Positions 1-64,000 of a stretch of DNA of 64,000 nt are shown here, piece after piece. A program made the position numbers and the translations under genes. The stretch spans positions 6,572,001-6,636,000 of the forward strand of contig NC_019673.1 of NCBI RefSeq assembly GCF_000328705.1, in the 5' to 3' direction. The notes beneath the pieces were generated by a model, which saw only the letters and a list, made by a program, of their open reading frames with translations, ran no database searches and was not told the DNA's origin. Position 1 is the stretch's first letter. Each line of letters begins with the position of its first letter. This DNA comes from Saccharothrix espanaensis DSM 44229 (GTDB taxonomy: Bacteria; Actinomycetota; Actinomycetes; Mycobacteriales; Pseudonocardiaceae).

Positions 1-1088
1 GCCCCCTGCTCCCCCGCCCGGCGGGCCAGCTCCGGCTCGTCGAAGTCCCACGGCACGGTGAGCTGCGGGACGGCGTGCAGCGCGGTGGTGAGGAACGTGC
101 CCGGCCCGGCGTGGTTGATCACCGCGGCGCAGGTCGGCACCAGCTCGTTGAGCGGCACGTAGGAGACCAGCCGCGCGTTGTCCGGGACCCGGCCGAGCTT
201 GCGCTGCTCCGACTCGGCGAGCGTGGCGACGACCTCGACGTCGAGGTCGGCGAGCGCGTCGAGGGTCTCCCGCGTGCTGAAGCTGTAGCCGCCGAAGCGC
301 TCCGTGGCGGTGGTGCCGAGGGTGAGCGCGACGCGCGGCCGGTCGCGCGGTTCCCACAGCCACCGGGGAGCCGCGGCCCGCCCGTTGTAGGGCACGTACC
401 GCATCGGCAGGTAGTGCAGGTCGGCTTCCATCCGCAGCGAACCGGGCAGCTGGTCGATGGTGAACTCGCCGGTGACCATGTCCTCGGAGAACTCGAAGCC
501 GTACTTGCGGCCGTAGCTGCCCAGCCAGTCGCCGAGCGGGTCGGCGCGGTTCTCGGCGGGCTGGTCGGCGTGCAGCCTCAGGTAGTTCTGGCGGGCCACG
601 CCGAACACGTCGATGCTCCACAGCAGACGCGCGTGCGCGGCACCGCACGCCTTCGCCGCGATCGGCCCGGCGTAGGTGTTGGGCTCCCAGACGACCAGGT
701 CGGGTTTCCACGCCTGGGCGAACTCCACCAGCCCGGCGGCGATCGGGAAGTTGTCGAGCCGGTGCCACGCGTTGAGGACGTAGTCGTACCCGGCCTTCAT
801 CGTGTCGTAGTCGTGGTGCTCGGGCCCCAGCGCCGCGGTGTCGTACGGCGACGGCATCCCGGCGCGGCCCTCCTCGGTGCCCTCGGGGTCGAGGTCCACC
901 ATGCGACGCCAGCCGCCGTGGCCGCGACCCACCGGCACCGCGGTCAGCCCGGCCTGGGTGACCACGTCGGCGAAGGTGGGGTGGCAGGCGAACCGCACCT
1001 CGTGCCCCGCCGTGCGCAGCGCCCAGGCCAGCGGCACCATCGCCAGGAAGATGGTCTTCTCCGGATAGGTCGTGAACAGGACTCGCAC
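1..1088 (-). CDS. Deoxysugar glycosyltransferase (GT-B, EryCIII/DesVII class), 3' end beyond window
   Basis: Transfers a dTDP-activated deoxysugar to an aglycone or sugar chain in the cytoplasm. The gene enters the window without its C-terminus. The start is a GTG at 1088 that follows the stop of the next glycosyltransferase by five bases, so the two are translationally coupled; the GGGGTGAGG ribosome site contains that stop. The donor-binding signature NHAGPGTF and the following VPWDFDEPELA block are visible near the left edge. The protein is strikingly similar to its upstream neighbour along the whole visible length, a tandem duplication. Members of this class usually need a P450-like activator protein; none is seen here, but the cluster runs on to the left. 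The sugar and acceptor cannot be predicted. Confidence 0.9.
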   Translation of the reverse strand, partial: MRVLFTTYPEKTIFLAMVPLAWALRTAGHEVRFACHPTFADVVTQAGLTAVPVGRGHGGWRRMVDLDPEGTEEGRAGMPSPYDTAALGPEHHDYDTMKAGYDYVLNAWHRLDNFPIAAGLVEFAQAWKPDLVVWEPNTYAGPIAAKACGAAHARLLWSIDVFGVARQNYLRLHADQPAENRADPLGDWLGSYGRKYGFEFSEDMVTGEFTIDQLPGSLRMEADLHYLPMRYVPYNGRAAAPRWLWEPRDRPRVALTLGTTATERFGGYSFSTRETLDALADLDVEVVATLAESEQRKLGRVPDNARLVSYVPLNELVPTCAAVINHAGPGTFLTTALHAVPQLTVPWDFDEPELARRAGEQG

Positions 1089-1093
1089 CGACC

Positions 1094-2377
1094 TCACCCC
1101 CCGATCCGGTAGTCGGCCGTGAGCTGTTCGAGCCGGGGCACCAGCTCGTTGGGGCTGGGCAGCGCGCGGATGTCGTCGCGCAGCCGCTCGGCCCGCGCGC
1201 GGAACGACGGCTCGCCCAGGACGCGGAGCAGCCCGGCACGGATCGCCGGGCCGGTGGCCTGGTCGGCGCGGATCATCAGCGAGGCTCCCTGCCGGGCCGC
1301 CCGCCGCGCCAGTTCGGGCTCGTCGAAGTCCCACGGCACGGTGAGCTGGGGAACGCCGTGCACCGCGGTGGTGAGGAACGTGCCGGGGCCGGCGTGGTTG
1401 ATCACCGCGGCGCACGTGGGCACGAGCGCGTGCAGGGGCACGTACGAGACGACCCGCGTGTTGTCCGGGACGCGGGTGAGCTTGCGCTGCTCAGACTCGG
1501 CGATCGTGGCGACGACCTCGACGTCGAGGTCGGCCAGCGCGTCGAGGACGTCCTGCGTCCGCACGGCGTAGCCGCCGAACCGCTCGGTGGCGGTGGTGCC
1601 GAGGGTGAGCGCGACCCTCGGCCGTTCGGGCGGTACCCGCAGCCAGTCCGGCACGGTGGCCGGGCCGCCGTAGGGGATGTACCGCATCGGGACGTAGTGC
1701 AGGTCGGCTGCCACCCGCAGCGAAGCGGGCAGCGGGTCGAGGGTGAACTGCCCGGTGACCATGTCCTCGGAGAACTCGAAGCCGTAGCGGCGGGCGTAGC
1801 CGTCCAGCCACTCCCGGGGCGGGTCGGCCTGCTCCCCCACCGGCTGCGCGGCCTTGCGCTTGAGGAACAGCTCACGGGTCGCGCCGAAGACGTCGATGCT
1901 CCACAGCAGGCGCGCGTGCGCGGCGCCGCACGCCTTGGCCGCGATCGCCCCGGCGTAGGTCAGCGCCTCCCAGATGACCAGGTCGGGTTTCCACGCGCGG
2001 GCGAACTCCACCAGGCCGGTGATGATCGGGAAGTTGTCGAGCCGGTGCCAGTGGGTCACGCGCAGCGCGTACCCGTCCCGGAACTCCTCCCAGCCGATGT
2101 CCTCGCCGCCGGGCACCACGCAGTCGTAGGGGGTGGGCAGGCCGACCCGGGTCTCCTCCATCATCTCCTCGGACACCCCGGTGTGCCGCAGCACCTGGAA
2201 CAGGTCCCGGTCCCGGCCGACGGGCACCGCGGTCAGCCCGGCCTGCGTGATGGTGGCGGCGAAGTGCGGCTGGCCGGCCACCCGGACCTCGTGCCCCGCC
2301 GTGTGCAACGCCCAGGCCAGCGGCACCAGGGACAGGAACATGCTCTTGTCCGGGTTCGCGGCGAGCAGGACACGCAT
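1094..2377 (-). CDS. Deoxysugar glycosyltransferase (EryCIII/DesVII class), second of three
   Basis: GT-B fold glycosyltransferase of about 427 residues, the normal family length. The ATG at 2377 is chosen because the protein then begins MRVLLAANPDKSMFLSLVPL, the usual first strand and helix, and a GGAAAGGACGAG ribosome site precedes it; the open frame extends further upstream but overlaps the previous gene. The C-terminal half carries INHAGPGTFLTTAVHGVPQ, the nucleotide-pyrophosphate binding loop, followed by VPWDFDEPELA. It lies 22 bp downstream of the third glycosyltransferase and 5 bp upstream of the first, clearly one operon. Substrate is unknown; the neighbouring sugar genes suggest a 2,6-dideoxy or 3-amino-3-C-methyl sugar. 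Confidence 0.93.
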   Translation of the reverse strand: MRVLLAANPDKSMFLSLVPLAWALHTAGHEVRVAGQPHFAATITQAGLTAVPVGRDRDLFQVLRHTGVSEEMMEETRVGLPTPYDCVVPGGEDIGWEEFRDGYALRVTHWHRLDNFPIITGLVEFARAWKPDLVIWEALTYAGAIAAKACGAAHARLLWSIDVFGATRELFLKRKAAQPVGEQADPPREWLDGYARRYGFEFSEDMVTGQFTLDPLPASLRVAADLHYVPMRYIPYGGPATVPDWLRVPPERPRVALTLGTTATERFGGYAVRTQDVLDALADLDVEVVATIAESEQRKLTRVPDNTRVVSYVPLHALVPTCAAVINHAGPGTFLTTAVHGVPQLTVPWDFDEPELARRAARQGASLMIRADQATGPAIRAGLLRVLGEPSFRARAERLRDDIRALPSPNELVPRLEQLTADYRIGG

Positions 2378-2399
2378 CGTCTCGTCCTTTCCGACCGGG

Positions 2400-3668
2400 T
2401 CAGCGGGCGCGGTGCTTCGCGGTGAGGTCTTCCAGGACGGGCACCAGCTCGTTGGGCGTGGGCGAGGTCTCGATCTCCTCGCGCAGCACCACGGCGCGCT
2501 CGCGGAAGCGGGGCTCGGCCAGCAGGCGGCCGACCGCGTCGCGCACGGCCTGCCCGGTGGCCTCGCTGGTGTGGATCTCCAGCCCGGCACCCTGCTCGGC
2601 GAGCAGCTTCGCCAGGATCGGCTGGTCGTAGTGGTAGTGCAGGGAGAGCTGGGGAACCGCGTGCAGCGCCGTGGTCGCCAGCGTGGCCGCGCCCGCGTGG
2701 TGGACGATCGCCGAGCACGTCGGCGCGAGGGCGTGCCACGGCACGTAGGACACCAGCCGGACGTTGTCCGGGAGCCTGCCGAGCTTGGGCTGCTCGGCCT
2801 CGGCGACCGTCGCGACGACCTCGATGTCCAGCTCCGCCAAGGAGGCCAGCACCTCGCTGAACGGGATGTTGTAGCCGGCGAAGATCTCCGTCGCGCTCAA
2901 GCCCATGGTGAACCCCACGCGGGGCTTCGCGGGCTTGTCCCACAACCACTTCGGGACGACGGCCGGTCCGCCGTAGGGCACGTACCGCGTGCGGACGTAG
3001 TCGAGGTCCGCCTCCACCTGGAGGCTCTTCGGGAACTGGTCGATCGTGAAGTTCCCGGTGAACATGTCCTCGGAGAACTCGAACCCGTACTTGCGGCCAT
3101 AACCGGCGAACCAGTCGGCGATCGGGTCGGCCCGGTCCTCCGGCGGCTGTTGTTCCTTGAGCCGCCGGTACAGCTGGCGCACGCCGCCGTAGACGTCGAT
3201 GCCGTTGAGGATCCTGGCGTGGGCGGCGCCGCACGCCTTCGCGGCGATGGCGGCGGCGAACGACAGCGGCTCCCAGAGCACCAGGTCCGGCTGCCACGAC
3301 CGGCAGAACGCCACCAGGTCGGCGATGATCGGGAAGTTGCTCACCCGGTGCCAGCCCTCGACCGCACCGGCCATCCCGGGCCTGAGGTACTCCCAGGTGG
3401 CGTGCTCCGGGGTGTCGAACGCGTCGTAGGGCGCCATGATGCCGGCGCGCATCGACTCGACCTTCGCCGCGTCGCCCGCCGTGATGCGCCACGGGTTGCG
3501 GTCGTTGCCCAGCGGCACGGCGGTCAGCCCGGCCTGGGTGATCACCCCGGCGAAGGCCGGCTGGCTGGCCACCCGGACCTCGTGCCCGGCGGTCCGCGCC
3601 GCCCACATCAGCGGCACCAGGTACTGGAAGATGGTCTTCTCGGGGTTGAGCGCGAGCAGGATCCGCAC
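2400..3668 (-). CDS. Deoxysugar glycosyltransferase, divergent third copy
   Basis: GT-B glycosyltransferase of 422 residues starting at a GTG with a GGGAGGA ribosome site. It shares the overall plan and many blocks with the two genes downstream (RILLALNPEKT at the N-terminus, YGFEFSEDM in the middle). The donor loop differs: it reads HHAGAATLATTALHAVPQ where its paralogues have NHAGPGTFLTT, so the GPGT motif is replaced by GAAT, and the next block is LSLHYHYDQPILA instead of VPWDFDEPELA. This suggests a different sugar donor or altered activity. It sits 13 bp after the 4-ketoreductase gene in the same operon. Confidence 0.9.
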   Translation of the reverse strand: MRILLALNPEKTIFQYLVPLMWAARTAGHEVRVASQPAFAGVITQAGLTAVPLGNDRNPWRITAGDAAKVESMRAGIMAPYDAFDTPEHATWEYLRPGMAGAVEGWHRVSNFPIIADLVAFCRSWQPDLVLWEPLSFAAAIAAKACGAAHARILNGIDVYGGVRQLYRRLKEQQPPEDRADPIADWFAGYGRKYGFEFSEDMFTGNFTIDQFPKSLQVEADLDYVRTRYVPYGGPAVVPKWLWDKPAKPRVGFTMGLSATEIFAGYNIPFSEVLASLAELDIEVVATVAEAEQPKLGRLPDNVRLVSYVPWHALAPTCSAIVHHAGAATLATTALHAVPQLSLHYHYDQPILAKLLAEQGAGLEIHTSEATGQAVRDAVGRLLAEPRFRERAVVLREEIETSPTPNELVPVLEDLTAKHRAR

Positions 3669-3681
3669 GGGTCGTCCTCCC

Positions 3682-4689
3682 TCAGTCCGCGCCGGGCGCG
3701 GAGTCCCGGGCGAAGGCGGTGGCCAGCCGGTCCAGGCCGTCGAGCAGCGCGACCCGCGGCACCCAGCCGGTGGCGCGCCGGAACGCGGACGGGTCCACCA
3801 CGAAGTCCAGCAGGTCCGTCGGCACCGAGTGCTCGGCCGGCGGCACCGAGAGCACCGGGACCGGCTGGTCGCCGGTGGTGGCGGCGACCACCTTCGAGAT
3901 CGTGGTGAACAGCTCCGCGATGCTGGTCGCCACGCTGGTGCCGATCAGCCACGACCCGCCGGTCACCGCCTCGGGCGCGTCCAGCGCGGCGACGAAGGCC
4001 CGCGCCGCGTCGTCGACGCAGAGCAGGTCGCGGTTGACCGTGCCGTCGTGCCACATGGTCAGCGGCTGTCCGGCGAACGCCCGGCGCATCATCGCCGAGA
4101 CCACCCCGCGGTCCAGGTCGGTGGCGTCCAGGCCACCGGAGTAGAGGGTGGCCAGCCGCAAGGTGGCGCCGCGCAGCACGCCCTCCGCGTCGGCGGCCGT
4201 GATCGCCCGCTCGGCGGCCATCTTCTGGAGGTCGTAGGTGGTCAGCGGCCGGTCCGGCTCGCTGCCGTCGATGCGGGCCGAGGTGGCGCGGCCGACCTGC
4301 GACATCGACCCGGCCAGCAGCACCAGCGGCGGCTTCTCGGGCCGCTGCCGGCGCAGCGCCTCGACGATGTCGTGGACCAGGCCGACGTTGACCCGCTCGG
4401 CGACCGGGTCGGTGGCCGCCACCCGCCACGTGCTGGCACCGGAGATCTGCGCCACGAGGTGGATCACCACGTCGGCGCCGTCGACCGCCGCGGCCACCGC
4501 GCCGGGCTCCCGCAGGTCGACCTGGCGGACGTCGATCTCCGCCAGGGCGCCCCGCGGCACCGCCGTGGCCCGGCGGCCGACGAGCCGCAGCCGGACCGGC
4601 CGGTCCGCCAGTTCGCGGGTGACGGCGGTGCCGACCAGCCCGGACGCGCCGAGCACGGTGATGAGTTGTTTCGCCGCCGATTTGCCCAC
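3682..4689 (-). CDS. NDP-4-keto-6-deoxyhexose 4-ketoreductase (SDR; EvaE/EryBIV type)
   Basis: Extended short-chain dehydrogenase of 335 residues that would reduce the C-4 keto group of a dTDP-deoxysugar, the last step before glycosyl transfer. The nucleotide-binding glycines are at residues 14-20 (GASGLVG) and the catalytic pair is Y152/K156 in TYDLQKMAAE, with the supporting serine in LLAGSMSQVG. The GTG at 4689 is chosen because AAAGGAG lies at the right distance upstream; the open frame begins earlier without a good ribosome site. First gene of the run leading into the three glycosyltransferases. The family assignment is strong; the stereochemistry (D or L product) cannot be read from sequence. 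Confidence 0.85.
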   Translation of the reverse strand: MGKSAAKQLITVLGASGLVGTAVTRELADRPVRLRLVGRRATAVPRGALAEIDVRQVDLREPGAVAAAVDGADVVIHLVAQISGASTWRVAATDPVAERVNVGLVHDIVEALRRQRPEKPPLVLLAGSMSQVGRATSARIDGSEPDRPLTTYDLQKMAAERAITAADAEGVLRGATLRLATLYSGGLDATDLDRGVVSAMMRRAFAGQPLTMWHDGTVNRDLLCVDDAARAFVAALDAPEAVTGGSWLIGTSVATSIAELFTTISKVVAATTGDQPVPVLSVPPAEHSVPTDLLDFVVDPSAFRRATGWVPRVALLDGLDRLATAFARDSAPGAD

Positions 4690-4920
4690 GGGTTCTCCTT
4701 TAGACCTTCCAATTGCCGCCACCGGCCGCACGAACAGCGTCCGACGTCCCGGACCGCCCGGTGCGAAGAATGGGCCGGACCGATTTCGGCACTGGTTCCG
4801 GGATTTCCGTCGAGTGCCACCCGAGCAGTGGACGCGGGTATTCGGCGTCGGTGCCGAGTGTATTGCCCCGGCCGGCCCGGGAGCACCGAACCCGGCGGGC
4901 GATTTCCGAGGTGTCCGCCG

Positions 4921-4936
4921 GTCCCGCTGGCGGGAC
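4921..4936. promoter_or_regulatory. Perfect 16-bp palindrome GTCCCGCTGGCGGGAC
   Basis: A perfect inverted repeat with 7-bp arms and a two-base centre, in the 252-bp gap between the aldo/keto reductase stop and the 4-ketoreductase start. It could be a short terminator or an operator. The same sequence with one central base changed occurs at 12718-12733, and a one-mismatch version at 8825-8840, all between genes of this cluster. The rest of the gap (4690-4920) shows no gene. Confidence 0.4.
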
Positions 4937-4941
4937 GGGAG

Positions 4942-5934
4942 TCAGCCCACCGCCTCCTCCGGGAGCTCGGTGGCGAACCGGGTCCGGTCCCAGCTCATCT
5001 CGCCGGTGGCCGCGGGCAGGGCGTCGATCTCCTTCAGGTCCTCCTCGGTCAGCTGGAGGTCCGCGGCCGCCGCGTTCTCCTCCAGCCAGCGCACGTGCCG
5101 GGTGCCCGGGATCGGCACCACGTTGTCGCCCTGGGTCAGCGTCCAGGCGATCGCCACCTGGGCCGGGGTGGCGTCGTGGCGGGCGGCGATCCGGTGCAGG
5201 CCCCGCACGATGGCCTGGTTGGTGCGCATCGCCTCCGAGGCGAACCGCGGGTCCCGCTGACGGGAGTCCTCCGCCTGGAGCTGCTCGTGGTCGAGCCGCC
5301 CGGACAGGTACCCGCGGCCGATCGGCGCGAAGGCGAGGAAGCCCACGCCGTGCTTCTGCGACCACGGCAGGATGTCGTCGAGGCTGTGCGTCGCCCAGAC
5401 CGAGAACTCGTACTGCACGGCCGTGATCGGGAAGATCGCGTGGATCTGCTCCAGTTCCTCGCAGGTGGCGTGGGAGATGCCGAGCCGGCGCACCTTGCCC
5501 TCGGTGACCAGCTCGCCCAGCGCGCCCCACGACTCGGCCAGCGGCACGGCGGGATCCACCCGGTGCAGCTGGTACAGGTCGATGGCCTCGACCCCGAGCC
5601 GGCGCAGCGAGCCCTCGCAGGCCGACCGCAGGTACTCCGGTCTGCCGTCGCGGCCGAACTTGCCGTCGGGCCGGGCCACCAGGCCGCACTTGGTCGCGAT
5701 CCGCACCTCGCCCGAGTGCGCGGCCAGCGCGCGGCCGAGCAGCCGTTCGTTGCTGAACGGGCCGTAGGCGTCCGCGGTGTCGAAGATGTCGATCCCGAGC
5801 TCCACCGCGCGGTGGATCACCCGGACCGACTCCTCGTCGTCGCGCTCCTTCGGCCCGTAGCCGTGCGACATCGAACTGCAGCCCAGGCCGATCTCGCTCA
5901 CCGAGAACGTGTCCGTGAGTTTCGTGTGACGCAT
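4942..5934 (-). CDS. Aldo/keto reductase
   Basis: NAD(P)H-dependent TIM-barrel reductase of 330 residues. The catalytic tetrad is intact: D52 and Y57 in FDTADAYG, K82 in TKCG and H124 in YQLHRVD. The N-terminus (EIGLGCSSMSHGYGP) resembles the YakC-like AKR13 branch rather than the EryBII/TylCII branch known from dideoxysugar pathways. A role in 3-keto or 2,3-enoyl reduction of an NDP-sugar is therefore likely from position but not proven. The ATG at 5934 is preferred over a TTG four codons upstream; the ribosome site is weak. It is separated from the downstream 4-ketoreductase by a 252-bp gap holding a palindrome, so it may have its own terminator. Confidence 0.85.
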   Translation of the reverse strand: MRHTKLTDTFSVSEIGLGCSSMSHGYGPKERDDEESVRVIHRAVELGIDIFDTADAYGPFSNERLLGRALAAHSGEVRIATKCGLVARPDGKFGRDGRPEYLRSACEGSLRRLGVEAIDLYQLHRVDPAVPLAESWGALGELVTEGKVRRLGISHATCEELEQIHAIFPITAVQYEFSVWATHSLDDILPWSQKHGVGFLAFAPIGRGYLSGRLDHEQLQAEDSRQRDPRFASEAMRTNQAIVRGLHRIAARHDATPAQVAIAWTLTQGDNVVPIPGTRHVRWLEENAAAADLQLTEEDLKEIDALPAATGEMSWDRTRFATELPEEAVG

Positions 5935-6320
5935 TTGGGTCCCCAACCTATTAAACCAAAAGAGTGCGATTGCCGCTCTTTGAGAGTAAAATTGCTGGGT
6001 CAGTGGTTCGCCGACTGGCGAGTGGCTGCTCTCCGGGAAAACAGTGCGTTCGCACCTGCCGGGCAGTGCGCCCGTCCGGATTGCGACAGGCGTGCCGGAA
6101 GTCGACCGGCGACCGCTGCGCCGTTTAGCTGTGATTGCAGACTACCGCACCACGCGGGCGGTGTGCCGGATTGCGCCGGGCTTTGCCGGTGGTCGGTGAA
6201 TTCCGGTCCGCGGTGCTCGGAGCGCGGCGGAAGAACCGGCCGGAAATGAGCCGGCACCGGAACCCGACCGGAATTCCCCGGTCGGCTCCGGTGCCGGAGG
6301 CGGACGTGCGCGGCCGGGCG
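5935..6320. other. Intergenic region with low-GC patch
   Basis: No convincing gene. The stretch next to the reductase start (about 5945-5995) is unusually AT-rich for this genome and contains an inverted repeat of AAAGAG (5958-5963) and CTCTTT (5976-5981), placed where the promoter of the minus-strand sugar operon is expected. The opposite end receives the 3' end of the PH-domain operon. Short frames here have no ribosome sites. Confidence 0.4.
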
Positions 6321-8030
6321 CTACCGGCTCCGCGTGCGCTCGCCTGCCCGCCCGGTCGGCGTGATGAACTGGCTCGCCAGGTCCGGGGTCGCGGCCGCGA
6401 CGAACGCGAGCGCCTGGCGGGTGCCGGCGTCGGGCAGCACGTAGTGCCGTTCTCCCGCCGGGGTGGGGATCTGCACCGTCACCCGGCGGCCCATCCGCTG
6501 GAAGATCGACTGGCGCAGGGTCCAGCCGATCACCGCGCGGTTCTGCAGCGCGACCGTGGAGCGGGTGAACGCCCCCCGGCGGACCACCAGGTAGGAGCCG
6601 CTGAGCGCGTGGCCGAGCGCCAGGTACGCGAACGCGGCGGCGAGCAGGGCCACCGGCCAGAGCGCGACCCCGATCCACCAGGCCCAGTCCGGCAGCGCGT
6701 CGGTCGCCCCCAGCCAGAACAGCACGCCCGCGAGGGCGGCCGGGCCGTAGGTGGCCCAGATCAGGCGCCGGGTCAGCGCACCGCGCGGGTGGCGCGCCAG
6801 CGGCGCCTCCATCGGGCTCGGTTCGCCGGTGAGCACCTTGGCGGCCACCTCGCGGGCTTCCCACAGCCGCACGCGGGGCAGGATGCCGGCCGCCCCGTTC
6901 TCGTCGGAGCCGCCCTTCAGGCCGGTGGTGACCACGCTCGTCCGGGTGAGGCCGAGCCAGCGCCACAACAGCGGTTCCTTGAAGTGGAGGCCGCGGATGC
7001 GCGTCTCGTCGCGGTACACCGTGCGGGTGCTGAGCAAACCGCGCCGGGTGAGCAGCGCCGGGCGGCCCTTGGTCGCGGTGCGGACGAGCGCGAAGTCCCA
7101 GTTGGCCATCACGAAACCGAGCCCGAGGACGACGACGCCCAACGGGTAGGCGACCGCGCAGCACAGGGCGAGCGACCACCAGAACCCGCGCCGCTCGTAG
7201 TCGACCAGGCCCTGGACGATCTCCAGCAGGTCGACGCCGAAGGGTTGGAGGGTCCAGTACAGGCCGAAGACCGGCGCGCCGAACGCGAAGATGGCCCACA
7301 CGCTGAACATCTCGTACAGCACCCACGGCTTGCGGAACCGGGCGAGGACCTCTTCAGGCGGTCCGGGCTCCGGCTCGACAGCCGACTGCTCCGCCGCCTG
7401 CCCGGGCTCCTCCTCCGCCACGGGCCGCGGTGCCGGTTCGTCGGCCCCGTCCGGCATCAGCTGCCGGCGCAGCGCTTCGGCGGTGGGGATGGTGAGCGCG
7501 TCGAGCTTGAACGACGAGCGCGACTCCCCCGACCCGATGTGCACGACCCGGACCCCGGCCAGCCGGTGCCGCAGCCGCACGCTGCTGTCCACGCTCCGGA
7601 TGCGGTCGCGGGGGACGTAGCGGTACTGGCGCACCAGCCAGCCGGACTTGCGCTCGACGCGGTCGCCGGTGACGCGGTACCGGGTCACCAGGAAGCGCAG
7701 GAAGGCCAGCACCGTGGCGAAGACGCCGATGGCGCTGGCGATGAGCAGCGGCCACACCGGACCGGCCGGGGTGTTCAGCACGACCGTGGCCAGCACGCCC
7801 GGGACGATCGACAGGACCAGCCGGACGAGGTTGACCCACACCATGCGGACGCTGAGCCGTTCCCAGGCGATCTCCGGGTGGCTGCCGGGGCCGGGATCCG
7901 GCTCGCCCGCACCGGCTTCGAGCGCGTCGGCGCGGTCGACGGCCGCTTCGGCGGTCACCTCGGAAGTCGGGTCGGCGGTCGGGCCGGTCGCGTCGGAAGT
8001 CGTGTCGGAGGTGGAGTTCCCGGCGGTCAC
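6321..8030 (-). CDS. Membrane protein with repeated bacterial PH (bPH2/DUF304) domains, YdbT-like
   Basis: Large partner of a two-gene PH-domain operon, 569 residues. After a charged, Thr/Ala/Glu-rich N-terminal tail there is a pair of membrane helices (VLSIVPGVLATVVL, LLIASAIGVFATVLAFLRF). The first PH-like unit follows (RYRVTGDRVERKSGWLVRQY, RIRSVDSSV), then two more helix-pair/PH units. The last one reads YLVVRRGAFTRS, where the YdbS/YdbT family has its strand-turn signature. The GTG start overlaps the stop of the smaller partner by four bases (GTGA). In Bacillus this pair is linked to resistance against membrane-active bacteriocins, so self-protection is possible, but many such pairs are housekeeping genes that simply sit next to clusters. 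Confidence 0.85.
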   Translation of the reverse strand: MTAGNSTSDTTSDATGPTADPTSEVTAEAAVDRADALEAGAGEPDPGPGSHPEIAWERLSVRMVWVNLVRLVLSIVPGVLATVVLNTPAGPVWPLLIASAIGVFATVLAFLRFLVTRYRVTGDRVERKSGWLVRQYRYVPRDRIRSVDSSVRLRHRLAGVRVVHIGSGESRSSFKLDALTIPTAEALRRQLMPDGADEPAPRPVAEEEPGQAAEQSAVEPEPGPPEEVLARFRKPWVLYEMFSVWAIFAFGAPVFGLYWTLQPFGVDLLEIVQGLVDYERRGFWWSLALCCAVAYPLGVVVLGLGFVMANWDFALVRTATKGRPALLTRRGLLSTRTVYRDETRIRGLHFKEPLLWRWLGLTRTSVVTTGLKGGSDENGAAGILPRVRLWEAREVAAKVLTGEPSPMEAPLARHPRGALTRRLIWATYGPAALAGVLFWLGATDALPDWAWWIGVALWPVALLAAAFAYLALGHALSGSYLVVRRGAFTRSTVALQNRAVIGWTLRQSIFQRMGRRVTVQIPTPAGERHYVLPDAGTRQALAFVAAATPDLASQFITPTGRAGERTRSR

Positions 8031-8557
8031 GTCGCGTCCCCCGGCGTGGCCTGGGTGATCTTGTTGAGGTGGCGCACGGTGTCCTCGGCGACCCGGACGT
8101 CCAGTCCTTCGATGGTGATGCCGCCCTCGCTGGACGCGGTGACCACCTTGACCGTGGCGAGGCCGAGCACCTGCTGGAGCGGACCGCGCTCGGTGTCGAT
8201 CCGCTGGATGCGCGAGATCGGGATGATCCGCCATTCCCTGGTGAGCCAGCCCTGGAGCACGTAGACCGCTTCGTCCGAGGTTTCCCAGCGGTGCACCAGG
8301 TAGCGCCAGGTCGGCATGACGGCGAGGTTCACCAGGTAGATCGCGCCGACGACCAGGATGATCGGCAGCAGCCACGTCCGGATGGAGTCGAACAGCGCGT
8401 ACAACGTGACCAGAACGCCCACCACGCCCAACCCCCAGAACAGCGCGTTCAGCGTGCGCCAGAGGATGAACCGGCGATCGACGCGGTGGCGCGGGGAGAG
8501 GACGGCGTACTCCTCCGAAGCGAGTCCTACCGGTGCAGGACGGGACGTTTCGGTCAT
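8027..8557 (-). CDS. Small membrane protein with single bPH2 domain, YdbS-like
   Basis: 176 residues: two membrane helices (FWGLGVVGVLVTLYALF and LLPIILVVGAIYLVNLAVM) followed by one bPH2 domain beginning AVYVLQGWLTREWRIIPISR with the RIQRIDTERGPLQQ signature. The ATG at 8557 has GGAG five bases upstream; in-frame upstream codons have none. It overlaps the larger partner by four bases, so the two products are probably made in fixed ratio and act as a membrane complex. The gene lies inside the natural-product cluster between the reductase and the carrier protein, on the same strand as both. Confidence 0.85.
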   Translation of the reverse strand: MTETSRPAPVGLASEEYAVLSPRHRVDRRFILWRTLNALFWGLGVVGVLVTLYALFDSIRTWLLPIILVVGAIYLVNLAVMPTWRYLVHRWETSDEAVYVLQGWLTREWRIIPISRIQRIDTERGPLQQVLGLATVKVVTASSEGGITIEGLDVRVAEDTVRHLNKITQATPGDAT

Positions 8558-8925
8558 GACTCCATGCTCCATCAGTTCGTGAGCCGAGGCAACGAGGTGA
8601 TCTCGGCGGGGCAGGTCGCGGTGCGAACCCCGGCGTTCTCGGTGGGAGCTGCTCGGGCAGGCGTACCAACAGATCGCGCGGTGCGCGCGGAACGGGACCG
8701 CGATCCGCGGCGGGGCCGGGTTCACCCGAACCGGGGCCGGGCCGGGCCCGGAAAGGTACCAGGGCCACCGATCGCGGCCCCGCAGCCCGCCCGCCGGACA
8801 CCGGATCCGCCGCCGGCGGACGTCGTCTCGCCGGCGGGACAGCGGCGCCCGGCACCCGGCCCGCCCGGTCACCGGGCCCGCGAACGGTTGCGGGCAACGG
8901 ATCACCGGCCGGGCGGGCCGCGGCG
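8558..8925. other. Intergenic region upstream of the PH-domain operon
   Basis: About 370 bp of very GC-rich sequence between the carrier-protein stop and the PH-domain operon start. No gene is visible. It contains GTCTCGCCGGCGGGAC at 8825-8840, a one-mismatch version of the palindrome seen at 4921 and 12718, and runs of GGGCC/GGCCC that could form a terminator for the carrier-protein gene. Confidence 0.4.
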
Positions 8926-9270
8926 TCAGTTCCGGGCTGGGTCCTGCGCTCCCGCCGGGGTGTCGGGCTGCTCGCCCGCCGCGGCGGCCGCGTCGTCCTC
9001 CGCGGCCAGCGTGACGACGAACGCGGCCAGGTCCCGGAAGGTCTCGCCCTCCCGGAAGTTCTCGAAGCGCTCCAGCAGCTGCATCCCGGTGGTGTTCTCC
9101 AGTTCCAACAGGATCTGCACCATCGAGAACGAGTCGAGGTCCATCAGCGACTGCGGCTCCGGCACGTCCGGCTGCTCGGCGCAGATCAGCTGGGCGGTGT
9201 TGCGCACCATCTCCTCGACCTCGTCGACGAGCGTCAGGTCGACCTTCGCGGCGAGATTGTTGTCAGACAT
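8926..9270 (-). CDS. Discrete acyl (aminoacyl) carrier protein
   Basis: 114 residues. The phosphopantetheine attachment serine is S47 in SLMDLDSFSMVQILLELE; the motif reads DSF rather than the common DSL, as in some aminoacyl and D-alanyl carrier proteins. A helical core of about 80 residues is followed by an acidic, Ala-rich C-terminal tail (DDAAAAAGEQPDTPAG). The ATG at 9270 is chosen because the protein then starts just ahead of helix 1; the longer open frame upstream looks random. It is divergent from the GNAT/cysteate-synthase operon. No adenylating enzyme is next to it, so loading must come from elsewhere in the cluster or from the adjacent GNAT-like proteins. It may carry beta-alanine or taurine (inference from neighbours). 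Confidence 0.88.
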   Translation of the reverse strand: MSDNNLAAKVDLTLVDEVEEMVRNTAQLICAEQPDVPEPQSLMDLDSFSMVQILLELENTTGMQLLERFENFREGETFRDLAAFVVTLAAEDDAAAAAGEQPDTPAGAQDPARN

Positions 9271-9618
9271 GTCTTCAGTGGCTCCTTCACTTCTTCCGTG
9301 CGGCCGAGACGGCGTCGACACGTTCAGAATGCGAGATCGCGGGGATGGTCCTCGCCTTGCCCGTTCGCGCGGAACGGAGTGCGCCTTCGGCACGACTCAC
9401 GTCCGGCGGTGCTCCACCAGCGGGCGGGCAAGCGGCACCCCGGCTGACAGTAGGCAGCGCGGCCGACCCCGGTCAACAAACGAATCAGGTTGGCTCGCAA
9501 CGGTTTCCGCCGCCGGACTCGGGCCGCTTGCCGGCCCGGCCGGCTCGGGTACGCTGGCGATCCACCGGGGTCCGGCCACCCCCGTCCGCCTCAGAACCGC
9601 GAATACGGAGGGGGACCC
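9271..9618. other. Divergent promoter region between ACP and GNAT operon
   Basis: A 348-bp divergent region. Nothing looks coding on codon use. It must hold the promoters for the carrier protein (leftward) and for the GNAT/cysteate-synthase operon (rightward); no clear -35/-10 pair could be assigned. Confidence 0.35.
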
Positions 9619-10185
9619 ATGTCGCTCTTTCCCCACGTGCGAGCCAGAAGGGTCGAACTCCGTCCCGGAGTCGCCGCCGACGGCCTGCTCTTCTACCAGC
9701 TCCTGCTCCGGGTCGGAGTGGAGAACCTGCCCCCGCCCGCCCGGGTGGCCGGGCAGTTCTTCGACAACTCGGCCGCGCTGTTCCGGATCCAGCGGCGCGG
9801 CTCCGGCGAGGTCATCGGGTACGCCACGCTGCGCGAGCTCGGCCAGGCCGGGCACGTCCGGCTCGCGGTGTACGTCGAGAAGGACAAGAGCCGCCACGGG
9901 GTGTCCGGCGAAGCGCTGTACCTTGTGGTCAACTACGCCTTCGCGGCGTACGACGTGGACCGCATCCTGTGCCGCACCACCGAGGAGAGCTTCGCCTACG
10001 TGCGGGGCGCCGGCGACGACGACCAGAAGCCCATCGGGATCTTCCCGGGGCACCGCTACTTCCGCGGCCGCCTGCTCGACCTGCACCACTTCCTGGTCAT
10101 GCGGGACGAGTGGACCGCGTTCTGGAACGACGCCGAGCACCACATAGTCGGACCCGGCAGGTCGGTCACCGCCGCCGGCACGTGA
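9619..10185 (+). CDS. GNAT-like acyltransferase, first copy
   Basis: 188 residues with a GNAT-like layout: a first strand RARRVELRPGVAADG, a central VIGYATLREL strand, then a helix region ALYLVVNYAFAAYDVDRILCRTTEES, where GNATs keep their acyl-carrier binding and beta-bulge segments. The C-terminal part (GHRYFRGRLLDLHHFLVMRDEW) matches the usual peer-group pattern of a GNAT acting on a small substrate. The ATG has GGAGGGGGA upstream. It starts a three-gene operon with the cysteate-synthase homologue 15 bp downstream and a second GNAT-like gene after it. Both copies may use an acyl or aminoacyl carrier protein rather than acetyl-CoA; that is inference. Confidence 0.75.
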   Translation: MSLFPHVRARRVELRPGVAADGLLFYQLLLRVGVENLPPPARVAGQFFDNSAALFRIQRRGSGEVIGYATLRELGQAGHVRLAVYVEKDKSRHGVSGEALYLVVNYAFAAYDVDRILCRTTEESFAYVRGAGDDDQKPIGIFPGHRYFRGRLLDLHHFLVMRDEWTAFWNDAEHHIVGPGRSVTAAGT

Positions 10186-10200
10186 CGCCGGAGGAATCGC

Positions 10201-11493
10201 ATGTCCGCAAGCCGCCCGCCCGACGGGCACTACCTGCTGTCGTGCCGGGTCTGCGGCCGCCGCCAACCCGACGACGGCCTGCTGCTCGACTGCCCCGCAC
10301 AGCACGAACCCTCGTTGCTGCACACCGAGTACCGCGCGACCGCACTGGTCCCGCGGGCGACCGAGCGGGGCCTGTTCCGGTACCGGAACTGGCTGCCCAT
10401 CAGCAGGACGCTGCCGGACGCGGGCGCGACGGTCACCTACCGGAGCACCACCGGCGTGGCCCGGCACCTCGGCATGGACGATCTGTGGATCGCGTTCAAC
10501 GGGTACTGGCCGGAGCGCGACGCCCGGCTGACCACCGCGACCTTCAAGGAACTGGAGGCGTTCACCGTCCTCGGCCGCTGCCCGACGTCGAGCGCACCGC
10601 TGGTGATCGCGTCGGCCGGCAACACCGCCGCGGCCTTCGCCGAGCTGTGCTCCAAGCACGAGATCGGGTGCGTGCTGGTGGTTCCGGCGAGCGGTCTGGC
10701 GAAGCTGCGGTTCGCCGAGCCGCCGCACCCGTGCGTCCGCCTGATCGCGCTGGACCGGGCGACCTACTCCGACGCCATCGCGTTCGGCGACTCGATCGCC
10801 CGGGAGCACGGGCTGCCGCTGGAGGGCGGGACCCGCAACGTCGGTCGGCGGGACGGCTTGGCGACCGTGCTGTACAACGCCGTCGAGGCGATGTCCGACC
10901 TGCCCGAGTTCTACTTCCAGGGCATCGGCAGCGGAGCCGGCGCCATCGCGGTGCACGAGGCCGCGCAGCGCCTCGCCCGCGCCGGCCGGGCGGGTCCGCC
11001 ACCGCGGCTCATGCTGTGCCAGAACGCGGAGTTCAGCCCGGTGCGCGCCGCGTGGCACGCCGGCCCGACCCCGCCCGAGGACCGGGCGCTGATCGACGCG
11101 GTCTACGCCGACGAGCTGACCAACCGGCGGCCGCCCTACGCCGTGCGCGGCGGGCTGCGCGACTGCCTGACCGAGAGCCGCGGCGAGGTGCTGGTGGCCG
11201 ACGCCCGCTCGGCGCGTGCCGCCGCCGCGGTGTTCCGCGACCTGGAGGGCATCGACATCGAGCCGGCCGCCGCGGTCGCGCTGGCCTGCCTGCGCGACTC
11301 CGTGCTCGCCGGGACGACGCCGAGGTCGGCCAAGGTGCTGCTCAACGTCACCGGCGGCGGACGGGCCCGCCGGGAGCACGAGCACGACCTGGCCACCGCG
11401 GTACCGGACCTGCGCGTCGACCACGCCGAGGTCGGCTCGGCGTCGGTGACCAGGGCGGTGGAGAAGCTGATCAACTCCCTCGCCCGCGTGTGA
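10201..11493 (+). CDS. Cysteate synthase family PLP enzyme (threonine-synthase fold)
   Basis: 430 residues. Cysteate synthase of methanogens makes L-cysteate from O-phosphoserine and sulfite. The family marks I recognise are all here: an N-terminal CRVCG...DCP cysteine cluster (C15, C18, C31), NWLPI, FNGYWPERDA, the PLP lysine K116 in TATFKELEAF, ASAGNT at 137-142, GGTRNVGRRDG, YFQGIGSGAGAIAVHEA, TNRRPPYAVRGGL and LEGIDIEPAAAVA. Agreement across the whole length, from memory of the archaeal family, is much closer than to ordinary threonine synthase. The enzyme sits between two GNAT-like genes, with PanD and an ACP nearby, suggesting it feeds a sulfonated amino acid to the cluster. An alternative is a related beta-replacement on phosphoserine with another nucleophile. 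Confidence 0.82.
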   Translation: MSASRPPDGHYLLSCRVCGRRQPDDGLLLDCPAQHEPSLLHTEYRATALVPRATERGLFRYRNWLPISRTLPDAGATVTYRSTTGVARHLGMDDLWIAFNGYWPERDARLTTATFKELEAFTVLGRCPTSSAPLVIASAGNTAAAFAELCSKHEIGCVLVVPASGLAKLRFAEPPHPCVRLIALDRATYSDAIAFGDSIAREHGLPLEGGTRNVGRRDGLATVLYNAVEAMSDLPEFYFQGIGSGAGAIAVHEAAQRLARAGRAGPPPRLMLCQNAEFSPVRAAWHAGPTPPEDRALIDAVYADELTNRRPPYAVRGGLRDCLTESRGEVLVADARSARAAAAVFRDLEGIDIEPAAAVALACLRDSVLAGTTPRSAKVLLNVTGGGRARREHEHDLATAVPDLRVDHAEVGSASVTRAVEKLINSLARV

Positions 11494-11540
11494 CGAACCG
11501 ACTTTCCTTACCACGGAACAAAGATCGAGGTGGCGAACCC

Positions 11541-12074
11541 GTGCTCTTCCCGTACTCCGAGTCCAAGCGGATCACCCTGACCCCGGCGGCTCCCGAAGAC
11601 GGCCCGGCCGTCTACGACGTCCTGCTCCGGCTGGGCCGCAGGACCCTGCCGCCGCTGGACGTCTTCCTGGCCGGCTACACCCACGGCGTGGACGCGCAGT
11701 TCCTGGTGCGGCACCGCGACGACGGCGAACTGGTCGGCGTGACGACCCTGTCCGAGCAGGAGACCGCCGGCCACATCCTGGCCTCGGTGCACGTCAACGC
11801 CGAACAGCCGGTGGCGATCGCGGCGGACGCCACGGCGCTGACGGTGAACTTCGCCTTCGCCAACTGGCGGCTGCGCAAGGTCTACCTCCAGTCCCACGAG
11901 GGCGACCTCGACGCGCTCGGGTTCGGCGACCGGCCCGCGGAGCTGGTCCGGGAGGAGGCGGTGCTGCCCGACCACCTGTACTTCCAGGGCCGGCGCTGGG
12001 ACATGCACGTCTACGCGGTGTACCGCGAGCAGTGGGACGAGCACGGCGTGGAGTGGCTCAACCAGATCGTCTGA
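11541..12074 (+). CDS. GNAT-like acyltransferase, second copy
   Basis: 177 residues, start GTG 11541 with GAGGTGG upstream. Same fold pattern as the gene at 9619 and clearly a paralogue in layout (LFPYSESKRITLTPAAPEDG against LFPHVRARRVELRPGVAADG at the N-terminus), but diverged in the middle. The segment DATALTVNFAFANWRLRKVYL corresponds to the carrier-binding helix of the first copy. The end DMHVYAVYREQWDEHGVEW again resembles GNATs. It closes the operon; a strong terminator follows. Function is unknown beyond probable acyl transfer. Confidence 0.75.
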   Translation: MLFPYSESKRITLTPAAPEDGPAVYDVLLRLGRRTLPPLDVFLAGYTHGVDAQFLVRHRDDGELVGVTTLSEQETAGHILASVHVNAEQPVAIAADATALTVNFAFANWRLRKVYLQSHEGDLDALGFGDRPAELVREEAVLPDHLYFQGRRWDMHVYAVYREQWDEHGVEWLNQIV

Positions 12075-12086
12075 CCGACCACGACA

Positions 12087-12138
12087 ACGAACGCGGTGGG
12101 CGGTGCACTCCGGGGAGTGCGCCGCCCACCGCGTTCGT
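12087..12138. terminator. Bidirectional terminator hairpin between GNAT2 and panD
   Basis: A near-perfect 25-bp inverted repeat (arms 12087-12111 and 12114-12138, one G-U type mismatch) with a tiny loop, sitting exactly between two converging genes. It has no T-run, as is usual in actinomycetes. Confidence 0.85.
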
Positions 12139-12162
12139 CCCGGCGTTGGCCGCCCGGTCACG

Positions 12163-12585
12163 TCAGACGGCGGTGTCGACCTCGTCGCCGCGCATCGTGT
12201 CGGTGCCCGGGATCGCGGCGGCCGCGTCGGCCCCGGAACCGAGCACGACGTTCTTCTCGTCCACGAAGACCACGCGCGGCACCAACTCGTCCGCCTCTTC
12301 CTCGGTCACCATGCAATAAGCGATGATGATGACCACGTCGCCGACCTGGACCAGCCGCGTGGACGGCCCGTTCACGCCGATGATCCCACTACCGGCCGGC
12401 CCTTTGATGACATAGGTGGAAAAGCGGCTGCCGTTGTTCAGGTCGACCACGGTGACCCGCTGCCCGGCCCTGATCTCGGCCGCCTCCATCAGGTCCTCGG
12501 CAATGGTCAGGGAACCGACGTAATGTAGATTCGCCTGGGTGATCGTGGCGCGATGAATCTTCGACTTGAGCATTTCCAAGTACAT
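12163..12585 (-). CDS. panD: Pyruvoyl-dependent aspartate 1-decarboxylase
   Basis: 140 residues; converts aspartate to beta-alanine after self-cleavage to form the pyruvoyl group. The cleavage site G24-S25 is in HYVGSLTI, and K9, R54, T57 and Y58 ([10 protein letters not shown]) fall at the same positions as in the E. coli enzyme. The ATG has AGGAGGAG upstream. The gene stands alone on the minus strand, not beside panB/panC as in pantothenate operons, so it is probably a second, pathway-specific copy. Beta-alanine could be a building block. Because cysteate is the sulfonic analogue of aspartate and a cysteate-synthase homologue is adjacent, taurine is an alternative product (inference). Confidence 0.93.
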
Positions 12586-12930
12586 CGGCTCTCCTCCTGG
12601 CGAACCCGCGACCGGGTGCTGGTGCGGCCCTGCGGGCGGATCGGGCGATCGGCCCCAGGTTACCCAGCGGGCCCCGGCCGGGGCCATATTCCGGGGAGCC
12701 CGACCGAGCCGCCGGCGGTCCCGCCGGCGGGACACCCGAATGCCTTGTGGTGGCGCATTCGACATGGTTTCCTGGGGTTCGTTGAAATCGTGCCCGGAAC
12801 CGCCGGCGCACGGGGCGGCGGACGGTTCACGGCCCGGTCGCGGAAACCACTCCGAATTGCCCCCCGGCGCTGCGTGCGAGTCCATCAGTCGGCCACCCGG
12901 TGGCTGACCACCCGGAGGAGTCCCACCTCG
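12586..12930. promoter_or_regulatory. Divergent region panD / sugar operon with palindrome
   Basis: A 345-bp divergent region that must hold the promoter of the plus-strand sugar operon and of panD. It contains the perfect palindrome GTCCCGCCGGCGGGAC at 12718-12733, nearly identical to the one at 4921-4936, and a GGCCCCGGCCGGGGCC inverted repeat at 12670-12685. No gene is seen. Confidence 0.45.
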
Positions 12931-14040
12931 ATGACGCTGTATGTCTGGGGTTATTCGCTGGAGTACGAGAAAGAACGCGACGACATCCTCGACGCGGTCG
13001 ACTCGGTCTTTCGATCAGGCCGGCTGGTGCTCGGTCCGAGCGTCCAGGCGTTCGAGGAGGAGTTCGCCGCCTACCACGGCGTCGCGCACTGCGTGGGCGT
13101 CGACAACGGCACGAACGCCATCGTGCTCGGCCTGCGCGCCCTCGGGGTCGGCGCCGGCGACGAGGTGATCACGGTGTCGAACACCGCGGCACCGACCGTG
13201 GTGGCGATCGACGCCGTGGGCGCCACGCCGGTGTTCGTCGACGTCGACCGCGACACCTACCTGATGCGGGTCGACCAGGTGGAGGCGGCGATCACCAGCC
13301 GCACCAAGTGCCTGCTGCCGGTGCACCTCTACGGGCAGTGCGTGGACATGGCGCCGCTGGAGGCCATCGCCGCCCGGCACGGCCTGCCGATCCTGGAGGA
13401 CTGCGCGCAGGCGCACGGTGCCCGCCACCACGGCCGGGTCGCCGGGTCGATGGGCAGGGCCGCGGCGTTCTCCTTCTACCCGACCAAGGTCCTCGGTGCC
13501 TACGGCGACGGCGGCGCCACGATCACCACGGACCGCGAGGTCGAGGAGAACCTGCGCCGGCTGCGCTACTACGGGATGGAGAGGGTCTACCACGTCGTCT
13601 CGACGCCCGGTTACAACAGCCGGCTCGACGAGGTGCAGGCCGAGATCCTGCGCCGCAAGCTCACCCGCCTCGACAGCTACGTCGCCCGTCGCCGGGTGAT
13701 CGCCGCGCGGTACGAGGAAGCGCTCGCCGGCACCGGGATCGTGACGCCGAAGACGGCTCCCGGCAACGACCACGTGTACTACGTCTACGTGGTGCGCCAC
13801 CCCGAGCGGGACCGGATCATCGAGGCGCTCAAGGCCAAGGACATCTCGCTGAGCATCAGCTACCCGTGGCCGGTGCACACCCAGACCGGGTTCGCGCACC
13901 TCGGCTACGCCAGGGGTTCGCTGCCGGTCACCGAAGAGGTCGCCGACCAGATCTTCTCGCTGCCGATGTTCCCCTCGCTCACCGACACCGAGCAGGAGTT
14001 CGTCATCGACGCGCTGCGCGAGGCGCTGGCGACGGTCTGA
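12931..14040 (+). CDS. dTDP-sugar 3-aminotransferase (DegT/DnrJ/EryC1/StrS family; EvaB type)
   Basis: 369-residue PLP aminotransferase that would place an amino group on a keto-deoxysugar, with glutamate as donor. The aspartate that contacts PLP is D157 in [10 protein letters not shown] and the Schiff-base lysine is K186 in [16 protein letters not shown], the usual family signatures; the C-terminus has the [12 protein letters not shown] element. Start ATG 12931 follows GGAGGAG. First gene of the plus-strand sugar operon, followed by 2,3-dehydratase, epimerase and C-methyltransferase, which points to 3-amination. C-4 amination cannot be excluded from sequence alone. Confidence 0.9.
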
Positions 14041-14114
14041 CCGCGGACGGTCCGGCCGCACCGCGCTCCTCGGCCCACCGCCGAGCGCCGCAACGACAGG
14101 GAGGGCTCATCCGG

Positions 14115-15521
14115 ATGAAGCGATTCGCCATCCCCCACGGGGACTTGGACAACCGGCTCTGGACGCCGGGGGGCTCGTTGACCTCCACCGCCGAGTTCCA
14201 CGACTGGTGGGCCGACCGGCACGCGGCCGGCCACTTCGTCGTCGAGCGGGTTCCGTTCTCCGCGCTGCGGGAGTGGAGCTTCGAGCCGGGCACCGGGAAC
14301 CTCGGCCACGCGAGCGGTCGCTTCTTCACCGTCGAGGGGCTGGAGATCCGCGAGGGCGGGCGGGTGGTCAAGGCGCAGCCGATCATCAACCAGCCGGAGA
14401 TCGGCATCCTCGGCATCGTGGTCAAGGAGTTCGACGGGGTGCTGCACTGCCTGATGCAGGCCAAGATGGAGCCGGGCAACGTCAACACCCTCCAGCTCTC
14501 GCCGACCGTCCAGGCCACCCGCAGCAACTACACCCGGGTGCACCGCGGCACCGGGACCCGCTACCTGGAGCACTTCATCGGCCCCGGTCGCGGCCAGGTG
14601 CTGGTGGACGTGCTGCAGTCCGAGCAGGGGGCCTGGTTCTGGCGCAAGCGCAACCGGAACATGGTCGTGCTGGTCACCGGCGACGTGCCGGTGCACGAGG
14701 ACTACTGCTGGCTGAGCCTGGCCCAGATCGGCGAGCTGACGCACGTGGAGAACCTGGTCAACATGGACGCCCGGACGGTCCTGTCGTGCATGCCGTTCGC
14801 GGTGCCCGACGAGGCCGCGGCGTCGACCGGGGAGCCGTTCCGGGACGCGTTGATCAACTCCTACCAGTACCAGCCCGAGGAGACCGGCGCGCCGGCGCTG
14901 CACACCGCGAGCGAGATCCTGAGCTGGTTCACCGAGGCGAAGACCGGCTGCGACTGGTCGGCCCGGCTGGCGCCGCTGGACGCGGTGCCCGGCTGGTCGC
15001 GCGACGACCGGGAGATCGGCGACGACGCGGGCGAGGACTTCCGCATCATCGGCGTCTCGGTCGAGGCCGGCACCCGGGAGGTGAAGAGCTGGACCCAGCC
15101 GCTGCTGTTCCCGCGCGGGCAGGGTCGGGCCGCGTTCCTCGCCCGGCCGATCGACGGCGTGCTGCACCTGCTCGTGCAGGCCCGGCCCGAGCACGGCCTG
15201 CTGGACATGGTGGAGATGGCCCCGACCGTGCACCTGCTGCTCGGCGAGGACCTGTCGGACGTGCCGCCGTTCGTCCGCGACGCCCTGGCGTCCGACGGCG
15301 CGAAGGTGCGCTACGACAACGTGCTCTCCGAGGAGGGCGGGCGGTTCTTCAACGCGCTGACCCGCTACCAGGTCATCGAGGTCGGCGAGGACGTGCCGGT
15401 CGAGGTGCCGCCGAACTTCTGCTGGCTGACCGTGCGCCAGCTGATCGACCTGCTGCGGCACGGGCACTACCTCAACATCGAGGCCCGCAGCCTGCTCGCC
15501 TGCATCCACAGCCTGTGCTGA
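14115..15521 (+). CDS. NDP-hexose 2,3-dehydratase (EvaA/EryBVI/TylCVI type)
   Basis: 468 residues, the normal length. Removes water from an NDP-4-keto-6-deoxyhexose, opening the route to 2,6-dideoxysugars. The protein has the internal duplication of this family: the first half contains LVDVLQSEQGAWFWRKRNRN and the second VLSEEGGRFFNALTRYQV, with CWLSLAQIGEL and CWLTVRQLIDLL at equivalent positions. The ATG at 14115 has AGGGAGG 11 bases upstream. Its presence shows that at least one sugar made here is deoxygenated at C-2. Confidence 0.92.
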   Translation: MKRFAIPHGDLDNRLWTPGGSLTSTAEFHDWWADRHAAGHFVVERVPFSALREWSFEPGTGNLGHASGRFFTVEGLEIREGGRVVKAQPIINQPEIGILGIVVKEFDGVLHCLMQAKMEPGNVNTLQLSPTVQATRSNYTRVHRGTGTRYLEHFIGPGRGQVLVDVLQSEQGAWFWRKRNRNMVVLVTGDVPVHEDYCWLSLAQIGELTHVENLVNMDARTVLSCMPFAVPDEAAASTGEPFRDALINSYQYQPEETGAPALHTASEILSWFTEAKTGCDWSARLAPLDAVPGWSRDDREIGDDAGEDFRIIGVSVEAGTREVKSWTQPLLFPRGQGRAAFLARPIDGVLHLLVQARPEHGLLDMVEMAPTVHLLLGEDLSDVPPFVRDALASDGAKVRYDNVLSEEGGRFFNALTRYQVIEVGEDVPVEVPPNFCWLTVRQLIDLLRHGHYLNIEARSLLACIHSLC

Positions 15522-15624
15522 GCGCGGCGGCGGACGGGTCGGCGGCGGTGTGCGGGAGGGCGGCCGGCCGATACCCTCGATTCCCGCGAAAACCCTTGGG
15601 AGCTGGTGGAAAGTGGTGCCGACG

Positions 15625-16236
15625 ATGAAGATCACCGAGACGTCGATCCGGGACGCCTACCGGATCCACCCCGAGCTCCACCCGGACCGGCGCGGCCGCT
15701 TCCACGAGGCGTTCCGGGCCGGCGAGCTCTCCGCGGCCATCGGCTACCCGTTCGTGGTCGGCCAGGCGAACTACTCGGTCAGCGTCAAGAACACCCTGCG
15801 CGGCATCCACGGCACCACGCTGCCGCCGGGCCAGGCCAAGCTGGTCACCTGCGTGCGCGGCGCGGTGATGGACGTGGCGGTGGACCTGCGGGTGGGCTCG
15901 CCGACCTTCGGCGCCTACGAGGTGACCTACCAGGACGAGGACTCCGGCGTCGCGGTGTACCTGGCCGACGGCCTCGGCCACGCCTTCCTGGCGCTGACCG
16001 ACGACGCCTGCATGAACTACCTGTGCTCCGAGGAGTACGTGCCCGGCACCATGATCATGGTCGACCCGCTGGACCCCGACATCGGCATCCCGTGGAACCT
16101 CACCGACCCGCCGGTCATGTCGGACAAGGACGCGGGCGGGCTGTCGCTGAAGGACGCGGCGTCCTCCGGGCTGCTGCCGACCTACGACGAGTGCCTCGCG
16201 CACTACGCGGCGCTGAGGGCGGCATCGCCGTCGTGA
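15625..16236 (+). CDS. dTDP-4-keto-6-deoxyhexose epimerase (RmlC cupin family; EvaD type)
   Basis: 203 residues, a standard-length RmlC-like cupin. The catalytic histidine is H62 in LRGIHG, with D87 in VAVDLRVGSPTFG and Y137 in SEEYVPG near the acid/base positions; the ending MVDPLDPDIGIPW is typical. Epimerisation at C-5 (and possibly C-3) implies an L-sugar product. The ATG at 15625 is used here, but GTG codons at 15613 and 15616 are better spaced from the GGGAG at 15598-15602 and could be the real start. Middle gene of the sugar operon. Confidence 0.9.
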   Translation: MKITETSIRDAYRIHPELHPDRRGRFHEAFRAGELSAAIGYPFVVGQANYSVSVKNTLRGIHGTTLPPGQAKLVTCVRGAVMDVAVDLRVGSPTFGAYEVTYQDEDSGVAVYLADGLGHAFLALTDDACMNYLCSEEYVPGTMIMVDPLDPDIGIPWNLTDPPVMSDKDAGGLSLKDAASSGLLPTYDECLAHYAALRAASPS

Positions 16237-16303
16237 CCGCCGGCCGCGCCACCGCGCCGACCCGACCCGTCCTTTCCCCTCTGACCAGCGGAGTTCCTTC
16301 CCC

Positions 16304-17299
16304 ATGAAGAACATCGGCCCGGATCGGCGGCTACGTGTAGGGGTGGTCGGGTGCGCGGAGATCGCCGGGCGGCGGACCCTGCCCGCGATGGTCGCGAACC
16401 CCGACATCGAGGTGGTCGCGATCGCCAGCCGGGACGAGGGGCGCGCGCGGGAGTTCACCGACCGGTTCGGCGGCTCGCCGCTCAAGGGGTACAGCGCCCT
16501 GATCGACCGCGAGGACGTGGACGCGATCTACAACCCGCTCCCCCTGCTGCTGCACGCGGAGTGGACCGAGCGCGCGTTGACCGCCGGCAAGCACGTCCTG
16601 GTCGAGAAGCCGATGACCGACAGCCACAAGGAGTCGAGCCGGCTCATCGAGCTGGCCCGGGCCAAGGGTCTCGTGCTGATGGAGAACTACATGTTCCTGC
16701 ACCACTCGCAGCACAGCGAGGTGCGCCGCATGGTGGACGGCGGGGCCATCGGCGAGCTGCGCGGCTTCTCCGCCGCGTTCACCTTCCCGCCCAAGCCCGC
16801 AGGCGACATCCGGTACCAGCCCGGGGTCGGCGGCGGGGCGTTCCTCGACTTCGGCGGCTACCCGGTCAAGGTGGCGATGTACTTCCTCGGCAACGACCTG
16901 CGCATCGGCGGCGCGGTCTTCCGGGAGCACCGCGACTTCGGCGCGGTGCTGTCCGGGGAGGTCCTGCTCTACACGCCGGCCGGGATCACCGCCCACCTCT
17001 CGTTCGGCATGGAGCACTCCTACCGGAACAGCTACCGGCTGATCGGGAGCACCGGCCGGCTGCTGCTCGACTGGGTCTTCACGCCGCCCGAGACCCACCG
17101 GCCGGTGGTCCGGGTCGAGCGGCAGGACCACCGCGAGGAGTTCGTGCTGCGAGCCGACCACCAGTTCGCCAACGCCATCAGCGCGTTCGTGCACGCCGTG
17201 CGCACCGGCCAGGACCTGCGGCCGCAGCACGAGGACGCGCTGGAGCAGATCACCCTGCTGGAGGGCATCCAGCGGCAGGCCGCGCACATCAGGGTCTGA
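16304..17299 (+). CDS. Gfo/Idh/MocA oxidoreductase, likely NDP-sugar 3-ketoreductase
   Basis: 331 residues. N-terminal Rossmann fold with GVVGCAEIA at 13-21, then the family's EKP motif at 101-103 with K102 as likely active-site lysine, and the C-terminal sheet domain with GGGAFLDFGGYPV. Proteins of this family reduce the 3-keto group left by the 2,3-dehydratase in deoxysugar pathways (KijD10 is an example). Since the operon also encodes a 3-aminotransferase, this enzyme probably serves a second, neutral dideoxysugar drawn from the same intermediate. That would agree with three glycosyltransferases. GGAG lies 12 bases upstream of the ATG. Confidence 0.87.
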   Translation: MKNIGPDRRLRVGVVGCAEIAGRRTLPAMVANPDIEVVAIASRDEGRAREFTDRFGGSPLKGYSALIDREDVDAIYNPLPLLLHAEWTERALTAGKHVLVEKPMTDSHKESSRLIELARAKGLVLMENYMFLHHSQHSEVRRMVDGGAIGELRGFSAAFTFPPKPAGDIRYQPGVGGGAFLDFGGYPVKVAMYFLGNDLRIGGAVFREHRDFGAVLSGEVLLYTPAGITAHLSFGMEHSYRNSYRLIGSTGRLLLDWVFTPPETHRPVVRVERQDHREEFVLRADHQFANAISAFVHAVRTGQDLRPQHEDALEQITLLEGIQRQAAHIRV

Positions 17300-17357
17300 G
17301 CGCGACCCCCTCGTCCGACGTGCTGTGTTGCCAGTTCCGACCTACCAGGAGCTACCA

Positions 17358-18587
17358 ATGTCGAACAATTCCCGGTGTCGAGTGTGCGGCGGAACGGTCC
17401 GCGAGTTCTTCGACTTCGGCCGTCAGCCGCTCTCCGACGCCTTCGCGCCGCCGGACGCGGACTTCACCCAGGAGTTCTTCTTCCGGCTCGCCACCGGGGT
17501 CTGCGAGGGCTGCACGATGGTGCAGCTGATGGAGGAGGTGCCGCGGGACCGGATGTTCCACGAGGACTACCCGTACCACTCCTCCGGTTCCTCGGTCATG
17601 CGCGAGCACTTCGAGCAGTTGGCCAAGCGGTTCCTGGCCACCGAGCTGACCGGCGACGACCCGTTCATCGTCGAGATCGGCTGCAACGACGGCATCATGC
17701 TCAAGGCGGTCGCCGAGGCGGGCGTCCGGCACCTGGGCGTGGAACCGTCCGGTGGCGTGGCCGCGCTCGCGGCGACGAAGGGCATCCAGGTCCGCAACGC
17801 GTTCTTCGAACAGGGCACGGCCGGTGAGATCGTCACCGAGCAGGGCCGGGCCGACGTGATCTACGCGGCCAACACGCTGTGCCACATCCCCTACATGGAG
17901 TCGATCCTCACCGGCGTCACCGCGCTGCTCAAGCCGACCGGGGTGTTCGTCTTCGAGGACCCGTACCTGGGCGACATCGTCGAGCGCACGTCGTTCGACC
18001 AGATCTACGACGAGCACTTCTTCCTCTTCAGCGCCCAGTCGGTGCAGGCGATGGCGAGCCGGTTCGGGCTGGAGCTGGTGGACGTCGAGCGCCTCGCCGT
18101 GCACGGCGGCGAGGTCCGCTACACCCTCGCGCCGGCCGGCCGGCGCACCCCGACCCCGGAGGTCGCCGCGCTGGTGGCCCAGGAGCGGGAGCGCGGGATC
18201 GCGGACCCGGCCACGCTGGAGGCGTTCGGCGCGCGCGTGCTCAAGATCCGCGACGACCTGGTGGCGCTGCTGGAGAAGCTGCGCGCCGAGGGCCGGCGGG
18301 TGGTCGCCTACGGTGCCACCGCGAAGAGCGCGACCGTGACCAACCTGTGCGGGATCGGGCCGGAGCTGGTCGAGTTCGTCTGCGACAGCACGCCGGCCAA
18401 GCAGGGCCGGGTCACCCCGGGCACGCACATCCCGGTGCGCGAGTCCGCGGCGTTCGCCCAGCCGTACCCGGACTACGCGCTGCTGTTCGCCTGGAACCAC
18501 GCCGAGGAGATCATGGCCAAGGAGCAGGAGTTCCGCGACCGCGGCGGCAAGTGGATCTTGTACGTGCCGGACGTGCGCATCGTCTGA
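17358..18587 (+). CDS. NDP-sugar C-3 methyltransferase (EvaC/TylCIII type)
   Basis: 409 residues with the three-part layout of sugar C-methyltransferases: an N-terminal zinc domain (C7, C10, C49, C52), a central SAM domain with EIGCNDG at 106-112, and a C-terminal Rossmann domain (VVAYGATAKSATVTNLCG). The enzyme adds a methyl group at C-3 of a 4-keto-2,6-dideoxysugar, before transamination in the vancosamine route. Start ATG 17358 has AGGAG upstream; the longer frame is less likely. Its pairing with a 3-aminotransferase is what indicates a branched amino sugar. Confidence 0.92.
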   Translation: MSNNSRCRVCGGTVREFFDFGRQPLSDAFAPPDADFTQEFFFRLATGVCEGCTMVQLMEEVPRDRMFHEDYPYHSSGSSVMREHFEQLAKRFLATELTGDDPFIVEIGCNDGIMLKAVAEAGVRHLGVEPSGGVAALAATKGIQVRNAFFEQGTAGEIVTEQGRADVIYAANTLCHIPYMESILTGVTALLKPTGVFVFEDPYLGDIVERTSFDQIYDEHFFLFSAQSVQAMASRFGLELVDVERLAVHGGEVRYTLAPAGRRTPTPEVAALVAQERERGIADPATLEAFGARVLKIRDDLVALLEKLRAEGRRVVAYGATAKSATVTNLCGIGPELVEFVCDSTPAKQGRVTPGTHIPVRESAAFAQPYPDYALLFAWNHAEEIMAKEQEFRDRGGKWILYVPDVRIV

Positions 18588-18775
18588 GCCGCCGACCGGG
18601 CACGCCGCGCCGCCGGTCCGGTCCGCTGGGGCCCGACCGCACCGGGCCGGCAGGAGTCGATCGCCGCTCGGCCCGCCGGGGCCGGGCGGCGAGGCGTGCG
18701 CCGGGACGCCGGCGGGTTCTGCTGGGTGCGCGCGTTCGCGCACCGGGATTCGGTCACGACGGAGGAGGGACCGGG

Positions 18776-19303
18776 ATGGGCGTCGGACGGACGGTGTGGC
18801 TGACCGGGCTGCCGAGCTCGGGCAAGTCGACGATCGCCGCGGCGGTGGCCGGGCGCCTGCGGGCCGACGGGTGGCCGGTGGAGGTGCTCGACGGCGACGA
18901 GATGCGCCGGAGCCTGACCGCCGGCCTCGGTTTCGGCCGCGCGGACCGGGAGGAGAACGTCCGCCGGATCGGCTGGGTCGCGGGTCTGCTGGCCCGCAAC
19001 GGGATCACCGTGCTGGTGCCGGTGATCGCGCCGTACGCCGCCGACCGCGACAAGGTGCGGGCCGCGCACCAGGAGCGCAACGTGCCGTTCAGCGAGGTGT
19101 TCGTCGCCACCCCGGTCGACGTGTGCGCCCGCCGGGACGTGAAAGGGCTCTACGCGAGGCAGCGCGCCGGCGAGCTGACCTCGTTGACCGGGGTGGACGA
19201 CCCGTACGAGCCGCCGGCGCACCCCGACCTGCGCGTGCCGGCGGACACCCAGTCGGTGGCCGAGTCGGTCGAGGCGGTGTACCGGCTGGTCGTCTCGCCC
19301 TGA
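18776..19303 (+). CDS. cysC: Adenylylsulfate (APS) kinase
   Basis: 175 residues, a typical stand-alone CysC; phosphorylates APS to PAPS. The P-loop is GLPSSGKST at residues 11-19; other marks are LDGDEMRRSLTAGLGF, REENVRRIGWVA, PVIAPYAADRD and ARRDVKGLYARQRAGE. Start ATG follows GGAGGAGGGA. It lies 188 bp after the methyltransferase on the same strand and is closed by a strong terminator. No sulfurylase (cysD/cysN) or PAPS reductase is in the window. In a cluster, PAPS could feed a sulfotransferase or, after reduction to sulfite, the cysteate-synthase homologue at 10201. Confidence 0.93.
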   Translation: MGVGRTVWLTGLPSSGKSTIAAAVAGRLRADGWPVEVLDGDEMRRSLTAGLGFGRADREENVRRIGWVAGLLARNGITVLVPVIAPYAADRDKVRAAHQERNVPFSEVFVATPVDVCARRDVKGLYARQRAGELTSLTGVDDPYEPPAHPDLRVPADTQSVAESVEAVYRLVVSP

Positions 19304-19314
19304 TCGCCCACGCC

Positions 19315-19355
19315 CGACGGCCCGTGCCGGGCTTCCCGCCCGGCACGGGCCGTCG
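19315..19355. terminator. Bidirectional terminator between cysC and acylase gene
   Basis: A perfect 18-bp stem (arms 19315-19332 and 19338-19355) with a five-base loop, centred between two converging genes. It marks the apparent right end of the sugar operon. Confidence 0.9.
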
Positions 19356-19357
19356 CG

Positions 19358-21754
19358 CTACTTCGGCAGCAGCACGAAGACCTGCTTGGTGTTCGCCAGC
19401 ACCGCGGCCCGGCTGTAGAGCATCGGGACGTACTTCCCGGTGCGCCAGCGGTCGGCGAGGTCGCGGTAGTGCGGGCTGTTCGGGTCACCGGACTGGCCCG
19501 GCGTGTTGATCACCTGGGAGGCGTCCCAGTTCCCGACGTCGAGCGCCATCCGGAACGACGCCCCGCCCAGGTGCGCGAACTCGCTCCCGAAGTCGAACGA
19601 GACCGACACGTCGACGGTGTTCCACGAGCCGCCCCGGGGGAACGGCCCGACGTTCCACTTCTCCGCAACCTCGGGAGCGACCTGGCCTGCTGCGGGGTGG
19701 TTGAACCTCGTCCGCTGCAAGTTGCCCCACTTCCAGTCGGCGGGTTTGCCGCCCAGCCGGTACTCGACCTCTTCGTAGGCGCTGGAGAGCGTGGCCAGCA
19801 GCAGCCCGTCGCGGACCTCCCGCGCGTCCGGGCCGAACCACCGCTCGGGGTTCTCCAGCGCTTCCAGCAGCACGGTGATGTCGGGCGAGTAGACCAGTTC
19901 CGCCGCGGGCGCGGGCAGCACCAGGGCCACGAACCCGGGGCCGAGGTGGTTGGCCAGCCACACCTCGAACAGCGCCGCGGCGGCCGAGTCCGGGTGCTCG
20001 ACGCCGTCCCAGCCGCGCAGCATCGCCAGCGCGGCCTCGGTGCTCGGCTTGTCGGCCGGCAACCGGCGGATCAGTTCGGCCACCCGCCGGGCGATCACCG
20101 TGAGCTGGTCGTTCTGCAGCGCCGTCACGTCGGCGAGCGAGTGCTTCGGCTTGGCCGAGAGCACCTCCACGATCCGCTGGTACCGCGACGGCTCGGCCCA
20201 CTCGAAGCCCAGCTGCCGGTCCTTCGGGTAGTCCGGCGGCAGGTTGTACTCGTTGGCCGTGGCCACGAAGCCCCGCTCGGGGTTGTGGCTGCGGGGCAGG
20301 TCCGCGCCGGCGTAGAACCCGTTCCACTCGTAGCGCCCGTCCCCCGGCACCGGCAGCAGGCCGTCGAAGCCGACCCGCTTGGGCACCAGGCCGCCGACCA
20401 CCCAGCCGATGTCGCCGCCGGTGTCGGCGTAGACGTGGTTGAGCGGCGGCGCGCCCCAGTGGCCGACCGCCTGCTGGAACTCGGTGAAGTTCTTCGCCCG
20501 CAGGTAGCGCAGGCTGCCGTAGTAGGGCGACATGCCCGGCTCCAGCCACGCGGCGCGCACGGCGTACGCCCGGTGGTGCGCGGCGTCCACCTTGATCACC
20601 GGGCCGTGCCGGGTGAAGGCCAGCTCGACGGCCTGGTCCGCGCCCCCGGCGACCGGGATCTTCTCGGTCACCCTGGTGACGTTCTCCCAGCCGTCGCCGT
20701 AGCGGTACCGGTTGGGGTCGGCCGGGTCGAGCTCGTAGACGTAGAGGTCCTCCTGGTCGGCGGGGAAGACCGTCAGGCCGAAGCCGGCGTTCTGGTTGTG
20801 CCCGATGGAGATGCCGGGCGCGAACGCCTCACCCGCGCCGATGATGTCCAGCCCGGGTGCGTTGAGGTGCGCGACGTAGCGCGACGACGGCACGCCGATG
20901 CCGCGGTGCGGGTCGTTGGCCAGGATCGGCCGGCCGGTGGTGGTGCGCGACGGGCTCAGCGCCCAGTTGTTGCTGCCGCCGGCACCCGGCCGCCGGTCGA
21001 CCGGCACCGCGCGCAGCCGGCCGTCGACGAACTGGACGCCGTCCCGGGCCAGGTTGTAGGTGCTCAGCACGTCCTCGGGCAGGGTGCAGGGGTCGAAGCC
21101 CTCGATCGCCGCCGGCTCGTGCTCGGGTTCGAGCCGGACGCGCACCCGGTCGAGCTTGACGTCCGCGACGCAGGCGAACCGCGCGCGCTCCACCTCGCTG
21201 GGCAGGTTGTAGCTCAGCCCGTGCAGCCGGATGCGGACCACGTCCTCCGGGGTCCAGCGCTTCGGCTTGTAGCCGAGCTGCTCGAACTCCTCGGGCAACG
21301 CCGTCGGGTGGCCGGCCAGCCACTCGACGTAGGCGTTGACGCCGGTGGCGAACGCGGTCGCGGCCTCCTTGGCCTCCGGGCCGTAGCTCGCCCACTCGCG
21401 TTCGATGTCGCCGCGGTGCAGCAGCAGCCGCGACGCCCGGTCCTGCTCGACGTAGTCGGGCCCGAAGACCTCGGCCAGCCGGCCCGTGCCCTTGCGCAGC
21501 CACAGGTCGATCTGGAACAGGCGATCGCGGGCCGCGTTGAACCCCTGGGCCAGGAAAGCGTCCCGCGCCGATTGCGCGTAGATGTGCGGGACGCCCCAGC
21601 GGTCGACCACCAGGTTCACCGGGCCGCGCAGCCCGGGGACCGGTATCACCCCGGCGCGGGCCGAGCCCGAACTCGCCGGGGTGACCACGACCAGACCGAG
21701 CAGGAGACCCAAGACGGCCAGTGTTCGACTGACCACGCGTGTTGTGCGGCGCAT
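19358..21754 (-). CDS. Secreted penicillin acylase family Ntn-hydrolase
   Basis: 798 residues. Cleaves an amide bond in substrates such as beta-lactams, N-acyl homoserine lactones or lipopeptides. An N-terminal signal peptide (positively charged MRRTTRVVSR, then LAVLGLLLGLVVVTPASSG) is followed by the alpha chain, and the self-processing site gives the catalytic serine S261 in GAGGSNNWALSPSR. FNHPAAGQ and the PGQSGDPNSPHY block near the end are also typical. The ATG at 21754 is preferred to an upstream TTG. It faces the cluster across a terminator; it could mature an N-acylated product outside the cell or act independently, for example in quorum quenching. Confidence 0.9.
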   Translation of the reverse strand: MRRTTRVVSRTLAVLGLLLGLVVVTPASSGSARAGVIPVPGLRGPVNLVVDRWGVPHIYAQSARDAFLAQGFNAARDRLFQIDLWLRKGTGRLAEVFGPDYVEQDRASRLLLHRGDIEREWASYGPEAKEAATAFATGVNAYVEWLAGHPTALPEEFEQLGYKPKRWTPEDVVRIRLHGLSYNLPSEVERARFACVADVKLDRVRVRLEPEHEPAAIEGFDPCTLPEDVLSTYNLARDGVQFVDGRLRAVPVDRRPGAGGSNNWALSPSRTTTGRPILANDPHRGIGVPSSRYVAHLNAPGLDIIGAGEAFAPGISIGHNQNAGFGLTVFPADQEDLYVYELDPADPNRYRYGDGWENVTRVTEKIPVAGGADQAVELAFTRHGPVIKVDAAHHRAYAVRAAWLEPGMSPYYGSLRYLRAKNFTEFQQAVGHWGAPPLNHVYADTGGDIGWVVGGLVPKRVGFDGLLPVPGDGRYEWNGFYAGADLPRSHNPERGFVATANEYNLPPDYPKDRQLGFEWAEPSRYQRIVEVLSAKPKHSLADVTALQNDQLTVIARRVAELIRRLPADKPSTEAALAMLRGWDGVEHPDSAAAALFEVWLANHLGPGFVALVLPAPAAELVYSPDITVLLEALENPERWFGPDAREVRDGLLLATLSSAYEEVEYRLGGKPADWKWGNLQRTRFNHPAAGQVAPEVAEKWNVGPFPRGGSWNTVDVSVSFDFGSEFAHLGGASFRMALDVGNWDASQVINTPGQSGDPNSPHYRDLADRWRTGKYVPMLYSRAAVLANTKQVFVLLPK

Positions 21755-21858
21755 CGCGAAAACCCCCAAGTTTCCAGGCGATGTGGAATGACGAATAGTG
21801 GGCCGGCGGTCCGACCGGCGGGCCGCCGACCCGGTGTCAGGTGTTCCCGCCGATCATC

Positions 21859-23118
21859 TCAGCGATTGGCGACCGGGGCATCGGTTTTGCGCCGGCCGTA
21901 CATGACCGCGCGCAGGACGACTTCGGCCGGCCCGCGCCGGCCCGCGCGTTCCAGCGCGTACGCGCCGAATACCGTGACCAGCCAGACAGCGGTCGCGAAC
22001 AACGCCATTGTCGCGCTGGTCAGCTTTTCCCCGAGACCGAGCCCCCAGGCCGCGAGCACCGGCGCGAACAGCACCGAGTGCGCCAGGTAGCAGGACAGCG
22101 AACGCTTGCCCACCGCGGTCACCGCGACGACCGCCGGGTTCCGCTTGGCGCGATCGGACATGCGGTTCGCCAGCAGGGCGAAGATCGCGACGTAGCCCAG
22201 CCCGGCGGCGAGCCCGGTGCCGGTCTGCAACCCGTGCAGCGCGCCGGTGTCGGTGAGCGCGGCCGCGGGCACGTCGAGGTAGCCGAGGTTGCCCAGCGCC
22301 GCCGGCAGCCCGCCGAGCCAGCCGACCGCCACGCCGAGCACCGCGGTCCACCGCAGCAGGGTCAGGTGGCGGTGCGGCTCCTCCAGCACGCGGTGCCGCG
22401 CGGCCAGGAACCCGAGCAGCATCGCCGCGTGACCGGCGAAGGACAGCAGCCCGCCGGCGAAGGTGACGACCGACCACGTGCGCAGCCGGGTCCACATGGA
22501 GGCCAGGTAGTCCGGTTCGCCGGCGGCGTACGCGGCGGTGGTCGACTCGCCGGCGGTGAACTGGTCCGGGCCGAGGTCGCCGCCGGCGATCGCGAGCAGC
22601 GCGGGCACCAGCGAGGTCAGGACCAGCACCGCCACCGCGATCCCGCTCCACACCGCCAGCGCCCGGTTGCCGCGCCGCAGGAACAGCCAGCCGAGCACCA
22701 CGCCGGCCAGCGCGTAGGAACCGAGGATGTCACCGGCCAGCAGCAGGGCGGCGTGCGCGAAGCCGAAGACCAGCAGGCCGACGCTGCGCTTGCTCAGCAG
22801 CACCAGCGCCGCCCGGCCCGGCGTGCCCGCCGCGGACTGGCGCAGGTAGAGCTGCATCATGCCGTAGCCGAAGAGGAATGCGAACAACGGGTAAACGCGC
22901 AGGTCGAGCACGACGATCATGAGGAATTGGACGGCCCGGTCCACCGTCCCGTCCTCGACCGGGTGCCAGCCCGATGGTCCTTGCGGGGCCGCCCAGAGGT
23001 AGAAGACGGTGTTTGATAACACGATCAGCAGCAGCATCAGTCCGCGGGCGAAGTCGGGTGCGAGCGCCCGCTCCTTCTGTTTCACCGCGCCACGTGCCGC
23101 GCGCTCGGGTTTCGCCAT
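21859..23118 (-). CDS. DUF418 family multi-spanning membrane protein
   Basis: 419 residues with about ten hydrophobic helices, beginning ALAPDFARGLMLLLIVLSN, the standard opening of the DUF418/YeiB family. The C-terminal portion has GKRSLSCYLAHSVLF, the conserved domain signature. The biochemical role is not established; related acyltransferase-like membrane proteins are suggested to modify lipids or transport small molecules. It starts with ATG 23118 and runs toward the acylase gene, 104 bp apart, possibly in the same transcript. Confidence 0.85.
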   Translation of the reverse strand: MAKPERAARGAVKQKERALAPDFARGLMLLLIVLSNTVFYLWAAPQGPSGWHPVEDGTVDRAVQFLMIVVLDLRVYPLFAFLFGYGMMQLYLRQSAAGTPGRAALVLLSKRSVGLLVFGFAHAALLLAGDILGSYALAGVVLGWLFLRRGNRALAVWSGIAVAVLVLTSLVPALLAIAGGDLGPDQFTAGESTTAAYAAGEPDYLASMWTRLRTWSVVTFAGGLLSFAGHAAMLLGFLAARHRVLEEPHRHLTLLRWTAVLGVAVGWLGGLPAALGNLGYLDVPAAALTDTGALHGLQTGTGLAAGLGYVAIFALLANRMSDRAKRNPAVVAVTAVGKRSLSCYLAHSVLFAPVLAAWGLGLGEKLTSATMALFATAVWLVTVFGAYALERAGRRGPAEVVLRAVMYGRRKTDAPVANR

Positions 23119-23480
23119 GGGGAAAGGTTAGCGCCAATACCGCCCGGTGCTCCCCGGTTTTACCATCGCGACGCCTTCCGATATGCTCCGCAGCGCACGG
23201 GCCCTGCCTCCGGCGACCATTCCCCGCGTCCGCGAAAGCGGTCGGAGCGGCTAATTCGGCGTACTCGCGGACCATCCTGGGTAGTCGGTCCCGGTGATTC
23301 CGCCGACAATTCCACCGGGGTCGGACCGCGATCTCGAATTCCAGGTCGCCGCGCTGTGCGCACCGACCTCATCACCCCGATCGGCCCATTGTCCGGCCGC
23401 GGCACCGTTGGCGGCGCTGTTGGCGCACCGTCGCGCGGCACCCTCGCACCGGAACGTCCCGCCGGCGGGCAGGCGCGGGG
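23119..23480. other. Intergenic region, no gene seen
   Basis: About 360 bp between the DUF418 start and the sigma-factor stop, both minus-strand genes. Short frames are present but without ribosome sites or usual codon bias. It must hold the promoter of the DUF418 gene and the terminator of the sigma gene; CCCGCCGGCGGG at 23458-23469 is a possible hairpin. Confidence 0.35.
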
Positions 23481-24050
23481 TCAGCCGGCGGTCATGCCCT
23501 CGTGGCCCTGGCCGCGCAGGAGTTCCTCGCGGGCGCGGGCGACGCGGGAGCGGACGGTGCCGATCGGGCAGCCGCAGACCTCGGCGGCTTCGGCGTAGGA
23601 CAGGCCCAGGACCTGGGTGAGCAGGAGCGCTTCACGCCGGTCGGCGGGCAGCGCGGCGAGCATCAGGTTCAACTCGACCACGTCCTCGAAGCCGGCGGCG
23701 CGGCTGGTCGAGCGCTGGGCGTCGGAGGCCTGCTGGACGTCGGCCGACCAGGCGATCACCGGACGTGAGCCGGCGGTGCGGAGGTGGTCCACGACGGTGC
23801 GCCGGGCGATGGACAGCAGCCAGGTGCGGGCCGACGAGCGGCCCTCGAACGCGGGCAGGCTGCGCAGGGCGCGCAGGTAGACCTCCTGGGCCAGGTCGTC
23901 GGCCCGGCCGGGGTCGGTCAGGTGGGCGACCAGCCGCCACACGTCGCGCTGGGTGGCGCGGATGAACCGCTCCAGTGCGGCGCGGTCGCCGGAGCCGGCG
24001 GCCAGGGCCAGACCGGTGACCGCGTCGTCGTCACCGCGTGAGATCGACAC
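23481..24050 (-). CDS. ECF-type RNA polymerase sigma factor
   Basis: 189 residues with only regions 2 and 4, as in ECF sigma factors. Region 2 holds [20 protein letters not shown] and [17 protein letters not shown]; region 4 holds the helix-turn-helix [29 protein letters not shown] 24050 is taken as the start, giving [16 protein letters not shown] before region 2; the ribosome site is weak. It is divergent, with 64 bp between starts, from a zf-HC2 membrane protein that is its probable partner anti-sigma factor. Its regulon is unknown. Confidence 0.9.
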
Positions 24051-24079
24051 AGCGCTCAAGGCTAGTGCACCCGGCCCCG

Positions 24080-24108
24080 GGAACTTCCACACCCGCGTGA
24101 CCGACAAT
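24080..24108 (+). promoter_or_regulatory. Candidate promoter of the zf-HC2 gene
   Basis: GGAAC at 24080-24084, a common ECF -35 element, lies 18 bases before GACAAT at 24103-24108, only six bases before the GTG start at 24115. This would give a nearly leaderless mRNA and possible control by the neighbouring sigma factor. The assignment rests on eye inspection only. Confidence 0.35.
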
Positions 24109-24114
24109 AGGGGC

Positions 24115-24882
24115 GTGGACTGCGACACCTGCCGGGAGGCCCTGTCGGCGCGACTGGACGGCGAGCCCGAGCCGGCGCCCGCCGGCGACACCGACGCGCA
24201 CCTGGAGGGGTGCGCCGCGTGCCGCGCCTGGCAGGACGGCGCGGCGGCGTTGACCAGGTCGTTGCGGCTGCGGCCGGCCACCGCGACGCCGGACCTGGTG
24301 GACGCGGTGCTGGCGGCCGCGCCGCCGGTCCCCGCGACCCGGGGCTGGTACCCGCGGGCGGCGCTGGCGGGCGTCGCCGTCGCGCAGATCACCCTCGGCC
24401 TCGGGCAGGTGCTCGGGTCCGGACCGGCGGGTGGTCCGGCGGTGGGCGGTTCGACGGTGGGCGGTTCGGCGGGGCACGGGATCCACGGGGCCACCGGCGG
24501 CCACCTGTTCAACGAGAGCACGGCGTGGAACCTGGCCCTGGGCCTGGGGCTGCTGTGGACGGCGCTGCGACCGCGCGCCACGACCGGGCTGCTGCCGGTG
24601 GTGGCGGGGTTCGTGGTGGTGCTCGGCGCGTTCTCGGTGCAGGACCTGGTGAGCGGGGAGGCGACGGTCCAGCGGGTCACCTCGCACGCGATCCTGGTGC
24701 TGGGCCTGGTGCTGCTCGTGGTGGTGCACCGGGGCCGGCGCGACCCGGACGGCGGCCGCGTCGCCGAGCCGCTGCCGGACACGCCCGATCTCGGGGCGGG
24801 CGTCGCAGACCCGCCGGGGTCGACGCCCCGGGCCCGACCCCGGCCCCGGCTGCGGCCGGTGAGCCGGCGACGAGCCGCCTGA
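24115..24882 (+). CDS. zf-HC2 membrane protein, probable anti-sigma factor
   Basis: 255 residues. The N-terminus has the zinc-finger anti-sigma pattern: CDTCREAL then [11 protein letters not shown] (H-x3-C-x2-C). Four hydrophobic helices follow ([63 protein letters not shown]), so the finger domain faces the cytoplasm. A Gly-rich loop with repeated VGGS units lies between helices one and two, and the C-terminal tail is rich in Pro and Arg. Divergent from the ECF sigma gene. Four helices are more than the usual single helix of anti-sigma factors, so a sensor role for the membrane part is possible. Confidence 0.78.
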
Positions 24883-25288
24883 CCGGGGCGAGGCCCGGGT
24901 ACCAGGGGCGCGGCCGGCCGAGCACTGGACCACGGACCTCGCCACCGCACTGTCCGGTGTGGACATCTACGTCGACGTCCAGGTCACCACCGCGCGCAAG
25001 GCGGCGCTGCGCAAAGCGATCACGGCCGGCAGCGCGCCCACACCGAGAAGCCCACGGCGGAGACCACGGCCGGCGACGCGGCCTACGGTCTGTTCACACT
25101 GGACAACGGCACGATCGTGCAGTGAACGCCTCCGGGTCGACCGGACCGGGCTGGTGCGGTTCCAGGTCGACGGCACGGCTCGCCGTTCCCGCACGACCTG
25201 CACCCCGGCGCACGCGGTGTCCCGATGGCCGAGGCGGCCCTGCGCTCGTCGGCGGACGGGGTGAGCGTGTGCCTGCGATCACCGGGGG
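24883..25288 (+). pseudogene. Region with a possible frameshifted small coding remnant
   Basis: No intact gene in about 400 bp. From 24959 a plus-strand frame reads [20 protein letters not shown] and then loses sense. In another frame, ahead of the stop at about 25125, the sequence reads TAETTAGDAAYGLFTLDNG and TIVQ. Together they look like one decayed small protein with a frameshift near 25040. I do not recognise the family. It could equally be chance in GC-rich DNA. Confidence 0.25.
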
Positions 25289-25717
25289 TCACGCCCGTTC
25301 GAGCGACCGGCCGTGCACCACGACCGCCCAGATCACCACCACGTTCAGGGCGATCACGATCGTCGACCACACCGGCTGGACACCCACGAAAGCCAACTGC
25401 GCCACGGCGTTCACCGAGGCGAAGAGCACCGTCGCGATCCGCGCCCACGCCGCGCCCGTCCACAGCGCGGGCCCGGTGAGTCCGATCAGGACGCCGAGAA
25501 TCAAGTGGGTCCAGCCCCAGCCGGTCAGGTCGAACACCAGCACGGTGTCGTCGGTCGTCACGTAGTACTGGTCGTTGAACAGCGCCACCAACCCTTCGAT
25601 CACGGTGAACACGCCGATGATCACCATCATGACACCGGCGAACGCGATCCAGCCCGTCCACGCGGCGTCGACCGGTGGGCGGCCGGCACGCTCGGCCTCG
25701 TAGAAGTCGTCGCTCAT
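25289..25717 (-). CDS. DUF7144 family four-helix membrane protein
   Basis: 142 residues; start ATG 25717 with AAGGGAAA upstream, giving MSDDFYEAERAGRPPVDAAW. Four membrane helices follow: IAFAGVMMVIIGVFTVIEGLVAL, WTHLILGVLIGLTGPAL, ARIATVLFASVNAVAQLAFV and STIVIALNVVVIWAVVV. The layout and motifs (GWGWTHLILGV) are typical of this actinobacterial family, whose function is unknown and whose genes often lie near stress proteins. It is divergent from the GH15 gene; the shared upstream region contains direct repeats and CACCCGG-type dyads. Confidence 0.8.
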   Translation of the reverse strand: MSDDFYEAERAGRPPVDAAWTGWIAFAGVMMVIIGVFTVIEGLVALFNDQYYVTTDDTVLVFDLTGWGWTHLILGVLIGLTGPALWTGAAWARIATVLFASVNAVAQLAFVGVQPVWSTIVIALNVVVIWAVVVHGRSLERA

Positions 25718-25780
25718 CTCGGTTTCCCTTCGCCTGCGGTCGTCGGCGACCACCGTGGCACCCGCCGGCGCGGGGGTTCA

Positions 25781-25966
25781 CCACCCGAACCGGGCGAAGG
25801 TGCCGGTATCACCCGCGCCGGACCGCGGGCCGGTCGCAGTCACCCGGCGCGCGTGGCGACCCGGCAGCGCCGCCCAGGAATCACCCCGGCCGGGCACAGC
25901 AGCCCGTCTCATCCGCGCCGGTTGGCGGGCCGGCCGGGGTCACCTGGCGGGCGTGGCGACCCGGCC
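25781..25966. repeat. Two 55-bp direct repeats exactly 100 bp apart, with CACCCGG dyads
   Basis: The segments 25811-25865 and 25911-25965 align without gaps at 46 of 55 positions, ending in the identical GCGTGGCGACCCGGC. A CCACCCGAACCGGGCGAAGG dyad precedes them at 25781-25800. All lie between the divergent DUF7144 and GH15 starts. Similar dyads recur at 28810 and 31036. Confidence 0.65.
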
Positions 25967-25992
25967 GGCCGTGCCGGGTGACGGTGGTCGGC

Positions 25993-27831
25993 ATGACACC
26001 TACCCAGAACGGCCCACCGCGGATCGCGGACCACGGGCTCATCGGAGATCTGCGGACCGCCGCGCTGGTGGCGCTGGACGGCTCCGTCGACTGGTTCTGC
26101 GCTCCCCGCTTCGACTCGCCCTCGCTGTTCGGGGCGCTGCTCGACCCCGATCGCGGCGGGCGCTGCCGCATCCGGCCGGCCGGGTTCCGCGGGCCCGCGC
26201 GGCAGATGTACTTCCCGGACACCGCGGTGCTGGTCACCCGGTTCATGACCGACGAGGGCACCGGGGAGGTGGTCGACTTCATGCCGCCCGGCTCGGAGGA
26301 GGACGGGGTGCGGCGGCTGATCCGGATGGTGCGCTGCGTGCGCGGGACGCTCGACTTCGAGGTGGAGGTCGCGCCCCGGTTCGACTACGGGCGGCAGGAC
26401 CACAGCGTGCACGTCGTGGAGAACGGCGTGGTGTTCGACGGCGGCGACACGCGCCTGGTGCTGCACGTGGTGCGGGAACCGGGCGAGACACCGACGTCCG
26501 ACGTGCGGGCGGACGGGCGGGACGTGCACGCGCACGTGACGCTGCACGCCGGGCAGGTGCGCGGGATCGTGCTGGAGACCGGTGGTTCGGACCGGCCCAG
26601 GCGGGTGCGGGTCGCGGAGGTCGAGCAGGCCTTCCACGACACCGTGCGGTTCTGGCACGGCTGGCTGGGGCACTCGACGTACCGGGGGCGGTGGCGCGAG
26701 GCGGTGGACCGCTCGGCGATCACGCTGAAGCTGCTCACCTACGCGCCGACCGGCGCGATGGTCGCCGCGCCCACCGCCGGCCTGCCCGAGCAGCTCGGCG
26801 GCGAACGCAACTGGGACTACCGCTACACGTGGATCCGGGACGCCTCGTTCGGGGTGTCCGCGTTGCTGCGCCTGGGTTTCGTGGAGGAGGCGGCGGCGTT
26901 CACCAACTGGCTCGGTGAGCGCTACCAGCAGGCCGACGGCGACGACGGGCCGTTGCGGATCATGTACCGGGTCGACGGCTCGCCGGACCTGCCCGAGGAG
27001 GTGCTCGACCACTGGGCCGGCTACCGGGGGTCGCGGCCGGTGCGGATCGGCAACGACGCGGGCGGGCAGCTCCAGCTCGACATCTACGGCGAGCTGCTCG
27101 ACGGCCTGCACCACGCGCACCGCAACGGTCTGCGCATCGGCCGGCGCGGCTGGCAGGCGCTGACCTCGGTGGTGGACTGGCTGTCGGACAACTGGGACCG
27201 GCCCGACGAGGGCATCTGGGAGACCCGGGACGGCCGGGCGGACTTCACCTACGGGCGGGCGATGAGCTGGGTCGCGTTCGACCGGGCGCTGCGCCTGGCG
27301 CAGGAGCAGAGCCTGCCCGCGCCGGTCGCCCGGTGGCGCGCCGAGCGCGACCGCGTCCACCAGCAGGTGTGGTCGCGCGGCTGGGACCCGCGCCGGCGGG
27401 CGCTGGTGCAGCGGTACGGCTCGGACGTGCTCGACTCGTCGCTGCTCCGGTTGGCGCAGGTGGGTTTCGTCGCGCCGCGCGACCCGATGTGGCTGGACAC
27501 GCTGGCCGCCGTCGAGCGCGACCTGGTGGTGGACAGCCTGGTGCTGCGCTACGACCCGAGCGCCTCGCCGGACGGCCTGCGCGGCGACGAGGGCACGTTC
27601 TCCTTGTGCACCTTCAACTACGTCGACGCGCTGGCGCGGGCGGGCCGGACCGGGCAGGCGCGGCTGGTGTTCGAGAAGATGCTGACCTACGCCAACCACG
27701 TCGGCCTGTTCGCGGAGGAGATCGGGCCGACCGGCGGGCAGCTGGGCAACTTCCCCCAGGCGTTCACCCACCTCGGGCTGATCGACGCGGCCGTCACCCT
27801 GGACGACGCCCTGGACCGCACCGGGTCGTGA
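25993..27831 (+). CDS. GH15 family glucan hydrolase (glucoamylase/trehalase type)
   Basis: 612 residues. The N-terminal beta domain starts PPRIADHGLIGDLRTAALVAL and SVDWFCAPRFDSPSLFGALL, and the (alpha/alpha)6 barrel carries the GERNWDYRYTWIRDASF signature. Candidate catalytic glutamates are in DEGIWETRDG and FAEEIGPTGGQLGNFPQAFTH. No signal peptide, so it acts inside the cell, probably on alpha-glucan or trehalose. Start ATG 25993; the ribosome site is poor. It converges with the DivIVA-like gene, six bases apart. In actinobacteria such enzymes are often co-regulated with stress proteins of the DUF1269 kind found nearby. Confidence 0.88.
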   Translation: MTPTQNGPPRIADHGLIGDLRTAALVALDGSVDWFCAPRFDSPSLFGALLDPDRGGRCRIRPAGFRGPARQMYFPDTAVLVTRFMTDEGTGEVVDFMPPGSEEDGVRRLIRMVRCVRGTLDFEVEVAPRFDYGRQDHSVHVVENGVVFDGGDTRLVLHVVREPGETPTSDVRADGRDVHAHVTLHAGQVRGIVLETGGSDRPRRVRVAEVEQAFHDTVRFWHGWLGHSTYRGRWREAVDRSAITLKLLTYAPTGAMVAAPTAGLPEQLGGERNWDYRYTWIRDASFGVSALLRLGFVEEAAAFTNWLGERYQQADGDDGPLRIMYRVDGSPDLPEEVLDHWAGYRGSRPVRIGNDAGGQLQLDIYGELLDGLHHAHRNGLRIGRRGWQALTSVVDWLSDNWDRPDEGIWETRDGRADFTYGRAMSWVAFDRALRLAQEQSLPAPVARWRAERDRVHQQVWSRGWDPRRRALVQRYGSDVLDSSLLRLAQVGFVAPRDPMWLDTLAAVERDLVVDSLVLRYDPSASPDGLRGDEGTFSLCTFNYVDALARAGRTGQARLVFEKMLTYANHVGLFAEEIGPTGGQLGNFPQAFTHLGLIDAAVTLDDALDRTGS

Positions 27832-27837
27832 CCGGGG

Positions 27838-28752
27838 TCAGGACGGCAGGGCGCGGGCGGTGTCCGCCGGCGTCCGGGGGCGCGGGGCCACCGGCCCGGC
27901 CACGGCCGCCGCGGCGGACAGCACGTCCTGGACGGCGCGGAGTTCGGCGAGGACCCGGTCGCGGTAGGTGCGCAGGGCGGACACCTGCTCGGCGGCCTCC
28001 CGCACCGCGCGGGCGGCCTGCGCCATCGCGGCGTCGCGCTGCCCGATCGCGCGCCGCACCACCTCGGCGGCTTTCGCCGCGGCCACCGCGTCCCGCTCCG
28101 CGGCCAGGACCGCGGTGGCCGACTCCTGGTCGGCCACCCGCCGCAGCGCCTCCGCGCGGCGCACCGACATGGCCGCGGTGAAGTCCGCCTCGATCCGATC
28201 ACGCTGCTGCCGGGCGCACTCGTCCAGCTCGCGCCGCCGCCGTTCGGCGTGCAGCGTCACCGACGTCAGGTGCGCCACCGTGTTCTCCACCAGCTCCCGG
28301 TGCTCGCGCTCCATGGCCCGACGGCGCGCGTCCAGCTCACCGAGCAGCCACTGGTGCCGGCGCGCCAGCCGGCCACCGGCGGCCGCCGCCTGCGCCCAGC
28401 TCTGCTCGGCCGCCGCCCGTGCCTGGGTGGTGATCTGGTCGGCTTCCTCGTGCGCCAGTTCCACGACGCGGCGCGCGAGGTCGCCGGCGGCGTCGACCGA
28501 CAGCGGGCGGCGGCACATCCGGTCCACCCGCGTGCGCAGCCGGCGGTTCTCGGCCCGTGCCGCCTCCAGGTGCCGGCGCAGCCGTTCCGCCTGGACCAAC
28601 GCGGCGTCGCGGTCGGCGGCGGTGGTCCGCAGCTCGAACTCGGCGTCGTGCACGTAGTGCCGCACCTGGTCGCGACGGAAGCCCCACAGGGACGCGTCGA
28701 ACCCGATCGCCAGCGGCACCAGCTCGTCCGGCTGTCCACTGTGGATCGTCAT
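27838..28752 (-). CDS. DivIVA-domain coiled-coil protein
   Basis: 304 residues, almost entirely helical. The first 50 residues (SLWGFRRDQVRHYVHDAEFE) resemble the membrane-binding DivIVA N-domain, then heptad-rich Ala/Glu/Arg sequence runs to about residue 280 and is followed by a short Pro-rich end. Proteins of this type organise polar growth or cytoskeletal scaffolds in mycelial actinomycetes. The start ATG 28752 has GAGGAGG upstream. It is not the essential DivIVA itself (no cell-division neighbours), but a paralogue in a stress-like region. Divergent from the DUF1269 gene with two CACCCGG dyads between. Confidence 0.72.
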   Translation of the reverse strand: MTIHSGQPDELVPLAIGFDASLWGFRRDQVRHYVHDAEFELRTTAADRDAALVQAERLRRHLEAARAENRRLRTRVDRMCRRPLSVDAAGDLARRVVELAHEEADQITTQARAAAEQSWAQAAAAGGRLARRHQWLLGELDARRRAMEREHRELVENTVAHLTSVTLHAERRRRELDECARQQRDRIEADFTAAMSVRRAEALRRVADQESATAVLAAERDAVAAAKAAEVVRRAIGQRDAAMAQAARAVREAAEQVSALRTYRDRVLAELRAVQDVLSAAAAVAGPVAPRPRTPADTARALPS

Positions 28753-28809
28753 GGTGGCCTCCTCGTCGCCTCGGGGCTCCAGCATGGCCGGCCGGGCGGG
28801 GCCGGGTCG

Positions 28810-28866
28810 TCACCCGGTGCAGGTGATCCGACCCCGGGGATTCCACCCGGAGCGGGCGATGCCCCG
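28810..28866. promoter_or_regulatory. Tandem CACCCGG dyads upstream of DUF1269 gene
   Basis: Two copies 33 bp apart: TCACCCGGTGCAGGTGATCC at 28810-28829, which is a perfect TCACC-N7-GGTGA dyad, and CCACCCGGAGCGGGCGATGC at 28843-28862. They sit about 55 and 90 bp upstream of the DUF1269 start and in front of the divergent DivIVA-like gene. The same pattern appears at 25781 and 31036. Confidence 0.55.
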
Positions 28867-28917
28867 CCGGGCCGCCGGCGGACAAGCTGGTGGCACCCAA
28901 CGGGCGAGGAGGAGCGA

Positions 28918-29415
28918 ATGGCGACGTTGACCGTGTGGAAGTTCGACACCGCGGAAGGTGCCCGCAAGGCGCTGGCGCTGCTGGAGTCGCTGGCCAAGCA
29001 GGAACTGATCACCATCCAGGACGCGGCCTACGTGTACTGGGAGGACGGCGCGAAGCGGCCGAAGACCAAGGAGGTCGGCCGGTTCACCGGGGCGGGCGCG
29101 CTGGGCGGCGCGTTCTGGGGCCTGCTGTTCGGGCTGCTGTTCCTGGTGCCGCTGCTCGGCGCGGCCGTCGGCGCCGGGATCGGGGCGGCGGCCGGGTCGC
29201 TGGCCAAGGTCGGCATCGACGACGACTTCGTCCGCCGGGTGCGGGAGAAGGTCTCGCCGGGCACGTCCGCGCTGTTCGTGCTGTCCACCGGCGCGGTGGT
29301 CGACCGGGTGCTCGCCGAGTTCCGCGGCACCGGGGCGGAGCTGATCAGCACGAACCTCTCCGGCGACCAGGAAGAGCTGCTGCGGGAGGCGTTCGTCGAC
29401 ACGTCGGGTCGGTAG
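28918..29415 (+). CDS. DUF1269 family membrane-associated protein
   Basis: 165 residues. N-terminal ferredoxin-like part (TLTVWKFDTAEGARKALALL, DAAYVYWEDG), a glycine-rich double hydrophobic segment in the middle (GALGGAFWGLLFGLLFLVPLL, GAAVGAGIGAAAGSLAK), then SPGTSALFVLSTGAVVDRVL, all standard for DUF1269. Function is unknown; members are induced under stress or low oxygen in several actinobacteria. The start ATG has GAGGAGGAG upstream. A terminator follows. Tandem dyads in the promoter suggest regulated expression. Confidence 0.88.
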   Translation: MATLTVWKFDTAEGARKALALLESLAKQELITIQDAAYVYWEDGAKRPKTKEVGRFTGAGALGGAFWGLLFGLLFLVPLLGAAVGAGIGAAAGSLAKVGIDDDFVRRVREKVSPGTSALFVLSTGAVVDRVLAEFRGTGAELISTNLSGDQEELLREAFVDTSGR

Positions 29416-29416
29416 C

Positions 29417-29450
29417 CGGCGGACGACGTCTCCACCGGGCGGTGGTCGTG
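29417..29450 (+). repeat. Copy of a 33-bp segment also found at 31250-31283
   Basis: The bases directly after the DUF1269 stop match the first codons of the K+ channel gene at 31250-31283, with about four differences in 33. In frame, both read V-x-GGRRLHRAV-x-V. It looks like a fossil of a channel-gene start left downstream of the DUF1269 gene, or the trace of a recombination. Confidence 0.5.
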
Positions 29451-29480
29451 TTACGCACCCGCGGCCACCACTCTGGTCCC

Positions 29481-29519
29481 CCGCCGCCCGTGTTCCCCTC
29501 GTGGGAGCACGGGCGGCGG
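29481..29519. terminator. Terminator hairpin after DUF1269 gene
   Basis: A perfect 12-bp stem, CCGCCGCCCGTG at 29481-29492 and CACGGGCGGCGG at 29508-29519, with a 15-base loop, between the converging DUF1269 and MFS genes. Confidence 0.8.
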
Positions 29520-29568
29520 TCTGCCCGCTCACCTCAGCCAGGCCAAGCTCACCGCAGGCGGGCCGCGC

Positions 29569-30972
29569 TCACCGCCGCCGGGGCACCAGGGCCGCGACCA
29601 CCAGCCCCAGCACGGCGAAGCCGGCCAGCACGACCAGCGCCGCCGCGAACGGCCCGCCGCCCGGTGCCGCGGCACCCGCCAGGACCGACCCGGCCAGCGC
29701 GGTGCCCAGCGACGAACCCAGGTTCGACACCGCCCGCGAGACACCGGAGATGTCGCCCTGCAACTCGTCCGGCCACGCCGACTGCACCAGGTTCACCGAC
29801 GCGGTCAGCATCGTGCCGATCCCCGCTCCCAGCAGGAACAGCCCCGGCGCGAACACCAGCGCCGCCGAGTCGTCCCGGACCAGCGCGAGCAGCAGCCCCA
29901 ACCCCGCCGCGCTCGCCGCGAAACCGGCGATCACCAGTCGGCGGGCCGGGTTGCGGCGCGCCATCCGTGCCGCCACACCGGACGCCGCCAGCACGCCGAC
30001 CGTCGCGGGCAGCAGCACCAGCCCGGTGTGCACCGCGCTGAAGCCGCGTTCCTGTTGCAGGTAGACCGAAACCACGAAGAACGCGCCCTGCATCACCAGC
30101 CACTGCACGGTCTGCGTGCCCAGCCCCAGGTTCGACGTGCGGTCGCGGAACAGGCTCGGCGAGCACAACGGCTCGCGCGCGACCCGGATGTGCCGGAAGA
30201 ACCCGTACAGCACCAAGGCCCCGATCCCGACGAACACCCACACCGGCGACAGCCCGCCGGCGGGCAGCAGCACCACCTCGCCGATCGTGAAGTCCTCGCG
30301 TGCCACGCCCCAGCCGTAGGTTCCCGTCCGCAGCACGCCGAACACCACGAAGAACAGCCCCGCGCCGGACAGCACCGCGCCCCACAGGTCGAACCCGGGG
30401 CGGGGCCGCGGCCGTGGCCGGTCCACGATGTGCCGGGCCGCCACGATCACCCACACCACGATCGCGACTTGGAGCAGGAACGACGCCCGCCACCCCAGCC
30501 AGCTGGTGACCAGGCCGCCGAGCAGCGGCCCGGCCGCCGCGCCGAGCGCGCCCGCCCCGCTGACCACCCCGAAGTTCCGGGCGCGCACGACGGGATCGGC
30601 GAACGACACCGTCACCAGGATGTAGATCGGCGGGATCATCAGGGCCGAGCCGACGCCCTCCAGCAGCGAGTAGCCGACCAGCAGCAGCCCCGGGCCGGGC
30701 GCGAACGCGGCGAGCAGCGCGCCCGTGCCGTACACCACCAGCCCGATCAGGAAGCACCGCTTGCGGCCCCAGATGTCGGTTAGCTTGCTGCCCGGCACCA
30801 TCAGCGCCGCCATGGTCAGGGTGAACAGGGTGATCGTCGTCTGGACCCCGATGACCGTGGTGCCCAGGTCGTGGGCTATCGCGCTGATGGCGACGTTCAT
30901 CGTGGTCGCCGCGTAGCTCGCGACGAACTGGGCCAACGCCAACGGCAACACCATCGCGCCGCGCGTCCTCAT
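29569..30972 (-). CDS. MFS drug exporter, DHA2-type
   Basis: 467 residues with about 14 hydrophobic helices. Marks of the family are seen: MNVAISAIAHDL after helix 1, GSKLTDIWGRKRCF between helices 2 and 3, and GPLLGGLVTSWLGWRASFLLQ (motif C region) in helix 5. It exports hydrophobic compounds with proton antiport. Start ATG 30972 has GAGGGGG upstream. It is divergent from the small peptide/K+ channel operon and shares the dyad-bearing promoter region. No TetR or MarR gene is adjacent, so regulation may come from whatever binds the dyads. Confidence 0.9.
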   Translation of the reverse strand: MRTRGAMVLPLALAQFVASYAATTMNVAISAIAHDLGTTVIGVQTTITLFTLTMAALMVPGSKLTDIWGRKRCFLIGLVVYGTGALLAAFAPGPGLLLVGYSLLEGVGSALMIPPIYILVTVSFADPVVRARNFGVVSGAGALGAAAGPLLGGLVTSWLGWRASFLLQVAIVVWVIVAARHIVDRPRPRPRPGFDLWGAVLSGAGLFFVVFGVLRTGTYGWGVAREDFTIGEVVLLPAGGLSPVWVFVGIGALVLYGFFRHIRVAREPLCSPSLFRDRTSNLGLGTQTVQWLVMQGAFFVVSVYLQQERGFSAVHTGLVLLPATVGVLAASGVAARMARRNPARRLVIAGFAASAAGLGLLLALVRDDSAALVFAPGLFLLGAGIGTMLTASVNLVQSAWPDELQGDISGVSRAVSNLGSSLGTALAGSVLAGAAAPGGGPFAAALVVLAGFAVLGLVVAALVPRRR

Positions 30973-31035
30973 AGTTGCCCCCTCGGCAGCCGGAAACGTG
31001 GCGACCAGCGTGCGGCGGCCGGGCTCGCGCCCACC

Positions 31036-31108
31036 TCACCCGGCGTGGATGACCCCGGACCCGCCGCCCGGCGCGCGCGACCCCACCCGGTGCGGGCGAA
31101 GACCCGAC
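31036..31108. promoter_or_regulatory. CACCCGG dyads between MFS and channel operon
   Basis: TCACCCGGCGTGGATGACCC at 31036-31055 and CCACCCGGTGCGGGCGAAGA at 31083-31102, 47 bp apart, in the divergent promoter region. They match the copies at 28810 and 28843 closely, and the copies in the 25781-25966 block more loosely. Confidence 0.55.
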
Positions 31109-31159
31109 CCGCGCTCGACGGCCACGATTCGTTGGCACGCAAAGAACTGGGAGGACCCG

Positions 31160-31249
31160 ATGACGACTTCGACGCGGCAGCCCGACGCCTGGTACGGGGC
31201 ACCGGCGCGGCTGCCGGTGGAGGCGCGCGCCGACCCGCAGCGGCGGTGA
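31160..31249 (+). CDS. 29-residue peptide translationally coupled to the K+ channel
   Basis: A short frame with a strong ribosome site (GGGAGGA, 31150-31156) starting MTTSTRQPDAWYGAPARLPV and ending RADPQRR at a TGA that overlaps the GTG start of the channel gene (GTGA). It has no hydrophobic segment and no similarity I recognise. The good ribosome site and the coupling argue that it is translated, either as a leader that controls the channel or as a small partner protein. It is too short for codon bias to be decisive. Confidence 0.55.
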   Translation: MTTSTRQPDAWYGAPARLPVEARADPQRR

Positions 31250-31755
31250 CCGGCGGGCGACGCCTCCACCGGGCGGTGACCGTGGTCCGACCCCTCGTCA
31301 CGGTCACCGCCCTGGTCTTCGGCTACCACCTGCTGCCCACCGACCCCCGGATCGGTGGACGGCCGGGGGTGTGGCTGGCCGTCGGGATGGTCGCGGTGGT
31401 GGCCGTGCTGGCGGCCGAGGTGCGCGCCATCGTCCGCTCGCCGCGCCCGCTGTGGCAGGGCGTGCAGGCCATGGCGCTGGTGTTCCCCTTGTTCCTGCTG
31501 GTTTTCGCCTACGCCTACGTGGTGCTCACGCACGCCGACCCGAGCGGGTTCGGCACCGCGTTGAGCCACACCGACGCCCTCTACTTCACCGTGACCGTGT
31601 TCGCGACGGTCGGGTTCGGCGACATCGTGCCGGTGTCCGAGGGCGCGCGTGCACTGGTCACCGTGCAGATGGTCGGCGACCTTTTGTTGCTCGGCGGTGC
31701 GCTGCGCCTCGTGCTGACCGCCGTGCAGCGGCGCAAGACCGAAGTGGACGGATGA
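31246..31755 (+). CDS. Potassium channel protein
   Basis: 169 residues. Four hydrophobic helices, of which the last two enclose the pore loop with the K+ selectivity filter TVGFGD in TVTVFATVGFGDIVPVSEGA. The helices are VTVTALVFGYHLL, WLAVGMVAVVAVLAAEV, MALVFPLFLLVFAYAYVVL and LVTVQMVGDLLLLGGALRLVL. No RCK regulatory domain. The start GTG overlaps the stop of the preceding 29-residue peptide; it would let K+ move across the membrane as a tetramer. The M20-like gene follows 50 bp downstream on the same strand. Confidence 0.85.
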   Translation: MTGGRRLHRAVTVVRPLVTVTALVFGYHLLPTDPRIGGRPGVWLAVGMVAVVAVLAAEVRAIVRSPRPLWQGVQAMALVFPLFLLVFAYAYVVLTHADPSGFGTALSHTDALYFTVTVFATVGFGDIVPVSEGARALVTVQMVGDLLLLGGALRLVLTAVQRRKTEVDG

Positions 31756-31805
31756 AAACCCCTTGTCCCGCCTACCCGCCTACCCGCCTATCTGAGGATG
31801 TGCCG

Positions 31806-33107
31806 ATGCCCTTGCGCGACCGCATCGCGGGCCTGATGCCACGGGCCCGCGACGACCTGTCCGAACTGGTGGCGTTCGGGCCCGATCACGCGCCAGGTTC
31901 GCGCAACACGGCCCGCTGGGTGCTCAACCGGTTCCTGGAACTGGGTTTCCGCGACAGCCGGGTGGAGGACCTGCCCGACGGGAGCCAGGCCGTGGTCGGC
32001 TCGCGGCCCGCCGGCCCGGACGCGCCGACCGTGCTGCTGCACGCCGACCACGCCGTGGCGGCCGTGCCGGACGACGCGGTGTGGCGCACGCCGCCGTTCC
32101 GGCTGACCGAGGTGCACGGGCGCTGGTACGGCCGCGGGGCCGCCGGCGGCAGGGGCAACATCCTCATGCACCTCACGGCGTTGCGGGCGTTGGGCGAAGA
32201 CCTGCCGGTGCACCTCAAGGTCGTGGTGGGCGGTGCGGGCTTGGCGAAGTTCGTGCCGGAGCACCCGGACCTGTTCCGCGCCGACGCGGTCCTGGTCGGG
32301 GTCGACGGGAACGCCGGCGTCGGGCGGCCCGCCGTGACGGTGAGCCTGCGCGGTGTGGTGGAGCTGGTGGTGAGCGTGCGGGCGCTGGCCGAGGGACGGC
32401 GGGCCGGCGCGTTCAGCGGTGCCGCACCGGACGCGCTGGCCGCGCTGGTGTCGATGCTGGCGTCACTGCGCGACGCGCGCGGCGAGACGACCGTGCACGG
32501 CCTGCCGCACAACCAGGTCTGGCTCGGCGAGCCGTACCCGGCGGACCGGTTCCGGCTGGACGCGGCCGTGCCGGAGGGGGTGGACCTGCTCGGCGACGGC
32601 CTGGTCGCGGACGCGCTGTGGGCCCGGCCCGCGTTGACGGTGCTCGGCATCGACTGCCCCGCCGACGACACCGCGATCGCCCCGGCGGCCACCGCCCACC
32701 TGGCGCTCCACGTGCCACCCGGCCTTGACGCGGAACTGGCCCACACGGCGTTGGTCGACCACCTGCACGACGTGGCACCGTGGGGCGTCCGGGTCACAAC
32801 CCGCACCCGCCGCGTCGACCGACCGTACAGGTCCACTGTGGACGGATCTGCCCACCGGACGGTGGCGGCGGCGATGCGCGAGGTCTACGGAACGCCGATG
32901 ACCACTTCGGGCCAAGGCGACCCGCTACCGCTGTGCACCACCTTGACCGCGGTGCACCCCGACGCGGAACTGGTCCTGCTCGGTGTCGGCGAACCGTCCT
33001 CCCGGGTCCACGCCCCCAACGAAAGCCTCGACCCCGGCGAACTCGCCGCGATGTCCCAGGTAGAAGCCCGCTTCCTGCAACGCTTCGCCCGCGACGGCCC
33101 GCGCTGA
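31806..33107 (+). CDS. M20-family peptidase homologue lacking key catalytic residues
   Basis: 433 residues, normal M20 length and layout. The first metal-ligand motif survives (HAD at 79-81 in VLLHADHAVA) and HAPNE is present near the end. However, the bridging aspartate of the usual GRGA-x-DDKG is lost (GAAGGRG at 111-117), and the glutamate pair of the usual FEGEEE is replaced by VVVGGAGLAKF (139-149). Such a protein should not bind two zinc ions or cleave peptides in the normal way; it may be a pseudoenzyme or bind peptides. ATG 31806 has GAGG upstream. It is downstream of the K+ channel and converges with the P1 peptidase. Confidence 0.8.
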   Translation: MPLRDRIAGLMPRARDDLSELVAFGPDHAPGSRNTARWVLNRFLELGFRDSRVEDLPDGSQAVVGSRPAGPDAPTVLLHADHAVAAVPDDAVWRTPPFRLTEVHGRWYGRGAAGGRGNILMHLTALRALGEDLPVHLKVVVGGAGLAKFVPEHPDLFRADAVLVGVDGNAGVGRPAVTVSLRGVVELVVSVRALAEGRRAGAFSGAAPDALAALVSMLASLRDARGETTVHGLPHNQVWLGEPYPADRFRLDAAVPEGVDLLGDGLVADALWARPALTVLGIDCPADDTAIAPAATAHLALHVPPGLDAELAHTALVDHLHDVAPWGVRVTTRTRRVDRPYRSTVDGSAHRTVAAAMREVYGTPMTTSGQGDPLPLCTTLTAVHPDAELVLLGVGEPSSRVHAPNESLDPGELAAMSQVEARFLQRFARDGPR

Positions 33108-33122
33108 GGCTTCCGGCGGTAA

Positions 33123-33154
33123 GGGTCCCGAAGGAACGACGTCCGCCGGGACCC
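33123..33154. terminator. Terminator between M20-like and P1 peptidase genes
   Basis: GGGTCCCG (33123-33130) pairs with CGGGACCC (33147-33154) around a 16-base loop, between converging genes. Confidence 0.6.
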
Positions 33155-33162
33155 CCTGACAC

Positions 33163-34239
33163 CTAGCGCTTCACCAGTTCCGCCACGCGGTCCAGGGGCA
33201 GGCCCGGTGATCGGCGGCCGTCGCGGCCGGTCATGTCGCGGCCTGCCGTCAACGCGTTGAGCACGGCCTCCTCCGTCGCGTACACGACCGCCGTGAACAA
33301 GTCGTCCATCCGGCTCCACGGGATGTTGCGCACCTGGTCGTAGCCCAGGTCGCCCTCCGAGAACGCCGACGGCGTCATCGACGCGGCGTTCCCGGTCGAG
33401 AAGGCCAGGAAGATGTCGCCGGAGAAGTGCGACCCCGTCGTGCCGGTCCGGGCGAGGCCCAGCGGCACCCGTCGGGCCAGGGCCGAGCACTGGCCGGGCA
33501 GCAGCGGCGCGTCCGTGGCGACCACGACGATCACCGAACCCGCGCCGGGCGGGGTCTTCCAGTCGCCGTCCTCGATCGGGTTGTCGTCGGTCAGCGCCTC
33601 CCCCACCGGGACGCCGGCCACCGTCAGCTCGCGCCGGCCACCGAAGTTGGCCTGAAGGAACACGCCCACGGTGTAGGTGTCCTGCTCGTAGCGGACCACG
33701 CGCGAGGACGTGCCGTTGCCGCCCTTGAACGCGTAGCAGTTCATACCCGTGCCGCCGCCGAGCGACCCCTCGGCCACCGGCCCCGGCTTGGCGTCCTCGA
33801 TCGCGGCGACCGCGTGCTCCGGCCGCACGTGCGGGCCGTTGATGTCGTTGAGGTAGCCGTCCCAGGTCTCGGCCACGACCGGGAGCAGCCACTGGGCGGC
33901 CACCTCCGGGTGCTCGCGGGCCGCCCAGTCGATCGCGCCCCGGTGGCACGGGCCGACCGCGTGGGTGTTCGTGATCAGCACCGGCATCCGCAGCTGCCCG
34001 GCCTCGCTGAGCATCGTGGTGCCGGTCATCTCGCCGTTGCCGTTGAGCGAGTACCAGCCCGCCGTGCACGGCACGTTGATCCCCGACCGGCCGCGCGGCA
34101 GGACGGCCGTCACGCCCGTGCGCACCGCGTCGCCTTCGATCAGCGTGGTGTAGCCGACCTCCACGCCGGGCACGTCGGTGATCGCGTTGAGCGGTCCGGT
34201 GTCGCCGAGCAGTCGGATTCCGAGGTCACGCGCGCGCAT
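33163..34239 (-). CDS. P1 family (DmpA/BapA-like) aminopeptidase
   Basis: 358 residues; Ntn-like self-cleaving N-terminal hydrolase. Members remove N-terminal residues, including D-amino acids and beta-alanine, from peptides and amides. Family marks are LNAITDVPGVEVGY, INVPCTAGWYSLNGNGEMTG, EGSLGGGTGMNCYAFKGG and, near residue 273, SHFSGDIFLAFSTGN, where the serine before GD is the expected self-cleavage nucleophile. The ATG directly abuts the stop of the TetR gene (TGAATG), so both are made from one mRNA. The divergent APC permease would bring the substrate in. Confidence 0.9.
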   Translation of the reverse strand: MRARDLGIRLLGDTGPLNAITDVPGVEVGYTTLIEGDAVRTGVTAVLPRGRSGINVPCTAGWYSLNGNGEMTGTTMLSEAGQLRMPVLITNTHAVGPCHRGAIDWAAREHPEVAAQWLLPVVAETWDGYLNDINGPHVRPEHAVAAIEDAKPGPVAEGSLGGGTGMNCYAFKGGNGTSSRVVRYEQDTYTVGVFLQANFGGRRELTVAGVPVGEALTDDNPIEDGDWKTPPGAGSVIVVVATDAPLLPGQCSALARRVPLGLARTGTTGSHFSGDIFLAFSTGNAASMTPSAFSEGDLGYDQVRNIPWSRMDDLFTAVVYATEEAVLNALTAGRDMTGRDGRRSPGLPLDRVAELVKR

Positions 34240-34845
34240 TCACGCCTCCAGCCGGCATCGGGTGGTGTCGGCCGCGTACGCGAGCAGGATCGCCTCGGCC
34301 TGGGGAACGGTGAACGTGGGCACGGCCTGCGTGATGTGCAGGCCCAGCCCGTCTTCCAGCGACACCAGGGCGCGGGCGATGGTCGTCGCGTCCCGGGTCA
34401 GGTCGAACACGCCGGTGGCCGCGCCGGCCTCCAGGACCGACGTGTAGAGCGCCACCTGCCGCTCGCACAGCCGGATGTGCTGCGCGGCGTAGGCCGCGTC
34501 CCGCCGGGCGTACGCGCCGAGCTCGTAGATCAGCCGGCACAGCTCGTCGTCCGGTCCGGTGGGCAGGCCGGCGCGGATGGTCACGACCAGCCGGCGGCGC
34601 GGGTCGAGTTCGCGGCGGGCGGCCTCCTCGCGGTCCACGCAGAACCGCTCGATCGCCTCCCGCTGCACCTCGTAGAGCAGGTCGCCCAGGGTCGGGAAGT
34701 AGTAGAGCACCGACCCGGTGGACATGGCGGCCTGGTCGGCGACGTCGCGCAACCGCAGGTCGAGCAGCCCCCGGTCGAGGAGGGCCTGCCGCGCGGCGGC
34801 GACCAGCTCGCCGCGCTTCTCGTGGGCCCGGCTGGGTCTCGGCAT
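34240..34845 (-). CDS. TetR family repressor
   Basis: 201 residues. N-terminal DNA-binding domain with helix-turn-helix LRLRDVADQAAMSTGSVLYYFPTLGDLL, then a helical ligand-binding domain. ATG 34845 is chosen because the protein then begins MPRPSRAHEKRGELV, the usual spacing to the HTH; in-frame ATG codons upstream are possible. It is the first gene of the operon with the P1 peptidase and is divergent from the APC permease. A perfect palindrome over the permease promoter is its probable operator. The inducer is likely the transported amide or amino acid. Confidence 0.87.
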   Translation of the reverse strand: MPRPSRAHEKRGELVAAARQALLDRGLLDLRLRDVADQAAMSTGSVLYYFPTLGDLLYEVQREAIERFCVDREEAARRELDPRRRLVVTIRAGLPTGPDDELCRLIYELGAYARRDAAYAAQHIRLCERQVALYTSVLEAGAATGVFDLTRDATTIARALVSLEDGLGLHITQAVPTFTVPQAEAILLAYAADTTRCRLEA

Positions 34846-34920
34846 GCCGCCGATTCTTCGGGTGATCATCGAAGAACGCAAGCCCGGCTCGCAGCGACCC
34901 AGCTCTTGCCGGGTTTGCTA

Positions 34921-34966
34921 TTGACTCCGGGCCTCGACAGTTCTTTGATGACCAGTCAAAGAACTG
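34921..34966 (+). promoter_or_regulatory. APC permease promoter with overlapping TetR operator
   Basis: TTGACT at 34921-34926 and TTTGAT at 34944-34949, 17 bp apart, fit a housekeeping promoter. The -10 is covered by a perfect 11-bp inverted repeat CAGTTCTTTGA (34938-34948) and TCAAAGAACTG (34956-34966) with a 7-bp spacer. Binding here would block the permease promoter directly. Confidence 0.75.
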
Positions 34967-34983
34967 GGACCGAGGAGACCGCC

Positions 34984-36399
34984 ATGCCGGATCCGTCGTC
35001 GTCACCCGCACCGTCACCGTCCGACCAACGCTCGACACCGGCCCTGCGCCGGGGCTTGAAGGTGCTCGGCACCCTGCTGATCACGCTGTCCGCGATCTCG
35101 CCGGCGTCCTCGGTCTTCATCATCGCGCCGGGCGTGGTGGCGCAGGCGGGCAGCGGCGCGTTCTGGAGCTTCGCGCTCGCCGCCGTGGTGGGCGTGTTCA
35201 TGGCGTTCGTCTACGCCGAGCTGGCCTCCGCCTACCCGCTCAGCGGCGGCGAGTACGCGATCGTCGGCCGCACCCTGGGCAAGCTGCCCGGTTTCGTCAC
35301 CCTCGGCCTGCTCATGGTCACCCAGCTGCTGATCATCGCGGTCATCGCGCTGGGCGTCGGCACCTACCTGGAGGTGCTGATCCCGGGCCTGCCCGGACCG
35401 CTGGTCGCGGCCGTGACCACGGCAGGCGCGACCGTGCTCGCCATCTTCGACGTGAAGCTCAACGCGTGGATCACCGGCGTGTTCCTGGTGATCGAGCTGA
35501 TCGCGCTGGCCGTGGTGAGCGCACTGGGCCTGTTCGACCCGGCCCGCCCGCTGGGCGAGCTGCTGACCAACCCGGTGGCCGCGACCGACGGCGTGGTCGG
35601 GCCGGCGGCGATCGGCCTGATCTCCGCCGCGGCGGCGGTGGCGATCTTCTCCTACAACGGCTACGGCTCGGCGGTGTACTTCGGCGAGGAGACCTCGAAC
35701 GCCCACCGCGGCATCGCCCGCGCCATCCTGTGGGCGCTGGCGATCACCGTGGCCTCCGAGCTGATCCCGGTCACCGCGGTGCTGATGGGCGCACCGTCGC
35801 TGGAGGACCTGTTCGCCGCCGAGAACATGATGAGCTACTTCGTCACCGCCCAGGCCGGGTCCACGGTGAACACGATCATCAGCCTCGCGGTCGCGCTGGC
35901 GATCCTGAACGCCGTGCTGGCGATCATCCTGATCACCTCCCGGATGGTGTTCAGCACCGGCCGGGACGCGGCGTGGCCGGGCAACATCAGCCGCAACCTG
36001 GCCGCGATCCACCCGCGCACCGGCACCCCGTGGATCGCGACCCTGGTGACCGGCGCGTTCGCGACCCTGCTGTGCTTCGTGGACAAGGACTTCCTGCTCG
36101 TCGTCACGGCCACGTCGATCGTCGCGGTGTACGCGGCGCTGTGCCTGGCCGTCCTCAACGGACGGCGCAACCGGTCCACCGCGCACGCCGCGTACCGGAT
36201 GCCGCTGTTCCCGGTCGCGCCCGTGCTCGCGCTGGTGGCGCTGGCGTACGTGGTGTGGCAGAACGCGATGGACCCGGTGATCGGCAGGCCGAGCCTGATC
36301 ATCACCGCGGGCATCGCCGTCGTGTCCGCGCTGTACTACCTGCTGGTGCTGCGCCGGCGTGGCGCGTGGGAGCTGCGCGGCCCGGAGGACGAGAGCTGA
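34984..36399 (+). CDS. APC superfamily amino acid/amine permease
   Basis: 471 residues with about 12 membrane helices. The first helix region GLKVLGTLLITLSAISPASSVF and the segment ELASAYPLSGGEYAIVGRTLG are typical of APC transporters. The N-terminus has a Ser/Pro-rich tail (DPSSSPAPSPSDQ). ATG 34984 follows GAGGAG. The divergent TetR/P1-peptidase operon and the operator in front of it indicate uptake of an amino acid, amine or small amide that the peptidase then hydrolyses. The exact substrate is unknown. Confidence 0.88.
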   Translation: MPDPSSSPAPSPSDQRSTPALRRGLKVLGTLLITLSAISPASSVFIIAPGVVAQAGSGAFWSFALAAVVGVFMAFVYAELASAYPLSGGEYAIVGRTLGKLPGFVTLGLLMVTQLLIIAVIALGVGTYLEVLIPGLPGPLVAAVTTAGATVLAIFDVKLNAWITGVFLVIELIALAVVSALGLFDPARPLGELLTNPVAATDGVVGPAAIGLISAAAAVAIFSYNGYGSAVYFGEETSNAHRGIARAILWALAITVASELIPVTAVLMGAPSLEDLFAAENMMSYFVTAQAGSTVNTIISLAVALAILNAVLAIILITSRMVFSTGRDAAWPGNISRNLAAIHPRTGTPWIATLVTGAFATLLCFVDKDFLLVVTATSIVAVYAALCLAVLNGRRNRSTAHAAYRMPLFPVAPVLALVALAYVVWQNAMDPVIGRPSLIITAGIAVVSALYYLLVLRRRGAWELRGPEDES

Positions 36400-36549
36400 C
36401 CCGACTCCGCGGTCGACGGCAAGCCGGCGGAACGGCCCGGGTGCGCGTCCTCGGACTTTACGGGTCGTTGCAACACGGCCGCTGATTGTTGGCGGTGACG
36501 AGGCCGCGAAGTCCATCGCATCCCCTGAACCGGGGTGTTGCGACGACTT

Positions 36550-37440
36550 CTAGAACCCGAGGTCGTGCACCCGGGCCGTTCGCGGGGGTGCCGCGCCCAG
36601 CAGCGTGGTGGCGTGCTCGCGGAACGCCGACGTGGCGGGGTGGGTCGGCCTGCGCGGCCACGCCACGTACACGGCCACCGGGTCCGCGTCGGCCAGCGGC
36701 AGGTACCGGATGCCGGGGTGCGGGTGGCTGTGGCCGGTCGCCTCGGTCGTGACGCCCACGGCGTCGCCGGTCGCGATCGTGGTCACCCACTCGTCCGCGC
36801 CGGGCACCTCGAACGTGTCCGGGCGCAGGCCCACCGGCCACAGGTCCGCGCTGGTCGTGGCGGCCGTGGAGCACAGCGCCACGGACCGGTCGACCAGGTC
36901 CGCCAGCAGCACGGCGTCGCGCAGCGCCAACGGGTCGTGCTCGGGCACGGCGGCGATCCGCGGCTCGCTGTAGAGCGCGCGTGCGACCAGGCCGGGGTCG
37001 GTCGGCGTGGTGCGCATGAACGCCACGTCCACCTCTCCGCGCCGCAGCGACACCTCCGGGTCGTCGCAGCGGCGCACCTGCACGGCGGTGTCCGGCCCGT
37101 GGTCGCGCCAACCGCGCAGCAGCGGCACGGTGTGCCGGCCCAACGCCGCCCACCCGAACCCGACGCGCAGCGGACGCGGACCGGTCGACGCCTCGCTCAG
37201 CGCGTCATCGACCTGGGTGAGAATGCGGTGCGCGTGCTCCCACAGCCGCTGACCGGCCTCGGTCAGCGCGAGCCGCCGGGTCGTGCGCTCCACGAGACGC
37301 GTGCCCAGGCGGTGCTCCAACTGCTCCAGCGTCCGCGACAGAGCGGGCTGGCTGACCCGCAGCGCGATGGCGGCGTCGGTGATGGTGCCCTCGTCGCCGA
37401 TCGCGGCCAGCGCGCGCAGGTGCCGCAGCTCGACATTCAC
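36550..37440 (-). CDS. LysR family regulator
   Basis: 296 residues: N-terminal winged helix (VELRHLRALAAIGDEGTITDAAIALRVSQPALSRTLEQLE) and a C-terminal ligand-binding domain (PLRVGFGWAALGRHTVPLL). The GTG at 37440 gives the usual position of the HTH. It is divergent from an SDR gene with only 69 bp between starts, and a perfect palindrome lies in that gap, so it very likely controls the SDR gene and itself. The ligand is unknown. Confidence 0.9.
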   Translation of the reverse strand: MNVELRHLRALAAIGDEGTITDAAIALRVSQPALSRTLEQLEHRLGTRLVERTTRRLALTEAGQRLWEHAHRILTQVDDALSEASTGPRPLRVGFGWAALGRHTVPLLRGWRDHGPDTAVQVRRCDDPEVSLRRGEVDVAFMRTTPTDPGLVARALYSEPRIAAVPEHDPLALRDAVLLADLVDRSVALCSTAATTSADLWPVGLRPDTFEVPGADEWVTTIATGDAVGVTTEATGHSHPHPGIRYLPLADADPVAVYVAWPRRPTHPATSAFREHATTLLGAAPPRTARVHDLGF

Positions 37441-37460
37441 AACCGCGGAGCATAAGTCGT

Positions 37461-37482
37461 GCGTGGGAAGCATTTCCCACGC
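37461..37482. promoter_or_regulatory. Palindromic LysR-type operator
   Basis: GCGTGGGAA (37461-37469), GCAT spacer, TTCCCACGC (37474-37482): a perfect dyad with 9-bp arms in the gap between divergent lysR-type and SDR genes. Confidence 0.7.
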
Positions 37483-37509
37483 CCCGGAACCGCACCTAAC
37501 GTCGACCGC

Positions 37510-38106
37510 ATGAAGATTCTGCTCATCGGGGCCTCGGGCACGCTCGGCACGGCCGTCCACCGGACGCTCGCCGGACGCGGCCACGAGGTCCTCACCGCCG
37601 GCCGCGGCTCGGGCGACCTGCGCGTCGACCTGACCGACCCGGACCGGATCGCCGAGCTGTACGACCGGGCCGGGCTGGTCGACGCGGTGGTCAGCGCGGC
37701 CGGCTCCGTGCCGTTCAAGCCGTTCGCCGAGCTCACCGCCGACGACTACCGCGCCGGGTTCGAGGGCAAGGTGCTCAGCCAGGTGGAACTCGTCCGCCAG
37801 GGCGTCTCGAAGATCGCCGAGCGCGGCTCGTTCACCCTGATCACGGGCGTGCTCGGGCGCGAGCAGATCGTCACCGGCAGCGCGGCGTCGCTGGCCAACG
37901 GGGCGCTGGAGGCGTTCGTCCGGGCCGCCGCGATCGAGATCGCGCCGCAGCGGGTCAACGCGGTCAGCCCCACCGTGGTCACCGAGAGCCTGCCCGCCTA
38001 CGGGCCGTTGTTCGCCGGCATGCCGGCGGTCGACCTCGCCGACGTGGCGCAGGCCTACGTGCGGTCGGTCGAGGGCGGGCTGACCGGGCAGGTCCTCATC
38101 CCCTAG
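37510..38106 (+). CDS. Short-chain dehydrogenase, atypical (no Y-x3-K)
   Basis: 198 residues, short for an SDR. The nucleotide motif GASGTLG is at residues 8-14 (ILLIGASGTLGTAV) and the NNAG equivalent reads VSAAGSVPF. Where the catalytic YxxxK is expected, the sequence is GSAASLANGALEAFVRA, without tyrosine or lysine. Such proteins form a known group of atypical short SDRs near LysR genes; they may work differently or only bind nucleotide. ATG 37510 is close to the operator. Its last 11 bases overlap the tail of the convergent XRE/ImmA gene. Confidence 0.83.
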   Translation: MKILLIGASGTLGTAVHRTLAGRGHEVLTAGRGSGDLRVDLTDPDRIAELYDRAGLVDAVVSAAGSVPFKPFAELTADDYRAGFEGKVLSQVELVRQGVSKIAERGSFTLITGVLGREQIVTGSAASLANGALEAFVRAAAIEIAPQRVNAVSPTVVTESLPAYGPLFAGMPAVDLADVAQAYVRSVEGGLTGQVLIP

Positions 38107-39250
38107 GCACGTCCAGGATGGACACCACCCGGGCCCCGGCACGGGTGGTGTCCGCCGGCAGCGGCGCGCGGGCGGTCACCGTGCGGAACAGGTCCGCCGG
38201 CACCCGGCACTGCTCGACCAGCGCCTCCTGCCCGATTCCCTCCGACGCCAGCAGCTGCACCGCGCGGGCCAGCAGCGACGGCTGCTCCATCACCGTGACC
38301 AGGCCCGGTTCGCTGCGCCGCCAGCCCCGCGCGGAGATGGTCGCCATGGCGTTGCGGTAGGACACGTCACCGAGCCGGCCCAGCCAGCGCGCCCGGTACA
38401 GCAGTGCCTGGAGGCTCACGCCCCACTGCTCCTTGAGCCGCGCCAGCGTCGGCCACACCGCGCCGCCCATGCTCGCCGGCAGCAGGTCGCGGACCTGCTC
38501 GGCCGGCATCAGCAGCTCGGCGGCGAACCGGTGCGCCTGGTCCTCCACGCCCCGGCCGCCGGGTTCGGCGTCGCCGTGCATGACCAGGTGGCCCAGCTCG
38601 TGCGCCACGTCGAACCGCTGCCGGTAGTAGTCGCGCTTGACCGGGTTGAGCACCACGACCGGCCGCCGCCGGCTGTCGAACGAGTACGCGTCCACCGACG
38701 CCGCCTGCGGCGGGCTGAACACCACCAGCACGCCCCGGTTCTCCAGCAGCCGCACCAGGTGCCCGGCCGGGCCCGGCCCGATGCCCCACCGCTCGCGGAC
38801 CAGCCGGGCGGCCCGCTCGGGGCCGTCGCCCGGGTCGTCCGCCGTGACCGGCAGGCACGGCACGTCCGGCTCCGGGAACTCGACGTGCCGCTCCAGGCCG
38901 GCCGCCACGTCCACCGCCACCTGGCCGAAGGCGAACGCCTGGTCCCGGGCGAGCTGGCTGGTCGAGCGCAGCGAGCGGAAGTGCGGGGTGGAACTCGCGG
39001 CGGCCACGTCGTCGGCGCGCACCGCGAAGAACCCCGGCTCGACGGCCAGGCTCAGCGCCAGCTGCGCCACCGTCGCCGCGGTGGGCCGCTTCGCCCCCGA
39101 CTCCCAGGCCGCCACCGCCGTCGGGCTCTTGTCCACCCGGCCCGCGAGGTCGCTCTTGCGCAGCCCGGCGAGCTTGCGGGCGAGCGTGAGCCGCGCTCCG
39201 TCGAACAACGGGGCGACGTCCGCCGCCCGTGCGGGGGTGCGAGCGCTCAC
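38096..39250 (-). CDS. XRE-type HTH / ImmA-IrrE metallopeptidase fusion
   Basis: 384 residues. N-terminal XRE helix-turn-helix (LTLARKLAGLRKSDLAGRVDKSPTAVAAWESG) and a central ImmA/IrrE zinc-peptidase domain with HELGH (H217, E218, H221) and the downstream ELLMPAEQV segment; the last 130 residues are a helical tail. Proteins of this type either cut a repressor or act as the antitoxin/regulator of a partner gene. It starts at a GTG that overlaps the stop of the upstream unknown gene by four bases, so the two form a coupled pair. The gene overlaps the SDR gene tail to tail. Confidence 0.87.
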   Translation of the reverse strand: MSARTPARAADVAPLFDGARLTLARKLAGLRKSDLAGRVDKSPTAVAAWESGAKRPTAATVAQLALSLAVEPGFFAVRADDVAAASSTPHFRSLRSTSQLARDQAFAFGQVAVDVAAGLERHVEFPEPDVPCLPVTADDPGDGPERAARLVRERWGIGPGPAGHLVRLLENRGVLVVFSPPQAASVDAYSFDSRRRPVVVLNPVKRDYYRQRFDVAHELGHLVMHGDAEPGGRGVEDQAHRFAAELLMPAEQVRDLLPASMGGAVWPTLARLKEQWGVSLQALLYRARWLGRLGDVSYRNAMATISARGWRRSEPGLVTVMEQPSLLARAVQLLASEGIGQEALVEQCRVPADLFRTVTARAPLPADTTRAGARVVSILDVPRG

Positions 39251-40038
39251 CGCTCACCGCCGGCGAGACCGTCCCGGCCGCGCAGGCGCACCGGGGCGTC
39301 CGGGGCGGTGCCGGAACCGGGGCCGGTCGCCGGGTCGGGCACGGCCGGCGGGGGCGCGGTGCTCGTGCGGCCCGCGGGCGGCGCGCCCAGCACGTCCACC
39401 CGCCACGCCCACGCCGGACCGCCGCCCGCGTTGAGCCGGGCCCGGCCCAGGACCAGCTCGGAGCGCCGGTTGACCGGGTCGAGGCTGTGCGCGACGACGT
39501 ACGTGTCGAGGTCGAGCACCTGCGAGGTGAGCGCGAACAGGCCGCCGGACTCCTCCTCGGTCGAGTGCTCGAACAGCGACGGCTGCGCCGGGTTCGCCTC
39601 GCGTTGCAGCGCGACCCGCTGCTTGGTGCTGCTGCGCCGGGCCCACGCCAGTTCGCCCAGCTTGCCGAACTCGCCCGCGGCCAGCAGGAACCGCCGGTGG
39701 CCGACCGCCCAGCCGGGGCTGTTGTTCAGGTTCGACCGGTGCACCACGCCGGGCGCGACCCGCGGCATCGAGTCGATGTCCTTGCCGGACAGCCGGGCGT
39801 AGAGCTCGTCCAGCCCGGAGTCGGCGTCCGGCGCGGCGTAGCGCTCGCAGTGGAAGACGCGGTCGAGCCGGTTGCGGAACAGGGTGAAGCGGGTGTTGCC
39901 CAGCCACGCCGCGTCGTGGCCGTCCGCCTCGGAGAAGTCCTCCAGCGCGCGGTTGGTCGCCGAGGTGTAGGCCCAGCGCAGGCCGTCCAGCACGCCCGCC
40001 GAGCCGAACTCCGCGAGGACTTCCTGCTGTTCCGTCAT
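39247..40038 (-). CDS. Unknown protein coupled to the XRE-ImmA/IrrE gene
   Basis: 263 residues, start ATG 40038 with a poor ribosome site. Not recognised. Blocks that look conserved include SATNRALEDFSEADGHDAAW, LFRNRLDRVFHCERY, RVAPGVVHRSNLNNSPGW and AWARRSSTKQRVALQ. The C-terminal 60 residues are Pro/Ala/Gly-rich and disordered. No signal peptide or membrane helix. GTGA overlap with the downstream XRE-ImmA/IrrE gene implies that the two act together, possibly as a toxin/antitoxin-like or proteolytically controlled pair. Confidence 0.65.
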   Translation of the reverse strand: MTEQQEVLAEFGSAGVLDGLRWAYTSATNRALEDFSEADGHDAAWLGNTRFTLFRNRLDRVFHCERYAAPDADSGLDELYARLSGKDIDSMPRVAPGVVHRSNLNNSPGWAVGHRRFLLAAGEFGKLGELAWARRSSTKQRVALQREANPAQPSLFEHSTEEESGGLFALTSQVLDLDTYVVAHSLDPVNRRSELVLGRARLNAGGGPAWAWRVDVLGAPPAGRTSTAPPPAVPDPATGPGSGTAPDAPVRLRGRDGLAGGER

Positions 40039-40097
40039 GGTGCCCAAACTACCCCGACACCAGCAGATCGTGCGTGGAACTGAACCGGCGTGTCGGA

Positions 40098-41186
40098 TCA
40101 GAGCCGGGCGTACACGGCGTCGACCACGCGCGCGACGTCCGGGTCCGACCCCGGCGGGCCGAACGGCACGCGCGGCGTGACGTGGCCGAACGCCACCCCG
40201 CGCGACGGGTCGGCGAACGCCGTCGTGCCCAGACCGGGGTGCCCGAAGGTGCCGGGCGGCCCGGCCGGCATGAACCCGCGCCCGAACCGCTGCTCGATCG
40301 GCATCGCCGCGCTGGTCAGCACCCGGTCCGGCCCGGACGTCTCGACGCGCCGGACGTCGGCGACGGTCTCCGGGGTGAACGCGTCGAGCAGCCACGCGTA
40401 CAGCCGCGCCAGGCCGCGCGCCGAGGCCACCCCGCCGGACCCGCCGAGTTCCGCCGCCCGGTACCGCCGGTCCCCGGCCGCCGCGACCAGGTCGTCCGGG
40501 AACGCCCCGTTCATCGTCATCGCGGACACCAGGTGCGGCCCGACGTAGGCCGCCAGGTCGTCCGGTGCCGGCCCACCGCCGCCGGGGATCGGCGCGTGGG
40601 CCGGCGGAACCACCCGGTGGTCGAGCGGCTCCGGCAGCCCGATCCAGAACTCGGCCCCGGCGGGCCCGGCGACCTCCTCGGCGAAGAACCGCCCCAGCCC
40701 GCGCCCGTCGACCCGGCGCACCACCTCGCCGACCAGCCAGCCGAACGACTGCGCGTGGTAGCCGTAGTCCGTGCCCGGCGCCCACACCGGCGCGGCGGCG
40801 GCCAACGCCCCGACGACCCGGTCCCAGTCGGCGACGTCGTCGAAGGTGAGCCCCGGTTCCGGGGCCAGGAGGCCCGCGCGGTGCGACAGCAGCCAGCGGA
40901 CCAGGGTCGACTCCTTGCCGCGCTGCCCGTACTCCGGCCAGTAGTCCGTCACCGGCGCGTCGAGGTCCAGCAACCCGCGCTGCACCAGCAGGTTCGCGCA
41001 CGCCGCCGTCGCGCCCTTGGTCGCGGAGAAGACCGCCAGCAGCGCGTCCTCCGGCAGACTGCGCCACAGGTCGACCACCGGCTCACCGCCGACGTACACG
41101 CAGCACTGCGCGGGACCGTCGCCCGCGAACACCTCGGCGACGCGCTCGAACCCCGGCGCGACGGTTCCTTCGACAGGTGACGACAC
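40098..41186 (-). CDS. Serine hydrolase of the beta-lactamase/EstB family
   Basis: 362 residues, cytoplasmic by sequence (no signal peptide). The nucleophile motif SxxK is SATK at 54-57 (AVFSATKGAT), followed by YGYHAQSFGW, which takes the place of the YxN motif, and FGHPGLGTTAF in place of the KTG-type motif, as in class C-like esterases. These proteins hydrolyse esters or other small substrates rather than beta-lactams. GTG 41186 is chosen since GGAGGACCT immediately precedes it. No functional link with neighbours is evident. Confidence 0.85.
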   Translation of the reverse strand: MSSPVEGTVAPGFERVAEVFAGDGPAQCCVYVGGEPVVDLWRSLPEDALLAVFSATKGATAACANLLVQRGLLDLDAPVTDYWPEYGQRGKESTLVRWLLSHRAGLLAPEPGLTFDDVADWDRVVGALAAAAPVWAPGTDYGYHAQSFGWLVGEVVRRVDGRGLGRFFAEEVAGPAGAEFWIGLPEPLDHRVVPPAHAPIPGGGGPAPDDLAAYVGPHLVSAMTMNGAFPDDLVAAAGDRRYRAAELGGSGGVASARGLARLYAWLLDAFTPETVADVRRVETSGPDRVLTSAAMPIEQRFGRGFMPAGPPGTFGHPGLGTTAFADPSRGVAFGHVTPRVPFGPPGSDPDVARVVDAVYARL

Positions 41187-41265
41187 AGGTCCTCCGAGTT
41201 TCCGGTGGGACCCGATCCTGCCGGCCCTGCTGGATCCGATCACGTAAGCCCATGCCCGAGGTGAC

Positions 41266-41994
41266 CTACCGGCCGGGGGTCGCGCGTCGGCGGGCCGCGT
41301 ACATCGCCGCCGCGCCCGCCGTGACGAGTGCGAGACCGGCGATCAGCAGACCTGGCCAGTGGTCGCCGGTCCCGGTGAGGGCCAGTGCCGGGTGTTCCCG
41401 GGTACCGGCGGACGGCCCTTGGCCGCTCTCCCGAGCCGGTCCCTTCGCGGGCACGGCCGCCGGGCCGGCTGCCAGGGCGGATCGCGATTCGGAGTCGGGC
41501 ACGACCTGTTCGTACGGCCCGGCCCCGGGCGGGGTGGTGGAGGACGTGGTCGACGGCGGTGACGTGGTGGTGTTGGTGTTCGTCGCCGTCGCGACGACCC
41601 CGACCGGGGCGTTGACGATGGTGGCCGGGGCGTCGTCGGGCCGGGTGGGCGCCTGGACCGCGCTGGTGGCACCGGGGGCGTTGAGGTTCTGGGTGGTCGT
41701 CGACACGGGCGGGTCGCCCTTGTCCGGCGATCCGGCGGCAGGCAGCACTTCCAGGGAGACATCTGCGGGCACTTCTGCGGATCCGACAGGTGCGAAGGGG
41801 TGGGCTGTCGGCGACCAATCCTGTCTGTCCGCAACCCACGCGGGTTCTGGTGTCGGCAAAGCGGTCGGCGGGGTGGGAAGTGCTGCGGCGGTACCGCTCC
41901 ACAGCAGGGCGGCCAGTGCCGCCGCCGACGACACAGCGGCAAGGCGATATACGCGCCAGGTCCGGGCGGCGGGATCGCCGTGATCATAAGGCAT
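41266..41994 (-). CDS. Cell-wall-anchored LAxTG surface protein
   Basis: About 242 residues. Signal-type N-terminus (RTWRVYRLAAVSSAAALAALL then ALPTP), a long Thr/Pro/Ser-rich linker with TTTSPPSTTSSTT, and the C-terminal sorting signal: LALTG, a hydrophobic helix (LLIAGLALVTAGAAAMYA) and ARRR. LALTG fits the LAxTG class-E sortase motif found in actinomycetes. The start is unclear: the ATG at 41994 has GGAG directly against it, and a GTG two codons upstream is also possible. Function of the extracellular part is unknown, probably structural. Confidence 0.78.
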   Translation of the reverse strand: MPYDHGDPAARTWRVYRLAAVSSAAALAALLWSGTAAALPTPPTALPTPEPAWVADRQDWSPTAHPFAPVGSAEVPADVSLEVLPAAGSPDKGDPPVSTTTQNLNAPGATSAVQAPTRPDDAPATIVNAPVGVVATATNTNTTTSPPSTTSSTTPPGAGPYEQVVPDSESRSALAAGPAAVPAKGPARESGQGPSAGTREHPALALTGTGDHWPGLLIAGLALVTAGAAAMYAARRRATPGR

Positions 41995-42109
41995 CTCCAC
42001 TGCGTAACCGTCGAGGACGCAGCTCGCAGGCCGGAACCACCTGATTGCCCGGAAAGAGCGAATTTCGATTTCGGGGCGCGTGGCGGGATCACGCGTCGCA
42101 CCGACTGGG

Positions 42110-43120
42110 TCAGCCGACGATCCCGCCGTCCAGACCGAGGAACTCCTCGCCGACACGGAGCCACCACACGCCGCCGTTGCGGTCGAGGACGGTGGCCTTG
42201 GTCAGGCCCCTCGGCAGGGTCGGCTCGACCAGCACGCCGTCCGGCAGGGCCAGCAGGCGCTGCCGGCCCTTCCACTCGCCGGTCCGGAAGACCGGTGTCA
42301 GCACCAGGTGGGTGCCGTCCGAGGTGAACCGGCCGCGCAGGCCGTGCTTGCCGGGACGGCGCTTCCACCCGCTCTGCTCGTGCGGGCGCGCGCCGAGCCG
42401 GCCGTCCCGGACCTCGGCGCAGGTGAAGAAGTCCGCGCCGTAGCCGTTGACCGAGCCCAGGTCCGAGCCCTCCGACACCAGGTAGGTCGTGCCGCCCCGG
42501 CGCAGCGTCGCGGTCACCGAAACGGCCCGGGGCTCGTCGTCCTCCTCGAACCCGTCCGCCGCACCGTCCTCGAAGGTCGGATCGGAGGGGTCGGCCGGGT
42601 CGCCGAAGCCGAAGCGGTCGGCGGGGAAGTCGGCCGGGTCCGGGGTCCACGGCGCGTGCCACGAGGCCGTGCCCGTGGCGGAGTCGATCGCGAACCTCGC
42701 CGTGTACCGGAGTTCCTGGACGAGGACGCCGTGCGCCAGCACCACGTCCCACTCCGCCGTGTCGCTCACCGCCGACCCGCCGTGCAGGCGCGGCGCGGGC
42801 GTCACGGAGGCCAGCGCCTCGACACCGGTCACCGGCAGCTCGTGCCACTGCCCCGGCCCGGTGTGCCGGAACGCCCGCCCCGGCTCGGGCAGCACCACGT
42901 GCCCGCCGGCGGGGTGCGCCAGCAGGGTCGGGCGGTGCTCGGGCCAGCCGTCCATCGGCGCGTAGTCGAGCCGGTCGACGTGCGTGCCGTCCGGGCCGCA
43001 CCAGGCCAGCACCAGGTCGAACGCGTCGCCGTCGGGCCGTTCGCCCAGCACGGCCAAGGTCCCGTCGGTGCCCGCCGAGCAACCGAGCACGAACAGTCCT
43101 TCGACACGGTGGCGGCGCAT
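42110..43120 (-). CDS. Hypothetical beta-rich protein
   Basis: 336 residues of regularly repeating short strands with Gly/Asp turns (LFVLGCSAGTDGTLAVLG; GGHVVLPEPGRAF; RLLALPDGVLVEPTL; VLDRNGGVWWLRVG), suggesting a beta-propeller-like fold. An acidic loop DGAADGFEEDDEPRA lies in the middle. No catalytic motif, signal peptide or membrane helix. I do not recognise the family. It is divergent from the PadR gene, 69 bp between starts, and might be co-regulated with it. Confidence 0.7.
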   Translation of the reverse strand: MRRHRVEGLFVLGCSAGTDGTLAVLGERPDGDAFDLVLAWCGPDGTHVDRLDYAPMDGWPEHRPTLLAHPAGGHVVLPEPGRAFRHTGPGQWHELPVTGVEALASVTPAPRLHGGSAVSDTAEWDVVLAHGVLVQELRYTARFAIDSATGTASWHAPWTPDPADFPADRFGFGDPADPSDPTFEDGAADGFEEDDEPRAVSVTATLRRGGTTYLVSEGSDLGSVNGYGADFFTCAEVRDGRLGARPHEQSGWKRRPGKHGLRGRFTSDGTHLVLTPVFRTGEWKGRQRLLALPDGVLVEPTLPRGLTKATVLDRNGGVWWLRVGEEFLGLDGGIVG

Positions 43121-43161
43121 CCCCGGAGCATAGGTCGGCGGTACGACACCCCGGTTGCCAT

Positions 43162-43177
43162 TAGTCGTATACGTCTA
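43162..43177. promoter_or_regulatory. Palindromic PadR operator candidate
   Basis: TAGTCGTATACGTCTA, a dyad with core CGTATACG and outer TAG/CTA, one mismatch on each side, just upstream of the PadR start. The following TATATG (43176-43181) could be the -10 of a leaderless promoter, so the site would autoregulate. Confidence 0.65.
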
Positions 43178-43189
43178 TATGCTGGCCGG

Positions 43190-43759
43190 GTGCCCTTGGA
43201 CGCCACTCGCAACAGCCTCGTCCTGCCGCTGCTCGGCCTGCTGGTCGAGCAACCCGCGCACGCCTACGACCTCACTACCCGCCTGCGCGAGCGCTACCAC
43301 CACCTCACCGCCACCCGCAGCACTGTCACCACCCTGCTGAAAACCCTGGAGCGCAAAGGACTCGTCGCCGCCCGCACGCCGGAACAGGTCGGCAACCGGC
43401 CGCCGCGCACCACCTACCGACTGACCGGCGCCGGCCTCGCCGACTTCCGCGCCAGGGTCGAGACCGGCCTGACCGAACCGCCGGCCGCGTCGGTCGACTT
43501 CACCCTGGCCGTCGCCTACGCGGCGATCCTGCCCGCCGACCACGCCGCCACCCTCCTGGAACAGCGCGCCGCCCGGCTCGGCGGTGAACTCGACGCCCTG
43601 CGGCAGCCGACCGGCGTGCGGGAAGCGCACATGCTCGAAACCGCCTACTGGCAGTCGATCGTCACCGCCGAGGTCGACTGGACCCGGGCCACCGCGCGGC
43701 GGATCCGCGACGGCGACCTCGACTGGCCCGACCACCGTCCGGAAAGGACAGACGCGTGA
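43190..43759 (+). CDS. PadR family regulator
   Basis: 189 residues. N-terminal winged helix (LVLPLLGLLVEQPAHAYDLTTRL, TRSTVTTLLKTLERKGLV) and a helical C-terminal dimerisation arm. GTG 43190 gives this start and leaves almost no leader after the predicted promoter. The stop overlaps the start of the next gene by four bases (GTGA), which makes them one operon. PadR proteins repress efflux or detoxification genes; here the co-transcribed gene is a TIM-barrel protein of unknown substrate. Confidence 0.87.
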   Translation: MPLDATRNSLVLPLLGLLVEQPAHAYDLTTRLRERYHHLTATRSTVTTLLKTLERKGLVAARTPEQVGNRPPRTTYRLTGAGLADFRARVETGLTEPPAASVDFTLAVAYAAILPADHAATLLEQRAARLGGELDALRQPTGVREAHMLETAYWQSIVTAEVDWTRATARRIRDGDLDWPDHRPERTDA

Positions 43760-44742
43760 AGTTCGGCATCTACCCCGGCGGCCGCGCGGGCACGACGTCT
43801 TCCCGCCCGGAGGACCCCGCCGCGATCCGCGACCTGGTCGACCGGCTCGCGGGCGACCGGCCGTTCGTGATCCGCGAGTACGTGCACTTCCTCGGCGAGC
43901 CGGCCCGGCCGGAGTTCGCCGCCAGTCTCGGCGCGGACCGCGGGCTCGACCACCTGACCCTGCCCGACGAGTGGTACGCCGACGCCGGCCGGGAGCTGGA
44001 CCTGGTGGTCAGCCACCTGCCCGCGACCGCCGACCTGCCGGGGTGGCTCGCGTTCCTCGACGCCGTGCTGGACCGCTACGGCCACCTCGCCCGGTGCCTC
44101 CAGGTCACCCTGGAACCGAACTTCCCGATCCCGCTGATCGACGGCAGCACGCCCGGCGTGCTCGACGCGCTGGTCCACGGCATCCCGCACGCCAAAGCCG
44201 CGGCGGCCACCCGGGGCCTGCGCACCCGGATCGGCTTCTCGGTGGCCGAGCCCGCCGAGTGGCTGGGCGGCGACGACGCGTTCTGGGCGCACCTCGGCTC
44301 GGTGCCCCACAACGACTTCGCGGCCCAGGTGGACTACGTCGGCCTGGGCCTGTACCCGGACGCCTTCTCCCCCGTCGCGCCGCGCGGCACACCGGGCGAC
44401 GTCGCCTCGCTCACCGCCCACGCGCTGCGCCACCTGCGCGAGCACTCACTGCCCCGGGCCCACATCGGGCCGGACACCCCGATCCACGTGGCGGAGAACG
44501 GAACACCGAGCGGCACACCCCGCGACGGGCAGGCGCAGCGCGAGTCGCTGACCGACATGATCGGCACGGTCCTCGACCTCCGCGACAAGCTGAACATCAC
44601 CCAGTACGAGCTGTTCGGCCTGCGCGACGCCGACAGCGGCTCCCCGGAACCCCCGGGCTCGCTCGGCCTGGTCACCGACACCTACGAGCCCAAGCCCGCC
44701 TTCGCCGCCTACCGCGACATCGTCCGGGCGTCCGACGCGTAG
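43756..44742 (+). CDS. TIM-barrel protein, glycoside-hydrolase-like
   Basis: 328 residues. The strand pattern and motifs suggest a (beta/alpha)8 barrel: MKFGIYPGGR, FVIREYVHFLGEP, LDLVVSHLPA, CLQVTLEPNFPIP, RIGFSVAEPAEW, VDYVGLGLYPDAFSP, PIHVAENGTP and YELFGLRDADSG. Glutamates in LEPNF and VAENG occupy positions where acid/base and nucleophile sit in clan GH-A enzymes, so a retaining glycosidase is plausible. No signal peptide. Start GTG overlaps the PadR stop; GGAAAGGA lies upstream. The substrate is unknown. Confidence 0.72.
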   Translation: MKFGIYPGGRAGTTSSRPEDPAAIRDLVDRLAGDRPFVIREYVHFLGEPARPEFAASLGADRGLDHLTLPDEWYADAGRELDLVVSHLPATADLPGWLAFLDAVLDRYGHLARCLQVTLEPNFPIPLIDGSTPGVLDALVHGIPHAKAAAATRGLRTRIGFSVAEPAEWLGGDDAFWAHLGSVPHNDFAAQVDYVGLGLYPDAFSPVAPRGTPGDVASLTAHALRHLREHSLPRAHIGPDTPIHVAENGTPSGTPRDGQAQRESLTDMIGTVLDLRDKLNITQYELFGLRDADSGSPEPPGSLGLVTDTYEPKPAFAAYRDIVRASDA

Positions 44743-44744
44743 CC

Positions 44745-45068
44745 CTACTCCCCGGCCTTGCACGACTTCCCGCTGATCGACTCCTGGTAGATCTCCGCGT
44801 AGGTGCGCGAGTCCTCGACCAGACCGTCGCAGAACGCCGCGACGTCGTCGCCGATGAGTTCCAGGACGCCCTTGCCGGCCGCGACGCCCTCCTGGAAGAA
44901 GTCGACGATCCCGGAGAGCAGGTCGCCTTCGAGGTCGACCGGCCCGACCTTGAACAGGTACTTCTGCATCTCCTGGTAGACGATCCGGTAGTCCGGCGGG
45001 AGCGCCTTGACCCGCGCCTGGTGCGCCCGCCACTGCTTCTTGCCCTCGATGATGTCCTGGATTCCCAC
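44745..45068 (-). CDS. DUF1048 protein, second copy
   Basis: 107 residues, all-helical, start GTG 45068. Contains QWRAHQARVKALPPDYRIVY and GDDVAAFCDGLVEDSRTY, the two most regular DUF1048 segments. Paralogue of the gene just upstream (two bases between them). Function unknown; the family is almost always next to a PadR gene. It converges with the TIM-barrel gene, two bases apart. Confidence 0.85.
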   Translation of the reverse strand: MGIQDIIEGKKQWRAHQARVKALPPDYRIVYQEMQKYLFKVGPVDLEGDLLSGIVDFFQEGVAAGKGVLELIGDDVAAFCDGLVEDSRTYAEIYQESISGKSCKAGE

Positions 45069-45069
45069 G

Positions 45070-45426
45070 TCAGCCTCCCAGCCGGCCCAGTTTCCGCGCG
45101 ACGTTGCGGTTCAACTGCGCGCGCCACTTGTCCCGGTAGGTCCGGGCCCCCTCCCCGCCGGCCAACGCCGCGCAGAAGCCCTCGACGTCGTCACCGAGCG
45201 CCTCGTGCACGCTCTGCCCGTCGGCGGCCGTCTGTTCGAGCAGCCCCAGGGCGTTGTCCAGGATGGGCATCAAGTTGCGGCCGGTGAAGTCCGAGTAGGA
45301 CGCGGTGTGGGCCTTGACCTCCTCCCACGCCGCCCGGTAGTCGGCCGGCAACGCCTGGGCGCGGGCGTCGAACGCCTTCCACTCCCTGGTGAGGTCGCTG
45401 CCCGTGACGGTCTCCCAGAAGCTCAT
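45070..45426 (-). CDS. DUF1048 protein, first copy
   Basis: 118 residues, helical. WKAFDARAQALPADYRAAWE and GDDVEGFCAALAGGEGARTY correspond to the same blocks as in the downstream copy. The ATG overlaps the PadR stop (ATGA), so expression follows the regulator. Family role is unknown; they may be partner proteins that help the PadR sense its signal, or targets of its control. Confidence 0.87.
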   Translation of the reverse strand: MSFWETVTGSDLTREWKAFDARAQALPADYRAAWEEVKAHTASYSDFTGRNLMPILDNALGLLEQTAADGQSVHEALGDDVEGFCAALAGGEGARTYRDKWRAQLNRNVARKLGRLGG

Positions 45427-45749
45427 CTCCCGCCCTCCTTGAGCTTGTCGATCCGCGATGAGACGTACTCCCACTTGGCCCAGAACGTGGCGAGTTCCGC
45501 GCGTCCCGCGGCGTTGAGCGCGTAGAACTTCCGCGGCGGTCCAACACCGGACGGTCGTTTCGCCACCTGCACGAGCCCGTTCTTCTCCAGTCGCAGCAGG
45601 ATGGTGTACACCGTGCCCTCGACGACGTCGGTGAAGCCGAGTTCGTTCAGCCGACGCGTGATGGCGTACCCGTAGGTCTCCTCGCCACCGATGATCTCCA
45701 GCACGCAGCCTTCGAGCGTGCCCTTCAGCATCTCCGTCAGGTCGTCCAT
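45423..45749 (-). CDS. PadR family regulator with DUF1048 partners
   Basis: 108 residues. MDDLTEMLKGTLEGCVLEII then TYGYAITRRLNELGF and EGTVYTILLRLEKNGLV give the complete PadR winged helix; the short C-terminal helix (ELATFWAKWEYVSSRIDKLK) forms the dimer. Start ATG 45749. Heads a three-gene operon with two DUF1048 genes. A palindrome with 9-bp arms lies 24 bp upstream of the start and is the probable autoregulatory operator. Confidence 0.92.
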   Translation of the reverse strand: MDDLTEMLKGTLEGCVLEIIGGEETYGYAITRRLNELGFTDVVEGTVYTILLRLEKNGLVQVAKRPSGVGPPRKFYALNAAGRAELATFWAKWEYVSSRIDKLKEGGR

Positions 45750-45772
45750 GGTGAGCCTCTTCGATCTTCCCG

Positions 45773-45793
45773 GTACTCGGTGCGACCGAGTAC
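45773..45793. promoter_or_regulatory. Palindromic operator upstream of PadR/DUF1048 operon
   Basis: GTACTCGGT (45773-45781), GCG, ACCGAGTAC (45785-45793): a perfect 9-bp dyad. A further ACCGAGTA half-site follows at 45808-45815. Placed in the leader/promoter of the operon. Confidence 0.75.
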
Positions 45794-45904
45794 TACTACA
45801 ACGTATCACCGAGTAGCGGGATCTGCCAAGCGGCACCACGGCCGGTCGGGGTTTCCGGGCACACCTCATGAGCGCGGAACGTCCCGCGCCGACAGCAGAC
45901 CCGA

Positions 45905-46360
45905 CTACTTGGCCGTCCCGGACTTGGCGGCGGTCTTCGAGGCTGCGCGCTTCGACACCGCGGACTTGGGGGCGGCGCGCTTCGACACCGCGGGCTTCGC
46001 GACCGCGCGCGCCAGCGCCACGGGGTCGGGCGCGATGGCGATCAGCTCCTCGGGCGCGGACAACCGCCACGCCTCGAACACGAGCTCGGCCAGCTCGTCG
46101 GCGTCGACGCCGGCCAGGTGCACGACCACCCAGCCGAAGCCGCCGGCCGTGAACTGCTCCTCGAACACGTCCGGCCGCTCGGCCACCAGGGCCTGCTGCT
46201 CGGACAACGTCTGCTTCAGCCCCACGGTCTGCGTGCGCGGCCAGTAGTAGCCGAACCGCTTCCCGCGCACGCCGAACGAGCTGTACTCCCCGCCCTCCGC
46301 GCGCTGCACGTCGGCGAGCGCGCCGACCAGGCCGAAGAACACCTCACTGCTGGCTGCCAC
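45905..46360 (-). CDS. MmcQ/YjbR-like protein with basic repeat tail
   Basis: 151 residues, start GTG 46360 with GGGGGAA upstream. The first 115 residues look like the small MmcQ/YjbR DNA-binding-like fold (GLVGALADVQRAEGGEYSSF, GFGWVVVHLAGVDADELAEL, EAWRLSAPEELIA). The C-terminal 35 residues are Lys/Ala-rich with a repeated SKRAA unit (SKRAAPKSAVSKRAA), like the tails of histone-like proteins, and likely bind nucleic acid non-specifically. The 3' part is correspondingly repetitive in DNA. It is divergent from the lipoprotein gene; the role is unknown. Confidence 0.78.
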   Translation of the reverse strand: MAASSEVFFGLVGALADVQRAEGGEYSSFGVRGKRFGYYWPRTQTVGLKQTLSEQQALVAERPDVFEEQFTAGGFGWVVVHLAGVDADELAELVFEAWRLSAPEELIAIAPDPVALARAVAKPAVSKRAAPKSAVSKRAASKTAAKSGTAK

Positions 46361-46439
46361 TGGATTCCCCCGGAAAGTTCCGCAGCCGCGAGTATATGTA
46401 CGCATGTGCGCCGGCGCGCACGTCCCATAGGCTGCGGCC

Positions 46440-47438
46440 ATGATCAGGGCACGCAGGTGGATCCCCCTCGTGGCGGGGCTCGTGGTGGTGTTGAGCGGGT
46501 GCAGCGTGCGACTGGTCGGGACGCCCGTGGCGGCGGCGGACCTCACCCCGCCCACCACGAAGACCCAGTCGCGGCCCACCGCGGTGTCCCTGCTCGGCGA
46601 CCTGCCCACGTTCGACCCGTGCAGCCTGCTCGACATCGCCGACCTCAAGGCCTTCGGCACCGCCGCGCCGGAGACGACGGTCTCGCTGGACTACTGCCTG
46701 GCCTCGCTGACCACGCCCGGCGGGACGAAGCTGGACGTCGAGGTCGGCAGCCTGGAGCAACTGGTCTCGGAGAGCGAGTTCGAGGCCGACTACCGCAACT
46801 ACCGGGGCGGGCTGCGGATCGCCTACCGGCGCGACGACACCACCCAGTGCGCCCGCCGGCTGGTGTTCGACGACCTGGTCACCCTCACCATCGCGGTGAG
46901 CAACTACAGCGACGGCAAGGCGACGTCGACCGAGATGTGCAACCCGGCGGACGCGCTGGCCACCGCCGCCGCCGACCGCGTGCTGGACAAGGAGGCCGGG
47001 CACCGCACCTTCAAGGCGCGGTCGATCGGCAAGATCGACGCCTGCTCGGTGGTGGGCAAGGAGACGGTGACCCGGGTGCCCGGGATCGGCACCGCGAAGG
47101 TCCGCGCCTACCCGGCCGGCCACCAGTGCCGGTGGAGTCCCGACGGCACCGCCACGCCGCCCAGGGCGCGCGTCACGTTCAGCATGGGCGAGCCGACCAA
47201 GCCCGACGGCCAGAACAGGACCGCCGAGGACGTCGCCGGGCGGACCACCACGATCAGCCGGACGAGCGTGTCCTCGCTCGCGCTCTGCTCGGCCGAGACC
47301 GCCCACATCCCGGTGGAGAACGGGCTGAGCGAACTCGCGTACGTGTCGGTCAGCCTGGCCCAGGGCAGCCAGATCGACGCGGCCTGCGCCGCGGTGAAGG
47401 CGCTCGCCGCCGAGGTGTGGTCCAAGCTGCCCCAGTAA
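46440..47438 (+). CDS. Secreted lipoprotein, DUF3558-like
   Basis: 332 residues. A lipoprotein signal peptide with lipobox LSGC (cysteine at residue 21) is followed by a Thr/Pro-rich linker and two similar domains, each beginning with a Cys segment (PTFDPCSLLDIADL; IGKIDACSVVGKETV). This two-domain arrangement with paired cysteines resembles the DUF3558 family of actinobacterial lipoproteins. It would be anchored outside the membrane; the function is not known. ATG 46440 is the only reasonable start. A hairpin terminator follows. Confidence 0.82.
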   Translation: MIRARRWIPLVAGLVVVLSGCSVRLVGTPVAAADLTPPTTKTQSRPTAVSLLGDLPTFDPCSLLDIADLKAFGTAAPETTVSLDYCLASLTTPGGTKLDVEVGSLEQLVSESEFEADYRNYRGGLRIAYRRDDTTQCARRLVFDDLVTLTIAVSNYSDGKATSTEMCNPADALATAAADRVLDKEAGHRTFKARSIGKIDACSVVGKETVTRVPGIGTAKVRAYPAGHQCRWSPDGTATPPRARVTFSMGEPTKPDGQNRTAEDVAGRTTTISRTSVSSLALCSAETAHIPVENGLSELAYVSVSLAQGSQIDAACAAVKALAAEVWSKLPQ

Positions 47439-47456
47439 CTCTCCGCACAAATAGGA

Positions 47457-47488
47457 GACCGGGTGTCCCCCGAAAGGACACCTCGGTC
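47457..47488 (+). terminator. Terminator after lipoprotein gene
   Basis: GACCGGGTGTCC at 47457-47468 pairs with GGACACCTCGGTC at 47476-47488 with one bulged base and a seven-base loop, shortly after the stop codon. Confidence 0.6.
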
Positions 47489-47595
47489 ACAGAATGAAGT
47501 CCCGCGCCGCCCTTTCATGACCGGACCGAGGGATATGACGAGCCATTCGGGCAGTCGCCCTTGCCCGGCGGAGCGGAGCGGCGCAATCGTGACCC

Positions 47596-49038
47596 ATGGA
47601 ATTCGCCGCGCTGGACGTCTTGCGTGAAGGTCTGCCGGGCAATTCGCGGCCACCGCGGAAAGTGGTCGTGGTCGGGGCCGGGATCGCCGGGCTGACCACC
47701 GCGCTGCTGCTCAAGGAAGCCGGGCACGAGGTGGTCGTCCTGGAGGGGCAGAACCGGGTGGGCGGCCGGATCCTGACCCACCGCGGGTTCGCCGGCGACC
47801 TGTACGGCGAGTTCGGCGCGATGCGCTTCCCCGAGCAGCACCCGCTGGTGCAGCACCTCATCAAGGACCGGTTCGCGCTGGCCACCAAGCCGTTCCCGAT
47901 GTACGACGAGGACACGTTCATCTACCTCCAGGGCAAGGGCGTGCGGCGCAAGGACTTCCGCGCCGACTCGTTCACCTTCGACCTGACCCCGGCCGAGGCG
48001 GACAAACCGCCGCACGAACTGCTCCGGCACACCGTGCAGCCGCTGGTGGACATCATGGAGAACGAGGAGCCGGACAAGGCGTGGCACCGGCTGCTCGACG
48101 ACTACGACAAGTACACGCTGCTCGGCTACCTGAAAGAACGCGGGCTCGGCGACGGCGCGCTGTCGATGCTCGGCCCGCTGTTCAACCTCGAAGGCCGCTA
48201 CCACTTCTCACTGGTCGAGTGGTTCTCGCACTACTACGAGGACGTTTTCGGGAACCTGGTCTACATCGAGAAGGGCGCGGACACGCTGCCGCGCGCGTTC
48301 GAGCCGTACCTGATGGACGACATCCGGATGGGCGCCCAGGTGCACGCGATCGACCAGGACGACACGGGCGTGCGGGTGCACTACCGCGCGGGCCGCCGCA
48401 CGCAGGTGGTGACCGCCGACGAGTGCGTGGTGACGGTGCCGTTCGCGAGCCTGCGGCACATGGAGATCAGCGGCCTGGACCCGGACAAGTGGTACGCGAT
48501 CCGCAACACCTACTACGGGCGCGCCCACAAGCTGTTCATGCAGTTCTCCGAACGGTGGTGGGAGACCTCGTACGGGATCACGCACGGCCTGACCGTCACC
48601 GACCTGGCCATCCGCAACATCGTCTACCCGCCCGCCGGGCAGGACACCCGGTACAAGCGGGGCGTGATGATCGCGTCGTACTGCTGGGAGCAGGACTCCA
48701 TGCCGTACACGCCGCTGGCCGGCGAGGAGAGCGTCGCGCAGGCGTTGGAGGACCTGGTCAAGATCCACCCGGAGGCGCGGGACACCTTCGAGTTCGGCGT
48801 CTACAAGGACTGGGCGCTGGACTGGTTCGCCTGCGGCATCGGCCCGCTGTTCCGGGCGTTCGAGATGAGCGAGACGTTCTACGACGACGTGATCCGGCCG
48901 GTGGGCCGGGTGTGGTTCGCCAACGACGCCTGCGACCGCCGGCACCGGCGCTGGGCCGAGGGCGCGCTCAAGGCCGCCGTGAAGAACGCCTACGCGATCC
49001 ACGAGGGCATCCGCGACGAGCTGCCCTGGAAGGACTGA
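47596..49038 (+). CDS. Flavin-containing amine/L-amino-acid oxidase
   Basis: 480 residues. FAD-binding [20 protein letters not shown] at 27-46 and the second motif [16 protein letters not shown] identify the monoamine oxidase/LAAO family. The substrate-side region ([20 protein letters not shown]) fits L-amino acid oxidases, which have this RFPEQHP-type stretch. The C-terminal flavin contact is [20 protein letters not shown]. No signal peptide, so it is cytoplasmic or exported by other means. The product would be the imino/keto acid, ammonia and hydrogen peroxide. The substrate cannot be read directly. TspO follows on the same strand. Confidence 0.88.
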
Positions 49039-49104
49039 CCGGCGCGGCACCCGTTTCAGCCGGCTCCCGGCCGGCTACCCTGCGCAGAACCGGAGGGAGA
49101 CAGC

Positions 49105-49602
49105 GTGGGTCCCGGCAGAACGGTCACCGCGGTCGAGCGACAGGGCAGGCAGTGGTGGGCCCTGGCCGGGTTCGTCGCGGTCGTGGTGGTGATCGCGCTC
49201 GTCGGGTCGCTGGCCGTGACCGGATCGGACGACCGTTACGCCACCCTGGTGAAGCCGTCGTGGGCACCGCCGAGTTGGCTGTTCGGCCCGGTGTGGTCGG
49301 TGCTGTACCTGATGATCGCGGTCAGCGGGTGGCTGGTGTGGCGGCGCGTCGGGTTCTCCCTGCCGCTCGGGGTGTACGCGGCGCAGTTGGTGCTCAACGC
49401 GCTGTGGACACCGCTGTTCTTCGGGGCGGGGAGCTTCGCGCTGGCGTGCGCCGACATCGTCGCGCTGCTGGTGCTGATCACGGTCAACATCGGGCTGTTC
49501 CGGCGGATCTCGGGCGCGGCGGCGCTGCTGCTCGTGCCGTACTGGGCGTGGGTCGCGTTCGCCACCGCGCTGACGTTCTCGCTGTGGCAGGCCAACACCT
49601 GA
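49105..49602 (+). CDS. TspO/MBR family membrane protein
   Basis: 165 residues with five hydrophobic helices and the family signature KPSWAPPSWLFGPVWSVLY followed by LNALWTPLFFG. TspO proteins bind porphyrins and other tetrapyrroles and are involved in stress and redox signalling. Start GTG 49105 follows GGAGGGAGA. It follows the flavin oxidase by 66 bp and converges with the HNH gene, two bases apart. Confidence 0.9.
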   Translation: MGPGRTVTAVERQGRQWWALAGFVAVVVVIALVGSLAVTGSDDRYATLVKPSWAPPSWLFGPVWSVLYLMIAVSGWLVWRRVGFSLPLGVYAAQLVLNALWTPLFFGAGSFALACADIVALLVLITVNIGLFRRISGAAALLLVPYWAWVAFATALTFSLWQANT

Positions 49603-49604
49603 CC

Positions 49605-50057
49605 TCACGCCGTCCGGGCTTCAGCGCCTTCCTTGTCTTCGGCACCTGTCAGGGCGCCGGGGCCTTCAGCGTCGTCGGGATGTTCAGCGTCGTCAGGGTT
49701 CGGTCCGGGGATGGCGCAGAGGCCCAGGGTGGTCCGGATCTCGATGTGGCGGGACAGGAACGCGCGTTCGTCGAGGCGTTTGCGGCGCAGCCAGCCGGTG
49801 ACCTCGGCGTTGCACTTGCCGGCGTTGCACGAGCGGCAGGCGGGCACGACGTTGTCGACCGTGTAGCGGCCGCCGCGCGAGATGGCCTGCACGCAGTCGC
49901 GCTGCAACGGCTGGTCGGTCGCGCCGCAGTACGCACACCCGCCCCAGGCCGCCTGGAGGGTGGTCCACTGCTCGTCGGTCAGGTCGTGGTCGACGCTGTC
50001 CATCCGGCGCTTGCGCTTGCGGGCGGCACGGGCCCTTCGACTGCGGTTGACCGCCAT
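49605..50057 (-). CDS. HNH endonuclease family protein
   Basis: 150 residues. Basic N-terminus (NRSRRARAARKRKRR), then an HNH module with structural zinc cysteines C41/C44 (CAYCG) and C74/C77 (CRSCN), with DCVQAISRGG and YTVDNVVPACRSCNAGK giving the HNH core. The C-terminal tail is acidic. ATG 50057 is almost leaderless, as only a short TACCCT-like -10 precedes it. Stand-alone HNH proteins of this size are common in actinomycete genomes; the target is unknown, and it need not be mobile. Confidence 0.85.
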   Translation of the reverse strand: MAVNRSRRARAARKRKRRMDSVDHDLTDEQWTTLQAAWGGCAYCGATDQPLQRDCVQAISRGGRYTVDNVVPACRSCNAGKCNAEVTGWLRRKRLDERAFLSRHIEIRTTLGLCAIPGPNPDDAEHPDDAEGPGALTGAEDKEGAEARTA

Positions 50058-50426
50058 TGGACCAGGGTACGCAACACCGGGCGTGACCGGTCGGCGACGC
50101 ACCGACAACCCCACCCGCGCGTGCTCAGATTGCAGAGACCGACAAACACACAGACGCGGCGTACCGGCTGTGCCGTCCGCGCCTGGTGGACCTGTCGCCC
50201 CGCCGATGGCACCGAATTGCGGCTCATCGGCAAATCCCCGCGAACAGCGTTCGGCAGCCGAATCTGCCAACTGCGCGAACTGAACTCGAATCGGATCTGA
50301 TTGTGACCGGGCGCATTCTCGCACCCTCATGGGCGCGGTGCGGTGACCGCCTCGGGCGGGCGCGTGTCCCGCTTCCGGGTGAACGGCGGCGGGTGTACCG
50401 GGGGCCGGACGGGGCATCCGGTGGGT
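50058..50426. other. Intergenic region, no gene seen
   Basis: About 370 bp between the leftward HNH gene and the rightward small membrane protein gene. Codon bias is lost on both strands. No clear hairpin or promoter could be assigned. Confidence 0.35.
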
Positions 50427-50648
50427 ATGGACGAGGACGGACTGCCCCCTCGGGCACCGCCGCGCAGCGCCCTGACGCTGCGGCTGTGGCTCGCGGGCCT
50501 CGGCATCCTGCTCAACGTCGGGGCGGCGGTGCTGCTGGCGCGCGCCGACTACCCGTTCCTCGCGGTGGTGCTCGCGCTGCTCGCCGCCGGGCTGGTGGTG
50601 GACCTGTGGTGGGTCGCCCACCGCAAGCGGCGGGGTGACCCGGGCTGA
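50427..50648 (+). CDS. Small two-helix membrane protein
   Basis: 73 residues: LRLWLAGLGILLNVGAAVLL and FLAVVLALLAAGLVVDLWWVA are two membrane helices joined by ARADYP, ending in a basic HRKRRG tail. ATG 50427 (or GTG 50421) is the start. Good codon bias supports a real gene. No family is recognised. Confidence 0.65.
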   Translation: MDEDGLPPRAPPRSALTLRLWLAGLGILLNVGAAVLLARADYPFLAVVLALLAAGLVVDLWWVAHRKRRGDPG

Positions 50649-51073
50649 GGGCGCGGACCACCACGTGCGGGAGCAGTCGGATGTGGAGTGTCCGTTGGGC
50701 CGGCCGCGCGCCGCACGGTCCCCGTCGGGTCACCGCTCTTGGTGAAACCGTTGTCGGACAACGTGATCAGGACCGTCGCCGAGGTCCCGGTCGGCGACGG
50801 TCAGTCGGTGGCGGTCGGCGAAGACGTACCCGCACCGAGGTTCCGGTTGTCCACCACCGAATCGACCACCGTGTGGCCCGTCCAGGCGATGCCCGCGCCC
50901 AGGCGCACGACAAGAATCGTCCTGGAAGGACCACGACTTGCGGCCGAACTGCGTGCTCGGGAGACCCCGCACGTCGTGGCCGAGCGCGCGTAGACACCGT
51001 CGCTCACGCCGGCCGCCCACCGCGAGGTGGGCCGGGTCTGGTTCCACGCGCCGAGCTCCGGCTGACCGGTGGT
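50649..51073. other. Intergenic region with doubtful frame
   Basis: About 425 bp between converging genes. A plus-strand frame at 50688-50993 (SPLLVKPLSDNVIRTVAEVP and on) shows partial codon bias but no ribosome site and no family. It may be a decayed gene or chance. Confidence 0.3.
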
Positions 51074-51880
51074 CTAGCGGATCACGAAACCGCCGTTGAC
51101 GCCGATGGTCTGGCCGGTCACGTAGGTGCCGTCCGGCCCGACCAGGAAGGCGACCGCCGAGGCGATCTCGGCGGGCAGCCCGAACCGGCCCAGCGGGGTC
51201 TGGCGCTCCAGGTCCTTGCGCACCACGGGGGCCATCACGTCGCCCAGCGGCGTGTCGATGTATCCGGGGGCAATGCAGTTGACCCGGATCCCGCGCGGGG
51301 CCACGTCGCGGGCCACCGCCTTGGTGAGGCCCTCGATGCCGGCCTTCGCGGCCGAGTAGTGCGGGATGTGGGCGCAACCGGTCATCCCGCAGATGGAGGA
51401 CACGTTCACGATCACGCCGCCGCGCCCCATGTGCCGCAGCGCGGCGCGCGTGCCGAAGAACGTGCCGTCCAAGTGGACGCCGAGCATCCGGTGCCACGCC
51501 TCGTCGTCGATGTTCACCGTGGCGTCCAACATCGTCGTGGGCTCGCCCGCCTCGGCCTCCACCAGCCGGGACGCGAGCCGGCCGAACGCCTCGTCGGCCT
51601 CCTGGCCACCCCGGATACCGGCGTTGTTGACCAGGACGTCGAGCCGCCCGTAGGTATCCACGACGGTCCGCACCGCCTCGTCCACCTGCGCCGACACCGC
51701 CACGTCGGCCACCACCGCCATGCCCTGCCGGAGCAGTCCCGCGGTGAGTTCCGCACCGGTCGAGTGGACGTCCAGCGCCGCCACCCGCGCGCCCTCGGCG
51801 TCGAGCCTGCGGGCGATCGCTTCGCCGATCCCCGAACCGGCGCCGGTCACCAGCGCCACCTTGCCCTCCATGCTGCCCAT
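51074..51880 (-). CDS. Classical SDR oxidoreductase
   Basis: 268 residues. All the classical SDR motifs are intact: TGAGSGIG (nucleotide binding, residues 13-20), NNAG in VLVNNAGIRGG, catalytic serine in NVSSICGMTG, and YSAAK. C-terminal ending TGQTIGVNGGFV is typical. It would reduce or oxidise a small alcohol/ketone with NAD(P). It is divergent from the sugar-type ABC importer with 147 bp between; a role in metabolism of the imported sugar or polyol is plausible. Start ATG 51880 or the ATG three codons inside. Confidence 0.9.
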   Translation of the reverse strand: MGSMEGKVALVTGAGSGIGEAIARRLDAEGARVAALDVHSTGAELTAGLLRQGMAVVADVAVSAQVDEAVRTVVDTYGRLDVLVNNAGIRGGQEADEAFGRLASRLVEAEAGEPTTMLDATVNIDDEAWHRMLGVHLDGTFFGTRAALRHMGRGGVIVNVSSICGMTGCAHIPHYSAAKAGIEGLTKAVARDVAPRGIRVNCIAPGYIDTPLGDVMAPVVRKDLERQTPLGRFGLPAEIASAVAFLVGPDGTYVTGQTIGVNGGFVIR

Positions 51881-52027
51881 GGCCGCAGACGCTAGTCAGC
51901 GCGTGCCGACTCGCTGTGGCCCCGGACACAGCCGGTGCGCTGGTGGTCAACGGGTGTTCGCCATCGGGCAAGCGTTCACCAGGCCACCGCCGCACGCTGG
52001 GGGCCGTACAGGGCGGACGGAGGCGGC

Positions 52028-53053
52028 ATGACCGAGGTAGACCGACGTGTGACGACGACCCGGGAGGGGAACTCGATCGTCGGGTTCGGCAGGCGGGTGC
52101 TGCGGGCGGAATCCAGCAGTGTGCTGATCGCGACGATCGTGCTGGTGCTGGTGATCGGAGCCCTGCGCCCGAACTTCCTCACCATCGGGCAGTTGCGAGA
52201 CGTGCTCAACAACTCCGTGTACGTGGCGCTGCTCGCCGCGGGCATGGCGTTCCTGTTGGCGATGCGGGAGATCGACCTCTCCGTGGGTGCGATGTTCGGC
52301 CTCTCGCTGATCACCTCCGCGCTGCTGATGCGCGACGGGTTCGACCCGTGGCTGGCGTGCGCGGCGGGGATCGTGCTCGGCGCGATCCTGGGCCTGGCGA
52401 ACGCGTTGGTGGTGCAGCACATCGCCATCCCGGCGTTCGTCGCCACGCTGGCGACGATGCAGCTCTACCGAGGACTCGCGGTCGCGCTGGGCGACGGGCA
52501 GCAGGTCACCGGGCTGCCGCTGGAGCACTCGTTCTTCACCGTGCTCGGCGGCGACTGGCTGGGGCTCCCGGTCAGCGTGTGGATCCTGATCGCGGTCACG
52601 GCGGGGCTGACCGTGGTGCTGCGCTTCACGCCGTTCGGCTACCGGGTGCGCTCCATCGGGTCCAACCCGGACGCCGCCGCGTTCTCCGGCATCTCGATCC
52701 CGCGCACCCGGCTGTACGTGCTGGTCCTGGTGGGCGCGATCGGCGGCCTGGCCGGCGTGCTCGGCCTGGCCTTCTTCACCTCCGGTGACCCGAACATCGG
52801 CACCGGTTTCGAGCTCCAGGCGATCGCGGCGGCGGTGATCGGTGGCACGCCGCTGCGCGGTGGTGTCGCGACCGTGGTGGGAGCGGTGTTCGGCGCGATC
52901 CTGCTGGGAGTAGTGTCCAGCGGATTGGTCTACTTCAGCATCCCGGCGAACTGGAGTTCGTTCGCCACCGGTTTGGTCGTCCTGCTGGCAGTCGGGGTGG
53001 ACAGCGCGCTGCGCAGCCGGCAGCGAGCGCGCGAATCAATGCTCGGCCTGTGA
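52028..53053 (+). CDS. Ribose-type ABC importer, permease
   Basis: 341 residues, about ten helices. The RbsC/BPD_transp_2 pattern is seen: SVYVALLAAGMAFLLAMREIDLSVGAMFGL, GAILGLANALVV, PAFVATLATMQLYRGL and NPDAAAFSGISI near the coupling helix. First gene of a three-gene operon; GGACGGAGGCGGC upstream of the ATG at 52028. It forms the membrane channel with the ATPase below. The exact sugar is unknown. Confidence 0.9.
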   Translation: MTEVDRRVTTTREGNSIVGFGRRVLRAESSSVLIATIVLVLVIGALRPNFLTIGQLRDVLNNSVYVALLAAGMAFLLAMREIDLSVGAMFGLSLITSALLMRDGFDPWLACAAGIVLGAILGLANALVVQHIAIPAFVATLATMQLYRGLAVALGDGQQVTGLPLEHSFFTVLGGDWLGLPVSVWILIAVTAGLTVVLRFTPFGYRVRSIGSNPDAAAFSGISIPRTRLYVLVLVGAIGGLAGVLGLAFFTSGDPNIGTGFELQAIAAAVIGGTPLRGGVATVVGAVFGAILLGVVSSGLVYFSIPANWSSFATGLVVLLAVGVDSALRSRQRARESMLGL

Positions 53054-53078
53054 AACCCCGCGTAGGAAAGAGGTCCTG

Positions 53079-54125
53079 ATGCGTCCCCATCGGTACGTGG
53101 CGGCGTTCGCCGTCGCCGCTCTGCTGGCCGGCTGCGGCACGGCGGAGCCGTCCGCGAACGCGCCGCTCAAGATGGCGTTCGTCTACGCCACGTCGACGCA
53201 GAACCCGTTCCAGGAGATGGCCTTCGGCGCGAAGGCCGCCGCGTCCAACGCCGGGAACGTCGACCTGGCGCTGTCCGCCCCCTCCCAGGTGGACGGCCCG
53301 CAGGAGGTGCAGCTCTTCCAGTCGGCGATCCGCAACTCCAAGGACGGCGTGGCCCTGGAGACGCTGACGCCCGACCTGTTCGTGCGCCCGCTGAACCAGG
53401 CCACCGACCTGGGCGTGCCGGTCGTCGCGGTGGACACCGCTCCCCCGGCGGGCACCAAGGTCGACCTGTACATCGGCAACAGCAACACCGAGCTGGGCCG
53501 GATGCTCGGCGAGGAGTTCGTCAAGCAGGTGCCCGAGGGCACCACCGGCGAGGTCGTGCTGGGCAACGCCATCCCCGGCCTGACCCTGCTCCAGCAGCGG
53601 CTGGACGGCATGAAGTCGGTGATCGAGGCCAAGCGCCCCGGCCTCAGGATCAGCGGCCCGTTCGACTCCGGCTCCGAGCCGACGTCGAACTTCAACAAGT
53701 GGAACGACATCGTCAAGGCGCACCCGGACGCCATCGGCTACCTGGGCGTCGGCGCGCAGGACGCGGTGTCGCTGGCGCTGATCCAGAAGAACACCGGCCG
53801 CAAGTTCCTGGCCGGCTCGTGCGACCCGGACATCGCCGCGCTCCAGGCGGTCAAGGACGGTTACGTGTTCGCGCTGGCCTCGCCCGAGCACTGGCTGAAG
53901 GGCTACGTCGCGCTGAGCCTGCTCATCGAGCACAAGCGCAACGGCAAGGAGCTGCCCAAGGGCTGGTGGAACACCGGGTCGCTGGTCGTGAACGCGGCCA
54001 ACATCGACCAGATCATCGCGCGGCAGAAGGACGAGGACACCCGCAAGGCCGCGTTCAAGGCGGAGACGGACAAGCAGCTGGCGGACCCGTCGAAGTACCT
54101 GAAGTCCATCGGAGATGCCAACTGA
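53079..54125 (+). CDS. Sugar ABC importer, substrate-binding lipoprotein
   Basis: 348 residues. Lipoprotein signal with LLAGC (cysteine at residue 19), then the RbsB-type periplasmic-binding fold: MAFVYATSTQNPFQEMAFGA, GVPVVAVDTAPP and the repeat of strands with GEVVLGNAIPG and LQQRLDGMKSVIE. Captures the sugar outside the cell for the permease. The stop overlaps the ATPase start (TGATG). Middle gene of the operon; the ligand is not predictable but is likely a pentose, polyol or autoinducer-like sugar. Confidence 0.9.
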   Translation: MRPHRYVAAFAVAALLAGCGTAEPSANAPLKMAFVYATSTQNPFQEMAFGAKAAASNAGNVDLALSAPSQVDGPQEVQLFQSAIRNSKDGVALETLTPDLFVRPLNQATDLGVPVVAVDTAPPAGTKVDLYIGNSNTELGRMLGEEFVKQVPEGTTGEVVLGNAIPGLTLLQQRLDGMKSVIEAKRPGLRISGPFDSGSEPTSNFNKWNDIVKAHPDAIGYLGVGAQDAVSLALIQKNTGRKFLAGSCDPDIAALQAVKDGYVFALASPEHWLKGYVALSLLIEHKRNGKELPKGWWNTGSLVVNAANIDQIIARQKDEDTRKAAFKAETDKQLADPSKYLKSIGDAN

Positions 54126-55609
54126 TGCACGCCTTCACCGCACATGGGATCACCAAGACCTACGGCGGGGTCACCGCGCTGGCCGGAGCGGACCTCACGC
54201 TGCGCCCCGGCTCGGTGCACGCCCTGCTGGGCGAGAACGGCGCGGGCAAGTCCACGCTGATCAAGGTGATCACCGGGGCGGTGGCGCCGGACGCCGGCAC
54301 GCTGCGGCTGGCGGACGCGGACGTCGCGTTCGCCAGCACGGCCGAGGCGGCGGCCAACGGGGTCGCCGTCGTGTCGCAGGAACTCAACCTGTTCCCCGAC
54401 CTGGACGTGCTGGCCAACCTCTACCCGATGCGCGAGCCGACCCGCGGCCCGCTGCTCGACCGGGCGGAGATGCTGGCCAAGGCGCTGCCGGTGCTCGACC
54501 AGCTCGGCCTGGACATCGACCCCAAGGCCAAGCTCGGCTCGCTGTCGCTCGCGCAGCGGCAGCTGGTGGAGATCGCCAAGGCGCTGATCGTGCAACCCCG
54601 GGTGCTGATCCTCGACGAGCCGACCTCCGCGCTGGACAAGGACAGCTCGTCGCGCCTGCTGGACATCCTGCGGGTGCTGCGGGACCGCCAGGTGGCGGTG
54701 GTGTTCGTGTCGCACATCCTCGAAGAGGTGATGAACCTGTGCGACGAGATCACCGTGCTGCGCGAGGGCCGCACCGTGATCGACGCCCGGCCGCGCGCCG
54801 AGCTGACCATCGGCGACATCGTGCACGCCATGCTGGGCAAGGACCTGCCGGTGCCGGTGCGCACGACCGGCACGCCGGGCGCGGCGAAGCTGGAACTGCG
54901 CGGCGTCACGGTGAAGGACCGGCTCGCGGACGTCGACCTGGCGTGCTCGGGCGGCGAGATCGTCGGCCTGGCCGGGCTCGCCGGGTCCGGCCACACCACG
55001 GCGCTGGAGGTCATCGCGGGCATCCGGCGGCCGGTGCGCGGCTCGGTCACGCTGCCCGGCGGGCGGAGGCCGCGCGACTTCCGCTCGGCGATCGCGGCCG
55101 GTGTCGCGCTGGTGTCCGGCGACCGGCGGCGGGTCGGGCTGATGCTCGACAAGCCGGTGTGGGAGAACATCGCCCAGGTCCGGCCGGTGGCGCTGGCCGC
55201 CGCCGGCGGGCTGCTGCGCACCGGCGCGCTGCGCGAGTCGGCGCGGGCGCTGGCCGAGCGGGTGCGCGTGCAGCCGCCGAACGTCGACGTGCGCGCCGGG
55301 CTGCTCTCCGGCGGCAACCAGCAGAAGGTCGTGCTGGCCAAGTGGCTGGCGGCGGACCCGTCCGTGCTGCTGCTGGACGACCCGACGCGGGGTGTGGACC
55401 TGGGCGCGCGCGCCGAGATCCACACGTTGCTGCGCAGCGTCGCCGACGCGGGCAAGGTGGTCGTGCTGTGCTCGACCGACCTGGACGAGCTGGTCGCGGC
55501 GTGTGACCGGGTCGTGGTGTTCCACAAGGGCAAGGTGTGCGCGGAGCTGACCGGTGACCGGATCGACCAGCACACCATCCTGAGCACGATGAACACCGGC
55601 GTGGCCTAG
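54125..55609 (+). CDS. Sugar ABC importer, duplicated ATPase
   Basis: 494 residues with two nucleotide-binding domains like RbsA/XylG. Domain 1: Walker A GENGAGKST (37-45), signature LSLAQRQ, Walker B LILDEPTSAL. Domain 2: the P-loop is the degenerate GLAGSGHTT, signature LSGGNQQKV, Walker B LLLDDPTRGVD. The second site being degenerate is normal for this class. Starts in the SBP stop (TGATG). A strong terminator follows. Powers sugar import. Confidence 0.92.
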   Translation: MHAFTAHGITKTYGGVTALAGADLTLRPGSVHALLGENGAGKSTLIKVITGAVAPDAGTLRLADADVAFASTAEAAANGVAVVSQELNLFPDLDVLANLYPMREPTRGPLLDRAEMLAKALPVLDQLGLDIDPKAKLGSLSLAQRQLVEIAKALIVQPRVLILDEPTSALDKDSSSRLLDILRVLRDRQVAVVFVSHILEEVMNLCDEITVLREGRTVIDARPRAELTIGDIVHAMLGKDLPVPVRTTGTPGAAKLELRGVTVKDRLADVDLACSGGEIVGLAGLAGSGHTTALEVIAGIRRPVRGSVTLPGGRRPRDFRSAIAAGVALVSGDRRRVGLMLDKPVWENIAQVRPVALAAAGGLLRTGALRESARALAERVRVQPPNVDVRAGLLSGGNQQKVVLAKWLAADPSVLLLDDPTRGVDLGARAEIHTLLRSVADAGKVVVLCSTDLDELVAACDRVVVFHKGKVCAELTGDRIDQHTILSTMNTGVA

Positions 55610-55663
55610 GCGACAACGGTCGCGCTGCGGGACTTCCACCCCCGCGGCGCGACCGTTGTCGCC
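55609..55663. terminator. Terminator after ABC importer operon
   Basis: Near-perfect 23-bp stem (arms 55609-55631 and 55641-55663, one G-U type mismatch) with a nine-base loop, between converging genes; the left arm begins in the stop codon. Confidence 0.9.
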
Positions 55664-55666
55664 GAG

Positions 55667-56884
55667 TCAGCCGACGCGCTGCCCCAGCACCGGGTCGGCG
55701 ACGGCCACCAGCACGCTCCACGCGTTGCGCCAGGCCGTTTTCACCTCGGGCTCCACCCGGCCGTCGGCCAGCAGCGCCTCGACGTGCGGTTGCAGGTCGC
55801 CCAGGGCGTAGAGCATGAACACCTCGGCGCAGAACTCGCTGAACTTGCCCGCCTGGTAGCCGCGGCGGTGGTCGGGCGAGAGCCGGTTGCGCGCCGGGTC
55901 CCGCCACAGGTCCAGGCCGAGCAGCCGGTCGCGGTGCGCGCGCAGCGTCAGCCACGCGTGGTAGAGCTTCCTGGCGTCGGGGGACATCGCGTCCCAGTAG
56001 GACTGGAGGTCCCGGACCTCCTGGTCCTCGGTCGACAGGACCAGCCGCTCGGCCTGGCCGGGCCCCAGGTCGGCGAACCGCGCCGGCAGGGCGGCCACGC
56101 TGTGGGTGTCCAGCGCGACCGGCATCGACCGCCGGCCCAGCAAGGCCGTCTCGAACGTGGCGTGGCCCGTCTCGTGGACCACCAGGCGCAGGAACGCCCC
56201 CGGCGGCGTGGCGAGCAGCCTGGAGACGAAGATCCGGTTGTCGGCCGCCTCGTACAGGCCACCGCCCCGCTGGTCGGCGCGCGAGGAGTTGAACGTGATC
56301 GTGCACGACCCGGTCAGCCGGCCCCAGAAGTCCGGGTAGGTGTCGAGGAACCGCAGGACCGCCGCGGCCTGGGGCAGCGGGAGGTCCAGGTCGGGGTCGC
56401 CGACCTTGGCCCGCAGCTCCGCGAGCTTCGGCTTGGCCTCGACCAGCTCGAGGACGATCGCGGTCTGCGGGCGCTCGTCGGGGACGACCACCGCGCCGTG
56501 GTCGGTCAGCAGGAGGCGTTCCTTGATGGCCTCGACGGGCTCGGCCAGCGTCGCCGCGCCCAGGCCGAGCCCGCCGTGCGTGATGACGAGTTGGACGATG
56601 CCGCCGGTCGTGCTGTCCTTCACGACGTGACCCAGCACGTCGGGGTCGAACGCGGCGAACAGCGCGCCGGTCCCGGCGTCGTGCTCGACCACCGCCGCCG
56701 GGGCACGTCCCCCGGGCGCACTCCCCCGGTCGGCCGTGGCCCCGGTCGTGATCGAGGCGAGCAGCCGCCGCACCCGACCCAGGACGTCGGCGCGCGTCGG
56801 GCCGGTCCCGGTGCCGGACATCTCGGCGAGCAGCGCGTCCAGTTCCAGGTCCAGCGGGCTGCGGTCCGGTGGCGTGGGCTGCAT
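55667..56884 (-). CDS. HExxH-containing protein, putative zinc metalloprotease
   Basis: 405 residues. RLVVHETGHATFE contains HExxH (H237, E238, H241). About 115 residues further on, KFSEFCAEVFMLYALGD could supply the third ligand glutamate, as in gluzincins. The N-terminal 70 residues are Gly/Ala/Arg-rich and variable. No signal peptide, so a cytoplasmic peptidase is suggested. I do not recognise the family precisely; the protein may belong to a group of actinobacterial anthrax-toxin-lethal-factor-like or eCIS-linked metallopeptidases, but no such neighbours are present. ATG 56884 has GAGGGGGA upstream. Confidence 0.65.
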   Translation of the reverse strand: MQPTPPDRSPLDLELDALLAEMSGTGTGPTRADVLGRVRRLLASITTGATADRGSAPGGRAPAAVVEHDAGTGALFAAFDPDVLGHVVKDSTTGGIVQLVITHGGLGLGAATLAEPVEAIKERLLLTDHGAVVVPDERPQTAIVLELVEAKPKLAELRAKVGDPDLDLPLPQAAAVLRFLDTYPDFWGRLTGSCTITFNSSRADQRGGGLYEAADNRIFVSRLLATPPGAFLRLVVHETGHATFETALLGRRSMPVALDTHSVAALPARFADLGPGQAERLVLSTEDQEVRDLQSYWDAMSPDARKLYHAWLTLRAHRDRLLGLDLWRDPARNRLSPDHRRGYQAGKFSEFCAEVFMLYALGDLQPHVEALLADGRVEPEVKTAWRNAWSVLVAVADPVLGQRVG

Positions 56885-57005
56885 CGGATTCCCCCTCGTG
56901 CGGATCAGCGGTCCGAGGACCCTAGCCGCCGGCCAAGCCCCGGACCACGCACGGAACGGGGTTGGCCCGGGGCATTCGGCCCAACTTCCGGCGGGGTCGC
57001 CGGAC

Positions 57006-58115
57006 CTACGGCTCGGTCAGCACCGAAACGCCCTGGGTCTTCGCGATCAGGCTCCACTTCTCGGCGAAGAGGAGGGTGCCGGACCGCCCGACGTGGATCC
57101 CGTGGGCGACCACCGCGTTGCGCGCGGCGTTGTAGCTGAAGAACGGCGCCCCGGAATCGCCGTCCTGGGTCGCCGTGCCTTTGTCGTAGGTGACCAGGTC
57201 GCGCGTGCAGATCCCGGCGATGCACAATTGACCGGTGGTGTTGACGACCCGGTGGCCGCATTTCTCGAAAGTGGCGGCACCGCTGCGGCAGTAGTCGCTC
57301 CGACCGGCCACGGGGTCCGCCGCGCCGGCCACCCGGATCGTTTTCCCGGTGGCGTCGCCGACGTAGATCTGAGGCCCGTAGAAACCGGTCTGCAGGGTGC
57401 CGATGAGCGCCAGGTCGCGGCTCGGGTAGCTCCAGTTGTAGAACTCGCCGATGTAGGCACCGCTGCCGGTGTTGCGCGCCGGGCGGCCGATCGGCACCCC
57501 CGGCACGTACCCGCAGTGGCCCGCGGTGAGCAGGTAGCGGTTGCCCTCCGGGTCCTTCACGGCGAACCCGCTGGTGCACTTGCCGGACCCGACGGTGATC
57601 GCCGCGCCGCCCCGGAACGGGCGCGGGTCGTTCTGCCGCGATTCGCGCCCTCCGGTGCCGTACCGGTGTTCCACGGCGATCGACAGCCCGGCGGTGAGCG
57701 ACCGGAGGGTTTCCGGCGGGGCGTCGGAGGTGATCACCATGACGTCGCGGGCGAGGTCGAACACCGAGCCGAACACGTGCGTGCCGTCCCGCCGCGCCTC
57801 CGCGCGGATCCGGCTGTCGACGGCGTCGATCTCCGCCCGGGTCGTGCGGCTGCGCTCCACGGTGGCGGTGACGCCGGCGACGGTGAAATCGGCGGCACTG
57901 CCTGGCCCGGTGGCCGGCAGAACCACCACGAAACCGCCCTTGTGCTCGTTCCGGTAAAAACCCAGGGCACCTTTCTCCGCGACCGCTTCCTGAATACGGT
58001 CGGCGGACCGGTCGATTTCCGGTGGGGTGCCGCCCGCGTGGGCCACCAGGCCACCGGGGAGCAGTACCGCGGCTGCGAGAACGCTCGTCAACGCAGCGCT
58101 ACGACGGGTGAACAC
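57006..58115 (-). CDS. Secreted streptogrisin-type serine protease
   Basis: 369 residues, a pre-pro-protein. Signal peptide (VFTRRSAALTSVLAAAVLLPGGLVAHAG), an N-terminal pro-region of about 140 residues (with RSLTAGLSIAVEHRYG), then the chymotrypsin-fold mature domain with H200 in TAGHC, D234 in SRDLALIG and S321 in GDSGAP. Cysteine pairs around CGYVP and CRSGA form disulfides. Secreted and self-activating by removal of the pro-region. GTG 58115 follows GGAGGAAC. It is divergent from the terpene synthase gene. Confidence 0.92.
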   Translation of the reverse strand: MFTRRSAALTSVLAAAVLLPGGLVAHAGGTPPEIDRSADRIQEAVAEKGALGFYRNEHKGGFVVVLPATGPGSAADFTVAGVTATVERSRTTRAEIDAVDSRIRAEARRDGTHVFGSVFDLARDVMVITSDAPPETLRSLTAGLSIAVEHRYGTGGRESRQNDPRPFRGGAAITVGSGKCTSGFAVKDPEGNRYLLTAGHCGYVPGVPIGRPARNTGSGAYIGEFYNWSYPSRDLALIGTLQTGFYGPQIYVGDATGKTIRVAGAADPVAGRSDYCRSGAATFEKCGHRVVNTTGQLCIAGICTRDLVTYDKGTATQDGDSGAPFFSYNAARNAVVAHGIHVGRSGTLLFAEKWSLIAKTQGVSVLTEP

Positions 58116-58398
58116 GTTGTTCCTCCATACGGTCGACCTGATTCCGCATTCGGGCGGGCGTCGGGTGCGAGGAAGTGCGATTCGGGCAGCGCGAAACGGG
58201 TCGCCCGCCGAACGAACGCCATGTTATCGGCCGGCGCGCTATACGTCGGCGATCGACTGGAAGTTGCTCCGAACGTCCCGTTTCGTGGGCCGGGCGTCGG
58301 AGCCGCCCCGCGCGAGTGCGGAACCACTCGTTCGTGCGGGCGGTGTCCCCGGCTGGCGGATGGCCGGCCGGGCGTTCGGACTGCCAGGCTCGTCCACT

Positions 58399-59823
58399 GT
58401 GACGGACACCGCCCCCGCCGCCCAGGCGACCGCGACCGCCGACTGGACCACGCCGACCGGGTTGGGCACGTCCGCCGCCCGCGTCGCGAACCAGTTCACC
58501 CGCTTCCGGCCGGAACCGCCGTCCGCTCCACCCGCCCCGGCACCCGCCCCGGCACCGAGGCAGGCACCGACGCCGGGCGCGTTCGTCCCCGCGACGATCC
58601 CGGGCATCACCGCGCCGCTGCCGACGACCGCGGCCCTGGCCGGCACCGCACCCACCGCGACCACCACCACGCCGGCCACCACCGCGCCGACCACCACCGC
58701 GTCCCCGGCGGCACCGCCCGGCAAGGGCGGGTTCGTGCCGGCGCGGATCCCGGGGATCACCGCGCCGCTGCCCGGCCTGCCCACGGCGCACGACGTGGCG
58801 ACGCTGTCGGTCCCGCTGCCGGGCGTCGTGCACGACCCCGCCTACGCCGAACGCGAGTGGGGCGACGGCACGCACCCGCCGCTGTACGTCCCGGTCGTCG
58901 AGCGGCAGGACGAGGTGCTCACCACCGCGGTGGAGGACGGGCTCGTCGCGTGGGCCGCCGACTGCGGTTTCGTCGGCGAGGAGCTCGACATGCTGCGGGC
59001 CGCGGGCTTCGGCCGGTTGGCCGTGCTCACCCACACCGATTCGGACGACCCCCAGCACCTGCTGATCGCGGCCAAGCTGAACGCCGCCTGGTGGGCCGCC
59101 GACGACCTGTACGCCGACAGCAGCGAGCTGGGCGCGACGCCGACCGAGCTGCCGCCCCGGCTGGCGCTGGCCATGGCCGCCATGGACCCGCTGCCCGACG
59201 CCGGCGAGTTCACCGGGCCGCTGGACGAGGCGCTGGCCGCCGAGCCGGTGCTGGTGGCGCTGCGCACCGGGATCGACCACCTGGCCCGGTACGGCACGCC
59301 GGCGCAGGTGCAGCGGGTGAACTTCTCGACGTTCGCGATGTTCGTCAGCTGGAACGCCTACGCCGCGTGGCGGCACACCGGCGAGTACCCGCCGGCGTGG
59401 AAGTACCTGGCCACCCGCCAGCACGACACGTTCTCCACGTCGATGACGGTGATCGACCCGGTCGGCGGCTACGAGGTACCGGCGAACCTGTACTACGACC
59501 CGAGGGTCCGGCGGGCGGCGTTCCAGGCCGGCACGGCGTCGGTGCTGGTGAACGACCTGCTCTCGGTCGCCAAGGACGCGGCCGACGAGAACCCGGTGGT
59601 GAACATGGTGCTCCAGATCGCCGCGGACCGGCAGTGCCCGATCGCCGAGGCCACCGAGACGGTGGTGCACCTGCACAACCGGTTCGTCCGCGACTTCGAG
59701 GCCGGCCACCGCGAACTGCTCGCCGTCCCCTCCCCCGAGCTCCAGCGCTTCCTGCGCGGGCTGCGGTCGTGGATGGGCGGCGGCTTCGAGTGGCACAACA
59801 CCAACCCGCGCTACCGGGTCTGA
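58399..59823 (+). CDS. 2-methylisoborneol-type terpene synthase
   Basis: About 474 residues. Proline/alanine/threonine-rich N-terminal tail of about 130 residues contains a 16-residue repeat (PGITAPLP at 68-75 and 118-125, offset 50). The catalytic domain then has the aspartate-rich AADDLYADSS, GEYPPAWKYLATRQHD, STSMTVIDPVGGYEVPAN and the NSE motif NDLLSVAKDAADE followed by NPVVNMVLQIA, all characteristic of bacterial 2-methylisoborneol synthases. It cyclises 2-methyl-GPP. No methyltransferase gene that would make 2-methyl-GPP is adjacent, which is unusual. Start GTG 58399; ATG 58360 is an alternative. Confidence 0.88.
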   Translation: MTDTAPAAQATATADWTTPTGLGTSAARVANQFTRFRPEPPSAPPAPAPAPAPRQAPTPGAFVPATIPGITAPLPTTAALAGTAPTATTTTPATTAPTTTASPAAPPGKGGFVPARIPGITAPLPGLPTAHDVATLSVPLPGVVHDPAYAEREWGDGTHPPLYVPVVERQDEVLTTAVEDGLVAWAADCGFVGEELDMLRAAGFGRLAVLTHTDSDDPQHLLIAAKLNAAWWAADDLYADSSELGATPTELPPRLALAMAAMDPLPDAGEFTGPLDEALAAEPVLVALRTGIDHLARYGTPAQVQRVNFSTFAMFVSWNAYAAWRHTGEYPPAWKYLATRQHDTFSTSMTVIDPVGGYEVPANLYYDPRVRRAAFQAGTASVLVNDLLSVAKDAADENPVVNMVLQIAADRQCPIAEATETVVHLHNRFVRDFEAGHRELLAVPSPELQRFLRGLRSWMGGGFEWHNTNPRYRV

Positions 59824-59970
59824 AACCCCGGCGGTCTACCGCGTGGCCATGCACGGCAACGCACTCTGACCGACTGACTGGACCCGACGTGTCAATACTC
59901 CCGTGGGGAGCAGGGTCCTCTCGTCGGTGCGCGGCGGTCACCTGGGGCTGATGGCGGAGGCCGACACTAC

Positions 59971-60185
59971 GTGCAGGTGCAGCCGCGTCTGCACGCGACC
60001 TACGAACTGGAACACCGCGCCAGGTCCGCCGCCGAGCAGCGCCAGACCTCGACCGTGTCGCCGGACGAGCTCCACGCCGTTTCCGGCGGGTGGCTGCGCG
60101 ACGAACACGGCCGGGGGCGCACCTGGCGGTCGATCAGTGCGGTGTTCGCCGAGTCCTATCAGGGCGAGGTGCCCAGGGCATCGGC
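59971..60185 (+). CDS. Doubtful small ORF, 5' part only
   Basis: After a GGCGGAGG a GTG at 59971 opens a frame VQVQPRLHATYELEHRARSA, with good codon bias up to about 60185, where it runs antisense into the small gene at 60186. The first 70 residues look coding; the remainder does not. It may be a truncated gene. The 147 bp from 59824 to 59970 hold no gene. Confidence 0.3.
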
Positions 60186-60431
60186 TCACCTGCCGTCCAC
60201 GGGGTACGGCTTGCCGGCCGCCTTCAGCGCGATGGCCTGCGCCAGCCGGCTCAGGTCGTCGGCCAGTTCCAGCTCGATCTCGGCCAGCTCCACGCCGTAC
60301 CGGGTCCGCCCGGCCGGCGGGGAGTGGACGCTCTCCTCCATCAGTCTCACGACGTAGCGGCCCAGCCTGGTGTTGACGCTGGTGAGCCAGGTGTTGAACA
60401 GCAACTCGTCCTTGGTCACCGCACCGAGCAC
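60186..60431 (-). CDS. Small hypothetical helical protein
   Basis: 81 residues, GTG 60431 with GGATGGGA upstream. KDELLFNTWLTSVNTRLGRY followed by an acidic helix GVELAEIELELADDLSRLAQ. Helical, no signal peptide or motif. Not recognised. The 3' end faces the doubtful frame at 59971. Confidence 0.55.
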   Translation of the reverse strand: MLGAVTKDELLFNTWLTSVNTRLGRYVVRLMEESVHSPPAGRTRYGVELAEIELELADDLSRLAQAIALKAAGKPYPVDGR

Positions 60432-60672
60432 CGTCCCATCCGTTCCACGACCCGAGGGCGCGAAACCGGGCCCTCATGGCCAACGTAGGGACGACACCGC
60501 GTCGTCGGGTGCACATATCCGGTAACGATCGGCGAGTTGCACCCGGCGGCCGGGCCGTTTTTCGCGGTGTGGACGAATTTCCCGGTGTGGTGGGATTTTC
60601 GACGCGCGGTCGGCCGTTTCGCACAGTCACCGCCCGGCGCGACGTGCTTACCCGCAACGGGTGAGCGCCGAA

Positions 60673-60753
60673 CCGGCGGTGGCCGTGAGTGGTCTGCACC
60701 ACCGCCGGGAGGGCAGCGGTGACGGACGGCGGGGGACGTGGCCGTCCGTCACC
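60673..60753 (-). terminator. Double hairpin at the end of the GMC gene
   Basis: Two perfect stems in a row: CCGGCGGTGG (60673-60682) with CCACCGCCGG (60699-60708), and a 13-bp stem (60718-60730 with 60741-60753) that overlaps the stop codon at 60749-60751. Together they make a strong end of transcription on the minus strand. Confidence 0.75.
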
Positions 60754-62188
60754 GGGAGATCAGTTCGGCCGCCTTCTCCGCGATCATCGCGGTCGGGCTG
60801 TTGGTGTTGCCGGACACGATCGAGGGCATCACCGACGCGTCGGCGACCCGCAGGCCCTCGATGCCGCGCACCCGCAGCTCCGCGTCCACCACGCTGCCCA
60901 TGGCGCACGTGCCGGACTGGTGGTGGTAGGTGGTCACGGACCGGCGCACGTAGTCGCGCAGCTCGCGGCGGCCGGGGTAGATCTCGTCCGCGCCCCACTC
61001 CTTGAGCGCCTGCTCGTGCCCGATCTCCTGGCACAGCAGGACGGCCTCGACCAGGGCGTCCACATCGGACTGCGCGGAGAGCACCCGCGGGTCGATCACC
61101 GGCGGGCCGTCGGCGGCGGACAGCGCGACCCGGCCGGCGCTCGCCGGCCGGACCAGGCCGGCCATCAGCGAGAACCCGTTGTCCGGGCCGGACATCCACT
61201 TCTCGTACAGCGGGGCGCTGAAGTGCAGCGGCTGGAGGTCCGGCGTGGCCAGACCGGGGCGGCTGCGCCAGAACAGGTGGGTCTGCGCGGGCGGGATGCC
61301 CGGCGTGTGCGTGATCGGCTTGGCGGCGCTGAAGATCGTCGGCACCAGCCAGTGGTCCTGGAGGTTCTCGCCGACGCCCGGCAGGTCCTCGACCACGTCG
61401 ACGCCCAGCGCCCGCAGGTCGTCGGCGGGCCCGATGCCCGAGCGCAGCAGCACCAGCGGCGAGCCGAGCGCGCCCGCGCTGAGCACCACCTCGCCGGCGT
61501 GCGCGCGACGCACCCGGTCGTACTCGGTCCACTCCACGCCCACGCACCGGTCGCCCGACATCAGCAGCTTGCGCACGTGCGCGTTCGTGACGAGGGTGAA
61601 CCTCGGGTCGTCGAGCACGGGCCGCAGGTAGGCGCGGGCGGTGGTGTGCCGCTCGCCGGCGGCGATGGTGAACTGCATCCGGCTGACACCGGTCTGCTCG
61701 CCGCTGTTGTAGTCCTCGTTGTAGGGCACGCCGGCCTGCTGCGCGGCAGCCAGGATCGACTCCTGGACGGGGTCGGCGGCGTAGTCTCGCAGGATGGTGA
61801 GCGGACCTTCCTCGATCCGGCGGAACACCGGTTCGACGTCGGCCCACGACCAGCCGGCGTTGCCGCGCGCGGCCCAGTCGTCGTAGTCGGCGGGGTTGCC
61901 CCGGACGTGGATCATCGCGTTGAGCGCGTGCGAACCGCCCAACACCCGACCCCTCGGCAGGTGCAGGGGGCGGTCCGCCGCGTCGCGCTGCGCGACCGTG
62001 CGCAGTCCCCAGTCCTGCGCGCTGTCCCACAGCTCGTGCATCCGCAACGGGTCGTGGATGGCGGGGTTGGTGTCCCGGTCGCCGGCCTCCAGGAGCAGCA
62101 CCGTGCCCTCGGTCCGGTCCAGCAGCCTCCGCGCCAGCACACAGCCGGCCGTGCCCCCACCCACCACCACGAAGTCCGCGTCGACCAT
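60749..62188 (-). CDS. GMC family FAD oxidoreductase (choline-dehydrogenase-like)
   Basis: 479 residues. FAD-binding [19 protein letters not shown] at residues 6-24, [21 protein letters not shown] (GMC signature 1) and [18 protein letters not shown] (signature 2). The C-terminal active site is [10 protein letters not shown] with the distal asparagine in VSGNTNSPT. Oxidises an alcohol to an aldehyde/ketone with oxygen or another acceptor. ATG 62188. No adjacent betaine or choline genes, so the substrate is open. Confidence 0.9.
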
Positions 62189-62419
62189 GGCCCCAGTCCA
62201 GCAAACCCGGCGCCGTTACTCCTTGAACCGGAGCGCACGGCCGTTGACCGGCTGCGCATCGACGGACGGACCGCCCGCACGGCTCCGGGCCACGGCGGCG
62301 CACAGCCCCGCGTCCGCCACCGCACCGGTGCCCGCGCCCGGGGCTGTGCCAGGCGTGATCCGGGATTGTCGGTGGTGGTCGATACCGTTGCCGCAGATCA
62401 CGTCAAGAGGGGACGACGC

Positions 62420-63844
62420 ATGACTGCCACGACCTACCTGGAGCTGTCCGAGACCGACGGTGGTGCGCACAAGTTCTACGAGGTGCGCGTCGACGACACC
62501 GAGGTCACCATCACGTTCGGGCGCATCGGGGAGCTGGGGCAGGTCCGGTCCGCGAGCTTCGCCGACCACGCCAAGGCGCTCAAGGCCGCCGAGAAGAAGA
62601 TCGGCGAGAAGGTACGCAAGGGCTACGCGCCGGCCGTCAAGGGCGTGCGCGCGCGGCGGTCGGTGAGCCGGCGGCAGATCGTCAGCACCCGCTCCACCGC
62701 CCACCAGGCCCCGGTGCTGTGGCGGTTCGCGTCGGGGGCGCCGGCGTTCGGGATCTTCGTCGGCGAGGACCACGCCTGGGTCGGCAACGAGAACGGCGAC
62801 GTCTACACCCTCACCCACGACGGCCGGGTCACCGGCCGGTTCGGGCTGCCGGACTCGGTCAAGTGCATCGTGGCCGACGACTTCTGGATCTACGCGGGCT
62901 GCGACGACGGCCAGGTGTACGACCTGGGCGCGAAGGTGCCGCGGGTGGCGTACGAGATCGCCGAGGACGTCGACATCTACTGGCTCGACATCCACGACGG
63001 CGTGCTGGGCGTGTCCGACCGCCAGGGCAAGGTGACGGTGGTCGACCACGAGGACGAGTTCCAGTGGTCGGTCCCCGCGTCGGGCGACAGCGCCTGGATG
63101 GTCCGCTGCTCGCCGGAGGGCGTCTTCCACGGCCACTCGCGCGGCGTCACCCACTACACCGGCCGCGGGCACCGCGCGTGGCACGCCGACACCGTCGGGG
63201 AGGTCCTGTTCGGCTGGCAGGAGCGCACCGACGTGTTCGCGGGCACCAGCAGGGGCCGGGTGCACCGGTTCGCCAAGGCGGACGGGCGGGAGACGGCCGT
63301 CTACCGGTGCGACGCGCCGGTGTTCTCGTGCGCGACCTCGCCCGGCGGCGAGTTCGTGTTCGCGGGCGACAACCAGTCCTCGGTGTACTGCTTCGCCGCC
63401 GACGGCACCCGGCTGTGGAAGCTCGCGACCGGCTGCGGCTCGGCGTTCTCCATGCAGTACCGCGACGAACGGCTCTACCTGGTGACCACGGACGGCTCAC
63501 TGGCCTGCCTGGACGCCGGTCGCGAGGCCGTGCACGCCGCCGAACAGGGCCAACTCCCGCCCCGCCAGGACATCAAGGCCGGTGCCATCCAACGCGTGGA
63601 GGCCACCGCGGAGGTCGAGGTGGTCTCGCACGTGGAGCCCGGCGAGGGCGTCGTCGTGGAGTGCGTCCAGCAGGGCGGCCGGATCAGGGTGCACGTCGTC
63701 TCGGACGGCTACGACCGCACGTGGGGCGTGCAGTTCCCCAAGAACATCCGCGTACCGGGCGCCCGCTACCTGGTCTCCGAGGTCGTCACCTCGGCCGGCG
63801 GCTCGTTCTACCGCACGAGGGGGGAGATCAAGCGCCTCCGCTGA
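62420..63844 (+). CDS. WGR domain / beta-propeller protein
   Basis: 474 residues. N-terminal WGR-type domain (YLELSETDGGAHKFYEVRVD, VTITFGRIGELGQVR, FADHAKALKAAEKKIGEKV), then a seven-to-eight-bladed propeller with repeated short strands (HAWVGNENGDVYTL, WIYAGCDDGQVYDL, VFAGTSRGRVHRF, FVFAGDNQSSVYCF, RLYLVTTDGSLACL). WGR domains in poly(ADP-ribose) polymerases bind DNA breaks; in bacteria they occur alone, often with MolR-like or propeller parts. ATG 62420 has GAGGGG upstream. The C-terminal part (VQFPKNIRVPGARYLVSEVV) is conserved-looking. No partner gene in the window. Confidence 0.85.
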   Translation: MTATTYLELSETDGGAHKFYEVRVDDTEVTITFGRIGELGQVRSASFADHAKALKAAEKKIGEKVRKGYAPAVKGVRARRSVSRRQIVSTRSTAHQAPVLWRFASGAPAFGIFVGEDHAWVGNENGDVYTLTHDGRVTGRFGLPDSVKCIVADDFWIYAGCDDGQVYDLGAKVPRVAYEIAEDVDIYWLDIHDGVLGVSDRQGKVTVVDHEDEFQWSVPASGDSAWMVRCSPEGVFHGHSRGVTHYTGRGHRAWHADTVGEVLFGWQERTDVFAGTSRGRVHRFAKADGRETAVYRCDAPVFSCATSPGGEFVFAGDNQSSVYCFAADGTRLWKLATGCGSAFSMQYRDERLYLVTTDGSLACLDAGREAVHAAEQGQLPPRQDIKAGAIQRVEATAEVEVVSHVEPGEGVVVECVQQGGRIRVHVVSDGYDRTWGVQFPKNIRVPGARYLVSEVVTSAGGSFYRTRGEIKRLR

Positions 63845-63857
63845 CGACACCCACCGC

Positions 63858-64000
63858 GCCGCCCGGCGTCGGCCCGGCCCGGCGTCCGCGCGAGCGCGGC
63901 ACCCGCCCGGCGTCGGCTCGGCCCAGCGCCCGCGAAGCCCGGGGTCGGCCCGGCCCAGCGCCCACGCAACCCGACGTCGGCTCTGCGTCGGCTCTGCCCG
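63858..64000. repeat. Degenerate tandem repeat at window end
   Basis: Four or more imperfect units of about 33-43 bp built on CCCGGCGTCGGCCCGGCCCA and GCGCCCGCGAA run to the end of the window, the last ones shortening to CGTCGGCTCTG units. Noncoding; the block probably continues beyond 64,000. Confidence 0.6.

Follow-up and report, generated by a model that had tools for sequence, protein, structure and literature searches.

Cysteate synthase and a second PanD as the proposed source of taurine in the saccharomicin cluster of Saccharothrix espanaensis

The window analysed here, a stretch of 64,000 nucleotides, is the right half of the known saccharomicin (sam) cluster of Saccharothrix espanaensis DSM 44229. 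Two of its genes, encoding a cysteate synthase (Sam27) and a PanD-type pyruvoyl decarboxylase (Sam29), probably provide the taurine of the antibiotic (estimated probability 0.78). Sam27 would convert O-phospho-L-serine and sulfite into L-cysteate, and the pyruvoyl group of Sam29 would decarboxylate cysteate to taurine, with Arg54 predicted to grip the sulfonate in place of the beta-carboxylate of aspartate. We infer both reactions from the identity and family membership of the genes, the presence of a second PanD with a changed loop, the linkage of the two genes and their exchange for another cassette in related clusters. The saccharomicin aglycone is N-caffeoyl-taurine, and the product thus contains taurine (PMC3469384). 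The pairing of the two enzymes in a taurine route, put forward in the earlier note, stands as the best reading.

The saccharomicin cluster and its five-gene segment

The order of the genes matches that of the sam cluster (HE804045; PMC3469384), with TAL, HpaB, a ligase, ten glycosyltransferases, PanD and a penicillin amidase coinciding in both. Numbering from the ten glycosyltransferases (sam11 to sam20) yields PanD as gene 29 and the penicillin amidase as gene 36, in agreement with the published names Sam29 and Sam36 (PMC3469384); Sam18 to Sam28 and Sam35 are numbered here by our own gene count. EryCIII-like domains were detected in all ten glycosyltransferases, and the ligase is a weak match to its family (28.3 bits, cut-off 29.9). 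The first glycosyltransferase gene of the window is cut by the window end, and the rest of the ten lie upstream.

Table 1. Features of the sam cluster located in the window
Feature	Position	Strand	Basis
Three of the ten glycosyltransferase genes (sam18-sam20 by count)	3..3668	-	Gene calls; EryCIII-like domains
NAD-dependent epimerase-like protein and aldo/keto reductase (Sam21, Sam22 by count)	3682..5934	-	PF01370, PF00248
Two bacterial PH-domain proteins (Sam23, Sam24 by count)	6321..8557	-	PF03703
ACP-like carrier protein with LDSFS motif (Sam25 by count)	8926..9270	-	Motif; relatives
GNAT-like protein 1 (Sam26 by count)	9619..10185	+	Pfam Acetyltransf_3; paralogue of GNAT-like protein 2
Cysteate synthase (Sam27 by count), 430 aa, PLP lysine K116	10201..11493	+	TIGR03844, tree, structure model
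GNAT-like protein 2 (Sam28 by count)	11541..12074	+	Paralogy with Sam26; homologues
Second, cluster-borne PanD-type pyruvoyl decarboxylase (Sam29), 140 aa, proposed cysteate decarboxylase	12163..12585	-	TIGR00223
Deoxyamino-sugar genes, DegT aminotransferase to C-methyltransferase	12931..18587	+	Pfam
Adenylyl-sulfate kinase (Sam35 by count)	18776..19303	+	TIGR00455, 196.2 bits (cut-off 138.7)
Penicillin-amidase family protein (Sam36)	19358..21754	-	PF01804, 690 bits; signal-peptide-like N-terminus from ATG 21754

The five genes from sam25 to sam29 were found as the earlier note had described them, with all reading frames open and both the cysteate synthase and PanD above their family cut-offs. 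They fall into three strand blocks and hence do not constitute one operon. The same five genes are present in identical order and orientation in Saccharothrix tamanrassetensis, with identities of 76-85%, indicating that the arrangement is not due to chance. The claim that no cluster with this exact set had been described does not hold, since the set belongs to the published sam cluster, in which Sam29 had already been proposed to make taurine, starting from cysteine sulfinate (PMC3469384).

The cluster was compared with nine related regions, comprising the sam cluster of S. tamanrassetensis and eight regions that have neither cysteate synthase nor PanD. The PH-domain genes sam23 and sam24 have matches in 6/9 and 7/9 of these regions, respectively. 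The deoxyamino-sugar block encompasses a DegT aminotransferase (PF01041), an NDP-hexose 2,3-dehydratase (PF03559), a 3,5-epimerase (PF00908), a Gfo/Idh oxidoreductase (PF01408) and a C-methyltransferase (PF08484). The adenylyl-sulfate kinase Sam35, with no match in eight of the nine regions, was dropped as evidence for taurine synthesis. Saccharomicin bears a sulfated fucose (PMC8234114) and the cluster carries a sulfotransferase-like gene (match below cut-off), and Sam35 is therefore best explained as a supplier of PAPS for fucose sulfation.

Sam27 and Sam29 as candidate taurine enzymes

Sam27 matches the cysteate synthase equivalog model TIGR03844 with 378.5 bits (cut-off 324.9), against at most 51 bits for threonine synthase models, and carries the TATFKELEAF and FNGYWPERDA motifs pointed out in the earlier note. 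A search of the PDB returned 317.6 bits for the cysteate synthase 9k3c (Alistipes CapA2) and 38.8 bits for the best threonine synthase. The predicted structure of Sam27 (pLDDT 93.2) also has 9k3c as its best PDB match (TM 0.92, 41% identity). In a phylogenetic tree, computed without CapA2, 50 cysteate-synthase rows, including 16 from archaea, split along a long, starred branch from three threonine synthases, confirmed by TIGR00260 (264-270 bits, cut-off 167.1), and from one unclear row (L007). This row, labelled as a threonine synthase, scores 62.4 bits with the thrC model (cut-off 167.1) and 101.4 bits with the cysteate synthase model (cut-off 324.9). Forty-one columns invariant in the 16 archaeal enzymes are retained in Sam27 and its S. 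tamanrassetensis orthologue, as well as in at least 10 of the 12 other bacterial cysteate-synthase rows, and differ in all three threonine synthases; Sam27 departs at 47 of the 143 columns that are invariant in the archaeal cysteate synthases. On family scores, PDB search, tree and structure match, a threonine synthase was rejected, bearing out the distinction that the earlier note had proposed to check by phylogeny and structure. By its family model, its grouping with the archaeal enzymes and its match to CapA2, Sam27 is assigned as a cysteate synthase.

The archaeal cysteate synthases (Methanosarcinales, Methanomassiliicoccus) have the family model, fold and PLP-lysine region in common with Sam27, at 37-42% identity, and the sulfonolipid enzyme CapA2 shares all three as well. 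The remaining bacterial members of the clade that contains Sam27 are encoded next to NRPS genes, and we know of no assay for any of them; this point and the 47 divergent columns count against the route. In archaea, cysteate is destined for coenzyme M. For another cysteate synthase, cysteate goes to capnine lipids (PMC11211663), whereas the cysteate of the sam cluster would be directed to taurine for an antibiotic.

Sam29 belongs to the PanD aspartate 1-decarboxylase family (TIGR00223, 154.2 bits, cut-off 106). It retains K9, H11, Y22, R54, T57, Y58, N72, G73, I86 and N112 together with the self-cleavage site Gly24-Ser25, in accordance with the intact catalytic residues noted earlier. It differs from ordinary PanD in being a second copy outside the pan operon and in its changed loop 74-76, in addition to substitutions D19N, E42Q and L55F. 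Within this loop, which is also altered at A76, Sam29 has A74P and A75S and hence departs from the published list of strictly conserved PanD residues, on which A74 and A75 both appear (PMC3314653). Among 118 other close PanDs, P74 was observed in six, S75 in four and N19 in one. Given that 6 of these 118 also depart at conserved positions, the changes lower only the claim that Sam29 is an ordinary PanD. A housekeeping PanD is encoded elsewhere in the genome, in panC-panD-coaX, leaving Sam29 free for another job. L-cysteate is known to bind ordinary PanD as a competitive inhibitor with a Ki of 0.08 mM (PMC3314653), and these sources describe it as inhibiting the ordinary enzyme rather than serving as its substrate (PMC3314653, PMC3461031). 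The altered A74 and A75, the housekeeping copy and the binding of L-cysteate by ordinary PanD are all counted here in favour of the proposed taurine route; the description of cysteate as an inhibitor and the occurrence of the same loop residues in other PanDs are counted against it.

Linkage and comparison point in the same direction. In the fetched flanks of 34 cysteate-synthase loci, PanD was detected in only two, the sam clusters of S. espanaensis and S. tamanrassetensis, and this linkage, together with a product that contains taurine, supports the route. Furthermore, six related glycoside clusters (G071, G273, G107, G577, G693 and G492) lack cysteate synthase and PanD and encode SbnA and an NRPS, while retaining the ACP and the GNAT-like genes. 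These clusters resemble sam in their ACP, GNAT-like, glycosyltransferase and sugar genes (6/6) and in their ligase and TAL (5/6), with SbnA/SbnB and the NRPS as their amine cassette in contrast to the cysteate synthase and PanD of sam, and no match to Sam10, Sam35 or Sam36 was detected in any of them. The swap is likewise counted for the taurine route. The diaminopropionate made via SbnA also starts from phosphoserine.

The main text of PMC3469384, which nowhere mentions cysteate, assigns cysteine sulfinate as the substrate of PanD. Under that proposal, a cysteine dioxygenase encoded elsewhere would produce cysteine sulfinate, which Sam29 would decarboxylate to hypotaurine for oxidation to taurine, leaving Sam27 with some other role. 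Two cysteine dioxygenase-like genes (CDO_I) are indeed present in the genome, but they lie outside the cluster and more than 1.3 Mb from it, and the published scheme needs an additional oxidation step and leaves the linked cysteate synthase jobless, making it improbable. It is also very unlikely that Sam29 is a plain aspartate decarboxylase, making beta-alanine for CoA/ACP supply or as a side product, and that an unlinked PLP decarboxylase turns the cysteate of Sam27 into taurine. Such a division of labour would fit the catalytic residues of Sam29, all as in ordinary PanD, and the eight matches to PLP decarboxylases in the genome, seven above cut-off and all outside the cluster; it is at odds with the existing housekeeping PanD and with the restriction of PanD matches to the two sam clusters, none being detected in the eight related regions in which the ACP is likewise found. 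The unlinked dioxygenase-like and decarboxylase genes are nevertheless counted against the route through Sam27 and Sam29. No cysteate route to saccharomicin taurine was found in the open-access literature searched.

The carrier protein, the GNAT-like pair and the amide bond

Searched by itself against Pfam, Sam25 gives no match at E <= 1, and its assignment as an ACP rests on the LDSFS motif common to its relatives, with the LDS serine invariant in all seven aligned sequences, three of which match PF00550 at E <= 0.1. Sam26 lies barely above two GNAT models (Acetyltransf_3, 25.5 bits with a cut-off of 25.4; second model, 24.8 against 24.3). Sam28 likewise yields no Pfam match by itself; it is a paralogue of Sam26 (31% identity, E 4e-28), and nine of twelve members of this GNAT-like family match PF13302 at E <= 0.01. 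By eye, Sam28 lacks the glycines of the usual CoA-loop motif. The structure model of the GNAT pair (pLDDT 41.2) is too low in confidence for use. A protein search with Sam26 returned two matches among 578 candidates, Sam26 itself and its S. tamanrassetensis counterpart, and genome searches gave distant relatives.

Sam25 is matched in all nine related regions, in one case over just 53 residues, and the ACP and GNAT-like genes are matched in all eight regions without cysteate synthase and PanD. This distribution places them on the acyl or sugar side of the pathway, not with taurine, and disfavours the earlier suggestion of a GNAT-mediated transfer of the amine onto or off the carrier protein. 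They belong to a shared core, perhaps for hydroxycinnamoyl transfer. Sam8 and Sam5 make caffeate, as published; Sam7 would then activate it, most likely onto Sam25, and Sam26 and/or Sam28 would transfer the caffeoyl group to the amine of taurine, generating the aglycone that serves the glycosyltransferases as their starting point. We consider the chances of this ACP-loading and GNAT-transfer step to be about even. GdvG of goadvionin, a GNAT-type acyltransferase from a LanKC context, passes an acyl group from an ACP to an amine. The proposed mode of action would be alike, and two of the regions analysed here pair Sam28-like genes with LanKC, but the acceptor of GdvG is a peptide, as opposed to taurine; the likeness drawn is one of function.

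Several observations bear on alternative ways of forming the amide. In the six SbnA clusters, the Sam28-like gene neighbours that for the DegT aminotransferase in 6/6, and the Sam26-like gene is flanked on both sides by sugar genes in 4/6 and immediately precedes a Sam7-like ligase in 2/6. This adjacency to sugar genes counts against a GNAT amide step, as does the fact that, where relatives have an NRPS, this enzyme could make the amide in place of a GNAT. The GNAT pair might instead acylate amino sugars for protection or self-resistance, with an exported Sam36 removing the acyl groups outside the cell. Such a role, to which we assign a lesser though appreciable likelihood, would be in line with the sugar-gene neighbours and with the N-terminus of Sam36, which in the longer frame is hydrophobic and signal-peptide-like, with a similar one in S. 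tamanrassetensis. It would leave eight of the nine related regions (54-81 kb each) with GNATs but without this deacylase, since they have no Sam36 match, and it fits poorly with the occurrence, in two regions, of Sam28-like genes near LanKC lanthipeptide genes and a Sam7-like ligase, one of these regions also having a TAL.

The signal-peptide judgement on Sam36 was made by eye and with a hydrophobicity scan, which gave 2.61 for Sam36 versus 0.29-1.45 for 16 other sam proteins; a cytoplasmic Sam36 was rejected on account of this N-terminus. A signal peptide thus seems to be present in Sam36, an argument against an amide-forming role. The published proposal that it joins caffeoyl-CoA and taurine (PMC3469384) agrees with its presence, among the regions compared, only in the two taurine clusters. 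It is hard to reconcile with a signal-peptide-like N-terminus in both species and with the attachment of the first fucose to the aglycone phenol by Sam20 (review PMC8234114), the one glycosyltransferase tested being without such an N-terminus, and we regard it as improbable.

Taurine supply within a possible family of glycoside clusters

In 2012, taurine synthesis was stated not to have been described in bacteria, and the origin of the taurine in saccharomicin was left as a proposal (PMC3469384). If the route through Sam27 and Sam29 is correct, a pyruvoyl enzyme would have been recruited for taurine, and two genes would suffice to make it from phosphoserine and sulfite. The linkage of a cysteate synthase to a second PanD reduces the question of its origin to two simple enzyme assays. 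A taurine route with a PLP decarboxylase has since reportedly been found in prokaryotes.

More tentatively, the sam cluster may be one member of an actinomycete cluster family, with a common core of hydroxycinnamoyl ligase, ACP, twin GNATs and oligo-deoxysugar genes and an exchangeable amine supplier: cysteate synthase with a cysteate-retuned PanD for taurine, SbnA/SbnB with an NRPS for diaminopropionate, or a class III lanthipeptide. The GNATs of this family would be ACP-dependent, with lost or degenerate CoA loops, and the sam pathway would be, to our knowledge, the first cluster-encoded bacterial route to taurine with a pyruvoyl decarboxylase as its last step. From the comparison, S. tamanrassetensis is expected to make a compound like saccharomicin, and diaminopropionate and lanthipeptide glycosides are predicted that we could match to no known compound.

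Gene content of the saccharomicin cluster

The five-gene set outlined in the earlier note (ACP-like, GNAT-like, cysteate synthase, GNAT-like and PanD) was found complete, in three blocks on alternating strands of a genome of one contig (9,360,653 bases; window at 6,572,001-6,636,000). The ACP-like and second GNAT-like proteins were weak by Pfam alone and were identified via common motifs and homologues. Gene counting onward from the glycosyltransferases sam11-20, of which 10/10 (upstream and window) match EryCIII-like domains, places PanD at 29 and the penicillin amidase at 36, as published; the remaining genes of the set are therefore Sam25-28, names that derive from this count rather than from the published gene table. 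The set had been thought to belong to no described cluster, a claim that falls because the cluster is already known; the cysteate route is missing from the main text of the 2012 paper, where the word 'cysteate' occurs 0 times (PMC3469384).

Features of the sam cluster and of related loci
Feature	Location	Coordinates (strand)	Remark
HpaB, nucleotidyl transferase, TAL, methyltransferase	upstream of window		family searches
Short ANL ligase	upstream of window		match below cut-off
Sulfotransferase-like gene	upstream of window		match below cut-off
Glycosyltransferases, eight	from upstream		last reaches into window
Glycosyltransferases, two further	window
PH-domain pair, bacterial type	window	6321-8557	matched in 6/9 and 7/9 related regions
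Sam25, ACP-like	window	8926-9270 (-)
Sam26, GNAT-like	window	9619-10185 (+)
Sam27, cysteate synthase	window	10201-11493 (+)
Sam28, GNAT-like	window	11541-12074 (+)
Sam29, PanD	window	12163-12585 (-)
Sam36, penicillin-amidase family	window	19358-21754 (-)
Flavin reductase (PF01613)	S. tamanrassetensis, L013	18706-19260	between sam34 and sam35 counterparts
LanKC locus	L093	3893-16753
Cysteine-dioxygenase-like cupin	L017	11358-11903	directly after cysteate synthase
Cysteine-dioxygenase-like cupin	L050	2827-3408	directly after cysteate synthase

A role of the PH-domain pair in export or immunity is a guess. The two cupins belong to two actinomycetes, and PF05995 was matched in 2/2 tested.

Identity of Sam27 and Sam29

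With TIGR03844, whose cut-off is 324.9 bits, Sam27 scored 378.5; no threonine synthase model gave it more than 51 bits. The solved sequence closest to Sam27 was 9k3c, a cysteate synthase, at 317.6 bits compared with 38.8 for the highest-scoring threonine synthase; 9k3c is CapA2 of Alistipes finegoldii, which a fold search with the Sam27 model (pLDDT 93.2) matched at TM 0.92, rmsd 1.7 and 41% identity. In a midpoint-rooted tree of 54 rows, using 15 of 120 listed proteins and omitting five near-copies, a starred branch (length 2.29) divides 50 cysteate-synthase rows, including Sam27 and 16 archaeal ones, from four rows on very long branches: three threonine synthases confirmed by family search and one protein of ambiguous family. 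The assignment of Sam27 as a cysteate synthase, grouping with archaeal enzymes apart from threonine synthases, is supported by phylogeny and structure prediction. The enzyme is rare among these genomes, exceeding the cut-off in 2/394 of the class and E <= 1e-60 in 5/297 of the family, S. espanaensis counted in both.

At nine cysteate synthase loci of Streptomyces, Kitasatospora and Actinophytocola (L014-L019, L021, L022, L042), Sam27 relatives with 53-60% identity adjoin MbtH or NRPS genes, and the one protein checked per locus matched an MbtH or NRPS/PP-binding domain in 9/9 cases; NRPSs may use cysteate as a building block at these loci. PanD was present in the flanks (up to 10 kb, several shortened by contig ends) of 1/33 loci of cysteate-synthase relatives, that of S. 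tamanrassetensis, or 2/34 with the window added. This species carries the whole sam cluster, with counterparts, by count, to all genes sam5-sam36 (76-95% identity) and 12 glycosyltransferases versus 10 in S. espanaensis. The window has no space (18587-18776) for a counterpart of its flavin-reductase gene.

The S. espanaensis genome encodes two PanDs, one in panC-panD-coaX and Sam29. Sam29 agrees at all catalytic positions with 118 other PanDs (the best 120 of 7943 matches, minus three sam-type, plus the housekeeping copy). With the S. tamanrassetensis copy and a metagenome protein (P0125) it forms a clade presenting P-S-T/S at 74-76, N19, Q42 and F55. Six of the 118 have P74, four have S75 and one has N19, and none carries Q42, F55 or a serine or threonine at 76; A74 and A75 are in a published list of strictly conserved residues (PMC3314653). 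L-cysteate is reported there as a competitive inhibitor of ordinary PanD (Ki 0.08 mM), so that turnover by the ordinary enzyme is not known; a PanD retuned for cysteate is plausible, because an inhibitor of this kind fits the site.

Exchange of the amine genes among related regions

Among nine related regions (54-81 kb each; G492 at a contig start, G577 spread over two contigs), cysteate synthase, PanD, Sam10, Sam35 and Sam36 were matched in S. tamanrassetensis alone (1/9). In contrast to the sam clusters with cysteate synthase and PanD, six of the nine matched SbnA, MbtH and NRPS; an NRPS match in a seventh (G035, 29%) was left out of this count. SbnB was clear in five of the six and reached merely 33% in G492. 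Equivalog cut-offs were passed where checked (SbnA 2/2, SbnB 3/3), and family searches confirmed MbtH for G071 and an NRPS for G107.

The ACP was matched in 9/9 regions (over 53 residues in G685), as were both GNAT queries, which are paralogous and might match the same gene; each region has at least two GNAT genes, one of the two being fragmented in G492. The Sam7 ligase was matched in 8/9 and TAL in 7/9. Since ACP and GNATs were matched in regions lacking cysteate synthase and PanD, they are, judging by gene content, part of a common core independent of taurine. The regions at L093 and at L070 and L071 combine LanKC, glycosyltransferases, a Sam7-like ligase and Sam28-like GNATs, with TAL in L093 only; their products are possibly acylated, glycosylated class III lanthipeptides.

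Putative route to the aglycone

The saccharomicin aglycone is N-caffeoyl-taurine, and the 2012 proposal had Sam29 decarboxylating cysteine sulfinate and Sam36 making the amide, with a csad homologue described as undetectable (PMC3469384). Sam36 has a signal-peptide-like N-terminus in both S. espanaensis and S. tamanrassetensis, which makes it more likely that it acts outside the cell and argues against it as amide-former. A broad PLP decarboxylase model has eight matches in the S. espanaensis genome, seven above cut-off and none inside the cluster. For the taurine step, the cysteate reading is, as predicted chemistry, better supported than the published one.

In the most likely route suggested by the sequences, Sam27 would convert phosphoserine and sulfite to cysteate, and Sam29 would decarboxylate it to taurine. 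Sam7 would load caffeate onto Sam25, and Sam26 and/or Sam28 would transfer caffeoyl from the ACP to taurine before glycosylation. The pyruvoyl chemistry of PanD requires a free amine, and decarboxylation would therefore precede acylation. The GNAT transfer is the least certain step. In favor of this transfer, G273 and G107 have a Sam26-like gene immediately ahead of the ligase, and G035 and G685 have Sam28-like genes near LanKC (901 and 941 bits, cut-off 575); against it, the Sam26-like gene is flanked by two sugar genes in G071, G577, G693 and G492, the Sam28-like gene adjoins a DegT aminotransferase in 6/6 SbnA clusters, and the NRPS could form the amide there. The cluster itself is known, and exchangeable amine cassettes appear to form a wider pattern.
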